From: Trissonchulus latispiculum
Taxonomy: Eukaryota; Nematoda; Enoplea; Enoplida; Ironidae
Reading direction: 5' to 3'
NCBI GenBank assembly: GCA_030248195.1
Contig: JASAND010021138.1
Location: 1-64,000 of the forward strand
DNA: 64,000 nt
Shown here: piece by piece, positions 1 through 64,000 of the stretch
Layout of the letters: each line of letters starts with the position of its first letter
How positions within the stretch are numbered: the stretch's first letter is position 1
Program-made: the position numbers and the translations under genes
Notes under the pieces: generated by a model
What the model saw: only the letters and a program-made list of their open reading frames with translations
Databases searched by the model: none
What the model was told of the DNA's origin: nothing

Positions 1-423
1 ATGCGACCAAGACTTCTCACGAAAAAGTTGAAGCTTCCCCAGAGTCTCGTCTAAGGCGCGCAAACGGTTGATGATCGAATCCGATGCAGAGGAAGATGAA
101 GAAACGGGTACTGAAATGCAACCGATTGAGTTTAGTCTGATGAAACATTAGCTGAGTCGAAGAACAGAAGAAAGGAGCTAAAAAGGTTTCTTCGGCAAGC
201 AGAAGTAAGAAAACCAAACTTAAACTATACGTAAATATTTTTTGTGGATTTTTATAGTTTATGTTCAAAATTAGTTAAACCACTGCTTCAAATAGATGTA
301 GCACATTCGTCCAGAGGTTCGCAGTTCAACTCAGGAGCTCTGGCTGAAGGAGTTGACAACGTCCTAGCAAGTTTAGACTAGGGCATTTCATAATGTTATC
401 AACGATCTAACGCCGTTTGTGTA
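1..423. repeat. Repeat unit R1, copy 1 (cut by window start)
   Basis: Matches 5565-5989 almost base for base, with small indels. Both contain a coding-like stretch rich in Glu/Asp then Lys. Confidence 0.85.
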
Positions 424-579
424 ACAGTTAGTTTTAACATTTACTTTTCTAATTTTCTCGCACCCAGGCTCGCGCTCGTGTTTTTGAAAAAGTTTTCGTA
501 TAAAAATTGCCGCAAAAAATACTAACGTTCAGTTTGTCATTTTTGGTTGTTAACCCGCCTGCACTCGCTACCTGCAACT

Positions 580-1748
580 TAAAGGGGGATTCGTACGTTC
601 GACTTGCCCTTGACTTTCGATTGGCCATCTTTTGGCGAAGCTATAGAGCACGGGTGGAATATCGGGTGCTGAGATCTTCCTGCTTTCCAGACGTAGTAGT
701 CGTCGGGTCTATGTGCTCGGCCCTCTCTACATAACTACCTATATAATTTATTAAAAGTCTCTGCTGCCTGCAAGACCCTAGCTTAAAGGTTGCCATTTGC
801 CAATATGATTTGGCACACATGCCCCTATCTGTAGAAAAACACTAGACGTCTCTATCTTATCTGCATCCAAAGGGAATTACTCTTCAAAGTTGACGTTTCG
901 GCAAAAATTTGGCTAACGAAAGAAACATTTTATTACTGTTGCGAGCAATAAGGCTGTAATTTGGCATATACAGAGGCCCTATAGGAGTACTCATTTGTGC
1001 CAAATTTCAAGAAATTCTGCAGCCTCAAAAAATTTTTATGTCAAATTTAATTTTCAAAAATTGCCTAAATCGACATTCTTAGTCTGGCGTATCCTGGGCA
1101 GAAGCTTACTGAAACCTTAGAAGTCACAGACCTTCACTGATCGAGCCGAAATTTGATGTGGGTGTATTCTCAACCATGCTGAGTTCAAATATCTAAAAAA
1201 ATTTTTCAGAAAATATTATTTTTTCGATTTCGGGGTACCATTGCCCAAAAACGGCGATTCTGTCAATTTTTAAAGATTAAAGTTGACAAAAATTTTTCAG
1301 GCTGCAGAATTTCTTGCCATTTGGCGCAAATTAGTAATCCTACAGGGCTTCTGTGTATGCCATGCTACAGCCTTTTAGCTCTCCCCAGCAATAAAATTTT
1401 CCATTTTTAACATTTTGCAAAAACTTTAAATTTGAAAAGTAATTGCCTTGGATGTAGGTAAGATAGAGACGTCTAGTGTTTTTCTACAGATAGGGGCATG
1501 TGTGCCAAATCATATTGGCAAATGGCAACCTTTAAGCTAGGGTCTTGCAGGCAGCAGAGACTTTTAATATATTATATAGGTAGTTATGTGAAAGGGGGGC
1601 CGAGCACATAAACCCGACGGCTACACATGTCTGGAAAGCAGGAAGATCTCAGCACCCGATATTCACACCCATGCTCTATAACTTCGCCAAAAAGATGGCC
1701 AATCGGACAAAGTCGGGCAAGTCGATTTTAGTCCCCCCCCCCTTTAAG
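580..1748. mobile_element. Foldback element with about 490-bp inverted arms
   Basis: Arm 580-1075 is the imperfect reverse complement of 1262-1748 (for example CTGTAGAAAAACACTAGACG at 831 against its complement near 1476), with a loop of about 185 bp. No transposase. Confidence 0.8.
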
Positions 1749-1990
1749 GGCACATGTGCTAAATCACATTGGCAAATGGCAACCTTGAAGCTAGGGTCTT
1801 GCAGCCAGCAGAGATTTTAAATTTATTATGTTGGTAGTTGTGAAAAAGGGGGGCGGGTGGTCGGGCACATAAACGTGACGGTCGCACATGGCTGCAAGGC
1901 AGCTAAGAACCAACGACCAAGTATTTTTTGACCACATCTATGTTCTACGACTTCGCCAAAAAGTAGGCCAATTGGGCAAGGTCAGTGCAA
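1739..1990. repeat. Extra diverged direct copy of the foldback right arm
   Basis: CATTGGCAAATGGCAACCTT, AGCTAGGGTCTTGCAG and ACTTCGCCAAAAAG recur in the same order as in 1510-1700, about 80 per cent alike by eye. Confidence 0.65.
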
Positions 1991-2189
1991 AAGTTTCTTC
2001 ACCCCACCTTAACTGCTCTCGCAATTATCTTAATTCAACACATTATATTTTTACGTTGTATTGCACCAAATAAAGAACAGATAGTTTTATTACGCTATGT
2101 TACTACGGCAACTAGGTGTTATAGTTTTGACTTGAGGGCTGTATTTGTGGCGTGCCACAAATGGATTCGAATGCAAAGAGAAGTAGTCT

Positions 2190-2590
2190 GAAAGCCTGGA
2201 TGTCGACGGCGAAGCTAATTCAGACAATACTGAAGAAGACCGACCTCTTGCCGCACTTATGGCGAACCAACTAATTGCCTCACTGCAACGACGCCTAGAT
2301 GATGCAACGACAACAGCGAATGGACACGCAAGCCAATCCACGATTTCGCAGAGAAAGAGGGTTCATTGAACCACCTTCGTATTCTGGAGAATCAGACTTT
2401 GTATTGGACGAGTTCTACGAAAATTTCGAACTAATGAGTGAGATGCCTCCCTCTAGGTGCTAAATCTCCTGGATGTATAGAAGCTTAACCGATGCGGATA
2501 AAGCTGACTATGATCGACTTATCGACTTAATTGAAACTGCGACTCCATCCAACACACTGATCACGATTACATACTGCTCAGTGGGATAAA
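2190..2590 (+). pseudogene. Degraded retrotransposon gag fragment
   Basis: Reading forward with two breaks: EEDRPLAALMANQLIASLQR, then FIEPPSYSGESDFVLDEFYE continuing NFELMSEM, then YRSLTDADKADYDRLIDLIE. The order (F-x-G-E then LTDxDKxDYxxLI) is that of retrotransposon Gag capsid domains with the middle deleted. A stop at 2461 and frameshifts show it is dead. Confidence 0.6.
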
Positions 2591-2699
2591 CTGCAGCCAG
2601 TTAGTAATATTATAAAGGACATTTTGGAGTACGTTTTGGCTTATCAAACGGAAACGGGAAATTTCAAATCAGAAACCTCACATTGACTACAATAACATT

Positions 2700-3645
2700 T
2701 AATTAAAAAGATGCAATTCATCCTGTAATTATATATAGCAGAGTGTGTTATAATAAGCTAAAATAATTTATATTCTTGAATATAAAGTTGAAGTGGGGGT
2801 CAGCGATTCACCGAGCTTTGAGCTCTATATTTTATTGTCTAGGAGTAGTCTGATAAAGAAAGATAAGATTTGCACATATAGTTAAAAGGGAACTGTAACT
2901 TCGTCGTTTTTTACAGTTCTCACATGAAACCATTCTTGTATAGTTAAATTAAAGTATAGTTAAAGTATTCTGAAACGCCTGTATAAGTTTATGTGTATTT
3001 TGCATTTTTTTAGAAGACAAAAACTTGATTCGGATATGATTTGTTCCTGATTTGCAAACTGTAAATAGTATTTTGTTTAATTTAAATACTACGGTTTTTC
3101 ATTATTTTAACAATTACATTTTTTACGCCAAGTGACCTGCAGTTTGGTTAAGTTGTATAGTAGTCGTCATAGTTGTACTATAATTAAAGGTGTAAACTAA
3201 GGTAATTTATTGTGTTAGGCTTAGGCCCCCCAATGTTTATATTATATCTTGACTGGGGTTACTGTAGAGATGGAGCATGAACTGGCACCAAAAAGCTGTA
3301 GAAGTTAATGCAGAGCATCTGTCCTGGATAAAATTGTAAGCTGATGTGTAAATAATCCTTCCATAAAACCCTATCTATAACAGTATGTTATAGTTTCTGT
3401 AATTATCGGTATATAGCAATGCTCGAACATTTTCAAAACAAAGGCATTCTTAAGTTCATAAGACATGACAGAAGGTAATCGCGATAAGTGCTTTAAAACT
3501 TCAGCACTTGAAATTGAAAAAGTGGATTATTGAGTCAGTACAAGTCAGCACTTCAGTTTTTCAAACCTTTGTTTTGTTGTGTAGTTTTAGGTAACCGGTG
3601 TTTTAGTATAGCAATGACCCAGCTGGCTGAGCTTGAAGTATATAG
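2700..3645. other. AT-rich interval, nothing recognised
   Basis: No long frame, inverted repeat or known element seen. Confidence 0.5.
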
Positions 3646-4241
3646 ATTTTTAGATCATTCGCACTAAATTAATTGAATTGGTGTAGATCTTAGATTCTCT
3701 AAAAGTTGGAATAACAAAACCGGGGGATATGTACATAATCGGAGGGGCTCCAGGCTATTCTCTATTGAGGTTGCGACATTACGCTTTTAGCGCTGAATAC
3801 CCCGATATGTCAGAACCCGACCCCGTGCGACGTAATTACAGGGATATGTTCAAGAGCCAGGTTCGCCGGTTTAATAGTGTATTCTTCTCAGATTTTCCAA
3901 AAGATGGAGGAATCCGATCAGAAGGCTATGGGAGATGCGAGCAAGACTTCTCCCGAAAAAGTTGAAGCTTCCCCAGAGTCTCGTCTAAGACGCGCAAACG
4001 GTTGATGATCGAATCCGAGGTAGAGGAAGATGAAGAAACGCAACCGATTGACTTCAGTTTATTCGATGAAACATTAGCTGAGTCGAATGAAGAGAAGAAA
4101 GGAGCTAGAAAGGTTTCTTCGGCAAGCAGAAGTAAGAAAACCAAACTAGATTTTTAGATCATTCGCACTAAATGAATTGAATTGGTGTAGATCTTTGACT
4201 CTCTAAAAGTTGGAATAACAAAACCGGGGGATATGTACATA
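3646..4241. repeat. Repeat unit R1, copy 2, bounded by 92-bp direct repeats
   Basis: Bases 3737-4147 match copy 3 from 5379. The unit is bracketed by near-identical 92-bp direct repeats (3646-3736 and 4148-4241, starting ATTTTTAGATCATTCGCAC). In the forward direction the unit has fragments such as MIESEVEEDEET and KVSSASRSKKTK, which look like the acidic then basic tail of a nuclear protein, broken by frameshifts. Confidence 0.75.
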
Positions 4242-5299
4242 ACTTCTAAGGTGTTCTAAGGCCCTTTTTCTTCGAAAATTAGTAAATTAGCGTTTAAAAT
4301 GAGGACTTGCCTATTAAGAATTCTTTCATGAAACCACTGTTCTGATACCGAAATTTAAAACTAATGTTGCTGCTTTAGGTGGTAAGATTGGTATAGAAAG
4401 AGTTGATGGCGGGTTCAACACTGTTTGGATAAACCACGGAAAAGGTTTAAGCCTTTTGCCAAGAAATATCAGAAACTCGAAGATGGCCTGTTGATAATAT
4501 TTGTAGGAACTTCCTGAAACAATAACTGAAATTTAGCTGAAATTGATATTGGCTAGGTGGTAACAGGTTAACATAAACTAGGATTATATTAACCATAACA
4601 AAATTGTAGATTTTCGGATATAACGAACCAGAACCATTGTTAAATTGTAAGAGATGATCGTAAATTCTGGAGACCGTAAAGACCTAAAAACCGCTGCTTT
4701 ACGTATACTGTTAGGTATACAGAAGAATATAAGAACGCGAATAAAGGAAAAATATATGAGCATGAGATAAAAACTCGAAATAGTTTTTAATAACCATTAC
4801 ATTAAGCGTAAAATAATAAAGTACTGGGATTTCTTTAGATAACGCACAAACACTCTTGAGTTCAGATTATTAATAGCAGCTACTACAGTTCTCAGACGAC
4901 AAAGTAACAGGCACAAGACACCATGCACAAAGCAGAGGCTAAAACCTTGCTATCGTTTAAGAATATGAAACGTGATATAATACAGATCACAAAGCTACAG
5001 TGGTAGCTTGATATACAGACAAATACTCCGCTGACAAGTTTGTGTTACGGGTTTGCAACGATATAAGGTCTAGCTCAATTAATTCAGCAGGCGGGGTCGT
5101 TGATCTTTCATTGGCAGTTGAGTTATGCATACTTTGTCGCTTTGTCCAAAAATGCATGCCAAGGAATGCTCGGATTATGATAATTCAAAGCATTGAAATC
5201 GAGGTCAGCTATAGTCGTGGAAGGCTAATCCAAACAAACCATTGACGCCTATCAGGTTTTACATTTAGCCTCGATAATACCAACAGCACGCTAAACTAC
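4242..5299. other. AT-rich interval, nothing recognised
   Basis: Only a 67-codon forward frame at 5042 with no family resemblance. Confidence 0.5.
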
Positions 5300-5989
5300 T
5301 TGAAATGGAACAAATACCGCCTATTACCGACTCGATTCAGCGGTACCTGGGGTCTGGATTTTATGCAGAAACTGACAAAATCGGAGGGGCTCCAGGCTAT
5401 TCTCTACATTACGCTATTAGCGCTGAATACCCCGATATATCAGAGCCCGACCCCGTGCGACGTAATTACACGGATACATTCAAGAGCCAGGTTCGCCGGT
5501 TTAACAGTATATTCTCCTCAGATTCTCCAAAAGATGGAGGAATCCGATCAGAAGGCTATGGGGGATGCGACCAAGACTTCTCACGAAAAAGTTGAAGCTT
5601 CCCCAGAGTCTCGTCTAAGGCGCGCAAACGGTTGATGATCGAATCCGATGCAGAGGAAGATGAAGAAACGGGTACTGAAATGCAACCGATTGAGTTTATT
5701 CGATGAAACATTAGCTGAGTCGAATGAACAGAAGAAAGGAGCTAAAAAGGTTTCTTCGGCAAGCAGAAGTAAGAAAACCAAACTTAAACTATACGTAAAT
5801 ATTTTTTGTGGATTTTTATAGTTTATGTTCAAAATTAGTTAAACCACTGCTTCGTAAATAGATGTAGCACATTCGTCCAGAGGTTCGCAGTTCAACTCAG
5901 GAGCTCTGGCTGAAGGAGTTGACAACGTCCTAGCAAGTTTAGACTAGGGCATTTCATAATGTTATCAACGATCTAACGCCGTTTGTGTA
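5300..5989 (+). pseudogene. Repeat unit R1, copy 3, with degraded coding sequence
   Basis: A 111-codon frame begins at 5300 and contains KMEESDQKAMGDATKTSHEK and VEASPESRLRRANG before a stop. One base out of register the next part reads RLMIESDAEEDEETGTEMQP, then QKKGAKKVSSASRSKKTK. An ATG frame one base away (5305, MEQIPPITDSIQRYLGSGFY) competes. I do not recognise the protein; the acidic-then-Lys tail is typical of nuclear proteins. Confidence 0.4.
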
Positions 5990-6181
5990 GTCGAATCAGA
6001 GGTGGTTATTATGTTGATGTTTTGGGACATAGCCATTCTTGAGTTAAAAATGTTAGGAGGGTGGAAAGGAACATAGAAATTAGGACTGCTACCACACCGA
6101 ATCTATATTTTTATATGTTCATGTTTGTTTATGTTGCACACATTGAAAGCTTACCCTGTTATTAGTTGAATCACCTCGAGT

Positions 6182-6619
6182 TTAAGTTGGTAGCCTTTCA
6201 GTCATCTCAAACGCTTCAGAAAGAGTCACAGTTGTGGCTGTACTGTCGGGGTTTAAAGTTGATAAAATCGGTGTTGTAATATCGGAACCAGGCACTGTTT
6301 CTTTAGTCGAAACTTGGGCCGCTGCAGTAGTAGTAATAGTAATGCCTTCAGTACTGGAACCGACACTAGCTATATTCGCGGTATCGGCAGTAGTGGAAGT
6401 GGTAAGACTAATACTCCTACTACTACCGCTACTACTACTGGTTGTTGTAGTAGTTGTTGTTGGTGTCGTGCCAATACTGATGCTGCTGCTGCTGCTACTA
6501 CTACTGCTGCTCCTACCACCGCTAGAAGCGCTAAACCGTGATGAAATTGTTGTCGCAGTCGATGTCGGTATTGCGATGGTTGTTGTGGCAGCGAACAGAA
6601 CAAATTGTTTTGAGGGCAA
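6182..6619 (-). CDS. Ser/Thr-rich low-complexity ORF (doubtful gene)
   Basis: 145 codons from ATG: MPSKQFVLFAATTTIAIPTS, then long Ser and Thr runs and a less repetitive end (LNPDSTATTVTLSEAFEMTE). The start could pass as a secretion signal and the body as a mucin-like stalk. The opposite strand is also open for 137 codons (Val/Leu-rich), as expected from an AGT/ACT-type trinucleotide repeat, so openness proves little. Confidence 0.25.
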   Translation of the reverse strand: MPSKQFVLFAATTTIAIPTSTATTISSRFSASSGGRSSSSSSSSSSISIGTTPTTTTTTTSSSSGSSRSISLTTSTTADTANIASVGSSTEGITITTTAAAQVSTKETVPGSDITTPILSTLNPDSTATTVTLSEAFEMTERLPT

Positions 6620-6649
6620 CGTGGCTCGTCGCTTACATTCGATTTAACG

Positions 6650-7090
6650 CATGCTGCACTTGTATTGCATTTAGGGAGGAATTTAACGGTTTTTATGCCT
6701 GTTAAAAGTGATACACTTTCCTGTAACGTTAATTCGTAGTTGTCGTAAAATCCAAAATTTCGTAAGGCTCCATGTGTGGAGGAAAAAGAGGAGGTGTTGG
6801 GGAACAGTGCAATGAATCAATTTGAATTTGAATTCCTTATGGCAATCGCAATTTCCAAAGCATGAAATGCTTCCGGCAAATTCGAAGCCTAAACCAAAAA
6901 ACAACCTGCTAATGGGAATGGGCGTTTGTCAATAAATATTAATATTTAATTGCAACTAGTCCATCAGCCCGCTTCATCAACAATCCAGTTTGATTTGTTT
7001 CATGTTTCATTTTCCATTAGACACTAAAGCATTGAAAACGTAACAATATGTCATGATGTTTATTTGACAAATATGTTTTCTATCTGTATT
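6650..7090. other. Interval with nothing recognised
   Basis: No coding or repeat structure seen on either strand. Confidence 0.45.
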
Positions 7091-7094
7091 AACC

Positions 7095-7277
7095 TTGACG
7101 GTTTTAAGACGGCATTTGGAGACACATGGAGTGCAATTGTATCCTTGTTTGCATTGGAATGCGCTGTTCAATGGAATCTCGCCATTGCGTGACCACTTAC
7201 GGAGCTCGCATGAAGTAACATCAGCGATAAAATATGCCAGAGCTACTACGATGACTTACCCTCAGACTTTAAATTGA
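7095..7277 (+). pseudogene. Degenerate C2H2 zinc-finger fragment
   Basis: Frame begins LRRHLETH (end of one finger), a linker GVQLYPC, then C-x2-W-x3-F-x5-L-x2-H-x4-H. That is exact C2H2 spacing with Trp where the second Cys should be (TGG from TGC/TGT). No further fingers follow. Likely a relic, possibly of a transposon-borne finger gene. Confidence 0.35.
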
Positions 7278-7740
7278 GAATTTAAAAGAAATCACTGATT
7301 CGAAGCAACACTAACGTTTTTATGATGATAAAGTGTATGCTGCCTTGGGCATAAGCCAAACTTTAACGCCACAGCGTCCAAAGTGATGCTATACTTCTTC
7401 TGTAAATAAGTGTTAGCTCCTTTACTTTTAGATTTATTGTTAGACAACGCATACAGTGGTAACGCAAGCGACTTCGCGATATTAGCCCCGTACCGACCGC
7501 ACTATGGACACCAGTGTACAATACTGAACCTGTATTTAACCAGGCAGGTCCATCAAAACTTTTCTATCCAAGCGAATTGTAGTCAAAAGCAGTCAACAGG
7601 AACCTTGTGAAGTCTAATGAGTTAGGTAAGCAAAGGACAAGCTAAAATCAGAAATGCCATTAAGCTAACCACCAACGGTGACAGTCTTCTACACTGCTAC
7701 GTATCCCTCTGAATTGTTTGTAAATGCGTCAAATTATGAA
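7278..7740. other. Interval with nothing recognised
   Basis: Searched for a second LTR of the truncated element and found none. Confidence 0.45.
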
Positions 7741-10609
7741 CTACCTTTGAAAAAACACTAGATAATTGGGCCTCCGACATTGACAAATCGAGGTGTTGAG
7801 AATCGAGTTCAGTGGAAATTGAAAGTGCCTCCGGAGTAGCCTGGAGGGGCCCCTCCCCCACGGAGCAGAACCGCCCCCTGGCCGGGCTGACACCATAGAA
7901 ACTTGAAATTGACTAAACATCTGATTTGCCTGTTGTAAGGTGACTCCGGTGGAAGGGGGAGCTGACCCACCCGAGGGAGGGGCAGCTTGAGCTCCCGCTC
8001 CCGAATCGGACGCAGGTACAAAATTTTGTGACAACTCCGGAATACCAGCATTAGCCATGACAATACGCTGGTACGGAGTTGGAGAAGTATTTGAAGTTTG
8101 AGCAGGAGTGGGGTGAAAATTTTGAACCGGGGCAGAAGGTGCCTGTTGCCGAGTGGGAGGAAACAAGGGTTGAGGAGTGGAAGATGGAGCAGAAAATTGA
8201 GGTGGTTGAGGGTTGGGCTGGACAGGCGCATACTGTGTAGGTGGAGGGGGTGGTGTATAATTTACGGGTTGATAATACTGTTGTTGATTCGCGGATGCCT
8301 GATATTGAGGAGAATAACGCGGCTGGTTGTAAGAAACGTGGTCAATTCGTTCCGGGAGGGGGCGAGTTTTGTAGTCAGGAGGGGCTTTAGAGGGATATCT
8401 TTCCCAACATTTTTCGGGAGGGTGTCCCCGCTTTTTACAATATCTACAGGGGGCGGAAAATTTCTTACGTTTTTCCTCATCCCACTTGGCCAAGGCTTCT
8501 TGGATGTGCTGTTCAAACCAATCCTTCATCTCTCGGAAACCAAGGCGGGAGGCAGCGACTTCTAAATTTGCCTGAGAGGTAAAATCTGAGGTTCTTTGGT
8601 TCTGAGATCTATTATCAGAACCCCCTTCTTCAACATAGTAAATGGGCAAATCGTACGATAAAGTGTCGCCCTCCGGAGCCCTGGCTTCGCGAGACTCCAG
8701 ACGGTCAATGATGCGACGCACATCTTGCATGGTCGGGCGTTCACTCTGGTAGAGGGAGGCCAGTGCAAGGGCGAACTTATCGTGGACTCCGGCAAAAAGT
8801 TGTTGAACGCATTGTTCCTCCCGTTCCTCCTGGGTGTCCCACAGGTCGAGGGCCATAGCCTGCAGTTCAGAAATATAATGACGGACAGATTCATTGTGAA
8901 GTTGTTTTCGGTGAGCAAAAGCAGAAAATCTATCACGTAAAGAAAGTTGAGGTTTTGGAAACTGGGATTTTATCAATTCAAGAAAACCAGTGTAAGACTC
9001 CACGACCTGTGGGCCACAACGGGAGGCGAAAATTTGAGCTTTTCCGGAGAGTTTATTCCAGAGAAGACGCCCCCACTGAGCCTCCGGGACCGCATGAACC
9101 GCCACGGCCGATTCAAATTGAGGAAGCCAATCCTCAAAGTAAGCATATTTCGGGTCGTAACGAGGGACTTCCCGTAGGACTTCAAGATAATACCGAAAAA
9201 GACTAGTATCAAATTTAGAGACAGAAATGTCCGTTGGTTGCATGGTTTCGGGAGTGGGGTGACGAGAATTTTTGGGCGTTTTTGATTTTTCCCCACAGTA
9301 TGCACCGTATGAGAACTCTGATTTGAAAAAGATGAGGGAGTAGGAGGGGGACCCGGAGGAGGTGGGGAAAGTGATGGTTGGAGGTGTGGCGGTATATACG
9401 TACACACTTGTTGTGAACTAGAAACTGGCGGAGCAATGTTAGGTGCCGAACTGTGGGGCTGTGGGGGGAATTACCCCCCGGAGGTTCCTGTCCAGCAGGG
9501 GGGGACGCTGCGTCCTTGCCCTCCCATAAGGAGGACACAGACAAGTGTTGTTCCAGCTGCTGGGAGGCCTCACTGAGGGTGGGCGGGTGATTTTGAGATA
9601 CATAATCGGTTACACAAGCATGAGAGGCAACCATATCTGCCAAATAATAGGGGTTTACCGGAGCCTGTTGTGGTACGTACGGGGGTACCCGGAGGGGCGG
9701 AAGATTTTGCTGGGACCCCTCCCACAAATTGTTTCTATCCAGTTCAGCGACCACTGGATTCTGAAAAACTTGCTGTTCTAGCCGGTCATATTCGAAATTT
9801 GCGGGTGTACGTATAAAATAGTGTCCCTCCGGAAACTGTTCGTTGGGTGGTTGATAGCGAAGTTGGGGAACTTGCTGTTGATGTTGGTCGGGAGCTGCAA
9901 TTTGGGCACCTTCATAGAGATGCTGTCCGTAAGAACGGGGATGAATCGGAAAATATTGGGGGTTCTGATTATTTACAAAACTATATTGAGCTGTGCGATT
10001 TGGGGAAGCTAAAGGGGGATTTTGAGTGCTGGGGTGGGGGACTTGTAGGGGAGGGGGTGACGGGGGCCGTGTATGATGTAATTTTGGTGCGGAGGGGCCC
10101 CCGGTGCAAACTGGAGTGCGATATACTGAAATATGAGAAGGAGCCGTGGCTCGATTTGGTAGGGGGTTTCCGTATTGGTCCCGCGGAATGACATGCCCCC
10201 CCCAAATGAGACAACTGAGGGGCTTGGGAATTTCCCGGCGGTACGTACGTATTTTTCTGAAAATCTGCCAAGGCCGCTGGAATGCTATGTGGAATTTGGG
10301 TATTGGGTAGGTAATTGGGCTCTGGGGGGTGATACCCCCCACCAAAATTCTGCTCCATGTATGATGCGGGGGTGTTATGATTTGCACTTCCTCCTTCAGA
10401 CAAAATACCCGAATTTTGACTGTTCGCAGAATTGTAGACGGACTCATTTTCTGAATGAGCGACATTTCCCCGAAATTTTGCTGAAAATTTGGTCCGGTAG
10501 GAGGTGGAGGAGTCCCATTTTCGACCCGCCGACAACGAGTGTCCCGACAATGCCAGACGGACCCGTAACATTTTGCTCAAAATTTTGTGAAAAACTTGAA
10601 TCCATGGGA

Positions 10610-10960
10610 GGGGGGCAGGAGCCGTTTCCGACCTGCCGGGAGAGTGTCCCGACAACATCGGGCGGACCCTGAGGAGACCGGAGAGAATACGTACGTTGGG
10701 GGGGAGGAGCTGTAGCCCCACCTTGGGAAATTTGAGGGAGATAATAATTTGGGGGGAAAGGTGAATTTTGAGTTTGTTGGGAAAGGGAGGGTCCCTCTCC
10801 GGCTTGCCCGGACAACGGCCCAGACACACCATTAGGGGCCGCCCCATTTCCCAAAATATTTGAGGGTGAAGATAAATTTTGAGATTGTTGGGGAGGAGGG
10901 GGGTCCCTCTCCGGCTTGCCCGGACAACGGCCCAGACACACCACTAGGGGCCGCCCCATT
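10610..10960. repeat. About 113-bp direct repeats within gag
   Basis: CCGGCTTGCCCGGACAACGG-containing blocks at about 10799 and 10911 are nearly identical, with a diverged relative near 10625. In minus they encode SGPLSGQAGEGP-like repeats. Confidence 0.65.
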
Positions 10961-11419
10961 TTTCAACCCCATAGCAGTAAGAACACTTTGCGTACTCTGA
11001 ACGACATCAAAACGAGGCGAAATAAAATCATCAAAATCCCGGCGAAAATTTGAATTTTCAGAATTTCGGTCCACTGGATTTTTGGGGGAGGGCGTAGGTA
11101 GTTTACCCGCCCCCAAATTGCCCAAATTTTCGTTTGGGGGGAGAGCAAACTGAGAAACAATCTGAGAGGGGCCGGAAATTGGTCCCCCAACACCTGTACC
11201 GAGGTTTCTCTCCGGTCCCTATTTGATTCTCCCCCAAAATTTTGCCCCACCGGTTCCCCAACTGCCGGAGAACCCCAAGTATTCATTAGGGCCCCCGAAA
11301 AATTTATACCCCCCGAGACATTTCTCCCGACGACTGTCCCCTAGAGGCGGAATGGCTGCGCCTATTCCGGGGTGGGGTCGGGGGTCGAACAGCACCACGA
11401 AAAGTTGGGGGGTGGGGGG

Positions 11420-11600
11420 GGTTCGGAATTTTGAGGGTGGGGAAGTTCAGAATTTTGTAGGTGTGGAATTTCAGAATTTTGGGGGTGGGAGGTTCAGAAT
11501 TTCGTAGGTGTGGAGTTTCAGAATTTTGGGGGTGGGGAGGTTCAGAATTTCGTAGGTGTGGAATTTCAGAATTTTGGGGGTGGGGAGGTTCAGAAAAATG
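11420..11600. repeat. 48-bp tandem repeats within gag
   Basis: About four copies of a unit like GGTTCAGAATTTYGTAGGTG, coding in minus for PPHPQNSE/PHLRNSE-type 16-residue repeats. Confidence 0.7.
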
Positions 11601-11933
11601 TACCCCTAAATTGTGTGATTCAGGTGGGGAAGAAACCACAACTTGTGGGGGTGGGGGAGGAGGTGGATTTGAACTGTATGGGGGAGTCGGATTTTGTAAA
11701 TTTTGGGGGGAGGCAATCCCCCCGTTCCCCCCATGCTGTCGCCCCCCCCAAGTTTACAGGAGACTTATTGAAAAAATGGCGGTTCAAAAAACTATCTGAC
11801 ACTTCCGGCGCCTGCGAATTTGGAGGTAGTTCTGAAAAAAGACGAACTGTTTCCTCCCGAATCCTTTTTAAATAACGAGTAAGCGGGCGAGACGAGTCTG
11901 ACATGCTACTCTGCTGAAGGAACGGTCGCCAGT

Positions 11934-12391
11934 TGTAAAGAATAGGTTGTTGCCAGTGAACAAATAATTTAAATTAAATGAAGAAGTGCTAGGTTCGTGA
12001 GTGTGCGCATGTCGAACTCGTAATCTCGTCCCTAAGCTCGCTAATTTCCCTAAACAACTACAGCAGGCGCCGGCAGTCCAATTTTGGTACCGTGAGTTTA
12101 CTGTTTTTAAGACAAAATTATAAAGTTACAAAATAGCAAAATCAACTTTTCAGTACAAAACAGGAAACTTTACAGAAGCACAAAAAATATTGACAAAACA
12201 AACAAAAAGAACGAACCCACAACCCAACTTAAGAGGGAACTAAGTCCCCCAACCAAAGAACTTACGAAAAGGATCCCCCAGACGAACAGGAAAAAGAGCC
12301 GCCGCTCTGTACGAAAGATTTCGTGAGACTGCCTTTGCGCTACTTTTTAATGGCGGACACGACTTAGCTAAGGAACCGAGGTTCCTACACA
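11934..12391 (-). repeat. LTR of the truncated element
   Basis: 458 bp, beginning TGTGTAGGAACC and ending CTTTACA on the minus strand (TG...CA ends). Assigned because the primer-binding site lies two bases inside it. No partner copy in the window. Confidence 0.65.
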
Positions 12392-14677
12392 GAAGGGCAA
12401 TTTTTCATTTATTGTTCATAAAGATAACACTTCATTTGAGTAAATTTAGATGAAAGTCAAGGGAAATATCAGAAAATTGGATTTCTGTGGAATAAGAAAC
12501 AATTAATAACGGAAACATTTGTGTTAAGTAACATTTGGGACATGTTTGCTCTTTGAACATGTGTACTTTAAAATTACATCTTAATTTTATTCCATCTGTT
12601 ATCTAATTTCACCCCATCTGCTTAATTCTTAACAAAACGTTTGCTAGCACACTAACCAGAAAGCCAAATCCCTCGAAACTTAGAGACAGTTTGCCCCTAT
12701 TAGAGCCTAATATTTGGTAAAAAAGCTGGGTAGGCTAGGGGCTGTCAATTTTATTAGATCGTAGCCGGCGCACGGTCACATCACAACTTTTTGCCAAATT
12801 TCAAACTTTGAGCTATTATAACTGAAGAAAGAAGCAACGCTCGAAAGCCGGAATACCTTTAATATTTAGCACTAGTAAGAGTTAACATTTATGGCTAAAC
12901 CTTTCAGAAGTGGTCGAACCGTTAATCCACCAGAGCTGAAAAAACCTTTTTGAAAAATTCCATTTTTCGCACCAAAATTTGTACTTTGGCGTCCTTCCAA
13001 AAACAGTGTAGGTGAGATATATTATTGCCCACCCTAAACTTTTTTACTTTGATATGTTGGCTAACGTTGGAAGGGAAAGTAGCTCTGACGATGTCGTGCC
13101 AACCCGTTCATAGCCCCCCCCTTACACGGATTAAATTTTAATCCGTTTAATCCTGCATAAAACAAATAGAAATTAAACTTTTAATCCGGCTGATTTTTAA
13201 TCCGTCTAATCCGACCATTTTAATCTTTAAAGAAATAGGCCCATAGCTTATTTGGACGTAACTTAACTTATTGCAGATATAAATAAGAAAGAAGCATAGA
13301 AGAAGGTAATAAGAAAGAGTAAGAAAGATAATAAGTAAGAAGAAATACGAACATAAAACACCTCCCGAAAATTCACAGAGCAGTGAAGTGAATATCTTGT
13401 ATTACAGTTTGTGAAACTTCTTAACAGATTTAATTCTAATGGTTCAAAATCTAACTGTTAGGCTGTAACATGATGGAGCCTATAGTCAGTTTGCAGTTGC
13501 CAAAAAATCAACATCAGAGGATCAGGCATAAGGGTAAGACATTTCGCAGGAAATATCCTTTCCTCTCTTTCCTTTCCTCTCTTGGTGATGCCCACCTTCG
13601 GCTAGCATTCCAGTTTTGACGCATGACACAACTTGTGCTTTTCAGTGACATCACTAAAACAAAAACTAATTAACATTAATTGTTTCAGAATATACCAGAT
13701 ATACTAGTAATCAATGTTGAACTGCCCAACGTGCTCACGGATTTTTGAAGCTGTAGCTGCGCTCATCATGAACAGTTTAATATGTATTTATTGCATGCAA
13801 TTAATGAGTTGCGACGTCATATTCAGTGGTATCATATGTGCACTTGTGAGAATGCTATTTTCTAACGCACCATCAAAAGTGCAAAAGCTGATGTACTCAC
13901 AAGCAGCTGTGCAAGAATTATTTGTAACAAACGTTGCCGATTGAAAGAATCGGCAATGTTTAAAACACAGTTTACAGATTTTACGCCTAACGACGGCATA
14001 TGATGTCAATGGTTAGCATCCATGAAAACAAAAATCACTATCAATACTAATGATATCATTTTTTCAGCTCCACAGGGCTTGCAAAGAGAAAACAGGCATG
14101 TCTTGTTTAAAAATAAGTTGTGTGTATCATCTTGTGTGCAGTCTACATTGGTGATTCTTCCGTATACGCACACCTAATATTAAGTTAAAGTGCCCTCAAT
14201 GCAGCAACTTGACTTTCATGAGAATCCCAGACATGACTAGCGCTAGTATTCTCATAAAGCATCTACTTCCGTAGACGCACACAAGATCAGTGATATTGTT
14301 TGTGCCAACTGAATTTTAATGTTAAGTTGACAACCACATGAAAATTGTATAATATTTGCAATTTTTACTTGTTTAATGTCAACATTGGTCAAATATATAA
14401 AGAAAAGTGACTTTAGCAACCTCTTACGTTGTCCTTTGATCTTTGACCCAAAATTCCATGTAACAGATGAACCTGAAACTGTAAAATTTAGTCATTAATT
14501 TTGTAGATCCCGTTATTTCACTATCCAAAGAACTGAAACTCATTAGGGATCTCTGAAAACCAAACCTTTTTGAGACAAAGAGAAGTGACTCAGCCATATT
14601 TGCTGGCTGATATTTAGTAACTTTAAGTGCTGATTTCGTCAGTACAAACAGTTGCTTAGTGTTGAAATTTGCCGGAA
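12392..14677. other. AT-rich interval with a TTTAATCCG cluster
   Basis: No convincing gene; the 76-codon frame at 13714 overlaps an opposite-strand frame and has no family signal. The motif TTTAATCCG and near variants recur at 13125-13235 in both orientations, possibly the subterminal part of an old DNA element. Confidence 0.4.
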
Positions 14678-14960
14678 TTAAATAAACTATATTACTTAAA
14701 GTAAATTAACAGAATTAAAATGCTGGGGATATCCTGCAATTGTTGTAATTGCTCAGCTTGTACATTTAACTTCAAGTGTCACAGTTATCACAAAGTTTTG
14801 CAAACATCGAACACACCAATTAAATAAACTATATTACTTAAAGTAAATTAACAGAATTAAAATGCTGGGGATATCCTGCAATTGTTGTAATTGCTCAGCT
14901 TGTACATTTAACTTCAAGTGTCACAGTTGTCACAAAGTTTTGCAAACATCGAACACACCA
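14678..14960. repeat. 142-bp tandem duplication
   Basis: Unit starting TTAAATAAACTATATTAC is repeated at 14820 with one visible mismatch (TTATC/TTGTC). Confidence 0.95.
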
Positions 14961-15440
14961 GTATTGTCATTATTGCTTAGCTGGGACTGTCAACTAAGAA
15001 AGTTCAAGTGTTATTCATGATAGATTTCTGGCGCAAATGTTAAAAAGAATGGTAGAAATTGTAGAGGAAAGCTCGTCTTTTGTTGTTGTCCATTTGCATC
15101 ACAAGCCAATAATCGCGGTGTTTTTTTATCTACTTATCGTTTAAAGTAAATACCGTGCAGGCAGCGCATTTTAGGTGACACGTATGCAATTGTTTATTGC
15201 AAGCCAGCGTATACTAACTATACTATATTTGTCCATTCATTGGCTTTATCAGAATATAGCACGCTTTTGTAGCGTTAAAGTGTACGCATTGTGCGTTTTC
15301 TGTAGCCTTTAGCTTTAACAGCTTGAACGTTACTGTAATAGCTTCAGCAATAGTTTTTGAATCGTCCGCTAGGCTAGTACTCAGCGCAGCCGCTTCTGCT
15401 ATAGCTCATTCAGTTTTCCAAACACCGAGTTCAACTTTAA

Positions 15441-15820
15441 TATCAATCCCCGTGTTTACTGCCCGGAACTAAACCGGGAATTGAATGGCGAATCAAAGCA
15501 GGTTCTCCTAAAGGGTGCAACTTCCAGAAATTAGACCCCTAATCTAAATCCTATCCTATTCAAACATTAGACAGTTGTGGCGGACAAATGTATTTAATAA
15601 ATCAACTTACAGTTTATAATCATAAAAGGCAAGGGCAAGCACAGCTAATACAAATGGCGCTAATGGCCGACCGTTCGGTACAAAAGATAACCACACACTG
15701 ACTAGACAAGCGATCAAGCTACCTTTTATATAAGCTGAATGGTTGCTGTTTGATATGATTAGATTGATCGGTTGTTACAAAGTTTGTAGAATCGCAGACC
15801 GTAATTGCTAGTTTTTCACA
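15441..15820 (-). repeat. 3' LTR of the complete element
   Basis: 380 bp, identical to the 5' LTR. Outside flank TTAA; inside flank is the polypurine tract. Confidence 0.9.
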
Positions 15821-15832
15821 TCATCCCCCTGC
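15821..15832 (-). other. Polypurine tract of the complete element
   Basis: The minus strand reads GCAGGGGGATGA immediately before the 3' LTR, as needed for plus-strand priming. Confidence 0.75.
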
Positions 15833-18140
15833 AAAAGTTTTTTAGCGCCTGCTAAAAATTCAAAGATAACGAGAGTTGCTACCATAATTCAAGAATTAAA
15901 AATAGATGGAAAATTTCAAGAAAAAAAAGAAAACCACATGGGCGACCAGTAAGCAACCGTTAAGAAGTCCTGGCGCTTTTACTGCCCATGAAAGAAAGTA
16001 ACTTCAAGAGTAAGCCAAGCGACTTACAAAAGAAAGTACAAAGTTTTTAAAGAAAATATAAAAGTTTGGTAGCGAGTTTGTAGTCAAATGCAGGCTAATC
16101 GAAACTGGGGATTAACTGCTTACATGCACGTAACTTGATAACATTTTAAACGATACTGCGATTCAAATTTAGATAATGAAAAGAGAGTAAGTAGAAAACG
16201 AAAGTAGTGAATCGAGACCCCATATGAAAAAGTGTACCCTAAAGCCTCTATGGTTAGAAAACCCCATTCACACAACTCATCCCAACACACAAAACTATCA
16301 TTCTAACAATTATAGATTCCGGAATAAACAGTACAGTCAATAAATTTCTATACATGGAGTAAATATGACAGTTTATACTGTACAACAAGGTTTCAAAAGA
16401 TAAAAGGTTTCAAAAAATATAGGGCATAGTATCTGTACAGCAAAATTCAAAAGAGTAAATATGACATTTATAATAAACAACAAAATTTCAAAGTCCTAGC
16501 TAAGCAAGTATAATAAAGAACAATAGTCACAAGGAAAGTCACAAGTAATTCTATACAACGAAATTGACTAACTATTAAGTAACTAGCAACAAAATATAAT
16601 GACAAAGCAGACAAACTATACATATTCTAATAAAGAAAACAACTTCAAACAAAAACAACAGGATTACAGGTTCATGTATTGAAAGCCCAGACAGAAACTG
16701 CCGTTTACAGCACAACCCGTCTTAGCTCAACTCTTGGCCCTTGGCTTAAAGCCCTTATCTCTCGGAATTGTGCAATAGCAAATAGCAGTTTAAAGAAAAT
16801 ACAAAATCCCAACAAATTTCAAAGAGAATTTCGAACATAATTTAACAAACAGCAATTACATATATATCCTAACAAGTCTAACAAATATAAGCTAACAACG
16901 TTATCAACTTCTCAATGTTTTCAATGTTTTTGTTATCGTTTCACCCCGCTCGAAAGAAATGAGTACCTACGAATTACATAAGATAAATGCAAAACTTAAC
17001 AAAAACAAACAATAGAATCAAAGTAATCAAACAAAGATAAACAGAATAACAAGACAAAAATTAAGGCAAGCATTTAAGGCTGAATTTTAAAGTAGACAGA
17101 AAAAATTTTAAAGGCAAGAAGACTATAAAAATGACTATAACAAAATATGACAAACAAATAGGACTATAAAGTAAGGCATTTTTCATTATGGCATTGGTAT
17201 GGCTACTACGGGGCGCCGGCCCTCGAGCCCGGTCGGAAGGCTACTACGGGGCACCGGCCCTCGAGCCTTGTCGGAAGACTGGTAGCACCGGCAATTGCAC
17301 CGTTCAAAGCACCGTTGAAAAACACCACTGAAAGAGCCGTAAAGCTGAAACACAAAGGGGGTTAGACAAACATTTATAAAGAAAACTCGTGCTATGATTT
17401 GAGATTTGCGCCAAGAATTTTATAGTTAGGATAAGCGCAAAATGGAAAAGTAGTTCGACGCTTTACAGAGATTACGTTTGTACAGAAAAAGTAGAAATTC
17501 ACTCCAAAAGAGAAAAACTATATTTACACCGTCATTTCACTTCAGCTTTCATGAGGTGTGATTAAGTAAAAATACAAACTAACTGTAAGTCGTTGCATCA
17601 ATACACAAAGCATGAACCTATTTCGCTATGAAGTGTGGCTTGCCGAAGCATAATTACAAAAGAATACAAAAACAACTGTAAAGCAAATAAACTACATAAG
17701 AACTAACTCAATATTTTTGGATTTTTAGAGTTTTTAGATTAATATACGGCAAAGATTAAGCGAAAAATACTAAACAAAATGCCAAAATAGAAATAGCAAA
17801 GTTAGAATGCAAAAGTATGTCAGTACACGTACAAAAAAAACTACTAACTTCAAAAACAATACTGTAAAGAGGAAATACAAGGAAATAGTAGATAGCAAGC
17901 CAAACTTCAATAATAATTAAATTCCTCATGTAAACGTATCTGAGGCCTTTTAAACTTGAACATATTACTATATTGCCTCTTATTATTCCTTCATTCTTTC
18001 TGGTTAACCATCAATATGTACGGTGTGTACTGAAGATGGCCATACAAGTTGCGCGTAATGGTGATATATGAGCCCAGTGACCGGAATCCTAATCAAAGCC
18101 CTCCATGGCTTTTGTACGTATTCCATACGTACATCCAGTA
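15833..18140. other. Interior 3' part of the LTR element, no coding signal
   Basis: AT-rich sequence where pol would normally be. No frame over 60 codons and no recognisable enzyme fragments. It contains a 55-bp near-repeat at 17200-17275 (GGCTACTACGGGGCRCCGGC twice). Confidence 0.6.
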
Positions 18141-19295
18141 TTAAGATCCAATTGCTGAGAATGGCGATGACAAAGCTCGTGGCTGCGAAACTATAACCAA
18201 ATCATTCTTTTCCCAAACAAATCCATTCTTTATATACGTATATTGCTTCAGCTGTTCATCTGTGCGTTTTTCCAAACTTTCAGCACTATCCTTGCCCTTG
18301 TCTTTATTAAATAACAAATCCAAACCATAACCATCACTGAGGGCAATGTTTACTACAGTTCCCATGATAGCTGAAGTACTATTTATAGAGCCACTTTCCG
18401 TGAGAGCTTTGTTTAATTCCATTGTATTCGAGCCATTCGAGCTGGGCAAATCCATACTTGCCTTTTCAGCGTTAACTTCCGCCGTTAAATATTTACCAGC
18501 AAAATGAGGATCTGCGAAACGTATACTTTCCACTTCCAAATCATTCCAACTTCCACTAACTTCAGGTATTTGAACTGTTTCGGGGCATTGTACAGAATCT
18601 GAGGCTCCATCGCCAACTATTGAACCAGTGGTACTTTCGAAAAAATCGTAGGTTGGGTCGTAGTGCTCCAATACATGCACTGTGGAAGGCAAATCATAAT
18701 TGAGATCAATATTTCCTGAACTAGTTGCTTCATGATCCTTGTCCAACTGCCCAAACTGCGAACACTGAGTCGAATTTGAAGAAGCCGTAGCGTGAGACCT
18801 TGATCCAGAAAAATCTTGGTCCTGGTATTTTCTGGCCAGGTTATGTGCCTGCTTGGAAGAATTGTTGCTTTGATCCAAATTACTAGAAATACTTCCCTTG
18901 AAACAAGTCACGTTTTGTTTGGGGTGGTATGACCTGTTTTTGGGGGTCAAAACCGCAGATTTTCCAAAATTTCGTTCGAAAAAACCACGATTTGAAGGGC
19001 AAAAATGTGAAAGTCTGTTCGAAAACATCGCGCTTGATCTGAAACTATCGTTCATTGGACTCTGATAGCAAGAATTTGAAAATCGACCCGGAAATTTTTG
19101 AGATTTGGGCCAAATGGCACTATTGCCATAACGAAAAAGGTTTTGGCCTCCAGAAAATCTTGGCAAAACGAACCGAGGGAATGGATACCGGTTATAGTAG
19201 CAGTTCATAGGCCTACTCCTCACTGCTCTAGTCGTTTGGTTCTGGGGGTTCGCAAAAAATTTTTCGCTTGAAAAATCCGGACATACCTCAGACAT
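18141..19295 (-). CDS. Second ORF of the LTR element, reachable by -1 frameshift
   Basis: 384-codon frame, -1 relative to the upstream knuckle ORF and overlapping it by 76 nt. In the overlap the upstream frame reads AAA AAT TTT TTG, containing the heptamer A-AAT-TTT (19262-19256) in correct register. The product is Ser/Asn/Arg-rich at first, then acidic (DYDPTYDFFEST-like), ending IVSQPRALSSPFSAIGS. I see no protease DTG/DSG, no YxDD and no integrase motif. It could also start at its own ATG (19295). Function unknown. Confidence 0.6.
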   Translation of the reverse strand: MSEVCPDFSSEKFFANPQNQTTRAVRSRPMNCYYNRYPFPRFVLPRFSGGQNLFRYGNSAIWPKSQKFPGRFSNSCYQSPMNDSFRSSAMFSNRLSHFCPSNRGFFERNFGKSAVLTPKNRSYHPKQNVTCFKGSISSNLDQSNNSSKQAHNLARKYQDQDFSGSRSHATASSNSTQCSQFGQLDKDHEATSSGNIDLNYDLPSTVHVLEHYDPTYDFFESTTGSIVGDGASDSVQCPETVQIPEVSGSWNDLEVESIRFADPHFAGKYLTAEVNAEKASMDLPSSNGSNTMELNKALTESGSINSTSAIMGTVVNIALSDGYGLDLLFNKDKGKDSAESLEKRTDEQLKQYTYIKNGFVWEKNDLVIVSQPRALSSPFSAIGS

Positions 19296-20023
19296 GCGAA
19301 AATGACCATTTTGAGTATGAGGGTTGTATGAGGGTTAGGACAAAACGAATAGCTGTTTCTGGCGTAGTTTTCCATGGGGCAACGAGGCATAGAGTTGAAT
19401 TTGCTCCGGTACGTAGAACTTTGAATTCGACCAGAAAAAGTTGGAAATCTGGGGTATGCAGGCGAGATCAGATTGTGATTATGACGAATTCCGTGAATTG
19501 GACGTCTCAAAAAATTTGAATTCGCGCTAGGAAAGCCGACAAAGCCACAAGAAAAACATCTGATAGGTGGGGGCACATATAGGCTAAGCAAACTTGGGGG
19601 AGAAAAATCTCTTCTTGAGCCATATCTATATGGGGGCAAACACGGAAAATTTGAGGAAAAATTGGTTGCTCTCGGAAAAAACCTTAAATGACTGGGCTGT
19701 GCGCCTCTCAAAATATGACTGGCCTGATCACGAAATGGAATTTGGCATCGAAAATGATTTATACGTAAAGGACATGTAGCCACTAAATGACCAACTTGGT
19801 GGCAAAGAAAACACCGACGAAACTGACTCATATGAAAATTTCTGGCCCAAAAATGACTAGATCTACGCATTCTAAAATACCATTGGCATATTAAGCAGAA
19901 AAACACAAGCTGTTCCAAAAAAACATTTCGAAAGTAACAACTTTGGTAAGGGGGGGCGCGCCGAAAAAAAACCCGAAACTGCTCAGTTATGTACGTACAT
20001 TTGGTACGCTGTGCGCTACGGAT
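19220..20023 (-). CDS. Zinc-knuckle (Gag-like) ORF of the complete LTR element
   Basis: Open frame from 20023 down to a TGA at 19222-19220. There is no ATG near its 5' end: it can start at a TTG at 19918 or at an internal Met, so the true start is unknown. It has one clear retroviral-type knuckle (CFLCHQVGHLVATC, CX2CX4HX4C) and a broken second one (CFSCGFVG), plus Arg/Phe/Ser-rich flanks. It lacks a recognisable capsid domain. Its last 76 bases overlap the next ORF in the -1 frame at a slippery heptamer. Confidence 0.6.
   Translation of the reverse strand: MRSAQRTKCTYITEQFRVFFRRAPPYQSCYFRNVFLEQLVFFCLICQWYFRMRRSSHFWARNFHMSQFRRCFLCHQVGHLVATCPLRINHFRCQIPFRDQASHILRGAQPSHLRFFPRATNFSSNFPCLPPYRYGSRRDFSPPSLLSLYVPPPIRCFSCGFVGFPSANSNFLRRPIHGIRHNHNLISPAYPRFPTFSGRIQSSTYRSKFNSMPRCPMENYARNSYSFCPNPHTTLILKMVIFACLRYVRIFQAKNFLRTPRTKRLEQ
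19256..19262 (-). promoter_or_regulatory. Candidate -1 ribosomal frameshift site A-AAT-TTT
   Basis: Fits X-XXY-YYZ in the zero frame of the upstream ORF, and the zero-frame stop follows 34 nt later. A short GCAGT...ACTGC hairpin containing TAGGCCTA can form downstream, though farther away than the usual 5-9 nt spacer. Confidence 0.6.
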
Positions 20024-20439
20024 TCAAATCACCAAATTATACATAACCAAAGGAAAATTGACAAAAATACTGCTTTTCAAAAAGACCACAGTTGCGCCCC
20101 AAAAATAGCTAAATTTGCTCAAACTCAGAAAAAAAACGAAAATTCTCGACGAAACAACTGGGGAGGGGGCACGTTTCTTTCGCAAAACGGGCATAAAACG
20201 ACATGCGTGTGCTCGGAAATTAATGCGTACGCACACAAAACATAGTTCGCCTCCAATCGACCCAAAAAAGCACGGAAAACAACAAAATTGGCCAAAAAGT
20301 TATATACGTATATATCAAATTGAGGGGGTTAGGGGGGGCGACGCGATTTTTAGCATTTTCTGGCTAATGTAACCGATGAGACGAAACGGATTTTTTGTTT
20401 TCGACTCAAAAAAGCGAAAATGAGTGTTCGAAAATGCCA

Positions 20440-21020
20440 AAAACCACTCTAAGATCCCAAAAAAAATTTGAAAATGAGGGTTTTAGGGGGGGGTCAAAAT
20501 GCCTAAATACTCCAAAAACACGTAATACAGTTATAATCTAGCCTAAAATCGCAATTTGCGTTTAGGCTCACACTTATTTTTGGTAAAAATCGCGATTTTT
20601 AGGCGATTTTCCAATTTTGGGAGTCGATTGGGGGGGGGTCAAAAATCGTCAAAATTTGGCCTAAAAACTTCAAATTCTGGCCTTAAAATGCCCTAAATCA
20701 CGTTTTGAGCGTAAAACTAACGCTGCAAAAATTTATTAGGCCCTAAATAACAAGAAATTAACCGATTTTGACCTCAAAAATGCTTGGGGGGGGTCAAAAA
20801 ATTTCACAAAGTTTGAAAAAAAATTGCAAAATTTTGCCTCTAAATTGCCTAAAATAGATTCCTGAGCGTGAAAACAACGCCCAAAAAATTTATTTCGGGA
20901 CGAATGAACAAGATTTTGGCCTAAATCGACCCAAAAATGACTTGGGGGGTCGAAAAAAAATTTTCAAAATTTGACCAAAAATTCAAAATTTTGCCTCTAG
21001 TGCGCTTCTGTTGCTCTCCT
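20440..21020. repeat. About 155-bp degenerate tandem repeats in the LTR element leader
   Basis: The motif GGGGGGGGTCAAAA recurs near 20485, 20632, 20787 and 20944, each followed by CCTAAA...GAGCGTAAAA-like sequence. In the element's own (minus) strand this is a leader with repeated poly-C tracts between primer-binding site and first ORF. Confidence 0.55.
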
Positions 21021-21513
21021 AGTGTTAAATATTCCCGAAAACAGGAATTTTTAGCACCAGGGGGTTGGAAAAAATGTCCACAGATTTTCCTAAACTAAGA
21101 ATTTTGAAAATTTTACCCGTCTTGGGGGGGGTTTGGGGGGGGAGGGGGGATCGCTCAAATCTACCTAAACTTTGTTTAATTATAGGTTATTGGGCTGCCC
21201 CAATAACCCTATGCAGTTTCCAGTTGAATTCCCCGCCTCAAACTACCTGGGGGGGAGGGGGGAGGGTGTCCAACACCCCCTAGCTACCAATCCTAAACTT
21301 TCCATTTTTCAAAAATTCAAAGTTGCACCCTCAAAAAATCGAAAAAACTAAAAGTCGTTTTTTATGAAAAACTAAGTATCATAAAAGAATCTCCAGATCA
21401 CGAGCTTTTCAGAAATGTAAAGCTTTTCGTTCAACTCGCAAAAATGAAAAAGTTATTTATATGTGAAAATTGTCAAAATAAACGAATTTTTGAAATTTGA
21501 CAAACCGGACAGT

Positions 21514-21532
21514 GGTCCTGTCACCGTCGCCA
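21514..21532 (-). other. Primer-binding site of the complete element
   Basis: TGGCGACGGTGACAGGACC on the minus strand, two bases inside the 5' LTR. It would pair with the 3' end of a tRNA ending in GTCGCCA. The truncated element at 7.7-12.4 kb has the related TGGCGACCGTTCC. Confidence 0.75.
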
Positions 21533-21534
21533 AA

Positions 21535-21914
21535 TATCAATCCCCGTGTTTACTGCCCGGAACTAAACCGGGAATTGAATGGCGAATCAAAGCAGGTTCT
21601 CCTAAAGGGTGCAACTTCCAGAAATTAGACCCCTAATCTAAATCCTATCCTATTCAAACATTAGACAGTTGTGGCGGACAAATGTATTTAATAAATCAAC
21701 TTACAGTTTATAATCATAAAAGGCAAGGGCAAGCACAGCTAATACAAATGGCGCTAATGGCCGACCGTTCGGTACAAAAGATAACCACACACTGACTAGA
21801 CAAGCGATCAAGCTACCTTTTATATAAGCTGAATGGTTGCTGTTTGATATGATTAGATTGATCGGTTGTTACAAAGTTTGTAGAATCGCAGACCGTAATT
21901 GCTAGTTTTTCACA
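21535..21914 (-). repeat. 5' LTR of the complete element
   Basis: 380 bp, starting TGTGAAAAACTAG on the minus strand. Identical to 15441-15820. It contains TATATAAAAGG, a plausible core promoter. Confidence 0.9.
21816..21826 (-). promoter_or_regulatory. TATA-like box in the 5' LTR
   Basis: The minus strand reads TATATAAAAGG inside the LTR, the only strong TATA-type sequence there. Its copy in the 3' LTR is at 15722-15732. Confidence 0.5.
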
Positions 21915-21918
21915 TTAA

Positions 21919-22433
21919 AATAACCATTCAGTTCCGATTCGTCGAGGGTAAACTTAAAAATGGAACGAATAGTAGACAAAAATGCAAGGAAATAATCAAG
22001 AACATGAATGTCCAATTTGAGGACTCCACAGAAATTGTCGGTTCTTTTTCATCAGTCCGGTGACAATAAAAACTTAGGACACATAATCTTCTTAAGCTTG
22101 AACATCTGTAATTGTCACACATTAACTACACCATTCGCATTTTGCTGATACGTGTAGGTCATACCGCAAACTTCGGACATTCAACACTGCACTGCAATGC
22201 ACTGCCGACATAGCTTCCACCGTAAGCAGCTTTGCGGTCGCTTGATCCCACGTTTTGTAAGAATTGCTAAAACGCATCCATTAAATGGCACTCCTGGCTG
22301 CTGAAAAGGTTCCGTAATTACGGTACGAATCTGAGGATTTGACGTAATTGCATATATCGCAGGCGTGAACAGCCTATACACTTATACAGAGAAAATGTTG
22401 TCAACGCACTGTTAGCATGATTAAGCTGTTTAT
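21919..22433. other. Interval downstream of the candidate secreted protein
   Basis: A Cys-containing minus frame at 22381-22181 (ends CLRWKLCRQCIAVQC) may be a relic exon; nothing firm. Confidence 0.3.
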
Positions 22434-22790
22434 TCACATTTGTCGAATTTCTGCCACAAAGACCAGGGATTGGCAGACTCTAATTATGTCAGAACTGTTA
22501 ATGAATAATTTCACTAATGGCTCAGTGCATAGCAAATATTCACCAATTCCTATAGGGTAATGATAATGTGTAAATGATGATGTCTGAATGTTATTGCTAC
22601 CAGTGTTGAATATAATTCTACAATAAACGTAATTATTTCGGTCTAAATTGAATCGGTCCATAATCGGATATTCTACTCTGCAGTTCTTTTCCAGGAAAAG
22701 GAAACTAGGTTTGATTAGCAAACTTGACAATATTATCACCGCATAAATAAGTGTCATAGATGTTCGAAATTTGCAATAAATACCTGCCAT
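22434..22790 (-). CDS. Candidate small secreted protein
   Basis: 118 codons from ATG. Met12 starts a good signal peptide (MTLIYAVIILSSLLIKPSFL). The mature part has five cysteines, aromatic residues and N-glycosylation candidates (NSS). The stop codon overlaps an AATAAA (TGAATAAAC), which would allow a very compact 3' end. No family recognised and no introns seen. Codon use is unremarkable, so it may be a chance frame. Confidence 0.3.
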   Translation of the reverse strand: MAGIYCKFRTSMTLIYAVIILSSLLIKPSFLFLEKNCRVEYPIMDRFNLDRNNYVYCRIIFNTGSNNIQTSSFTHYHYPIGIGEYLLCTEPLVKLFINSSDIIRVCQSLVFVAEIRQM

Positions 22791-23349
22791 CAGCTAAACT
22801 CTAATGAGGCCTGTTCTGTCTTATCAGCATTAAATTCTACGTTCAGCTGCCGTCTCCATCAGCATCCCTTTCTTCTAACATATATTTCCTTATTTGCTAA
22901 TTCAAATATATGTACTGATAAAGACTCTTCAATTCTTCCCAATTCTTGAACATTTTCTTTCCAAAGCCATGTATTTCAATACATTTAATTTGCAATGGAC
23001 CTCCTTTGCTGTTAAGCAAATAAAATGGCAACCACATGAAATATGTGTCCGTTAAGGTGTCTGTTTAGAGCTAACCCCTTATCATTTTGAATTATACTGG
23101 TAATGCCTCAAGGTGTTTTTGTTTGTATAACATCTGAAAAGTTTTCAAGACGATTCCAGGGTAACTAGCAGGAATTTGAAGAAATTAAAATACACGCTAA
23201 AATTTAATATCTGAGTCGCCTGTCTTAAATCTCACGCAGTCTGCAAGTTATTATAACGATAATGATGATAATCATAATAATAATAATGCAATAAAAGTGT
23301 AGCATTTTAACAGTTATATTTAATGTTAAGTTGTGTTTTAACAGACTAA

Positions 23350-23778
23350 GGAACGTCGTCCAAATTGAAAACGGAGCTCGTAAACGAAGCTCGTTTTCGA
23401 AAACGGAGATTTTATCGAAGCTCCGTACAGAGCATCGTATTGAGCTACGTTTTGTTTTTGTTGCTTTCAACGGAGCTCTGCTTTCTTTATAGTAACACTC
23501 TTTTGTTAAATTTAGCCGCAAAGTGCTAAACTGTCTGCGCTTTTTCAGACCATTTCCTTTCTCAAGACCAAACCGTCTGATTGTGCTGCTTTCACGTGTA
23601 TGCATAACTGTATATTCCTGCTATGCAGCATATATACTTTACAGCAGGCAAGCGACAAACCTTTCAGCCTGCAAGAAACTCATTATAAAACGAAGCTGCG
23701 TTACAAAACGTAGCTCAAGCGAACGTAGCTCAACGGAGCTACGTTAGTGAGCTACGTTTTGAATTTGGACGACGTTCC
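23350..23778. mobile_element. PIF/Harbinger-like MITE
   Basis: 429 bp with inverted ends GGAACGTCGTCCAAATT (match continues as AAAACGNAGCTC) and a 3-bp target duplication TAA at 23347-23349 and 23779-23781, as is usual for Harbinger (TWA). The interior repeats ACGRAGCTC in both orientations. No transposase. Confidence 0.8.
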
Positions 23779-23781
23779 TAA

Positions 23782-26700
23782 GGTTGCCGCAGACTTGATC
23801 TGCAAGCAGTGTTTATTATTATTGTCATATAATCTTCGTTCTTAGGCTAAAGTTTCTAAACGCTCGGCACCGATGTTCACTACATTAGTTAAACGTACTT
23901 TGACATGTATGTAGCCACTCCTTATGTACCCATTTCAGATCAAAAATTAAATCAGCCATTCAAACGAAGCTAATTTAATTTTTTATTTTCTACCTTCCAA
24001 TTAAACTGGATTATCACAATCATCGCTCATTTCAGTGCAACTAAACAAAGGCCTTACATGTAAAAGATAATGACTGCACATTAACGAGATATCAAAGCTC
24101 GCACTGCCGACGCGCAAGGATGTAGACACGGATGGGGGTTTTCGAGGTCGTATAATCCAGTTATAATCCTCAATTTTATTCCCTTCATCTCAGAAAGTTT
24201 TAGGTTGTTACTTCAATTAAATTCGAAAGACAGTTTTTATCTGAAAAATAAGAAATTATTGTAGATACAGTCATGTTTACTTTTCTAATCTATGTTGTTG
24301 TTTCCTATTATGGGAATAACAGCTCATTTGTTTTGTATAGTCCAACACGATCCCAGTTTTTTGCCGATTTTATGAGATAACTATGCCATAACTACCTCCA
24401 CTTTGTTTTATTTTTGGCAGTGGCAGTTCATTGTTTGTATGCTCTATTACTGGGTATTTTAATGTCAGGGTTATTTAATTTTAAGTTTTTTAAATTTAAT
24501 TCAATTTAATATTAAATCAAATTAATTAATTTTAATGATATTTAAATGAAATTTCAAGTAAATAATTATTAATTAAATAATATTAATTAATTCCTATTAA
24601 TACCTTTAAAAGTAAGCAGGAGGTTCAGACGTCAGACTCGACCTGGGAGTAGATAGGCACATACACAACACCGCCACCACACAGAAAATATGATTAAGTA
24701 AATATTAAATTTTAAACTGTTCGATATTTTATGCCGCAAATTTTTTATTTACTTTAATTTAAAACAAATACTGTCCTTGATTTTAACAATGTAGAGTTAG
24801 TTTTTTTTAGAATATATATATTTTTGAACTTTGATGTAAATATTAAAATTTAATAATAATTCAAAGTTAATACTAAAAACTTTAAATAAGTAAGTTTTAC
24901 TTCTAGCTATTAATGATGTTTTTATGTGTTTAGATTAAAAATAGATACTGTACATGAAGTACATTGTGCTGACAACTCCCACCACATTCTCAAGGACGAG
25001 TTGGTTGCAATGATTCTCGATTGGGTTCGGATGAAGTCCAGCGGTATTTGGGTAGATTGTTGAGTGACTTGGCATCAACATGAGTACGTTAGACCAAGTC
25101 ATCTGGCGGGCTGATGCTGTGGAGGGGGAACTGCAGGGTGGGTTTCCGGACATGGAGCTCGTTTTGGTGGTTGTATGAATTGTTTCGGCAGTGCTTGGGT
25201 ATATGGGGGAGGGCAGTGAGTTAGAGTGGTGGGAGGGAAAGGTGGAGGGTGGTGACATTTATTGCAAATGGGTTACGGATCAAAAATCAGTAGATTCGAT
25301 AAGTTTGTTTTCTGTTTATTACACTTTTTACGTTAAGGTATAACAGGTATATGAGCTGTACAGGTACTTTGCAAATCTTATCGAATATATAGACATACAG
25401 GATTAAATATATGCGCCGGAAAGGCACGTTGCATTGATGTTGCGTATTCATTTGCATGTAGTTGCTACCCAAGGAGATCTTATCAAAGTTCATTTCTCTT
25501 AGTTTATATATCACTGTTCTGTTAGTCTGATGGATATGATATTTTAGTTACCGTGCTTTGAAATAGACTATGTTCAGCTAATAGCCCACACCTAGCAGCG
25601 AAGTTCCAACTCATAATAGCCGTTGTTTGTCTAATGTCTGGTTAGAGAAATAGAATTGGGATTCTAAGAAAGCATAGTTTTCATGTATTCCAATAATTAA
25701 AATCAGTATTTAAGATAATGTACTATTATCAATTTCTGCTACAATTATAAGAAATTAAAAACACGTACCTCAAATAATGTGAATAGCCAAAACGGAACAA
25801 CGAAAGAGAGCACTTCAGACACAAACCTTTTCCAGTCCAAGTGCACCAATGTTTAACTATTAAACTTCAATTCTTAAGAACAAATCATTGAATTGTTCTA
25901 TTTTGTGGCAATCAAACAGTCGGGCTCTGGTGAGTACTTAACTTTTACTTAAAAACGACCTCTCTCTGGCAGACTCCTTAACTACTCCCCACTCTTACAA
26001 ATCTTTTATAAGTTTCCGTTAGACTCAAATGGTTAGAGTTCAAGAAGTTGAACAAAAACTATCCAGAAAGTGAAACTTCAAACAAATCAAGTTATTTGTA
26101 TAATAGTTCAAGTTTCAGGGTTCAAGTTAAGGTCTAGTATCATTTGGTCTACACTCTACCATCAACAAAGAGTGCGGACCTCTAGACAGCTCTGACGAAA
26201 GCGAATAGAAAACTAGGTGGACCTCCAACTGCCTGGGACTAAGACTGCCATCCAAGGTTCATTGGTCAATTTCCGAACCTTGGAGTCAACGCAAGCAACA
26301 AATGTTAAAAATATATTATGCTTTTGGTTGTATCAATGCACGGCAATTCTTTCTTTAAAGCAGTTTGTAAGTCAATATAATCCTACAGTGATCTTGGTTA
26401 CAGTAAGTGACAGTACGAGTTTGCTACTGAATTGTAATTGGAACCACTCATACTTCATTTTAATTTCTTTAAATGTCCTCCTATTCTGGAAGCAACGTTC
26501 TAAGCGTCAACAGGAAAAAGTAGACATCTTTGATCGAGTTATAGAGTGATTGAGCACCGAGTGATCGTCCATGGACAGACTATTCTGCCGACCCAAAATT
26601 TATGACTTTTAGGTTGAAGTACGCCAGTACTCTAATGGATGAAAGTTCGATAATGGCTAAAGAAGTGGCTATGTGTCTCATGAAGAGATAACAACTATGC

Positions 26701-28065
26701 AGCAATCTTGTCAAAAATGGCAGACAACAAGATAAGGTATAATAAAATTCTTAACTTTTTATAAACATTAAATTCAGTTTAAAAGTCTTTGCAGAGATGC
26801 AAATCCGATATAGTTGAACTTTTCCTTGGGAGTCTTGATTTTTGGGAAGAAACCAAACAGACATAGATAAGTTAGCCTACCAGATAAGAAGCATGAAAAT
26901 AGGTAGGTAGCGGTAGTTTCAGCTCTTTGGTCTGAGACGGAGTTGTAATAACTTGCAATATGCGATGAGGCATACTAATAATAATAATAATTTAAAAATG
27001 TGATATTAATTAGTTCATAATTCCACTTCCGACTGCTATAGTCCTGGATAATTAAACCGAAAAGTCAATTGAGCCAAGTCAGTGAATCTTGGTTTCGTTA
27101 GTTCTTTCATGAGTCTGTCAAGTCGATTTGTCATGGAGCCCCCATTTAGTCAGTGGGAACTGCCGTACATAATGGACTTTAACTCCACGAGTAATTAATT
27201 GCAATGGCAGTATCAACATTGAGGCGTCCCCATCAAAAATGTACAGTTTTTGAGCATAGCTATCCCTGATGCGAATAGTTGCATATCCTTTGATCAGATA
27301 TTTGCTACAAATAGTAACATTGGATTAGGAACGGGGCCCATAAATAATCTGCCAAAGTTCTTGTATAATCCGATGCAGTAATGATTCCTTTATGTGGCAG
27401 ATTGTTAACTTGTCAATGCTAAAATAAAGTGAATGTGTGTTGTTGTTTCTTGTATTGAAATTTGCAGGTAAATTGCAATAGGTAATTTGGAAAAATAGGC
27501 AATAGGCCCTATTAAAATGCGTTGCATAAAACACTATTTGTTACAGGCCCATTTTTCATACCTATTGACGATAAAATCAACAGGTATCTATTAAAATTAG
27601 CTAATTTTATTGTGTAGGGTATATAGTTGCACTTTATATTCATACGATAGGTCTTAATGAAACGATAACTGTTAAATAAAGCGAAAAGTCGAGCAAATAA
27701 TGCTGCAACAGTAAATAATAATAACATAACAAAAATAATTAAATAATAGGAAATAATGAACTAATATGAAAGATTAAACAAAAAGTTTCCATAAAAATTT
27801 GGTTTGTTTACTTATTTTACTTAACGGTTGCATGCATTTTATTACATGTTTTAATTTAAAACTTTTAAGATGAATGTGGTTAGTTTTCGCGTGAAGCCAC
27901 TGTCAACTGTCAAAGTTTTTCTCTATGGTTTTGTTTTTAGACATTGACGGCACCCTGTGTTTCCATTCTTCATCCATTTTGCCGAAGCAAACTGCTGAAT
28001 ATGGCGAGTAGAAGCACTTATAATTGGAAACAATTATCTTCTATAATAATTCGAAAATTTGACTG
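23782..28065. other. Long AT-rich interval
   Basis: No gene supported. At 24938-25055 a forward frame reads VHEVHCADNSHHILKDELVA then MILDWVRMK before a stop, and a shifted frame continues MSTLDQVIWRADAVEGELQG; this may be a decayed exon. AT-rich tracts occur at 24480-24610. Confidence 0.35.
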
Positions 28066-28073
28066 ATTCTATA

Positions 28074-29104
28074 TAGGGTTGTGCTTAATACTAAAAAAGG
28101 GGGGCCGGGGCCGGCCCCCGGCCCCCCAAATTGGGGGGCCGGGCCGCTTCATTTGGGGGGCTGGCCCCCGGGGCCGTGTTCAACACCGGCCCCCGGAGCC
28201 GAGTTCACCGCGGCCCCCGTGCCTTTTCCTTAAGAATATAATGATTTGAAAATAGTAATTTTTGCATATTATTTTATACACTTACGTTGCAAGTTTGCGT
28301 TATTTTTTTGTTCTGTGAAAATAAATGACTCCAATACCTTATTTCAATACTATACCTGCCCAGTTAACCCATCTTGCCAGTGCAGTGGCACATCAAACAG
28401 ATTAGAATAAAAATAATTGTAGGACTTAGAATAGACAGAATGGAATGTACTCCATTTTGGGAGAGGGAATCTTCCCTTCTGTCCCCTTTTCTAGATACAG
28501 GTTAATAGAAATTTAAATGTTCGTCTTGTTCTGCCGAAAACTTAAGAAAAACTACAGGTTTCTTAACATTTACTACAGGAAGGAAACTCTTGTAATTTTA
28601 CTATGTGGATGTTTTCCAGAAAGTATCCTACAACAGTCTGTAAAAATTACAAAAAACTCCACCGGCAACTAACGGCACAGGTCACTCTTGTAAGAAAACT
28701 ACAAAAATGCCTATAGCTTCCATCAAACTCTCTAGGAGGGAATATTGGCCAGAGGGAAATTTAAAAGATAGAGGGAACTCAAGGAATTTATAAAAACAGA
28801 TTCTAAACAGCTGTATAAACAGCTATAAACTGTATCAGTCCATACATCTTAATGATAAGATTGAACTGATTTCCGATTAATACTTTGTTTCGACAATAAT
28901 TTTCTAAGTTTTCCAAGAAAGCATTTTCAAGAAGTTATGTAGCTATTATAGAAGGTGAAAAATACCGAAAGCTAGAATTAAAAAATAGCTAATAACATCT
29001 TTTTTAATACGTCAGACTTGGCAAATTCCATACTTTCCAGCATGAAATTGAAACGGGGGCCGGTTTGGAGGCCGTGGCCGACACCGGCCACCGGAACAAC
29101 CCTA
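28074..29104. mobile_element. hAT-like MITE 1 (GGGGGCCGG-rich)
   Basis: 1031 bp, ends TAGGGTTGT...ACAACCCTA, with a perfect 8-bp target duplication ATTCTATA (28066-28073 and 29105-29112). Subterminal blocks at 28097-28220 and 29055-29093 are GC-rich repeats of GGGGGCCGG and its complement. No transposase ORF. Confidence 0.85.
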
Positions 29105-29112
29105 ATTCTATA

Positions 29113-30397
29113 TAGGTGATATTTAACAGGTATTCAAATTGCTCGAGTTTTATGCCTATTGAAATCGTCAATTAAATTGGAAAAAATCGCCTATTCCCTA
29201 TTGTAATTGAAAATTAGTTTTATGCCACTCTCTCATCCTATTTCCTATTGCCTATTGGACCTATTGGCCTATTGAAAGTTTTTTGCAACGGGCCCCTGAA
29301 AGCCTAACTCTGTCGTTTTTACCTAAGAGCTTTGTCAATGCTACATCGAAGTCATATTAAGCAGATTTATTCCAATAGCTAAGTGATATTCTGTAGTCAC
29401 AGTTTCTACCTAATATTCGGAAGTGGTTTCAATAACTAAGAAATTAGAAATTAAGATGCTAATCTCTTGTTAACTTTGCATATTTAGCACGCAAAATCAA
29501 CCCAGTTTTTGCTGGATAAGGATTTAATAGTATTCAAACCTTAACTTTATTACTTTTAAAATGTTAAATATAAATCAATACTACTTTCAAATGCTATTAA
29601 GCAGATTTAACTAGGTTAGCTTTTCTTCAAAAAAAGCCAAACACAAATTCAGGCCCCATACAAATCGCAAATTCCGCAATTTTCAATTTTAACTTTAAAT
29701 TTTCAAAATATTCTCCGACATGACCTGATTTTTCAGGAATCGACGCAATTAAACAACAAAATTTGCAACATTTTGAAACAAAAATCACCCTCATTTTGTG
29801 AGAGTATATTACAGCCGAATGAAGCACCACAGCGAAGGGATTATAGAAAAGTTATCTCTTTTACTGCCCGCCATTTTTACTAATTTTCTTGTTTATTCAA
29901 TTAATAGCTGGATAGTTAAGTGATGAAAGAAACTAGCTGTCAAGGATATAAAATTTGCTCACACCTGAGCTAAATCCGTTACCAAAAGTTTTTCATGGTG
30001 TACCCTTTTATCCAAGGGAAGCTTGACTTAGTACCCCCCTAGGATCAAATCAACGTGTATCAATGTACATCAGCTTGGTTAATCTCTCCAACATAGGCGC
30101 CAATTTCTACCTATGGGTCGGATTATGCCTGTGTGGGCCTCGGGCCGGACGCGGGTCGGGAAATCAGCGGCATACAATTTTCTTCAAGAACAGTTAAATT
30201 TTTCCAGTTTGTAAAGATGTGAGTTATGGAATTAAAGCCTTCACCGATTCTGAAATTATCTAATCTTTGGCACAATTCTGTTTTTCAATCAAACATGGCG
30301 TTACTCCCGGGGGTAGCACAGCTCTCACAAAAGGTGAGGTCGCTACTCTTATCAGAAGGATTTTCCCAACACTAGTAAACAATAACAGTTGACTAAT
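29113..30397. other. Interval downstream of the collagen-PEBP gene
   Basis: Contains several CCTATTG motifs (29145-29275) that also occur at 27558-27590, suggesting an older element that MITE 1 entered. No gene seen. Confidence 0.3.
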
Positions 30398-30403
30398 TTT
30401 ATT
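30398..30403 (-). terminator. Candidate AATAAA polyadenylation signal of the collagen-PEBP gene
   Basis: AATAAA on the minus strand, 183 nt downstream of the TAA stop. It is the first such hexamer I see after the last exon. Confidence 0.45.
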
Positions 30404-30585
30404 TACAGTTTCCCAAACAGTTTACATACAACAAAGCACCATCACCAATAGGTTGTACTGTGTACTCACTGTCATTGCAACGCTTTTCAAGAGTTGTCTA
30501 AAGTGAAAATGTACCAGTAAAAGTTAAGTATTTTTGTAAAGAATTCCAAGGATCTTTTACATTTTCAGCATATTAACATGAGAAC

Positions 30586-32230
30586 TTAGGTATAAATTAG
30601 AAAGTATGAAACGGCAAAAATGTTCAGTTTTTGATTTTGTGCAAACTGTTCCACATTGAAAGCTTCTCTGCCAGCTAGACTCGAATCGGCAGCAAGGCGG
30701 CTGGTTTGCTCCAGAACCACAAAAATGAAACGATGTCGACCTGGAATACAAAATTTTTAATTCCAAAGATTTTAATTAAAATTAATACTTTTTGATTAAA
30801 AATGTTAATTGCAATTTATATTGAGTTTAACTTCAAGTTATGCATTTAGTTATTGAGTCAACACTTTGACACGAGTTTACACATAGGACTGAGGACTAAC
30901 CTAGTTGCTATGCTAAACTGTAGATAAGCTAGTCTGAATAAACTTATTTTCGACCACACAATTATAAATTTATCTATTTGCTTAATTTTTTAGTTTATAA
31001 TTAGCTTTTTTGTTTATTATTTGCTGTGTATTTATTACTTAGTGTACAATTACCCGAGCCTTTAGCTGGACTTGGTGTCAAATACTCAAACCAGACATCA
31101 CCAGTGTTGAGTTCAGTTCCCACAATGTTGACCACAAACCACTGTATAAACAGAGGCTCGGGAGCGTCAACATCTAAAATGATTTAAATTGCGAATTTTT
31201 GCGAACCAAATGTCTATTGGACAGAAATCAGGATTGAAAGATGTGAAGAAAAGTGTTCACGACGGACACCTAATTTCCGAGTTTCGGTACCAGTACAGCT
31301 TACCAACTGATGTGCATAAACCGATAATTGTATAGCTTATTGCATTAATTTCAATGCTTGCTGACTTCCAAAAATCTATAAAAGCTATTTTTCACATGAT
31401 AGGAATCAGTTTCTAAACTGGCTTCCGGACAGTAATCTTAGATTCTAGTTTAACCTATCTTCATATAAAAGATTTAGTCTAAAAAGTCTTCACTCCACCA
31501 AACAAAAACCAGAGCTGGCTATTCGGTTTAATTCTCACAGGCGAGTAAGCGGTCTGTTATCTTTCAGTAAACATCTAATATTCTATTTGATTAAATTTTA
31601 AATATTTAAATTTTAATTTAAATTTTAATTCTATACTATTTATTTACCGAGCAGCATTAGTGAGTAGAGGTGGTCCAAAGATTCAGGCCAGTACAGAAAT
31701 CTTGGAGAATTGGCAACCTAAGATAAAGAAAAAACGAACAGCACCAAATAAACAGAAACGCAAAACAAGCAATTTGGATAATAAATAGAGTGAAAGGTTC
31801 CAGTCAGGATTGAGAGATGATTTCGCCTTTTAGGTTAAAATTTTACATTAAATTTTAAACTACTTATTCGGAATTAAAAGAGAAAGCTCACCTGCTCAAC
31901 ATCATAAACTTTTTGTTCTTCGATGGAACTGGAGGTAAATCTGAACTAAAAAAGGAAAAAAGGACATTAAAAATTCAGTAAAACAAAAATATAGTTCAGT
32001 GAACGAGTGGAAGATTGGTATATTTAAAGTTAAATAGAAATTTAGCACAAAAACAAAAAATAATGTCCGAGAGATTGGTTTTAGATTGTGAGAGGAACAG
32101 CATGTGTCACAAAGGGGTTTGACTTAAACTTACTATCACTTCAAACAACGGAGTGGTACTAAAAATTTGTGGCACAATCTGAAGTTCGCGAAGTTTGGCT
32201 TGGAATTCGAATCGACGGATCGGTGAAAAC
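30586..32230 (-). other. PEBP domain 3 (exons 14-18) and C-terminus
   Basis: Encoded by exons 32230-32134, 31945-31892, 31717-31648, 31173-31054 and 30740-30586. Landmarks: [87 protein letters not shown], then TAA at 30588-30586. It lacks the Arg-rich part of the DPDAPSR loop, has Gln in place of the HWL histidine, and is shorter (about 165 residues), so it is the most diverged domain. Confidence 0.87.
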
Positions 32231-35200
32231 CTAAAATAGAAAATTAATCACCAATATTAATATTTTATTTTTATTTTATTTTAATATTAATATCAATATT
32301 AATATTAATAATCAATATTAGAAACTCGCGACGAAATTTGCAACCGTTTTGCCAAGATCGAATCCTTTCATAAATATTGACAAGCAATTGTAGAACAATT
32401 GTCACGTCAGTTGGGATACAAATTCCTTCTCGTTGAATCAAAATGATTTCTTCAAAATAACTTAATAATTAATTAATTAATTAATTGATTATTACATGAC
32501 AATTTCGGCCACAGTGGGATCCCAGTCGGCATAGAAGAAATTTCCTGCCACCGGTTTCTGGACACAACCATTTCGACGGACGAAGGAACCCACATTGAAG
32601 TAGAGTCGGTCCTCGAGCAAATCCGAAGATAGGGTGGGACTGAAGATGGGATCAATTCTTCGGGTTTGCTCGAAGACAAAGAAAATGCAGCGATGTGCCC
32701 CTGAAACACAGATAGAATTTGAAAATACTAAATTCCAATTGAGTTGAAACTTGAAAAGCGGAAGGTTTACTTAATTTTCCGAAAAATTATTGATAAAGTT
32801 CATTTGTGAGCATGCCTTTATGGATGATTAGAAAAAGTGAAGCAAAGCGCTCAAGGCAGGGAATCGAATCACCGACTTGGCTGGCCTAAGTGACAAAATG
32901 TTTTGATCTATAATTACACTGATATTCTTCCTTTTGATTTTCGATAAAATAAGTTTCATCTTAGATCATAATTGTAAATATGTTCAAATATGATCAAGAA
33001 AGAAATGAAGAAAAGTGTCCAGGGCGGAGATCAAACCACCGAGATGGTTGAACCGTATTCGACTACTCTGCTAGGTTACCAGAACAGACAATTACTCAAT
33101 TGGAGTGATTTCAACATTGTCGGGCAAACATTTTGTAGGATACTAATTTCAAGGTTTAGAATTAAGTATCATACCAGTGGTTTGCTGAGGTTGCGGTCCC
33201 AAATACTCCGCCTGAAGATCGCCTTTGGCTATGGAACTGCCGGGGCAATTGGTGACCAGCCAGTGTAGGACACATCGCGATTGATAGTAGTCGATACTGG
33301 GTACATCCGAATCTGGAACGCACATTAATTAGTCCGAATCCAGTTTGTTTTGTACTTTTTTGGCATCTGGAACAGGCTCATCCAACTGAATGTTACTTTC
33401 TGTAGGGTTAGTGTTTGACTTGCAGATGTTGATTTTACTCAACGAATTTATCATGAGCGAGAAAAATAAAGGATTGTTTTTAAATCTTTACGAAGAAAAA
33501 TAACGACTGCAAACATATTGTGAACGTTACCGACAAATATCACAGTATAGAGCTATTAGTCAACGAATTAGAACTCTAGCTCTGCCACAAGGGGTTAAGT
33601 CAAATTGTAGTCTCCTTAAACGTAAAAGTTAGATCACTAAAAGCATCACTAGGCAGACCAATAGATCGATAAAATTGATCTCAAAGTTAGACACCAATTG
33701 ACCGGGCCGGAATTACTGCAGTTGAGTAGGCTTGAAACAGTTCGCCATTTCGGCCCATTTCAAGATAAAAGTCACTTTTTGATGCGTTCTGATCTTCCAC
33801 TTGATTTTCTTGAAGCTTTTATTTTCATGGGGGTTCTTGAGGTTCTGGGGTTCTTTATTGTTTGTAGAGATTTGATCTATAACTATGTTTAGTTTCATTT
33901 TTTGATGGGGGTTCTGGGGTTCTTGGGGGTTCTTAACTTTTCGAAGAGATTTGATCCGTGACTACATATATTTAGTTTCAAATTTTTGATGGGGGTTCTT
34001 GGGGTTCTGGGGGTTCTGAAATTTTTTTCAGGAGTTTTGATCCTCTACTGCCTAGTTTTAAGTGTTTGCTGGAAGTTCTGAGTGTTCTGGAGTCCGGGTG
34101 TACCGAAAAGTGTGCGCGTTGTCTGGGCTTAAATTAAGGACCAACTTGTTGTTCTTGTCGTCAGCTTTCGATTGATACCCATATTGTGGATATTGGATGT
34201 TTCATCACAGAATTTTCAGTCTAAGTTTATGAGAAAAGCCAGGAGGACCCCCCCCCCCCAAGTACACCCCGGTTATATGCTACAAATTTGATGATTGAGA
34301 TATATATACATATTATAAACATATCATGTCTGCTGAAGTACCTGCTGAAGGAAAGGATCCGCAACGTAGTCACGTACAAATCAAAGTCCTGGATGCAAAC
34401 GCATGAAAAAAATTTGAGAACCTCCTTTTTTTCTGATGGGGGTTCTGGGGGTTCTAACTTTTATCTTGACATGGGCCGCCATTTCTAGTTACGGGTTACA
34501 TGTGCTAACTAGGAAGCAAGCAGTGTTTTGTAACCGGGACTTTGTATTCATACCAAGAGCGAGAAAAATTAAGGTTGTTTTAAATCGCAGCGGAGAAAAA
34601 TAACGGCTGCAAAAATATTGTGAACGTTACCGACAAATATCACAGTATAGAGCTTATTCGGATCAGCATTCCATCGAACAGACGGTTGTTGACGACAGTC
34701 CGCTGGTTTCCCTCTTCGACTCGCCACAACCTCGTAGCCCGATGAGTAGTTGACCTAAAGCTCAAAATGTAGACAGTTACACTTCGCCGAATACCATATA
34801 GTCTACCTGATATGTGCTGATAATGTATTTTCAGTATGTTGGAATGTTGACAATAACTGGCACAGAATTTACATTTGTATTAAGTAATTAAATTGTATTA
34901 AATTGGGTGTTATTTATCATCAGTAGAGCTTTGTGGTGCCGGCATCATATGCGTCTTGGTTCGATCTCTAACAGAGGTTTAATTTTTATAAATTAATAGA
35001 ACAATAATGTGCTTAACGAGCCAAAATGGTCCATTAGGTCACCATTTGAAAATTACATAACAAATCAACAAAATCTGCATCGGCCGGGAATCGAACCCGG
35101 GCCTCCCGCGTGGCAGGCGAGAATTCTTCCACTGAACCACCGATGCTTGTGAAAGACGATTTCACTGCTGGTCCGTTGACTTTACAACGATCTTGATTTT

Positions 35201-38200
35201 TCCTTGCAATTACACAACCGGCAGTTTTGTTAATCACAGACTGTAAATTGCAACAGTTGGGAATGCAATAACTGCAAATACGGCTAGTTTACAGTTTGAT
35301 GTTACACATTTCATTCGTCTTAGGATGGTTTCTTAATGAAAATTAGAAAATCGACCTGACAGTAACATTCCGGTGATTCGCGAACGACATCCGTAACGAC
35401 TTCGTGTTGGCGGAAGGTTTCGTCCACGCTGGCACCGCACCGGATCTGACTTCTAAAACGAAAAATTAGAAAATAAAAATTGAATAAATAAATTTTTTTA
35501 AAAATAAGCATGATACCTACAAACTGGACTCATTTTTGCACATTTTTCTATTTTTTCTAGACTTCCCAGTTTTGAGATTTCAGGGTTTCTAAGTTCCGAA
35601 CTCCCAAATTTAAATTTAAATTATGATTTCATTTTTAATTTAGAAGAAAAACATCGAAGATTCACCTCGTCACATCTTCGATTGAGGAGGTCAGGTAGAA
35701 GTTGCCAAAGGCCGGCGGTCGCTCCAACTCGTGTTCGATGACAAACGCCGTGACATTGAAGTTGGCTCGACCGGTCAGAGTGGTTGCTGAAATGTGCTCA
35801 AAGGTGGTTGGGGACAATCTCCGTGACTGCTTGTAGACCAGAAATACCATCCGATGTGGGCCTGAAATATTAAAATGAAAGCCAATGAACAAGTAAGATA
35901 TTGTGCAAAAGATTAGAAGTTTTCGCTGGGCTAACGATTGTTTACACGTGAGTATTTTTATCAAGCAAAATGCGTGCGAGGGCCCGGGCTGAGCAAACAT
36001 AAAGGACCTGCTGTGCTTAGCATATTGAAATGGATGATATTGGATTTGAAGTGGGGATCGAACCCATAACCATCGGTTTAATACTCCGACGCTCTGCCGA
36101 TTGAGCCACCCAGGCACTGGCACTGTGAGAAAACCAAAAAAACATCAGAATTAAAGTTTTTTGCTCTGCTTTCACAAAACTGGACTCTATTTTAGATGAC
36201 ATCAGTTCTTCTACCCGTGCAAATTCACAATACACGCAATACATCGTAATACACGACATTACCGTACCATCGTCTGTCATTGTAAGGTTGTACTCTGCAA
36301 TCACATCCCCAAGAGTGTATCTACTGCCCGGCACATTTACAATCAACCAATTCAGATAGGAACGTTGGCTTGGATTTTCTCGACTCGGCGAGTCAATATC
36401 TAAATTAATTGAAATGAAAATTAAAAATTAATTAAAATTGATAAAGATTGCTTAATTGATTTGATGAGTTGCAATTAATAATGGCTAACTCATTTTTGTA
36501 TGCAGTGATTAAATAAACCAAAATTAGAGATTTCAAATTTATAACAACGCGAATAAAAATTATTATTATTTGGTCTGATTATTCTACTATTTTATTATCA
36601 TTTTGGTGATGGTTTAATTTACCAAGAAACATTAGGGTGTAGAGTTCGTCATCTCTCGCAGACCATCTGCAGTAGCCTGGCTCAATTCTGGTCTAAAATT
36701 AACCAGCCAATTAAAACTAATGGATGAATCAATGATTAGCAGTCATTGTTAATACAGAAATCTGTGAGCTTTTTTGAAAAGAGTTGTTTAAAAGGAAACA
36801 AAGTATTCTGCAAACAGTGTCAGTTCCTAAAACAGGCAGAAAGTCAGTTTGTTCTGAAGGTATTTGAAATTGCGTCGAAGCTAGTGTCATCCATGCACTT
36901 ACATAAATGTATGGGATGATGTTTCCAAGATTAACCTTTTGTGTTCTATTTTGGTATTCAGCCTGAAATGATAAAGTATCTACTAAAAACAAGAGTACAT
37001 AATATAAGAGTGTGCCTAGTGGCACACTCTATGTTGTCAGAGCAAAAAGTATGCTCTGCTCGCTAATGGCCCACCCCCCCGCAAATTAGACCCATCACTT
37101 CAAAGAATTTTGAGCGCTATGTTTGTGTTCTAAAGCTCGAAGCAGGCACAAAATTCGCGCACGCACTGCTTGTGTTTTCGAGAGCGTAGAGCTAGTGAGC
37201 GTACTCCCGTTTCGACTAGGTACTGATTTGCGGGGGGGGGTTACTAGTGTCTGGGGGTGGGCCGTTAGCGTTCAGAGCATAGTTTTTGCTCTGATAACAT
37301 AGAGCTTGCCTAGTGGCATACTCTTATAATTATGTACTCTTGCTACAAATAATAAATAAACAGTTTAAACTAGTAATTTAATTTCTTTCATTATTTATAC
37401 ATAATCACCGGATTGCACCAATGAAGGTTAGCTCGGTGTTAAGCTAACCTCAAGGTTAACTCCGAGTTAACCTGATAATTCTCAGTTAATCCGTTGCACC
37501 AAATCAGGTTAAGTTAACCTCGAGGTTAACTCCGAACTAACTTAGTTTTCAGCGGCAGAAACTTAATCCTGAGTGCGATCAGGATTAACTGGGTACTAAC
37601 TTTATTTTTAACATTTCAGCCTTAATTTTTCGGAAAAATCCGTCACGGACTTTTCAAACTATTATTTCTGCATGCTCCATTCTTTTTTCCAAAAAATATT
37701 TTGCACTTTAGTTTTAAAAGTTCCTCATGAGATTCGATCCACTACTTCAGCAATGGCCTTGAGCTCAGAGTTAAGGAGAGCTAAGACTTAGCTCGGAGTT
37801 AACCTTGAGGTTAACTTAGTCGTCAGCTAACCTTGACGTATGATGATTGGATACATTGACTAAAGAAACTAATATGATTGGTTAAAGATAACCCTGAGCT
37901 GAAGGTTAGGGTTTGTTATTCTTTAAAAGACCGAGGTTGGTGCAACGGCCTAACTTTAACTCTGAGTTTGAGCTCAGCTGTAGAATAGCTAACACCGAGT
38001 TAACTCGGTGTTAAGCTAGCACCGAGCTAAGTTAGTCCGATTTGGTGCAATCGGGCGAATAACTGATTCTCTACAAAGCAAAATTTAATTAGTATGCTTC
38101 CAAACATTTTCGCCAAATTAATCCTTTCTCAAAACATGCTCAACTTGGCCAATCACAAACTACATACTATCTACTTCTAAATCTCACTTCTAGAATACAC

Positions 38201-41200
38201 TTTGGCGGTTCCGGTATGACATCTGGCACAATGCCATACTCCACGAATCGATCTCTCACGAAGGGACTGCAGATACCGACTTCCACAGTGATCGTTTCAT
38301 TTCGCTGCTCTTCGCCGCAGCAAATTCCTGGTCGACCCGGCTGACCCGGGGGTCCGGGCGGTCCCTTGGGACCGGGTTCTCCCGAAACGCCGTCCGGACC
38401 CGGATTTCCGGGAAAGCCTTTCGGACCCGGCGGGCCGGTACCTGGCTGACCAGGTATTCCTGAAATAGAAAAGAATTAAGGTTGTGTACCCGTTTGATTC
38501 AAATTAATGTCAAGAATGACAACAGTTTCACAGTGACGATAGTCATTTTCCTAATAATTTTTCGATAGGTTGCTGGAGAGAATTAGATCGGCAGAAAACG
38601 TCAAGGAGTTGAATTCATAACACCATTTTTTGGACCTGAGATAGGAATTGAATCTGCTGATTACGGTTTGGCAGACCAACATTGAGCTAACTCCTTGAGC
38701 CATTGAGTATTAGGAACTGTCTCAAAATTGTACGGCTGAAAATGCGCATTTTTAGATCGCATATACGATCTGCAATTCGCATATGCGATTTAATAATGCG
38801 CATTTTGTTTTTTCAGCAAACTGCTAGAAGTTCAAAAAATTTCCATGTATTGTTTCAATAAAAAAAATTTGTAAGCAAGTCTCCTAAAAAGTACTTGCGT
38901 TTATAGCTGCTAAACTATAAGGTTTTGCATGATACAAAGCCGCTTTTTACAAAATGTTGGCAACTGCTACAGCTTTTTACTTCTACGTGAATGAATTTTA
39001 AGTTGAAAAAACGCATAATGCGATTTGTTAAATCGCATCTTTCATCAACTAAAATACGTTTCATCAGAATCACATTATACGATATTTATTTTGAGACAGT
39101 TCCTTAGTATAAAATGGAGACCAAGCGGCAGTGACAACGAGCTTAAACGTTGCTTCGAATGCGTTAAACATACCATTTATTCTGAGAAGGGTAACATTTC
39201 ACGCACCGAAAGGACAGGAATATTAATTAAATGCCCCAGTTTAGTTAAAATTGCCCAAATTCCAAACTAACCCACCTGGCTCTCCAGGCAGACCAGGCAA
39301 GCCAGGTTCACCCGGTGTCCCAGGATCACCGGGAATCAGAATTTCCAGCGTTCCCGGATCACCGGGTGGACCGTCCGGGCCGGGCTCCCCATCATCTCCT
39401 GGGGGTCCGGGAGGTCCGGGTTCCCCGGGCTGACCATCCTGTCCCGGAATTCCGTCATTACCGGGTTCTCCGGGTGGACCTGAAAGTACATCATGCTAAT
39501 CATTAGTTAATTATTATTAATTTACATAAGTTAGTTGGAGCCGTGCAAATTAAGACTACCTCACCACATGCCTGGGAATGTGGCTTTAAAGATTTTCAGT
39601 CTTGTTCATTTTTTCATTAAATCCCATTTTCTCTAAGGCTTAAACAGTCTAATTTCAGAGATGAATATTAGCACATGTCAGCTGTCAACACTTTAACAAA
39701 AATTAACAATCAAACATTAAATTTCAAAAGTTCCCCTCCAATTTTTAGACAAATTTGTCATTCAAAGGTGCGAAGAAAAGTTTCCAGGCCGATCGCTGAA
39801 CCCGAGTTGGCTGATCTGCAACCGAGAACTCTAGCCGCTAAGCAAAGCTTCGAAACGTAAGGCTGTCTCAATTTTTTTTTAAATGATATCAACATTTCAG
39901 CTACTGATCAAGAGCTCAATCGGTAGCGGTGTCAATTCTTCCCCATAGAAATTTTCCTTCCGGAAGAATTTCACCGGCGATATTTTTCCGGAGGAAAAAA
40001 TTTCTAGGGGGAGAAATTGCACCGTGACAGCGGCATTCTGTATCATACCTGGTTCGCCTCTTGGTCCTGGTTTACCCTCCACCCCAGGGGGGCAAGGTTC
40101 ACAGGGCGGAGGTTCCAGGGGGTTACAGGTTGGCGGAGGTTTACCAGGACGACCGGGCCGACCGGGGAGACCCCGCTTGCCAGGAATTCCCGGTTTACCC
40201 GGTCGGCCTTGGGGCCCCTGTTGGCCGGGAATGCAGCATTCTAAAATAATCTAGCAATCACTTAATATTATCTCTGCCGTCTACCTGATGTAAATTAAAA
40301 TGAAAACTCAAAAAATAAATAAATTGAATTGAAGCTGACGCTTGGTGCTTTCGTAAGCAGCACTGAGATTATGATAATGAAAGAATTTATTTCAATTAAA
40401 TTAACACTAACTGCAGATAATTAGTGACAACTAATATATTAAATTAACCAATCCACTAATTCATAGTTAAAATTAATTAACTAGTAGTAATAATACGAAA
40501 TAGATTTATTATTAAAACTGCATCTGAGACTTGTATACCTTCACAGGTGCTTTGAGCTACCAAAGCTTCCTGACGTTTAGCTCTCAGAATATCAGTTACA
40601 TTTGGGGGCACGAAGGTTTTAGGGATTGGCAATTCGCTAATTTCGGCCTGAAAGTATCAAATATGCTTCAAATATGCAGACACAAGCTAATTTGGGGGTT
40701 CCTAGGGCCTGGGTATTTGTGCCCGTCATGAATATCGAGAATTATTTTAATGGACAGTCGAGGCTCAAAAAATTACATTTTAATATTAAAATTTCGAAAT
40801 CCTTGCGCTTCAAGCATTGACCATTATTATTTTTCCGTGAAATCTAGCCAAAATCCGACTCTGCTCCTGAAGAAATTTCGTATTTGTCACCTGATTTCTG
40901 TTTTCTATCATTTACTTTGATTATCAAAATTATAAAATATTCTACACATTCAATTAAGTTGCTTTTCATCAGACTGCAGTCATTCTCAGCCGGTTTTAAC
41001 CACTAAAAATCCCTATTATTTTATTCCCAACCAAGATTCAGCCTTAGTGCAACATTAATCAAAAGCGAGTCATGTGGGTCATATCATTTTCCGCAGGCCA
41101 TTTGTAGTGTGGGTCAGGTGGGTAGGGTCAAGGGTCAGCGGATCGCGGGTGTGTGGTGTGGGGTTACCTCTTAGAATAGCTTCCATTATTCCTTGCACCT

Positions 41201-43454
41201 AAGAGCGGCTCACAGGGTGGAGCAAAATTTTCCACATATTTTAACAATTAATTCATTGAATTTATTAAATTTAATTTCCTTAAATCTTCTCATTTGCCGT
41301 AGACGCAACGAAAACCTAGGTATCACGCTTTTTCTTAGCTTCCATCAGATGAATTAATTAACACTTTTTCAGGTAATTAAGCACCACAACAAAATGGAAT
41401 GTTGATAAAACGTTGGAAAGGTGCCTGTGCATAAGACGTTTACAAATTTCGTAGCTTCACTGTCTCCTAAAAATAATAAAAAAACTTGTCCAGATGAAGT
41501 TTATTAAAACAAGTTTCAAAACTTATGCAGCAGTCTCAGTATTTCATAACTTGTGACAAGAGTTACAAGAATTTCATAAACGTTAGTCAACTGTAACTTA
41601 AGCAAAAACTGTATATGCAAGAATCTTAAATTTTTTATTAAACTGGTACAGAGTTTAAAATGGCGTGTTTATTCTGGAGTTTTGGAAGAGTTAAGATGAT
41701 AAATAGAAGCCAAGGTTTAATTTGTTAAAATTGATAAAAGTTGCAATTTTAACATTAACTCAAGCATGCATAGGTTGGTGGTAAATTCTTGGGTGAAGCG
41801 AGGGAAGAAACAGTTTTTATGCGATTTTTTGATTATACAAATTATACGAGTTAAATTTTTTCAGTCTGTAAAACAAATTAATTTTTGCAAGAAACTGTCT
41901 GGATTCTGGCCAAAAAATTTTTCTTAGCCAAGTAAACTGGATCGTCACGATTTGATATGATAAATGGTAGCCAAAGTTTACTTTCTTAAGGATGATAAAA
42001 GTTGCAACCAAAGCATTAAGTCAACCATGAATGGATTAGGTGGCAAATTTTTGGAAGAAGCGATAGATGAAAGCTTTTTTGCAATTTTTTTGATAGTACA
42101 GAAAAATTGGAGGGTAGTCATTAAAATAACAAATTTTTGTTTAAAATTTTTGGATTGTTGCCAGAAATACCTGTACGAAAGACATGAACAAGTTAACACT
42201 TATACTGTGAAAGGAATCACCTCAGAGTATCACCGAATGAAACAGAAAGAACCCTGAAGAAAGACCGTGACCCCGACCCGAAGATTAATCCAAAAATTAA
42301 TTAATCCAAAAATAGTCAGTAGAATATGTTTACATAAATTAAGCTAAATTCAATTAAAATATACTAATATAAGTTTACATAATATTAGGCAGCAAATTAA
42401 GGAACGAGTTATTATTATTAGGAGAAGATCGTCATAACATTTAGTTTTCATAGGCTGACTTGCTTATTCGAGCGAGGTTTTCTTATTCACGAAGCCATGA
42501 ATTAACGATTAAAGCTTATGGATTAGATATACGTCAGCAAACACTGTCCACAAATATGTCATTTGTAAAATTAATGGAATAGAATTTCTGGCAAGTATAA
42601 ATTATAGGTTTCAGACGTTTGCCAACTTTTTCGAGCAGGAGACGTGAACAAACCCAACACCCCTAAAATCCAAAACCTCACTATGTGGGTTAGATTTACA
42701 ACCATTATGTCTATTCATTGCATGCAAAGGTTAGCTGTTATTATTGCGTTACGTGCTCAAAAAATTGTTCTGAAACTTATTGCCACTAACGGTGACCGGC
42801 AGGAGGCGAAATTCGTGATGGAGCTTTCGATTTTAGTGCCCAAAAATTGCCTTTAAGAACAGAGTATAAAATGCCAACCTCCCAAGCTTGGTTGATTGGC
42901 TGGCTGCCAAGGTTAAGGTTAAGGAGCGGGACTGGTCCCAGAATGTTAAAGAGCAGGGAAATGGGTTATTTCGTAAGTTTCAGCCATTTACGTAAAGGAT
43001 TAAAGCCGTATGAGTCAAAAATACCCGAAAGGAAATCAGCACCTTAAAAACAACGGAGCGTCCAACGCCTTAAAGGCTAAGATATGTACGCATTGTATTG
43101 TAAGGCACTAGTATACGCTATCTTTGTAAAAAAATGACCATCTTTAACACATAGTCTTGGCCACGGAGCATGTAGGTAATCTGCATTGGGGGATAAACAG
43201 AGAACAGGACGCTTGCCACCTTATCAACATATTCCAAATATATAGTCCAAAACACTCGTGTTACATAACATTACACAATCTGTGCCAGTTATTACCTTAC
43301 ATATCCGTGTGCCCCTTATGGCTTCCGCATTCAGTTGCTGAACGTAACTGAGGCTATAGTATAAGGTTGCACCAAACGCTAGAAGTGTGACGCCGCTCAA
43401 GCCTAGCGCCACATAGATTACAACGAGATAAGCCTTATCGTTGACGCAACCCAT
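30586..43454 (-). CDS. Transmembrane collagen fused to three PEBP domains, 18 exons, 817 aa
   Basis: Exons on the minus strand, in coding order: 43454-43296, 40647-40539, 40240-40049, 39479-39276, 38459-38188, 36962-36903, 36692-36623, 36399-36268, 35861-35666, 35452-35356, 34754-34631, 33312-33175, 32700-32496, 32230-32134, 31945-31892, 31717-31648, 31173-31054, 30740-30586. All junctions are GT-AG and frame-consistent; the total is 2454 nt including TAA. Residues 8-35 form a hydrophobic anchor; RAKR at 75-78 is a furin-type site; Gly-X-Y blocks run from about 95 to 266; PEBP domains lie at about 285-464, 465-652 and 653-817. The N-terminal half matches nematode cuticle collagen organisation; the PEBP half shows DxDxP and GxHR motifs three times. 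Inferred role: secreted or cell-surface matrix protein with ligand-binding heads. I do not know this architecture from any named family. Exon borders were read by eye and need transcript support. Confidence 0.86.
31195..31275 (-). repeat. SINE tail fragment
   Basis: AATCAGGATTGAAAGATGTG then GAAGAAAAGTGT matches the complement of the SINE tail at 48790-48815. Confidence 0.5.
32835..32905 (-). repeat. tRNA-like SINE fragment
   Basis: The minus strand has a B-box-like GATTCGATTCC and a decayed A-box region; no full tRNA fold. Confidence 0.4.
32985..33085 (-). repeat. tRNA-derived SINE copy
   Basis: In minus, a tRNA-like head with GGTTTGATCTCC followed by CCTGGACACTTTTCTTCA, the same tail as at 48778-48797. 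Confidence 0.55.
33450..33556. repeat. Duplicated 3' part of exon 11
   Basis: About 100 bp resembling 34558-34660, including the last 25 or so coding bases of exon 11 and its GTAACG donor. Confidence 0.75.
33815..34110. repeat. GGGGGTTCT minisatellite, about 80-bp period
   Basis: Three copies of TTTTTGATGGGGGTTCT...GAGATTTGATCY...TAGTTTC in the intron between exons 11 and 12, with a stray fragment at 34433-34455. Confidence 0.7.
35077..35146 (-). tRNA. tRNA-Gly (anticodon GCC), nested in an intron
   Basis: The minus strand reads GCATCGGTGGTTCAGTGG, anticodon loop CTGCCAC, then GGGTTCGATTCCCGG and CCGATGC. The acceptor stem GCATCGG/CCGATGC pairs fully, the T-arm is intact, and the A and B boxes are present. 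It lies between exons 10 and 11 of the collagen-PEBP gene, on the same strand. Unlike the SINE-related tRNA-like copies nearby it has every stem, so it is likely a functional gene. Confidence 0.93.
36043..36115 (-). pseudogene. tRNA-like pseudogene or SINE head (Lys/Asn-like)
   Basis: The minus strand starts GCCTGGGTGGCTCAATCGG and has a B box GGTTCGATCCC, resembling tRNA-Lys, with an anticodon loop reading GTATTAA (anticodon ATT). The 3' acceptor strand does not pair with the 5' one. It lies in the intron between exons 8 and 9 of the collagen-PEBP gene. Confidence 0.55.
36990..37342. mobile_element. MITE of the CAAGAGTACATAAT family
   Basis: 353 bp, inverted ends CAAGAGTACATAATATAAGA; inner palindromic parts GTGCCTAGTGGCAC and CAGAGCAAAAAGTATGCTCT. 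Related to 53336-53891. Lies in the intron between exons 5 and 6. Confidence 0.75.
37411..38052. mobile_element. MITE with GATTGCACCAA ends
   Basis: 642 bp between GATTGCACCAA and TTGGTGCAATC; the interior is dense with GGTTAACTCCGAGTTAACC-like palindromes and GCTCGGTG blocks in both orientations. Target duplication not clear. Confidence 0.65.
38625..38705 (-). repeat. tRNA-like SINE fragment
   Basis: In minus GGAGTTAGCTCAATGTTGG (A box) and GATTCAATTCC (B box). Confidence 0.45.
39760..39860 (-). repeat. tRNA-derived SINE copy
   Basis: In minus GCGGCTAGAGTTCTCGGTTG then a degenerate B box and CCTGGAAACTTTTCTTCGCA, the shared tail. Confidence 0.5.
40539..43454 (-). other. Exons 1-2: signal-anchor and furin-site region of the collagen-PEBP gene
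   Basis: Exon 1 (43454-43296) starts at ATG and encodes 53 residues, with an uninterrupted hydrophobic stretch at 8-35 ([14 protein letters not shown]...) followed by a YVQQLNAEA segment, as in the nematode cuticle collagen N-terminal domain. Exon 2 (40647-40539) encodes 36 residues plus one base and contains RAKRQ, fitting the subtilisin/furin cleavage site that follows the membrane segment of cuticle collagens. The phase (0 then 1) joins exactly to exon 3, giving TCEECCIPG across the junction. Exon 2 was found because exons 1 and 3 are out of phase without it. Confidence 0.8.
40648..43295. other. Intron 1 of the collagen-PEBP gene
   Basis: No further exon found; the phase match of exons 1 and 2 does not require one. 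Contains AT-rich sequence and partly repeated segments (41715-41770 and 41950-42015 share ATAAAAGTTGCAA...). Confidence 0.5.
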
Positions 43455-44204
43455 TGGAAGGCGTAACAGTTAACTAACTGTTAGAGATTGGCATCTCACT
43501 GCGCACTCCTAAGTGAAGATGTAACATCTTAGTTACGGAAGAGTTGGTGTCCCTCATGCGTAAGACTTCTTCCAAACGAGTCTGGATATCAGTTTTATGT
43601 CGAGCTACGCTCTGATTGCTAAACAGGCATAGGGCTCATATTGCATTTTAAAGCTTGTCTTTTTTACACATTAAATATGCGTATGCATATGACACTGATA
43701 TTTGCGCCAAAATATAGGCGCATTTGATGGAAAATAGTTTTGCCAATGAAAAACTTGATCTCAGATGTAATTAATTGTTTTTCTTAAACGGTTTTTCTAC
43801 GGTGATTTTCGCAATAGCGTCGTAACTCTTAACAATGAAGTTTTTGTATCGTCAAGTTTTTGGAACGTTTTCATTGGCAAGATGAGCAACTTTCAACAGA
43901 TTCCAGAAAAGAACTTGTTTTGAATCTGCCAACAAAAAGTCGAAACGATATAACAGTTTGCGAAAAAAATTGTTACGATGTAAACGAGTATTGAGAATTT
44001 GTTTTGGAAATTTGTTTTCAAAAAGTAATCACAGCTTTCGCTGTGAAATCGAATCTGCTATTCGCCGAAGTGAATCCTATTGTAAACGTTTGAAAATTTC
44101 ATGACATTTCATGACGACTTGAAATCATGACTCACCTTTTATTCAGTTGAGATTTTTTCATCATCGCGTGCGGTGGTTTTCTCAAAGTTCGGCTTCCGAG
44201 TGTA
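43455..44204. other. Upstream region of the collagen-PEBP gene
   Basis: No TATA box or 5' exon could be assigned. Contains GTAACATCTTAGTTAC (palindromic) near 43520. Confidence 0.3.
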
Positions 44205-44574
44205 AGGGAAGCAGGCATAGGAAAGATTGATAAGCCTGTAACGGGAGTTCAGCTGATGGCCCTGTGGTGTGATTATCATGGTTAGCATGTCTGCTCCGGA
44301 GTCAGAAGGGCCGTGGTTCGATCCCCGGTTGGGCCAGTTCTTTACTTTCAATGGTGAGTGAAAAAGCTGACCTCCCTTCTCTCTTCTAGGGCCTGGTTTC
44401 GTGGGTACAAGGGTGCCTGACGCTTCCCGTTCGGGCTTGTCCTTGGTTTCTTCTTGGTCCACCAGCCCTGGTAGAAGCGCTACATGTGGGTACAAGGGTG
44501 CCTGACGCCTCCCGTTAGGGCTTGTCCTTAGTTTCTTCTTGGTCCACCAGCCCTGGTATAAGCGCTACACGAGT
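44205..44574 (+). repeat. tRNA-derived SINE with duplicated tail
   Basis: Leader GATAAGCCTGTAACGGGAGT, a tRNA-like body with B box GGTTCGATCCC (44315-44325), then a tail whose 86-bp unit GGGTACAAGGGTGCCTGACG... is present twice (44402-44487, 44488-44572). Shares leader and tail with 47300-47525. Confidence 0.7.
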
Positions 44575-45787
44575 CTTTGTGCTATTTTTGGGATTTCCCG
44601 AATTTCTACCTAACCCCCACTGATATTCTAACCCCTCTGAATTCTTCCTAACCCGTCTAACTCAGCTCATACCCCTTCCCTATCTGTGCTCAGTCTCCAT
44701 TTTCGCCCTGTTTTCCCTTTCTCCCTTTTTCCCATTTAACAGTAATTTCTATTAAATCTGTCAGTTGTCTAATTTTATTCTTTTATTTAATCTATAATCT
44801 GAGCTGACCTAAGTCTTTGGGTAAACGCTCTGGAGTACTTATTTAGTCTGTGTTTTCGATCCAATCTCCCCTTTTCACTCAAGCAGCAGACTGTCCGGCG
44901 TCCCCAAAAATTCACATTCCCCTAAACCTGGCGAGGCTCGTCCGGTATCTAAAAGAGAGCCGCCTGGACTAGATCTCCTTAGCAGCCGGGGATTGTGTTA
45001 CATTGCGCCAGTCCCTTGTAGTGGTGGTAGCGCCGTGGTTTAACTCTCGGGCTTCTCCAATACATGTCATCTTGTTATCCGCAACGGCGAAGTTTGGATC
45101 CTCTGCGAGAAACATTTCATTCCTAAATTCAGCATTTAGTTTAAAACCAGGGCATTTTATTGGCAAAACAGAATTTTATGGATTGAGATGGAAAAATAAA
45201 TTGGAAAGGTATTGCTGGAGTGTCCAATTTGAGAAAAGGCTACTTACTGTAGTCTTAGAGCCTTTTCGCGCGCGAGTTAAAAGAGTAGAGTTTAAAATGA
45301 CTCGTTTAAGCGGTACGCAAGTTAAAAGGGTCCGTTCAGTTCTTTTAGCCGTTCGCGCGAAAAGGATTGAGTTAACTAAAACTCTTTTCAATTGTTCAAT
45401 TCTAGGCAATGGGTTCGCTCTTCACCGTGGACCAAAATTGTACCGAATCCCTTATTCTTGCTTGCTTAATCTACCACAAAGAAATGGCTAGGACTCTGAT
45501 GCCTGGTTTTCTTTCAAGCATGTTACAATGTACTTTATTTCAGACGTTTACAAACAAACAAACAAAGAAATAGCAGAAAACAACCTACAAATTGGTGTAG
45601 CTAAAGCTATAAAGAAAAGCAATTCAATAAAAAAAGAAAACAACATTTGTACATAGCATTACAATATTTATGAGACTGGTGTGACCCATAAAGGTTCAAA
45701 CACTTGTTATTTAATCAATTTCGTTAATTAGTAACTTCATAATCAAGTTTAATTTAGAATAAAGTTTGGGAACAAACAAGTTCTGCC
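44575..45787. other. Intergenic region between the two genes
   Basis: Holds a patch at 45240-45420 with GAGTTAAAAGAGT and CGCGCGAAAAGG motifs in both orientations, related to 54835-54965; probably a decayed DNA element. No gene. Confidence 0.35.
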
Positions 45788-45793
45788 TTTATT
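45788..45793 (-). terminator. AATAAA polyadenylation signal of the PAN-ZP gene
   Basis: AATAAA on the minus strand, 63 nt past the stop codon of the PAN-ZP gene. Confidence 0.55.
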
Positions 45794-45855
45794 CTATAAT
45801 TTTTCATGGATCACACCTAAGTCTAAAACGAAAACGAGGCAAAAGTTGTCAAACA

Positions 45856-47250
45856 TTATCTCAAGAAACCGTTTGGTATAGTCCAGTAGTCACTTTGGCA
45901 CTGTTGACATTTCGGCTCCTCATTTGCATAAAGTGATGAGTTTAGATCACAGTTTTGATTGACAGCCGGCGGGCCCAGGCTGGCGTCTCGAAGTCGCTCT
46001 TTTCGCCGTCTGGCGTAAAAGGTTAGCACTATGCTAACGCCGGCCACGCAGGCTGCAAGAGTCAGTAACAGAAAACTGAGAACGCAGGTGAGGTTGCATC
46101 TGATCATGGGCGCTCTTCGACTTCCATCGGAGTTGACTTCTGAACCAACCGGCCCAATTTCTACCTTCCCTTCATGAAATATGATTCCTAAACGCAGAAG
46201 TATCATACTCTTATGTATTATGTACTCTTGATAAAACTGAGTATAAAGCCGTAGGTTGAATTTGTTCAATTTTTTGAAAGTCATAATTTTTGTTGAGTTA
46301 TAAGACGTTAGAATATGATTCAAAAGCAAAAAGACTCAATAAAAACCACTTTACGTGACTAACGTAAATACAACAAGCAATATTTTGTGCAAAAGGTTAG
46401 CTTTCCGCTGGTTGAACATTTTCATGTAAACGACTGACTTAACTTCAACAAGGGATGCTTACATTTACCTTTCACTTAGAGTTAGACCTTTGCTAGCTTT
46501 ACTGTACTGAAGTTTCCCTGTAAAATATCATTTTCCCCATGATATTTCAAAGATTCGAATCACAAAGAAATTTGATCCTACTCTCTGTTCGTTGACAAGA
46601 GCGTCTATCTTGAAACTTGATTATCTCTACTCGCCTAGAAGACAAGGTTTTTAACTAATGACCAGTAAGAAATGCCAGTTTCACAGTTTCAGTAGGCATC
46701 ATTTTTGTGTAGAGAGTGAATTTTTGAAACTTTAATTTTAAAATTACTCTTTGGATTAATTTTAAAATTACTCTTTGAATAAAAAATTTAAATTCCTTAT
46801 TTTAATTTCTGATTTGCTATGAGATTACATCGACTACGATAGGCTCCAAGTAATCAGAATTCGTAGCTATCGTATCAAAATTGTAACTTTTATCAGTTAT
46901 ATATATCTGTTAATACAAAGATTTTAGCGCAAACTTCAGTCCAAATGCCGTAACAGTAAACTCTGAACCTGTGTAAAGGTTTCCGGGAATGATTGAATCT
47001 GGAGAAAACAGTCCCACCACTACAATTTAAACTAACAGATGTAAATTGAAAATTTAAAAGTATAAACTTTCAAACCCTCTTTCTCTTTCAACGTTGGATA
47101 TCTGGCTAGATAACTGGATTTATCCAGAATCCTGGTTACATTGATCGTCGATTCTATGGCATACTGAGCTTCTTCAAGAACACTGTAACCACCGCCCATA
47201 GAAATATTTCGCCGCTTTCGAATCACAACGTCCTTGTCTTTGGTACAAGA
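45856..47250 (-). other. Furin site, membrane segment and cytoplasmic tail of the ZP protein
   Basis: Exon 47250-47076 carries IRKRRNIS, an R-x-K/R-R proprotein convertase site just after the ZP cysteines. Exon 46187-45856 carries a hydrophobic run starting CVLSFLLLTLAACVAG and ending VLTFYA, then ARRRKERLRD (a stop-transfer signal) and a 50-residue Asn/Gln/Cys-rich tail ending at a TGA stop. Confidence 0.85.
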
Positions 47251-50200
47251 CTATAACACAAAGAGATCAGTTGTAAAGTTAGTCTGCCGAGTTATAGGTC
47301 TTGAGGGTCTGACGGACAGGAGGCATCAGGCACCGTGTACCCTTAGGACCTAGGAAAAACAGCAAAGTGCATCACTTCAATCAGGATTGAAAGTCGGCGC
47401 GGCTGGGGATCGAACCACGACCTCTCAGAACTGCAGTGAAGCGTGCTTACCACTACACCATCGAGCCATCAGCTGAACTCCCATATCAGGCTTATCACTC
47501 TTCCCTATGCCTGCTTCCCTTACAGAGTTTCTTGCTTAAAGTCAATTCTTCCAAAACCTTTTAGAAACTTCTGGCGAAACCTTCTACCGTAACCTAGCTC
47601 AAAGTAAGCTATATTGTTACAACAGTACCTTAGAACAATAGAACAAACTATTCAAGGTAGAATAAGTGTGCCTCCATTTATAAAATAGGTTTCCATCTAT
47701 TATTCATTATTGTGCGACGCTTGAACTACACATCGGCTTAGAAACCGGAAACACCCTCCAAACGATTAAATATATCTCTCAGTTACAGTGGTTGTTACTT
47801 CACTCTCCGTTCAGCAGGGATGGAAACTGGGTCATGGGTCGTTTGGGTCGCCATTTTTGCTTGGGTCACTGGGTCATCAATTTTGTAAGCCGTTTGGGTC
47901 AGGGTGGGTCTGGGTCAAGCTGCCTGTGGGTCACTTTGGGTCTGGGTCAGCAATTTTTATTGGGTCATTTTGGGTCTGGGTCACAGGGTCCTGCCAAATT
48001 TCAAATTCGAAGATCTGGCACTGTTCCAATTACGTAAAACTGTCGCTGCTAAAAAATTTTTCGCGCCTTCGGCGCGAATTTAAAAATGAATTTAGTATTG
48101 CTTCTCGGAAATCAGTAGAGTTAACTGTGACTTGTCCGGCCATTACGTTTTCGCCGGTTCACGTAACAAAAGCCATGTACACTTCCATAGATTTTTAAAA
48201 TTTTAAATATTTTGCTACATCAACCAATCAGATCTTTCACGTAAAATAACTATTATTGAAAAAGAATGAACATGACAAGATTGAGGAGCTTCGATCCTAC
48301 AAACTATACATATAGGTGCATATGTATAGGTATACCTCTTACTCAAGTTCAAAAGTCAAGAAAGTTTTACGGCGTTTCAAAACCACTTCACAAATGGATA
48401 ATGTTAAGTCAGTTAAGGTCGAGTTATTTTATTGGGTCATTTGGGTCTGGGTCACGATAATTCTTGGGTCAGCTGGGTCTGGCGGTCTGGGTCACGAAAA
48501 CAATTGGGTCATTTGAGTCTGGGTCACGGAATTTTCAAATTTCATGGGTCGCCTTGGGTCTGGGTCAAATTTGCGTATGGGTCAAGTGGGTCGTGGGTCA
48601 GAAATAATGACCCAGTTTCCATCCCTGCCGTTCAGAATACAGGACATGATATTGTTAAATATCAGCAACCCAGAAAGGTGGAAATCAGTGTAATAATGCA
48701 ATATCCCTGTCCGGGGGTGTGGCGCAGATAGTAAAGCGTGCTACTTCTAAGCCAAAGCTCGACGGCTCGATTCCCTCCCTGGACACTTTTCTTCACATCT
48801 TTCAATCCTGATTTCAACCTTTTTCACACTATTGATTACATCAGGAAGAATGCTTCGGCGCAGAACCTAGGGGTTATGTTAATCTGACTTTTGTGATAGG
48901 CTTCAAGAATTATAAAATGATAAAAAAATGATGAAAAAATGAAAAATGAAAAATGAAAAAGTGAAAAATGGGTCAATGGGAAAAATCTCCTTAATGATAA
49001 ATTTTTCCAGGATTTGTACTGACCCAAAATGTACCCAGTTGTGTGTGCGAAGATAATAAAAGTATGTGTTATCTTCAGATGCTGACCCCCTCCACCGAAA
49101 TTGCAGTAATGCCTAGAACTGGGAGCACCCCTCGCCCTAAGGCCCTAATTAAAAATGGATGTTTTAATTCAATATTATCCTTTAATATCTGACCAGTGTG
49201 CTTGTGCAGTCCTTTCATTCTCTAAATTAATTGTTTAATTAAACATATAATAATTAAATTAGTTAATTAGTGGATCACTTTGGCACCTGTTTGCAGTCCT
49301 TCCAGCAAGGCTTCACCAGACCCTTGTAGTGGACCTGACGTGAGTCCTGAAAGCTGAAGAACTTAATCTTGGCTCGAATCAGATTGTTACCAACTCTTTC
49401 CAGATTTGTTGCAATGCTGTCATCCAGTGAACACCTGCAATGGGCACAACAAAGGTTTCCCTAGCACGAAAAAAGAGCCGAATATGGGACACTTTCGTCT
49501 ATTCTAAGCCGTAAGCATTCCAACCGTTGACTCGAACAAGGTAAACATTTGCTTATAGGAGCATAATACGCAGTGTAATGCGCTTAATAATAGCTGCTTA
49601 CTTTTCTTCATTGTTAAAGTACGTAGTAATAGGTACGTTCTTTAATAGTAGCAATAGTAGTAATTTAATTTAATAATTAATAATTAGTAATTAATAGTTA
49701 ACAATAATAATTAATAATTAATAACAGTAATAAGTACGTTGTATAGTAATAGTACCCTGCTCAAGGAGTACCGGGCCGGGAGTAGGAATTTTGTTTCGTT
49801 GTATCGGAATGAAAACGAAAATGAATGCGAATTGAATCAGATTTTATTTAGCCTGGCCATTTTGACTGCAGTTCTCCTTTAGCGTAAAAATGTGGATAAC
49901 TGCAACTTCGATGAGTAGTTTCCGAATGGCCACGCCCATCCCACCTGGTGGGTTTGTGGATTTAAAAACCCTTAAATGCAAAATCCTGCAAGTCAACAAA
50001 AATAAATCCACTCAGCAAGCTCCCACTAACGCTCTTCTTCTTAACCCGAGGTCTAATTCAATATCTAATAGGTTTTCAGATTAGGGAAAGGTTTTTTGGG
50101 GGAAATCCCTGTTTTAATCCAAAACGTGCCGTCGGGCTTATTTCATGTTGTCTTAGCCGCACACCCTAGGAGAAGCATTAGGCTAAAACGCTGACCTGGC

Positions 50201-53200
50201 AAGAATGAAAAGTACGTGTCAAGAATTTTAAGTCTGAGTCTAAGTTTGAGTTACCCGTTTTCATCAAACAAATCCACTTTGAGGTTTCCTTCGTCATCTA
50301 CGGCCACAATGCTCGGCAACTGAATTCCCATTTCGGATTCAGTTTCTGAAATAGAATTTGATGTCGATTCTATTTTCAACTCTGCCTCACACCAGCGTAC
50401 TAGCACAAGCATAATGACTCACGACCGACCAGAACCTACAGCCACTACAAGTTTGCAGTTTGCTGCGTGCCAGAAAAACCGGGCAGTGGGTGGACTATTC
50501 GTGTTTCTCATCTGCTCTGTTCTGCTAGATTAGAGCTGAAATTAATGGTTTGTCACACTCTTAGTTATTATGTACTCTTGGGACTAACAAATAAAACGCG
50601 GAACTATTCTCAGCAACAGAAATGAAATTAGCAAATTTTCAACTCATTATTTTTCTGTTAGGAATCTACCGTGCTGGGTTTTCTACAAGTTTTCGGCAGA
50701 AATTAATTTGTTTTAGCAGACACTGCTTTGACAGTCATTAGATTGGATTAGTTATTTTCATAACTTCGACTGAATGAGATTAGAAATAATTTTTTGTTGT
50801 CATTTGTTAGAATTTCATAACTATTCTGAAATCTGCTTATCCTTTAAATCTTCTGGAAATCTCACTGCATTCACTTTGAGGATCCAATTTCTTAATTTTT
50901 AATTTCTTAATTTAATTTCAATTTCTTAATTTTCCAATTTCCAATTTTCCAATTCCAATATTGTATTCTTAGTAAATGATTATGTATGTAGTAGTAAATT
51001 ATTATGTATGTAAAGTTATGTAAGTAAACCTAATTGTTCTGTAGATTTGATGAACTACATACGAACATACATACAAATATACCTGCTTTTAAGAATACCG
51101 CTGAAAATATAACTTATAACCAAACTTATTATTTCATTAATTCGAGTCCAATTGAAGTCGGCTTATTTTACGTCTTAGGAATTTCATCAAACTACTCCTC
51201 GAACGTAAAATGTTTATTATAGTCGCTTCTAAATAAAAGTGTCAGATTTAAGACAATTGCAAGACGTAAAATTACGTCCAATGTGCTGTTTGCTTATCAG
51301 ACAGATCTCAAACAATTGAAGAGATTAAATGAAACAGTCACCACGGCAGTAATTAGGTCAAAACCGCTAATTGCAATTTTTAGGAACCAGGTCAAAATTT
51401 TGTGTTAATCATTTAAACCTGGGACAGCTGTCGCTATTAGTCTTACATAAGTAAAGTCTTAAGGCGTGCCTGAGTGCCCGATTTGCATATTACCAGCTAT
51501 GGGTTCTTGGACCAGGACTTCCAGAAAGCCATAGTCCCCGATGCTGACTTCGGTGACCGGCTGCAGAGAGCTGTCCAGAATGCGCAGCTGGAAGGAGGGA
51601 GATATGGCACTTCCACTGACTAGGAGAGAATTGGAACTGAAAGTAAACCAAATGCCACTTTATTGAGGGTGGCATGACTCCAGTCTTGCATTCTAATGGT
51701 GAATGTGAAAGTGAAAGTCATGTCTCAAATGTATGTATCCTTTCCTATGTTTAACACATGTTTAGTGATAGTTGAGAGCCATCCAGCAAGACACACAAAA
51801 ATGTTGCGCTACGAGATGAATTTACAGCATCAAGTCCTAGACATGGTTTGTGATCTTTCGTTCAATTCAGTGGTCCAATTTGTGGGCCCTAAATTCCGAA
51901 ATCTTCAGGTTTTTAACTGATTTTTACAATTTTTCAAAGAGTGAACTTTGCTAGGGTGATAATTTAATTAAGCAATTAACGATTAAGGATAATAAGCAGT
52001 TTATTGACACATAAGTAATGTAGTAGTATTTAAGTTACTTACTCAGAAACATTATACACTCTCAGTCTGTAGGTGACCTGCAAATCCGTGGTCGATATGA
52101 TCTTACAGATCAATCGAAGCAATCGATCACGAAATGTGACCAGCTTTCCGTCTCCATACTTGACAAAAATCACATTCGAATATTCACCATTGTCCTAAAA
52201 TATAAAAATTAAAATTATAAAAAATATTCGTTTTTGTAAAGTTTCATTTTTCTTGGCCACTAAGATTTGACATGCATATTTTGCATATCTTAACGACTAA
52301 GTTGCATACAGTTATTGTACGAATACGTGATAATAAATAATACGAGTCTCAAAATATTAGAAAACACTATTCACCACACAATATTCACCACACCAACTTT
52401 AAGATTTCAGATTTTCAGGTTTCTATTGATTACAGAAATTTCGTTTACTGAAAATTCTAAATTGAGACGACAAGTTTACTTGTGTTGCGCAAACTTAGTG
52501 TACCTTAACTTGTGTTCCGCACTGATTGTAATCAATTGCGGTCTGAAAATCGTATTGATCACTGATCAATTGATCACAGGCTGCTATCGATTGATTGGAG
52601 TTGCGAGTCGATACTTTGCCATTGAACAGGCGTCTGGCTGAGCTCTGAATCACCATACTGTCAGGCTTACAGCGGAGTCGAACTGAAATTATATTAAAAC
52701 TGCAATAAATTGCAATACTCTGCAATGCGATGATAACACTAATGCAAATAAGTCCAACCATTTTTGTCTCACCTAAGGTGAGATAGCTCTTTCATTTCTA
52801 GCATGAAGCAAACTAAGATCTTCAGAAGTGAACTTTACACCCTCTATTCAACGTTGTTCCAAGTAACTGTTCACGTTTTTGTAAGGAGGGGTCCTGTAAA
52901 TGGATCCGTGTTTAGCCAGTGATTTCCCCAAATTTCATTTTTTTAAAATATTACTGGAATGTTCTGGATTCAATAATAGTCACATTATAGTCACATTATA
53001 GTCAACATTCCAATTATAGTCATAATGAACGGGGTACTAGATTGCTTTTTGTACTTTTCAGAATATCATTTTTGCAAGGCAACTATTTGCAACTATTATG
53101 CAGGGCAACAATTTTTTGCAACTCTTGGTTGCATCTAAAATTGTAAAAATTCAACATGCTAAATACGCTAATTAGCTTCTGTAACTTGCTGGCAGTTCTA

Positions 53201-56200
53201 AACTGGCGATGCTCGTGGAAACTATGGCAGCATTTTGGAAAACACTTAAAAAATGCCTTAAAATGCCGATTTCTACAAAAGTCAATCGCATCTGTTAAGC
53301 GAGTGAATTTGGTTAAAGTTCTCAATACACAACAGCAAGAGTACATAATGACTAAGAGTGTGACAAGCGTCACACTCTTAGTTATCAAGCAGAAAACATC
53401 ATCTGCACAATAACGGCTGACCCCCCCCACAACTGAGTACCTGGTGACCCCCCCCACAACTGAGTACCTGGTGACCCCCCCACAACTGAGTACCTGGTGA
53501 CCCCCCCCACAACTGAGTACCTGGTGACCCCCCCCACAACTGAGTACCTGGTGACCCCCCCCACAACTGAGTACCTGGTGACCCCCCCCCAACTGAGTAC
53601 CAGGTACACAATTGTGCACGAGCACTCGCTTGTATGTTTACATGTTGAAGCTAAAAAGTGGCCAGCTGCCGATAGAATATTTTTGGCTTCAACATGTAAA
53701 CATACAAGCGAGTGCTCGTACACAATTGTGTACCTGGTACTCAGTTGTGGGGGGGTCACCAGGTACTCAGTTGTGGGGGGTCACCAGGTACTCAGTTGTG
53801 GGGGGGTAGGCCGTTATTGTGCAGATGATGTCTGCAGCCTAATAACTAAGAGTGGGACGCTTGTCACACTCTTAGTTATTATGTACTCTTGACAACAGAC
53901 AACACCCATTTTGAGCACTTAGCAAACACTAATTTGAAAGGTTTCGATTCTCGATTTCTGAAAATTCTGACAAATTCCCGATTTCGGTTGTTTGAACAAA
54001 GAATTATCGATAATGCTATGTGCTTGATAGCTAGGCGTGCGTCGAGATACTGCTCCTTTTAGGAGCCTACTTGTTCAGGATTTACTAATTTGCATGTTAT
54101 TTGCTAGTTTCTATTAAGTTGCATGCTGAAGGCTGGTCGTTAAAGGCTAAAGGCGAGCCCACAGGATTACTAAACAGGAATTACTCTTTACATCTTGACT
54201 ATAAAGCAGAGAAGTAATAAAAAGTGATTAGCAGCTCATTGGATGCTTTTTCTTTTTCATACTTTTTATACTTTTCATACTTTTCATACTCATACTTTTT
54301 CCAGACTTTAGTGTCAGGAGAATCGCCTGAGGCACTAATTATGCCATTTATCAATATTTAATTATTATTGGCTGTGCAATACTTATATACTCAGCACTTT
54401 GAGCACTGACACGTACAGCTTTAGGTCATTTGTACAGTCAGCGTTCTGTAACGTAATCTAACTACGGGCTTTGTAGCTGCTTGGTGGAAGCAATTTCTCC
54501 AAAACTTTGTTGAGCGAAAAAATGAGTCTCGCTCGTTCTGGAGACTTGCAAACTTTCAAACCAGCATTTTTGGGCGTTATTAGGTAGGCATCAAAAACGG
54601 AAAAAACCTATTGTAGCGGGAAACTTCGTCGAAGCGGGAACATAGTTGGAAACATTAGTCTTGAAGCTTTTCTGGGCCATTATTTATTCCTTCTAGACAC
54701 ATTTCTTAACCTTTTGTGGAAGCAATTTTGGATGTTTGTTGATGACATCGACAAGAGAGCCCGGCCGAACCTTTTCTAAACTGATTGTATTATTGCTTTC
54801 GTTATCAACGAGTCTCAGGACCTTTTCTCTCAGCCACTTACACGAGTTAAAAGAGTTGAAATTAAACCAACCCTTTTCGCACACAGGGTTGAAAGAGTTA
54901 AAAAGTTCATTTTAGCTCGCTTGCCGAGTTAACGGGGTTAAAAAGTTTAAACTCTGCTCTTTTAATTAGGGCGTGAACAGGCCAGAGTTGGCTCCGGGTC
55001 CAAAATTTCAGGCCCGGCCCAGACCCGGACCCGTTGGGCCGGACCCGCACCCGTCCAGACCCGGATCCGGGTACCCGGATCAAAAAAACAACCAGTTTGC
55101 ATTTCAAACCTTTACTGTATTCTGAAATTTCACTGCAGTCTTAAGTTTCACAGCAGCTAGCCCAGTTATGAATAAAACCTGCGATAAGCTTAGGTAAATT
55201 TATTTTACGCTTTACGACAAGTTTTATATGATTTGAGTGCTAGTATGGGATATTGGTAGCAGTTTTTTGTCATGCGTCCAGAGTCACTGTGAGAGAGTGT
55301 CCTTCGGATGACTAAGGATTGCTCTGGAGGAAAGAAGGTGAAAGAATTTTTGGTGGCTTGTATTTTAAAACAATGTCCTTGAGCTTGTTTACTAGATTTA
55401 CTTTTGCGTGCATTGCAAAATCTTATACTAACTTATCAATTCGAGTTATTCTGTTACTAGCCCAGCAGTGCAACATAAATTAGAAAGACCTCAGCTAGAC
55501 AACTAAGCATTGTATCTAGGAAACTACTAAACATTCTATCTCAAGGCCTAACAATGTTCTACCAACCTTTTTTTAGAAAAACAACAAATTATAATGTTTT
55601 AGCATTCCTGAATGTACCAAAATCAAGTTTTTTCAATATTTTGGACCCGGACCCGGACCCGCGGGTACCCGGACCCGCGGGTCCTAAAGTTGGACCCGGA
55701 CCCGGCCCGGCCCGCGGGTACCCGCGGGTCCCCGCGGGTACCCGGACCCGGCTCCAACTCTGGAACAGGCCCTAAGCTCTAAGAGAAATTAGGTAAGTGT
55801 CCTTTGGCAGCCGGATCCCTAAAGCAGTAATCAATTAAAGACGGAAACTACCACAAAATTGCGAAGCCTTAGTTCAAAACAGGAGAGAGCAAGTTGACAC
55901 AGTTTTCCCCGTTTTCAGTATTTCTTTTTCCATTTCTATTTTCCACTTACAGGAAACGCAGTCGTCCACGTCACCCATTTCAAGACTGGGGCTGAGCCTG
56001 ACCAGTGCGGGGTCGTCGGTGCTGTCTGCTGACGTGAGCACTGACATGTGACTCAGAAAGCACCGTCTAAGCGACCTGTCAAAAGTGAATGATCTGCACG
56101 TCAGCTCTTCCGAGTTGAGGCAAAGCTCCTAAAATAGAAATTGGAAAAGCAGGGAGTAATTGCAGTGACATGTGTCTCATCTAAGTACTTGGAGTGGTGA

Positions 56201-59200
56201 CACAGCAGTGTAGGGAAGTTTTCTCAACTGGACTTCAACTAGATCAATTTGAGTGCTGCCTAAGCGATAAACGAATTCAAATTTGATTGACAGATTCATT
56301 GATTGATTGATTGATTGATCGATTGATTGATTGATTGATTGATAATTGGTTGATAATTGATCAAACACGAATAAATAAAGGATAAAACAATAGCTCGATC
56401 AGTACGTTGGCATCGAAAACTGTTCTGTTTTGCTAAATTGGCTAAGTTTTGCTCTAAAAAGTGCTGCGATATTTTCACTTTTATAATCGTAATTTGGTCC
56501 TTGAACCAAGCGCCCGGACGATTTTTACTTTTTACGTCAGTTTTAACAGTTGGGGCACTTTTAAACCGGGCGAAAGCACCTAATCAATAAGTATCGATCT
56601 GATCTAGTACTTAATGGGAGTTCCTTTCCCTCTGAACTAAACTTTTTAGTTCTAAGTTGTCCTAGCCGAGGTGTAATTGCCTGATGGCTCAAATTTCTAG
56701 AGGTTTCCCCTTTCCTGATTTCCATATGATTCTAATTCAGGAATTTCGTCGTCTTTAGCTCAGACTTTAATTAAACGTTAAGTAAATGCTAATTTGTGGG
56801 TGGGTTTGGAGAAAGTACGTCATTTCATGGGCGTTCACTTCTTCTAGCAAGTGAATAGGGCTAGAGGTAGCATGACATTTCATTCGATTCTATACGTAAA
56901 TAACATTATGCTAATTTCTAGACTACGTTTCTGAAAAGACAGCACAAAAGTGTGCAATCTAGAAGATTTGAATTTTAGGAATTTAACCTGCAATCGTAGG
57001 ATATGACATTTGCGACAGTGAGTTTCATTGTTTCATGTCTTCTTGTTGCAAGGTTACCATACTTGAATACAGATCAACTTTAACTGTGTGTTGACTGTGC
57101 ATATAAATGATAATGCACAGTGCAGCGTGCGTGCAAATCAGTGAATGCACGCCGCTAAGGTGTGCTATAAAGTATACTTGTGTACAGAGAGCACCAATGA
57201 TATAGAAGTTATGTGCTCTTCTCTCCTGGCACCGTGGTGTAGTGGTTGCACGCCTAACTGCAGTTCGGGAGGTCCGTGGTTCGATTCCCGGCGGAGCCGA
57301 ATCTTTACACTTGTGCAGTGAGAGAAGAAAGTAGTTTTTCCACAGACAGGTTCAGAAATACCCATACAAATTCTTGTTCGTGACTTAGCTTAGCTCTTCG
57401 ACGAGTTGCATAGGTTTAAACCAAACCAACTGGTTTTTATTAACTGTCGGATAAGGCTTTGGTTAAACGCTCAATTACTTTACTGTAAGCCTGCTGTGCG
57501 TTGGCTTACCAGTGAATTTCCAATGACAAAAGGAAAGGGATTTGTTGAAAAACAAATTTCCGATCTACAAGGACATAATGTGCGTAGGCAGTAAATTAGT
57601 TCTGACAATTTCAAAACCATAATCCTATTTTTCCTTTTGTTCATGAATGATGATAACAATTACTTACTGCTGTGCTAGTGACGTTGGCTTAGTCAATGTT
57701 CTAGCTAACTCATTTAGCAGCCTTCCATTGCAGGCTGATTGGAAATTAATTTAGCACACTCTCAAATAATCAGATTTCATTCATTTGCACTCAGCGCGGG
57801 TGTTTGTTCTGTCTCTGTTTTGTGTTATTTTTCCAAAATACTTGCCTCAGACCATTAGCAACAAAAGCCTGTACTATTTAATAGCTCGCTCTACAAGGCT
57901 CCCCGTGCATACTTGGTTGGAGTTTTCAATTTTTATTGGATACCTAAAGCCCGGTTCACACTAGGCAATCTGCAGGCAATCTAAAGTCTGACCAAAAATT
58001 CTTGGAACCGAACTGTGAGCGCTTGTCCTAAGTTAACCTTTGACGTTAGTCTATATAAAGTATATATTTCTAGAAACCTCAGGAGGAGGAGAATCCGGTA
58101 AAACCATCATATCCGGTCTATATCCGGTTACCGGATGCCAAATCGATAAAAACGCTTCAGATTCGGAAAGTGGATGCCAATTAATTCATACTCTAGCATA
58201 TTGGTCCTTGGCCCAAGACATCTCCGAAAATCCGGTCACATCCGATCTATGTCCGGTAACCGGATGTCTAGGTCACAAAAACTGTACAGGAAGATGGGTA
58301 GGTAGTACAGTTTCGCTGATTAAATTTTTAGATTCAGCGGGTCGAAATTAGTCTATATAAGAAGTTTTGTCCAATTTGGACCAAAATTGCGTGATTTATG
58401 GTAGTATCCGTTGCGAAAAAACCGGAAAACCCGGTTTTTTCCGGTCTGGTGCTCGGAATCGCGGATAAAAAACGTTAGTTTTTGGCACAATGAATATTTG
58501 GGGGCTACTTTCATTTTACCGGTGTCAAAGTAATCGAATATCCGGTCGATTTCCGGTTCTGAGCTTTGAAATTTGAGATTTCATGGGCTATTATCTCAGT
58601 ATCCGGTTGGTCCGGAAGTCAAATCATTTCATTAAAATGACATTTTGTCTATCCCTAACAAGCATCAACCTCAAATTACTTCATATCTGCTGTAATTTTT
58701 GAATGATAGCGTTTTAAAAACATGCTGATTTTGCTTGTTTTGTGTAATTGTTAAACCGGATATGCGATTTGATCCCATACGCTTAGCTTTGTCGCACGCA
58801 ATATAACTTTTTTTGAACCTTTTCATTGTGACCGGATTTTCGGAGATGTCTTGGGCCAAGGACCAATGTGCTAGAGTATGAATGAATTAGCATTGTCTTT
58901 CCGAATCTGAAACATTTTTATAGATTTGGCATCCAGTAACCGGATATAGACCGGATATGATGGTTTTGCCGGATTCTCCTCCTCCTCCTGAGGTTTCTAA
59001 AAATATATACTTTATACAGGCTAACTCCAAAGGTTAACTCAGGACAAGCGCTCACCGTTCGGTTGCAAGAATTTTTGGTCAGACTTTAGTTGCCAGCAAC
59101 ATAGGAGCAATGACAACATTGCCAGCAATTCGCCCGTTCACACTACATCACCATGATTGCCGACAATATAGCGGGAAATTTAAGATTATAGTCTAGTGGC

Positions 59201-62200
59201 AATCTGTAGGAGCCTGTATTTACATGTTTAATTGCCTCAAAGCTTGCTCGCTGTCGTAGCAGAGATTGCTGATTGAGAGCAATATGTTGGCAATTTTTAA
59301 ACAGTTCACACCAGCAATAAATGGGCAATCTGTTGGTAATCATATTGCCGGCAATTATTGCCTAGTGTGAATCGGGGAAAGGTGACTTTCCGTTGGTTTT
59401 GCACGTTCAGTGGGTACAAATGTTTACTCTGCACTGTAAATTCATGATCACTCAAATGTTAAGGATCCGTGCTATTAGTGTGAACTCTGAAAGGTTGAAA
59501 TCAGTGTAATAAACCAGTCCCCTTGTAATATAGCCTGTGATATTTCCCTCCCGCCTTTACAAATCCGGTCACGGCTCCGTCATGGCGTAGGAAAGTTTAA
59601 CAAAATTCTGTTTATTAAATTCCAGCCTGATTCTAATTTTTTTCCAATTCTAGCCTATGTTCGCTTTTCTAAATTTATTAAACTTTAATTGATTCTTTTA
59701 ATTCTACCTTAGCGAATTCCTTTTCGTGACTTATTTGAACTTAAATTCCCCATATAAGACTATTTTATACATTACAGTAAATTACAGTTTCTTATATTAA
59801 GACGTAATATTGCAATTAAAAGTAATTTTCTTTAATCAAAAATTGTTGTGGACGCGTTTTCAGAGTGGCCAGTAGTAGTCCCTATGAAGTCCACAACAAC
59901 TATGACACACAACCAAAACACAATTCCTATATCAAAACGTAGTATTGCAATTAAAAGTAATTTTCCTTGATCAAAAATGGAAACGGAGACTACAAGAAAT
60001 TTTAAGGTTTTGAATTTCCTCGGAAACTACGTACGGTTAGGCTAATTTTAAGCAAGGTTTACGTCAACTGGAATCATTAAATTTTGACATTTGTGGATAG
60101 GAAATTAGGAAAAATAATGTCCTAGCGGCTGGACAGCTGTTGCCTTGAAGCAGAGGCCATCCGATGCCAAGATTTGAGTCATGGCTAAAAGAGTGGTTAT
60201 GTACAAAGTGAAAACTTTTGTGAAAAATTTGAAGATAACTTTAATACCGAAATACCTATTACCTTTAAATTGCAGCTAAGTTACCCAAGTCTAATTCAGA
60301 AACACGCTGGGCTTACATTGATGCTGTGGACAGCACTAACATGAAGTGTAGGGGTGCTTGTCAGAAGAAAGAACCGAGTCAATTAGGCTTTACCAGATTT
60401 TCCAGAAATTCAAAATTCTGAAAAATGATTTTGCCTATTAGACCTTGTTGTCTTGCATTTTTGACCGCCCCAAAAGCGTATGACTATCATAGGATAACGT
60501 GGCGGAATGGAGTGGGGGGGGGCGTGAGCAGACCCCTTCCCAAACCGAACTGAGAGGACGCTTTGCGAGAAGGAAAAGGTTCAGAACGGTAAAAAGGGTA
60601 GACTCCTCAGCGATGTTTACCAAAAGTTGAACTAAATAGCAATTTGCAATTTTTTCTTTAAAATTGCTAAGTCATTTTTCAATGTCTTCTGGCCAAAACT
60701 ATGAAACCTTTGCCAGTTTTGCTAATTTCGAAATAGAACCCTTAAAAGTTTATGGTTTTTACTGACGCGGGACTAAGGTTTGTTCAATCTGTTTCATTTT
60801 AAACTATACGTACTCCTCTTGCCAGCGACTAAAATACTGGTCTTACCAGAGTTCCTACTTAACCCTTTAATGCCTGAATTTCCTCAGGACTAACAGTTGA
60901 AAATGACTGATTTCACTTTTTTGGCTGCCATTTTTACTGGGAGCACCTAGAGAGATGGACTGCCACCAATCGATAGAGAATTAATTGCTTTAAATTTCTG
61001 AAGCATTGAAGGGTCCCCCGATGCACCAAGAAAAGTTAGAAGCCGTCAAGATCGGGAAAAGTACAAATTTTACTAAAACTTTCATTGCAAAAATGCAACT
61101 AATTGATTTCTAGGCGTTGATTCGGAGACGGAGTAAACTATACGTCATTTTAATGCGCATCACCTCCCGTATCAACCATACGTGTGCTTGAGGTGGGGTT
61201 TCACCCCCCCCCCCAGCCCTGAGCTCATCCCCCCAGACGGGTCCCTCACCCCCCAGAATCCAGATTTTTCCGGTAAAAAACCGGAAAAATCCAAAACCCC
61301 AAAATTTCCCCTCCTGCACATGTCTGCTATCGACTTTTCCTACGAGAACTACACAGCCGGCTCTGGTCATTCGTTTGAATGCAGCGCTCGAACAGGGCTT
61401 AAAATCGTCAAAATTTTCATTGTCGGCAGATGGCTATAGAAACTAGACTTTTCCAGCATTTTCAAAAGCAATATTCTGCCAAAATAGGGTGGACGTGTTG
61501 AACAAAACAGGGACAAATGCCCAGACTGCCAACCGATAACCCTGTCCCAAAAAATAAAATGTCGAAAGTCGCCAATTGGGCCATATGGCCCATCCGGTAC
61601 TAAAGGGATAATATATACTCAGAAATTTTTAGTGATTCCTTTTTTTTCGACATTTTTATTCCGCGACGTCCTGTACTAGCTGAAAACGACGGTTGGCGAA
61701 ACATAGCCGTATCTATGCGGATTAAGAGAGTTGAAGTAGTTAAGGTCTGGTTTATAACTATTTAGTGCAGTGACGTAAACGATGTCAGTGTTGTCAAGGC
61801 GCCGGCTGGAAATCCATTCAAATCACAGTTATGGTCTGCTGGAAAGGGAAACAAAAGGTTTCTATTCAACTTCAAAACCTCTGTGGAAACACGCTGTACC
61901 TTAATGAGCGGAAATATAAAGTCGTGGCACTAGAACACGTCAAATCCGGAAAACATCAGGCATGATGTAGGAATCGAACCCACACTGATTTTAAGTGTGA
62001 ATTTGTAAACTCTTACAGGCAGAGCTTAAATGTAAAATGTAAAGTTGACAATTTGACTTAATGTCATAGATTTGACTTAAAATTGTATAATGACAATTTT
62101 ACTTAAAATTTAAAATTCTCACGGAATCATTAAATTTAATATCCTTAAAATAGTCTGGTAATAATCTAAAGTTTTAAGAGGTCTTGTACAATTCGGTAGC

Positions 62201-63922
62201 AACTCTACTCTACTTGATGTTGTATATGCAATAAAAGCTTTGTTGTAAAATGTCGGTAACCATAGGTTTCTGCAAAATCCGTCGCCCATGTGCCATAAAT
62301 GCCGCATCTCTTGAGCGCTCATTTGTTTGGATTTGTAAAATTTTTCACAAAGGCTAGTTTTCACTTGGACTACCTGCATTATCCAGGGATGATCGCTAAT
62401 TTAATTCTCGAGTTTAGGTGAAATATGGCAGTTTGCTTTCTGTAAAAAGTGAGGAACTGCAGGGAGTATCCTATGGGGGACACATAAAAATCCAGGATTT
62501 GTTTCAATTAGGTTCAACCGGCTTCAAGTAGCTCTAACTGACTAACTAAGAACCCACCTTACAGTCGTCCGTTCTGACAACGTTGTCTACGATTTCGTCA
62601 AACATAGTCGTAATTCCTTCTCCACTTCGCAGCAGAAAGTGACACTGATCTGTTAGCTCTAGAACCAGAAATGGGTGTATCCATCATTTTTAACTTGTGC
62701 TCTTGTGCTTTGTGCTTTGTGCTTTTTGTGCTTTGCGATCGAAACAATCTATCATTGAAACGATGCTTCTAGACTAAGATTAAGCTGCAAACTGTAGCCG
62801 ACTGGAACTGAAAAATCATTAGCCTAATTGCTTAAATAGTTGTTCTTAACTAGTGAACCGAGTGCAAAGTTTTGTGCTGCTCAGCAACAACTAAGGGAGG
62901 GGGGAACAATCCTGACATAATTATTCACTAAAATGTTTTGGATCTTGCTTATCTTCGATTCTTTCCTAATCTCCGTGACTTAAATCACTGATATAGATGG
63001 TGCACTAATTATCTTCAGAGCCACTAACCAAACGGCATAGTCTTAACAAAGGCCAAACTCGCGCGCTTTGTTTCATGTAACAAAGGAATAGCATTAATGT
63101 AGAATTATATATACACATGCTTCTAATCTTAACAAAACTCAAATTGCTCATTTTAGTGTACAGAATATTTGTACAGTTTTCAGATTTCCGATTGCTACAG
63201 AGTCTTGTAAACGTTATAGATTTTGTGGAACTCAGATTCCGGCTTTAGCTCAATTCATATGAAAGATCCGTTGCGGCAATTGTCTGGGGGGTCAGAGGTC
63301 AAGGGGTCCATTCCGATAGAAGCGATTTTTTCCGAAATTTTTGGTTTGGTACAAAACCAAAATGTTTCCCCAGCAAGCACCTTTATGAAGTGCAGAATTT
63401 CCGACCTTTTTCCGAGTATTAAATAAATACCTAAGTCAAATTAATTAAATGGGTTTAATTAAATGTTAAGTGAATAACTGTTGAAATTTTGTTCTTTCAT
63501 TATAGACTCTCCTTTCACCAAAGCAATCAATAAATCTTAAGTCAAAACAGATGGTATGCGAAGAACGTGACGAAGAAAATGAAAGTTGGTATTAATTATT
63601 CAACATTTAACTAATTACCGAATTCCTTAATTCCCGTATATACCTTCATGACAGTTATTTTCGTACATGACGACTTCCGAATTTTCCACGAAATATTTCG
63701 CATCATCCCGCACTGAAAATCGTGAAATCTGACTCAGTCGACATTCGGTTGTTTTTCGATTGAAAATCGCTGCCCGACAATTCGATTCCTTCTGACAGGA
63801 GGCCAGACATTCACCGACAGTGCTTTCGGAAAATTCACGGAAAATCATTTTCGAATATTTGACGTCCAATCCTGGAACCAGTTCGAAGGACCAAAGTTTA
63901 GAACAACCGCCATCTTCGGATG
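45856..63922 (-). CDS. PAN/apple-ZP domain transmembrane protein, last 10 exons (5' end outside window)
   Basis: Exons in coding order: 63922-63644, 62658-62558, 56128-55951, 52682-52504, 52194-52043, 51636-51494, 50345-50255, 49434-49287, 47250-47076, 46187-45856. All junctions are GT-AG and in phase; 591 complete codons lie in the window. Counting from the first complete codon: PAN domain 1 at 1-92, PAN domain 2 at about 93-185, ZP domain at about 186-425, furin site RKRR at 434-437, membrane segment at about 516-539 followed by ARRRKER, and a short cytoplasmic tail. This order matches NOAH/NompA-type apical extracellular-matrix proteins that organise cuticle and sensory-cell attachment. 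The first exon seen begins with two bases of a split codon, so upstream exons lie beyond 64000. It runs in the same direction as the collagen-PEBP gene, 2.4 kb upstream of it. Confidence 0.88.
46201..46230. repeat. Solo end of the CAAGAGTACATAAT MITE family
   Basis: CATACTCTTATGTATTATGTACTCTTG, one inverted end only, just upstream of the last exon of the PAN-ZP gene. Confidence 0.6.
47300..47525 (-). repeat. tRNA-derived SINE copy
   Basis: In minus: leader GATAAGCCTGATATGGGAGT, then GATGGTGTAGTGGTAAGCAC (A box), GGTTCGATCCC (B box), and a tail with GGGTACACGGTGCCTGATG. Confidence 0.75.
47815..48627. mobile_element. hAT-like MITE 2 (GGGTCTGGGTCA-rich)
   Basis: 813 bp, inverted ends CAGGGATGGAAACTGGGTCA, perfect 8-bp target duplication CCGTTCAG (47807-47814 and 48628-48635). 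Both ends carry arrays of GGGTCTGGGTCA. No transposase. Confidence 0.92.
48655..48835 (+). repeat. tRNA-derived SINE copy
   Basis: Head GTGTGGCGCAGATAGTAAAG, B-box GGCTCGATTCC, tail CTGGACACTTTTCTTCACAT then CTTTCAATCCTGATT. Confidence 0.65.
49287..52682 (-). other. ZP domain (five exons)
   Basis: Exons 52682-52504, 52194-52043, 51636-51494, 50345-50255 and 49434-49287. The ZP-N half has four cysteines in the expected order (RLRCKPDSM, AACDQ, NQCGTQ, RLICK). The linker and ZP-C half show IGDYGFLEVLV and GCSLDD, then KPCWKDC. ZP modules polymerise into extracellular filaments. The trailing furin site and membrane segment are the standard set-up for release and assembly. Confidence 0.85.
50553..50580. 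repeat. Solo end of the CAAGAGTACATAAT MITE family
   Basis: TCACACTCTTAGTTATTATG then TACTCTTG, identical to the right end at 53864-53891. Confidence 0.65.
53336..53891. mobile_element. Palindromic MITE with internal 27-bp array
   Basis: 556 bp; ends CAAGAGTACATAATGACTAA inverted; likely target duplication ACAACAG on both sides (53329-53335, 53892-53898). Seven tandem ACAACTGAGTACCTGGTGAC-poly-C units at 53427-53606 face inverted copies at 53726-53805 across a spacer with a further inverted repeat. Confidence 0.85.
54983..55762. mobile_element. hAT-like MITE 3 (GGACCCGGACCC-rich)
   Basis: 780 bp, inverted ends CAGAGTTGGCTCCGGGTCC, perfect 8-bp target duplication GAACAGGC (54975-54982 and 55763-55770). 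Subterminal arrays of GACCCGGACCC and CCGCGGGTACC. Confidence 0.92.
56296..56344. repeat. (GATT)n microsatellite
   Basis: About 12 units with one GATC interruption, in an intron of the PAN-ZP gene. Confidence 0.9.
57228..57330 (+). repeat. tRNA-derived SINE copy
   Basis: GGCACCGTGGTGTAGTGGTT (A box), GGTTCGATTCCCGG (B box) and GAGCCG. Closest to the head at 47380-47480 in minus. The anticodon arm is not canonical. Confidence 0.65.
57950..59377. mobile_element. Foldback element with GGTTCACACTAGGCAAT ends
   Basis: Ends CCCGGTTCACACTAGGCAAT and its inverse at 59358-59377. Inner arms 58040-58265 and 58828-59035 are inverted copies (CTCAGGAGGAGGAGAATCCGG / TCCTCCTCCTGAG), rich in ATATCCGG motifs. 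The right side has an extra 250 bp with TTGCCRGCAAT repeats. No transposase. Confidence 0.75.
59378..62557. other. Rest of the large intron between the PAN 2 exons
   Basis: A SINE-like scrap near 59490-59510 and a tRNA-like fragment in minus at 61955-62030 (GGTTCGATTCC). No exon found. Confidence 0.4.
63644..63922 (-). other. PAN/apple domain 1
   Basis: One exon covers the whole domain. Cysteine pattern: DGGCSKLWSFELVPG, then CLASCQKESNCRAAIFN, ECRLSQ, and NNCHE at the end. CxxxCxxxxxCRAAxFN is the core of PAN/apple modules, which mediate protein or carbohydrate contacts outside the cell. It is preceded by TTTCAG and followed by a GTATAT donor. Confidence 0.85.
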
Positions 63923-64000
63923 CTGAAACAAGAAAACATGGAGAGCAATTTCACAAACCTAAGGTAACCTAACCTAATTTACGTTTTAAACATAAAATAA

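Follow-up and report, generated by a model that had tools for sequence, protein, structure and literature searches.

A predicted nematode gene joining a cuticle-collagen-type rod to three PEBP domains

Introduction

Can a cuticle collagen and three PEBP domains be parts of one protein, and where would such a protein act? The PEBP family is known mostly for small, soluble proteins. The question is raised by a locus of the nematode Trissonchulus latispiculum (assembly GCA_030248195.1, contig JASAND010021138.1), found in a window of 64,000 nucleotides, which is the whole stretch of DNA that was analysed. As argued below from the sequence, this locus probably holds one gene, in which three PEBP modules form the tail of a matrix protein that goes back to a cuticle collagen.

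Gene Structure

The gene model consists of 18 exons on the minus strand, running from the start at 43454 to a stop codon that ends at 30586. Joined in phase, they give a frame of 2454 nt that encodes 817 amino acids without an internal stop, and all 17 introns have GT-AG borders. The first-pass annotation had listed 18 in-phase exons, and this is borne out by the rebuilt frame and by a second genomic copy in which all 18 are present. The chance of meeting 817 stop-free codons at the stop rate of the introns is about 2e-26, a figure that is overstated because exons are picked for being open. In the predicted chain, a membrane segment is followed by the furin-type site RAKR, a Gly-X-Y rod, and the three PEBP domains.

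The last exon, exon 18 (30586-30740), contains the GxHR motif of PEBP domain 3 and the stop codon, whose position in the frame is shared by the second copy. About 180 bases past the stop, an AATAAA hexamer (30398-30403, minus strand) is a possible poly(A) signal and is also present in the second copy. The AT-rich introns are also rich in such poly(A)-type hexamers. Positions 30497-30399 were considered as a possible continuation of the gene beyond exon 18, since they are open after an AG in the window and at first nearly identical in the second copy. In that copy the frame shifts near the end of the segment, as judged by eye, and domain 3 reaches its last strand inside exon 18. The segment is likely 3' untranslated sequence.

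The Collagen Half

Exon 1 (43296-43454, residues 1-53) encodes a short N-terminus and the membrane segment (about residues 9-34, 43430-43353). This segment was located by hydropathy: the best 19-residue window starts at residue 10 with a mean of 2.25, and the best one starting past residue 40 has a mean of 1.24. Exon 2 (40539-40647, residues 54-90) contains the RAKR site (residues 75-78, 40584-40573) and the start of the first cysteine cluster. The rest of cluster 1, cluster 2 and a short Gly-X-Y block are found in exon 3 (40049-40240, residues 90-154), and the main Gly-X-Y block, matched by Pfam Collagen, in exon 4 (39276-39479, residues 154-222). The cysteine clusters lie at residues 88/91/92, 128/136/139 and 268/269. 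The short block has 10 triplets (residues 95-124) and the main one about 40, with two interruptions.

Cuticle collagens are described in the available text of a review as often having a type II membrane form, with an RxxR site after the membrane segment, and three cysteine clusters around two Gly-X-Y regions of ~10 and 37-43 repeats (PMC11304992). The cysteines, the RAKR site and the Gly-X-Y counts of the predicted chain fit this plan.

A Pfam search with the whole 817-residue protein finds Collagen (2.3e-24) and, in three stretches, PBP (5.2e-29). Both had been anticipated by the first-pass annotation together with Col_cuticle_N, which stays under the Pfam cut-off of 23.5 bits: it scores 13.9 bits with the whole chain, 17.5-17.9 bits with the N-terminus alone, and 20.1 bits with the N-terminus of the second copy. 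Five shuffled versions (of nine made) and one rearranged N-terminus gave no Col_cuticle_N match. The genome as a whole contains at least 150 such matches, which marks it as that of a nematode.

An alignment of the rod half with L035, one of the genome's plain cuticle collagens, extends from end to end, and this supports the view that the N-terminal half is of the cuticle-collagen type, as had been proposed. The difference lies in what follows. Where L035 has an 18-residue tail, the fusion chain has its three PEBP domains, and 548 residues follow its third cysteine cluster. Among 20 loci examined, all 8 frames with a rod, several of them probable alleles, end 9-18 residues past it.

The change from collagen to PEBP takes place in exon 5 (38188-38459, residues 222-312), which contains the end of the rod (to 38320), cysteine cluster 3, a linker, and the start of PEBP domain 1. 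By alignment to the solved PEBP structure Tm16, PEBP sequence begins at residue 288 (38262), 19 residues past the cluster. The part of the exon past the rod scores 58 against Tm16 and 52 against exon 10, and none of 5000 shuffles reaches either score. That a single exon carries the change, as claimed earlier, is therefore confirmed.

The PEBP Domains

Domain 1 continues through exons 6 (36903-36962; 98% in the second copy), 7 (36623-36692; 97%), 8 (36268-36399), which holds the DxDxP motif by Tm16 alignment, and 9 (35666-35861), with the GxHR motif and the C-terminal half. A linker and the start of domain 2 are encoded by exon 10 (35356-35452; 0 of 5000 shuffles reach its Tm16 score), followed by exons 11 (34631-34754), 12 (33175-33312), with the DxDxP motif and the equivalent of His86, and 13 (32496-32700), with the GxHR motif and the C-terminal half. 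Domain 3 starts after a linker in exon 14 (32134-32230), which taken alone is unclear as PEBP (132 of 5000 shuffles reach its Tm16 score), and extends through exons 15 (31892-31945; 93% in the second copy), 16 (31648-31717; 91%) and 17 (31054-31173), with a DxDxP motif by Tm16 alignment, into exon 18. If their introns are kept, exons 9 and 13 run into an immediate stop (TGA and TAA, in both copies), as happens with any phase-2 intron that has a GTGA or GTAA donor.

Each domain alone exceeds the PBP cut-off of 24 bits (26.4, 50.5 and 35.4 bits for domains 1, 2 and 3). Tm16 is the best solved-structure match of all three, with E values of 2.3e-30, 4.6e-32 and 4.1e-14 and identities of 34-38%. 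Thus, the three PEBP domains of the first-pass annotation are found, but the third is not complete: it has lost six residues close to the DxDxP motif, and at the C-terminus it stops ~10 residues earlier than domains 1 and 2.

Asp70, Asp72, Pro74, His86, His118 and Tyr120 (numbered by human PEBP1) are taken here to be the residues of the anion/phosphate pocket. Asp70, Asp72, Pro74 and His118 are kept in all three domains of both copies. Position 86 is N, H and Q in domains 1 to 3, so that His86 is found only in domain 2, and position 120 is M, C and F, without a Tyr120 in any; both patterns are the same in the two copies. The predicted pockets are in part degenerate, and the earlier idea of phospholipid head-group binding is weakened by the loss of His86 in two domains and of Tyr120 in all three.

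Two intron positions of the PEBP modules, with their phases, are shared with the plain PEBP loci L001 and L003, and the intron positions of L004 agree as far as examined. This suggests that a PEBP gene contributed the modules along with its introns and that tandem copying followed.

A Second Copy in the Genome

Further evidence comes from a second copy of the gene, spread over two other contigs of the genome and split within domain 2: exon 11 is the last exon on contig C575, and exon 12 the first on C20073. Only in the window do all exons lie on one contig. The second copy has all 18 exons, no exon indel, and GT-AG borders throughout. Its exon 1 (C575:24094-23936) is 97% identical, and its exon 5 is 95% identical, gap-free and in frame.

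Between the two copies, the whole chain has a dS of 0.199, a dN of 0.0117 and a dN/dS of 0.059 (Nei-Gojobori, own script). By part, dN/dS is 0.010 for PEBP1, 0.038 for PEBP2, 0.089 for PEBP3 and 0.066 for the collagen; residues 1-90 give 0.41, from 7 changes only. Past residue 90, synonymous change is in strong excess over non-synonymous change. Because the second copy has 18 exons, no indel and a low dN/dS, the fusion gene looks like a real gene under selection, and the comparison suggests that the whole protein has been held intact by evolution. Together with the plain collagens and plain PEBPs that the genome also contains, the second copy supports the earlier claim of a single-gene fusion.

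The DNA of exons 4 and 5 was compared with the genome, and 40 of 69 candidates were scored; among these, C575 was the one other fusion copy. About 59 of 65 matches to this DNA are an intron-4 repeat, and two, on C10417, are plain collagens. A PBP family search of the genome found four places, none in the window. It missed the window's own fusion gene, whose exons presumably score too low one by one, and is therefore blind to other fused genes of this kind.

Homologues

The PEBP region of the full chain gave one weak match (3.4e-4) among 6099 candidates and no useful relative of the fusion. Domain 2 alone found two secreted-looking PEBPs among 50 candidates and nothing on the fusion, and the N-terminal region matched none of 135 candidates at E up to 10. 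Orthologues with the same domain order, which had been suggested as a check, were not found in the protein collection searched, where few animal-like proteins turned up. The first-pass annotation knew of no such protein, and this holds for the searchable literature, with most subscription journals and InterPro-type databases outside it: the combination of a cuticle-collagen front with three PEBP domains was not found described there.

Alternative Explanations

A fusion can also arise on paper, when a cuticle collagen gene and adjoining PEBP genes are joined by the prediction. In the available text of one study, most two-domain fusions that are at present annotated as specific to helminths are judged to be artefacts, one sign being long interdomain stretches (PMC12964723). 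Here, the Pfam PBP match of domain 1 starts only at residue 342, leaving ~70 residues (>200 bases) between domains, and the stops behind exons 9 and 13 could be domain ends. Such an artefact is nevertheless highly improbable, given that rod and PEBP start share an exon that stays in frame in both copies, and given the constraint on the whole chain. A separate start of domain 2 was considered at an ATG in intron 9 of the window, which shares the frame of exon 10 and precedes hydrophobic residues. In the second copy this frame is open as well, but it contains no ATG at that place or anywhere in the last 30 codons upstream of exon 10, and the candidate was rejected, if not strictly. It is also quite unlikely that the gene makes two isoforms, a long PEBP-headed form and a short collagen that retains intron 5 and ends just past exon 5. 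If exon 5 is not spliced at its end, the frame runs into a stop after six codons (window) or seven (second copy), and intron 5 contains three AATAAA/ATTAAA hexamers; however, the two copies do not share the resulting tail (VRFRSR against VRFVVNM), and PEBP residues 288-312 would be included even in the short form.

Two further alternatives accept the fusion but change its role. It is doubtful that the protein remains a type II receptor or tether in the plasma membrane, showing PEBP heads outside the cell in the manner of the MACITs, gliomedin-type colmedins or collagenous scavenger receptors. The membrane segment is strong by hydropathy, the MACIT collagens have the same topology (PMC4678570), and, in the available text of the review, about two thirds of cuticle collagens are membrane forms, not all with RxxR (PMC11304992). 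Permanent anchoring, as first proposed, is nevertheless not supported: RAKR fits R-X-K-R, is kept in both copies, separates the membrane segment from the rod, and has the same residue number as RTRR in L035. The closest relatives met with in the genome are cuticle collagens that carry an RxxR in this position, and MACITs themselves are described as shed at such a site (PMC4678570). In C. elegans, the furin-type site of cuticle collagens is reported to serve secretion, and SQT-3 and DPY-17 with a mutated site to stay inside the cell (PMC10538796, available text). With the site kept, the protein is more likely to be secreted and built into the cuticle than to remain anchored in the membrane. Somewhat less doubtful, though still on the unlikely side, is that none of the heads binds a small ligand any more and that they serve the collagen only as bulky ends with a structural or cross-linking role. 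The lost His86 and Tyr120 and the residues missing near the pocket motif of domain 3 would agree with this. The four pocket residues kept throughout, and His86 in domain 2, argue against it, as does the strongest constraint falling on PEBP1 and PEBP2, although a structural role would fit that too.

A Proposed Matrix Protein

For the preferred matrix protein, the following route may be proposed. The chain would enter the secretory pathway as a type II protein, be trimerised by its rod, and be cut after RAKR78 by a BLI-4-like convertase. The product would be laid into the cuticle or pre-cuticle with up to nine PEBP heads per trimer, a number that applies only if homotrimers form. Domain 2 is the best candidate for ligand binding (perhaps of an epicuticle phospholipid or an anionic partner), because it is the only domain in which Asp70, Pro74, His86 and His118 are all kept; domains 1 and 3 are more likely to act as structural or protein-binding heads. 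That the matrix-bound heads hold a lipid or anionic ligand at the body surface is a tentative idea and, on present evidence, an unlikely one. If true, such a display might connect the collagen layer with the epicuticle, which bears phospholipid, or catch lipids or microbes at the surface.

Such a display would be a use of PEBPs in the extracellular matrix for which we know no parallel in other animals. If expressed as predicted, the gene would be a concrete domain fusion kept by selection in nematodes, for which most annotated fusions of this sort are regarded as artefacts. It also opens to test the question of whether the cuticle, with its lipid-containing outer layer, has a lipid-type domain fixed in it.

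Comparison with Known Systems

In several collagens, a collagen stalk multiplies a globular head: the colmedins (gliomedin, UNC-122), ectodysplasin, and the defence collagens of the C1q/collectin type. Their heads are olfactomedin, TNF, C1q or lectin domains, and to our knowledge none has a PEBP head. The fusion chain has the same stalk-plus-head plan.

With the MACITs (XIII, XXIII, XXV and COL-99), it has in common a predicted type II topology, a juxtamembrane furin-type site and a predicted interrupted triple helix. MACITs are described, in the available text, as having a conserved C-terminus of 34 residues (PMC4678570), whereas the fusion chain ends in PEBP domain 3, which by domain content speaks against such a C-terminus.

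The nearest solved PEBP to all three domains belongs to the nematode Tm16/Ov16 branch (5TVD; PMC5573103), and Tm16 is reported there among excretory-secretory products. In contrast, the domains of the fusion chain stand in tandem on a collagen, with His86 kept once, Tyr120 never, and domain 3 shortened.

Finally, cuticle collagens such as SQT-3, L035 and the two C10417 genes (PF01484 and PF01391) share with the chain a short N-terminus, a membrane segment, an RxxR site, three cysteine clusters, and two Gly-X-Y blocks, one short and one long, interrupted at a matching position. The chain differs from them in an N-terminus that has diverged below the Pfam cut-off, and in a PEBP part of 548 residues where the plain collagens examined have only a short tail just past the rod.

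Gene structure and domain content

The fused gene runs along the minus strand from 43454 to 30586. Its 18 exons join into 2454 nt encoding 817 residues with zero internal stops, and all 17 introns are GT-AG. At the intron stop rate, 817 stop-free codons would have a chance of about 2e-26, which is an overstatement because the exons were picked for openness. Pfam recognizes Collagen and three PBP domains in the product, as the first-pass annotation had proposed. The cuticle-collagen-type N-terminus claimed alongside them is borne out in part: a Col_cuticle_N match is present, with a score under the cut-off.

Taken singly, PEBP domains 1, 2, and 3 score 26.4, 50.5, and 35.4 bits, all above the PBP cut-off of 24 bits. 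The best match of each among solved structures is the nematode PEBP Tm16, with identities over the aligned parts of 38%, 34%, and 34%, respectively. The description of all three as complete does not hold fully, since six residues are missing near DVDAP in domain 3, whose C-terminal end comes early. Five of the six N-glycosylation sequons fall within residues 275-499, a placement compatible with an extracellular chain.

One gene or two

Claims of this kind are often annotation artefacts, in which neighbouring genes are joined on paper. A 2026 study attributes the majority of helminth-specific two-domain fusions to artefacts and counts long interdomain stretches among the signs (PMC12964723); the words "collagen" and "PBP" do not occur in its main text. 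By Pfam borders, PBP begins at residue 342 of the fused chain, and the stretch of about 70 residues between it and the rod is not short by that study's measure. However, the Tm16 alignment begins at residue 288, which lies 19 residues past Cys cluster 3 and is encoded by the exon that also carries the rod.

The tail of this joining exon, exon 5, scores 52 against exon 10 (shuffles: mean 20.3, s.d. 4.3) and 58 against Tm16, and 0 of 5000 shuffles scored as high in either comparison. The tail is PEBP, so the earlier claim that collagen gives way to PEBP inside a single exon stands. Three comparisons with exon 14 did not pass the shuffle test: the score was reached by 514 of 5000 shuffles for the exon-5 tail, 540 of 5000 for exon 10, and 132 of 5000 for Tm16. 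The assignment of domain 3's first exon is therefore based on where the exon lies, on its phase, and on its conservation.

A second genomic copy

The window lies on contig C14344 of a 734 Mb assembly. Among the best 40 of 69 candidates scored, its exon 4-5 DNA has one other fused copy, on contig C575. There, exons 1-11 occupy 24094-14964, and exons 12-18 follow on contig C20073 at 29848-27119. The two contigs overlap inside intron 11 by 1234 bases at 98%, reaching the very end of C20073. In this copy none of the 18 exons is missing or changed by an indel, every intron begins with GT and closes with AG, and the reading frame stops at the same codon.

Across the 817 codons, the copies differ by 103.5 synonymous and 21.5 non-synonymous changes (our own Nei-Gojobori script) and at 21 residues. 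For the whole chain, dS is 0.199 and dN 0.0117, a ratio of 0.059. By part, dN/dS is 0.066 for the collagen, 0.010 for the linker and PEBP1, 0.038 for PEBP2, and 0.089 for PEBP3; residues 1-90 give 0.411, on 3 synonymous and 4 non-synonymous changes only.

The second copy is probably the other haplotype. This reading is based on the likeness of the copies, 81-96% over longer blocks with introns included, beside seven locus pairs of the same genome. Five of these pairs match at 92-99% along most of their extent and the plain PEBP pair L001/L002 at 90-98% along roughly half, whereas in L048/L049 the match is confined to two short pieces. A recent duplicate instead of a haplotype is of equal value to the one-gene argument.

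Origin and pockets of the PEBP domains

The plain PEBP genes of this genome (L001/L002, L003, and L004) have two phase-1 introns, one located at the DPD motif's first Asp and the other ahead of the HR motif, the latter seen in L004 as a donor only. Each of the three domains in the fused gene shows introns in both places, with matching phases. Because these places and phases are common to the plain genes, we infer that the heads derive from an intron-bearing PEBP gene, followed by tandem copying.

In human PEBP1 numbering, taken from the alignment, we take residues 70, 72, 74, 86, 118, and 120 to line the pocket. Asp70, Asp72, Pro74, and His118 are kept in all three domains of both copies. In domains 1, 2, and 3, position 86 is N, H, and Q and position 120 is M, C, and F, again in both copies. 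The canonical motifs are kept in L001-L003 and, within the stretch seen, in L004. Our best guess is that domain 2 binds a ligand and that domains 1 and 3 act as structural or protein-binding heads. A review places phospholipids in the epicuticle (PMC11304992), which suggests a possible lipid role for the heads.

Other features in the window

Two repeats in the introns are absent from the second copy. A high-copy repeat of 730 bases (34477-33751, intron 11) has at least 38 further genome copies at 95-98% (40 of 2521 candidates scored) and looks like a young mobile element. The other, roughly 400 bases with a palindromic part (39106-38710, intron 4), has many diverged copies. Intron 11 also holds, at 33449-33554, a copy of the exon-11 end together with the splice donor and the intron sequence after it (identity 91% across 77 bases and 81% across 31). 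A tRNA-Gly (GCC) lies on the minus strand in intron 10 (35076-35146), and a weaker tRNA-like match on the same strand in intron 8 (36043-36115). The minus-strand stretch 30497-30399, after the stop and preceded by AG, is near-identical at first in the second copy and is probably 3' untranslated.

The next upstream gene, on the same strand, has a PAN exon at 63630-63950 (41.7 bits). One of five further pieces tested (52528-52698) matches cuticlin-N weakly, at 16.5 bits against a cut-off of 27; the other four had no match. With an RKRR frame and a membrane tail, minus-strand 63950-45883 is a possible PAN-ZP-type cuticle or pre-cuticle gene. It may encode a PAN-ZP matrix protein of the NOAH type. 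Such a neighbour would fit an apical-matrix setting and proves nothing.

Elsewhere, a minus-strand open frame of 558 residues (7744-9417) with a CCHC-like stretch has no match in Pfam and is perhaps retroelement gag-like.

Proposed secretion and placement

Beyond the observed parts and their conservation, on the likeliest reading the fused chain would be a type II protein that enters the secretory pathway and trimerizes through its rod, and a cut would follow after RAKR, a furin-type site between membrane segment and rod. The cleaved protein would then reach the cuticle or pre-cuticle. In one study, mutation of the corresponding site in C. elegans SQT-3 and DPY-17 leaves the collagen retained in the cell, and of the 117 cuticle collagens predicted to be membrane forms, 64 have RxxR (PMC10538796). 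Because of the latter count, cleavage is taken as common, not universal. The SQT-3 and DPY-17 mutants speak against the membrane-anchored end state of the first-pass annotation; transient anchoring would stay compatible.

Relation to plain cuticle collagens

No orthologue with the same domain order, which the first-pass annotation had suggested seeking, was found in the protein collection searched, where absence says little. Open-licence literature, mostly titles and abstract starts, yielded no description of a collagen-PEBP protein.

A Col_cuticle_N profile search of the genome gave at least 150 loci above the cut-off (150 of 285 candidates scored; alleles counted apart, 7 of the 150 listed with an internal stop), and the family gave no signal in 14 of 14 control genomes. 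From the known range of this family, the source is taken to be a nematode. Exon 1 of the fused gene is absent among the 150 matches listed. Of 20 loci examined, eight carry a rod within a single open frame, several of these eight being probable alleles. In every one of the eight, RxxR follows the membrane segment and the chain stops 9-18 residues past the rod.

Two tandem plain cuticle collagen genes, relatives of the rod half with the tail GICPKYCALDGGVFFEDGT, lie on contig C10417 at about 65250-67399 and 76350-78639. Their N-terminus scores 55.5 bits to Col_cuticle_N.

The description of cuticle collagens in a review matches the rod features of the fused gene (PMC11304992). Judged by sequence, the fused gene is a variant derived from cuticle collagens and no plain member, and its N-terminus has drifted. 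It was filed as a derived variant because the N-terminus has diverged from the plain collagen L035 (25 of 95 aligned residues identical) and its Pfam score is under the cut-off.

The alignment of L035 with the fused chain runs end to end and supports the cuticle-collagen type of the rod half. The RTRR of L035 lies opposite RAKR at residues 75-78, the Cys clusters are aligned, the rod is interrupted at the same place, and GIC faces GIC at the rod end. The Cys-cluster exon and tail of the two C10417 genes are of the same kind. Past the rod end, L035 stops in PKYCALDGGIFFEDGTRR, whereas the fused chain continues into PEBP.
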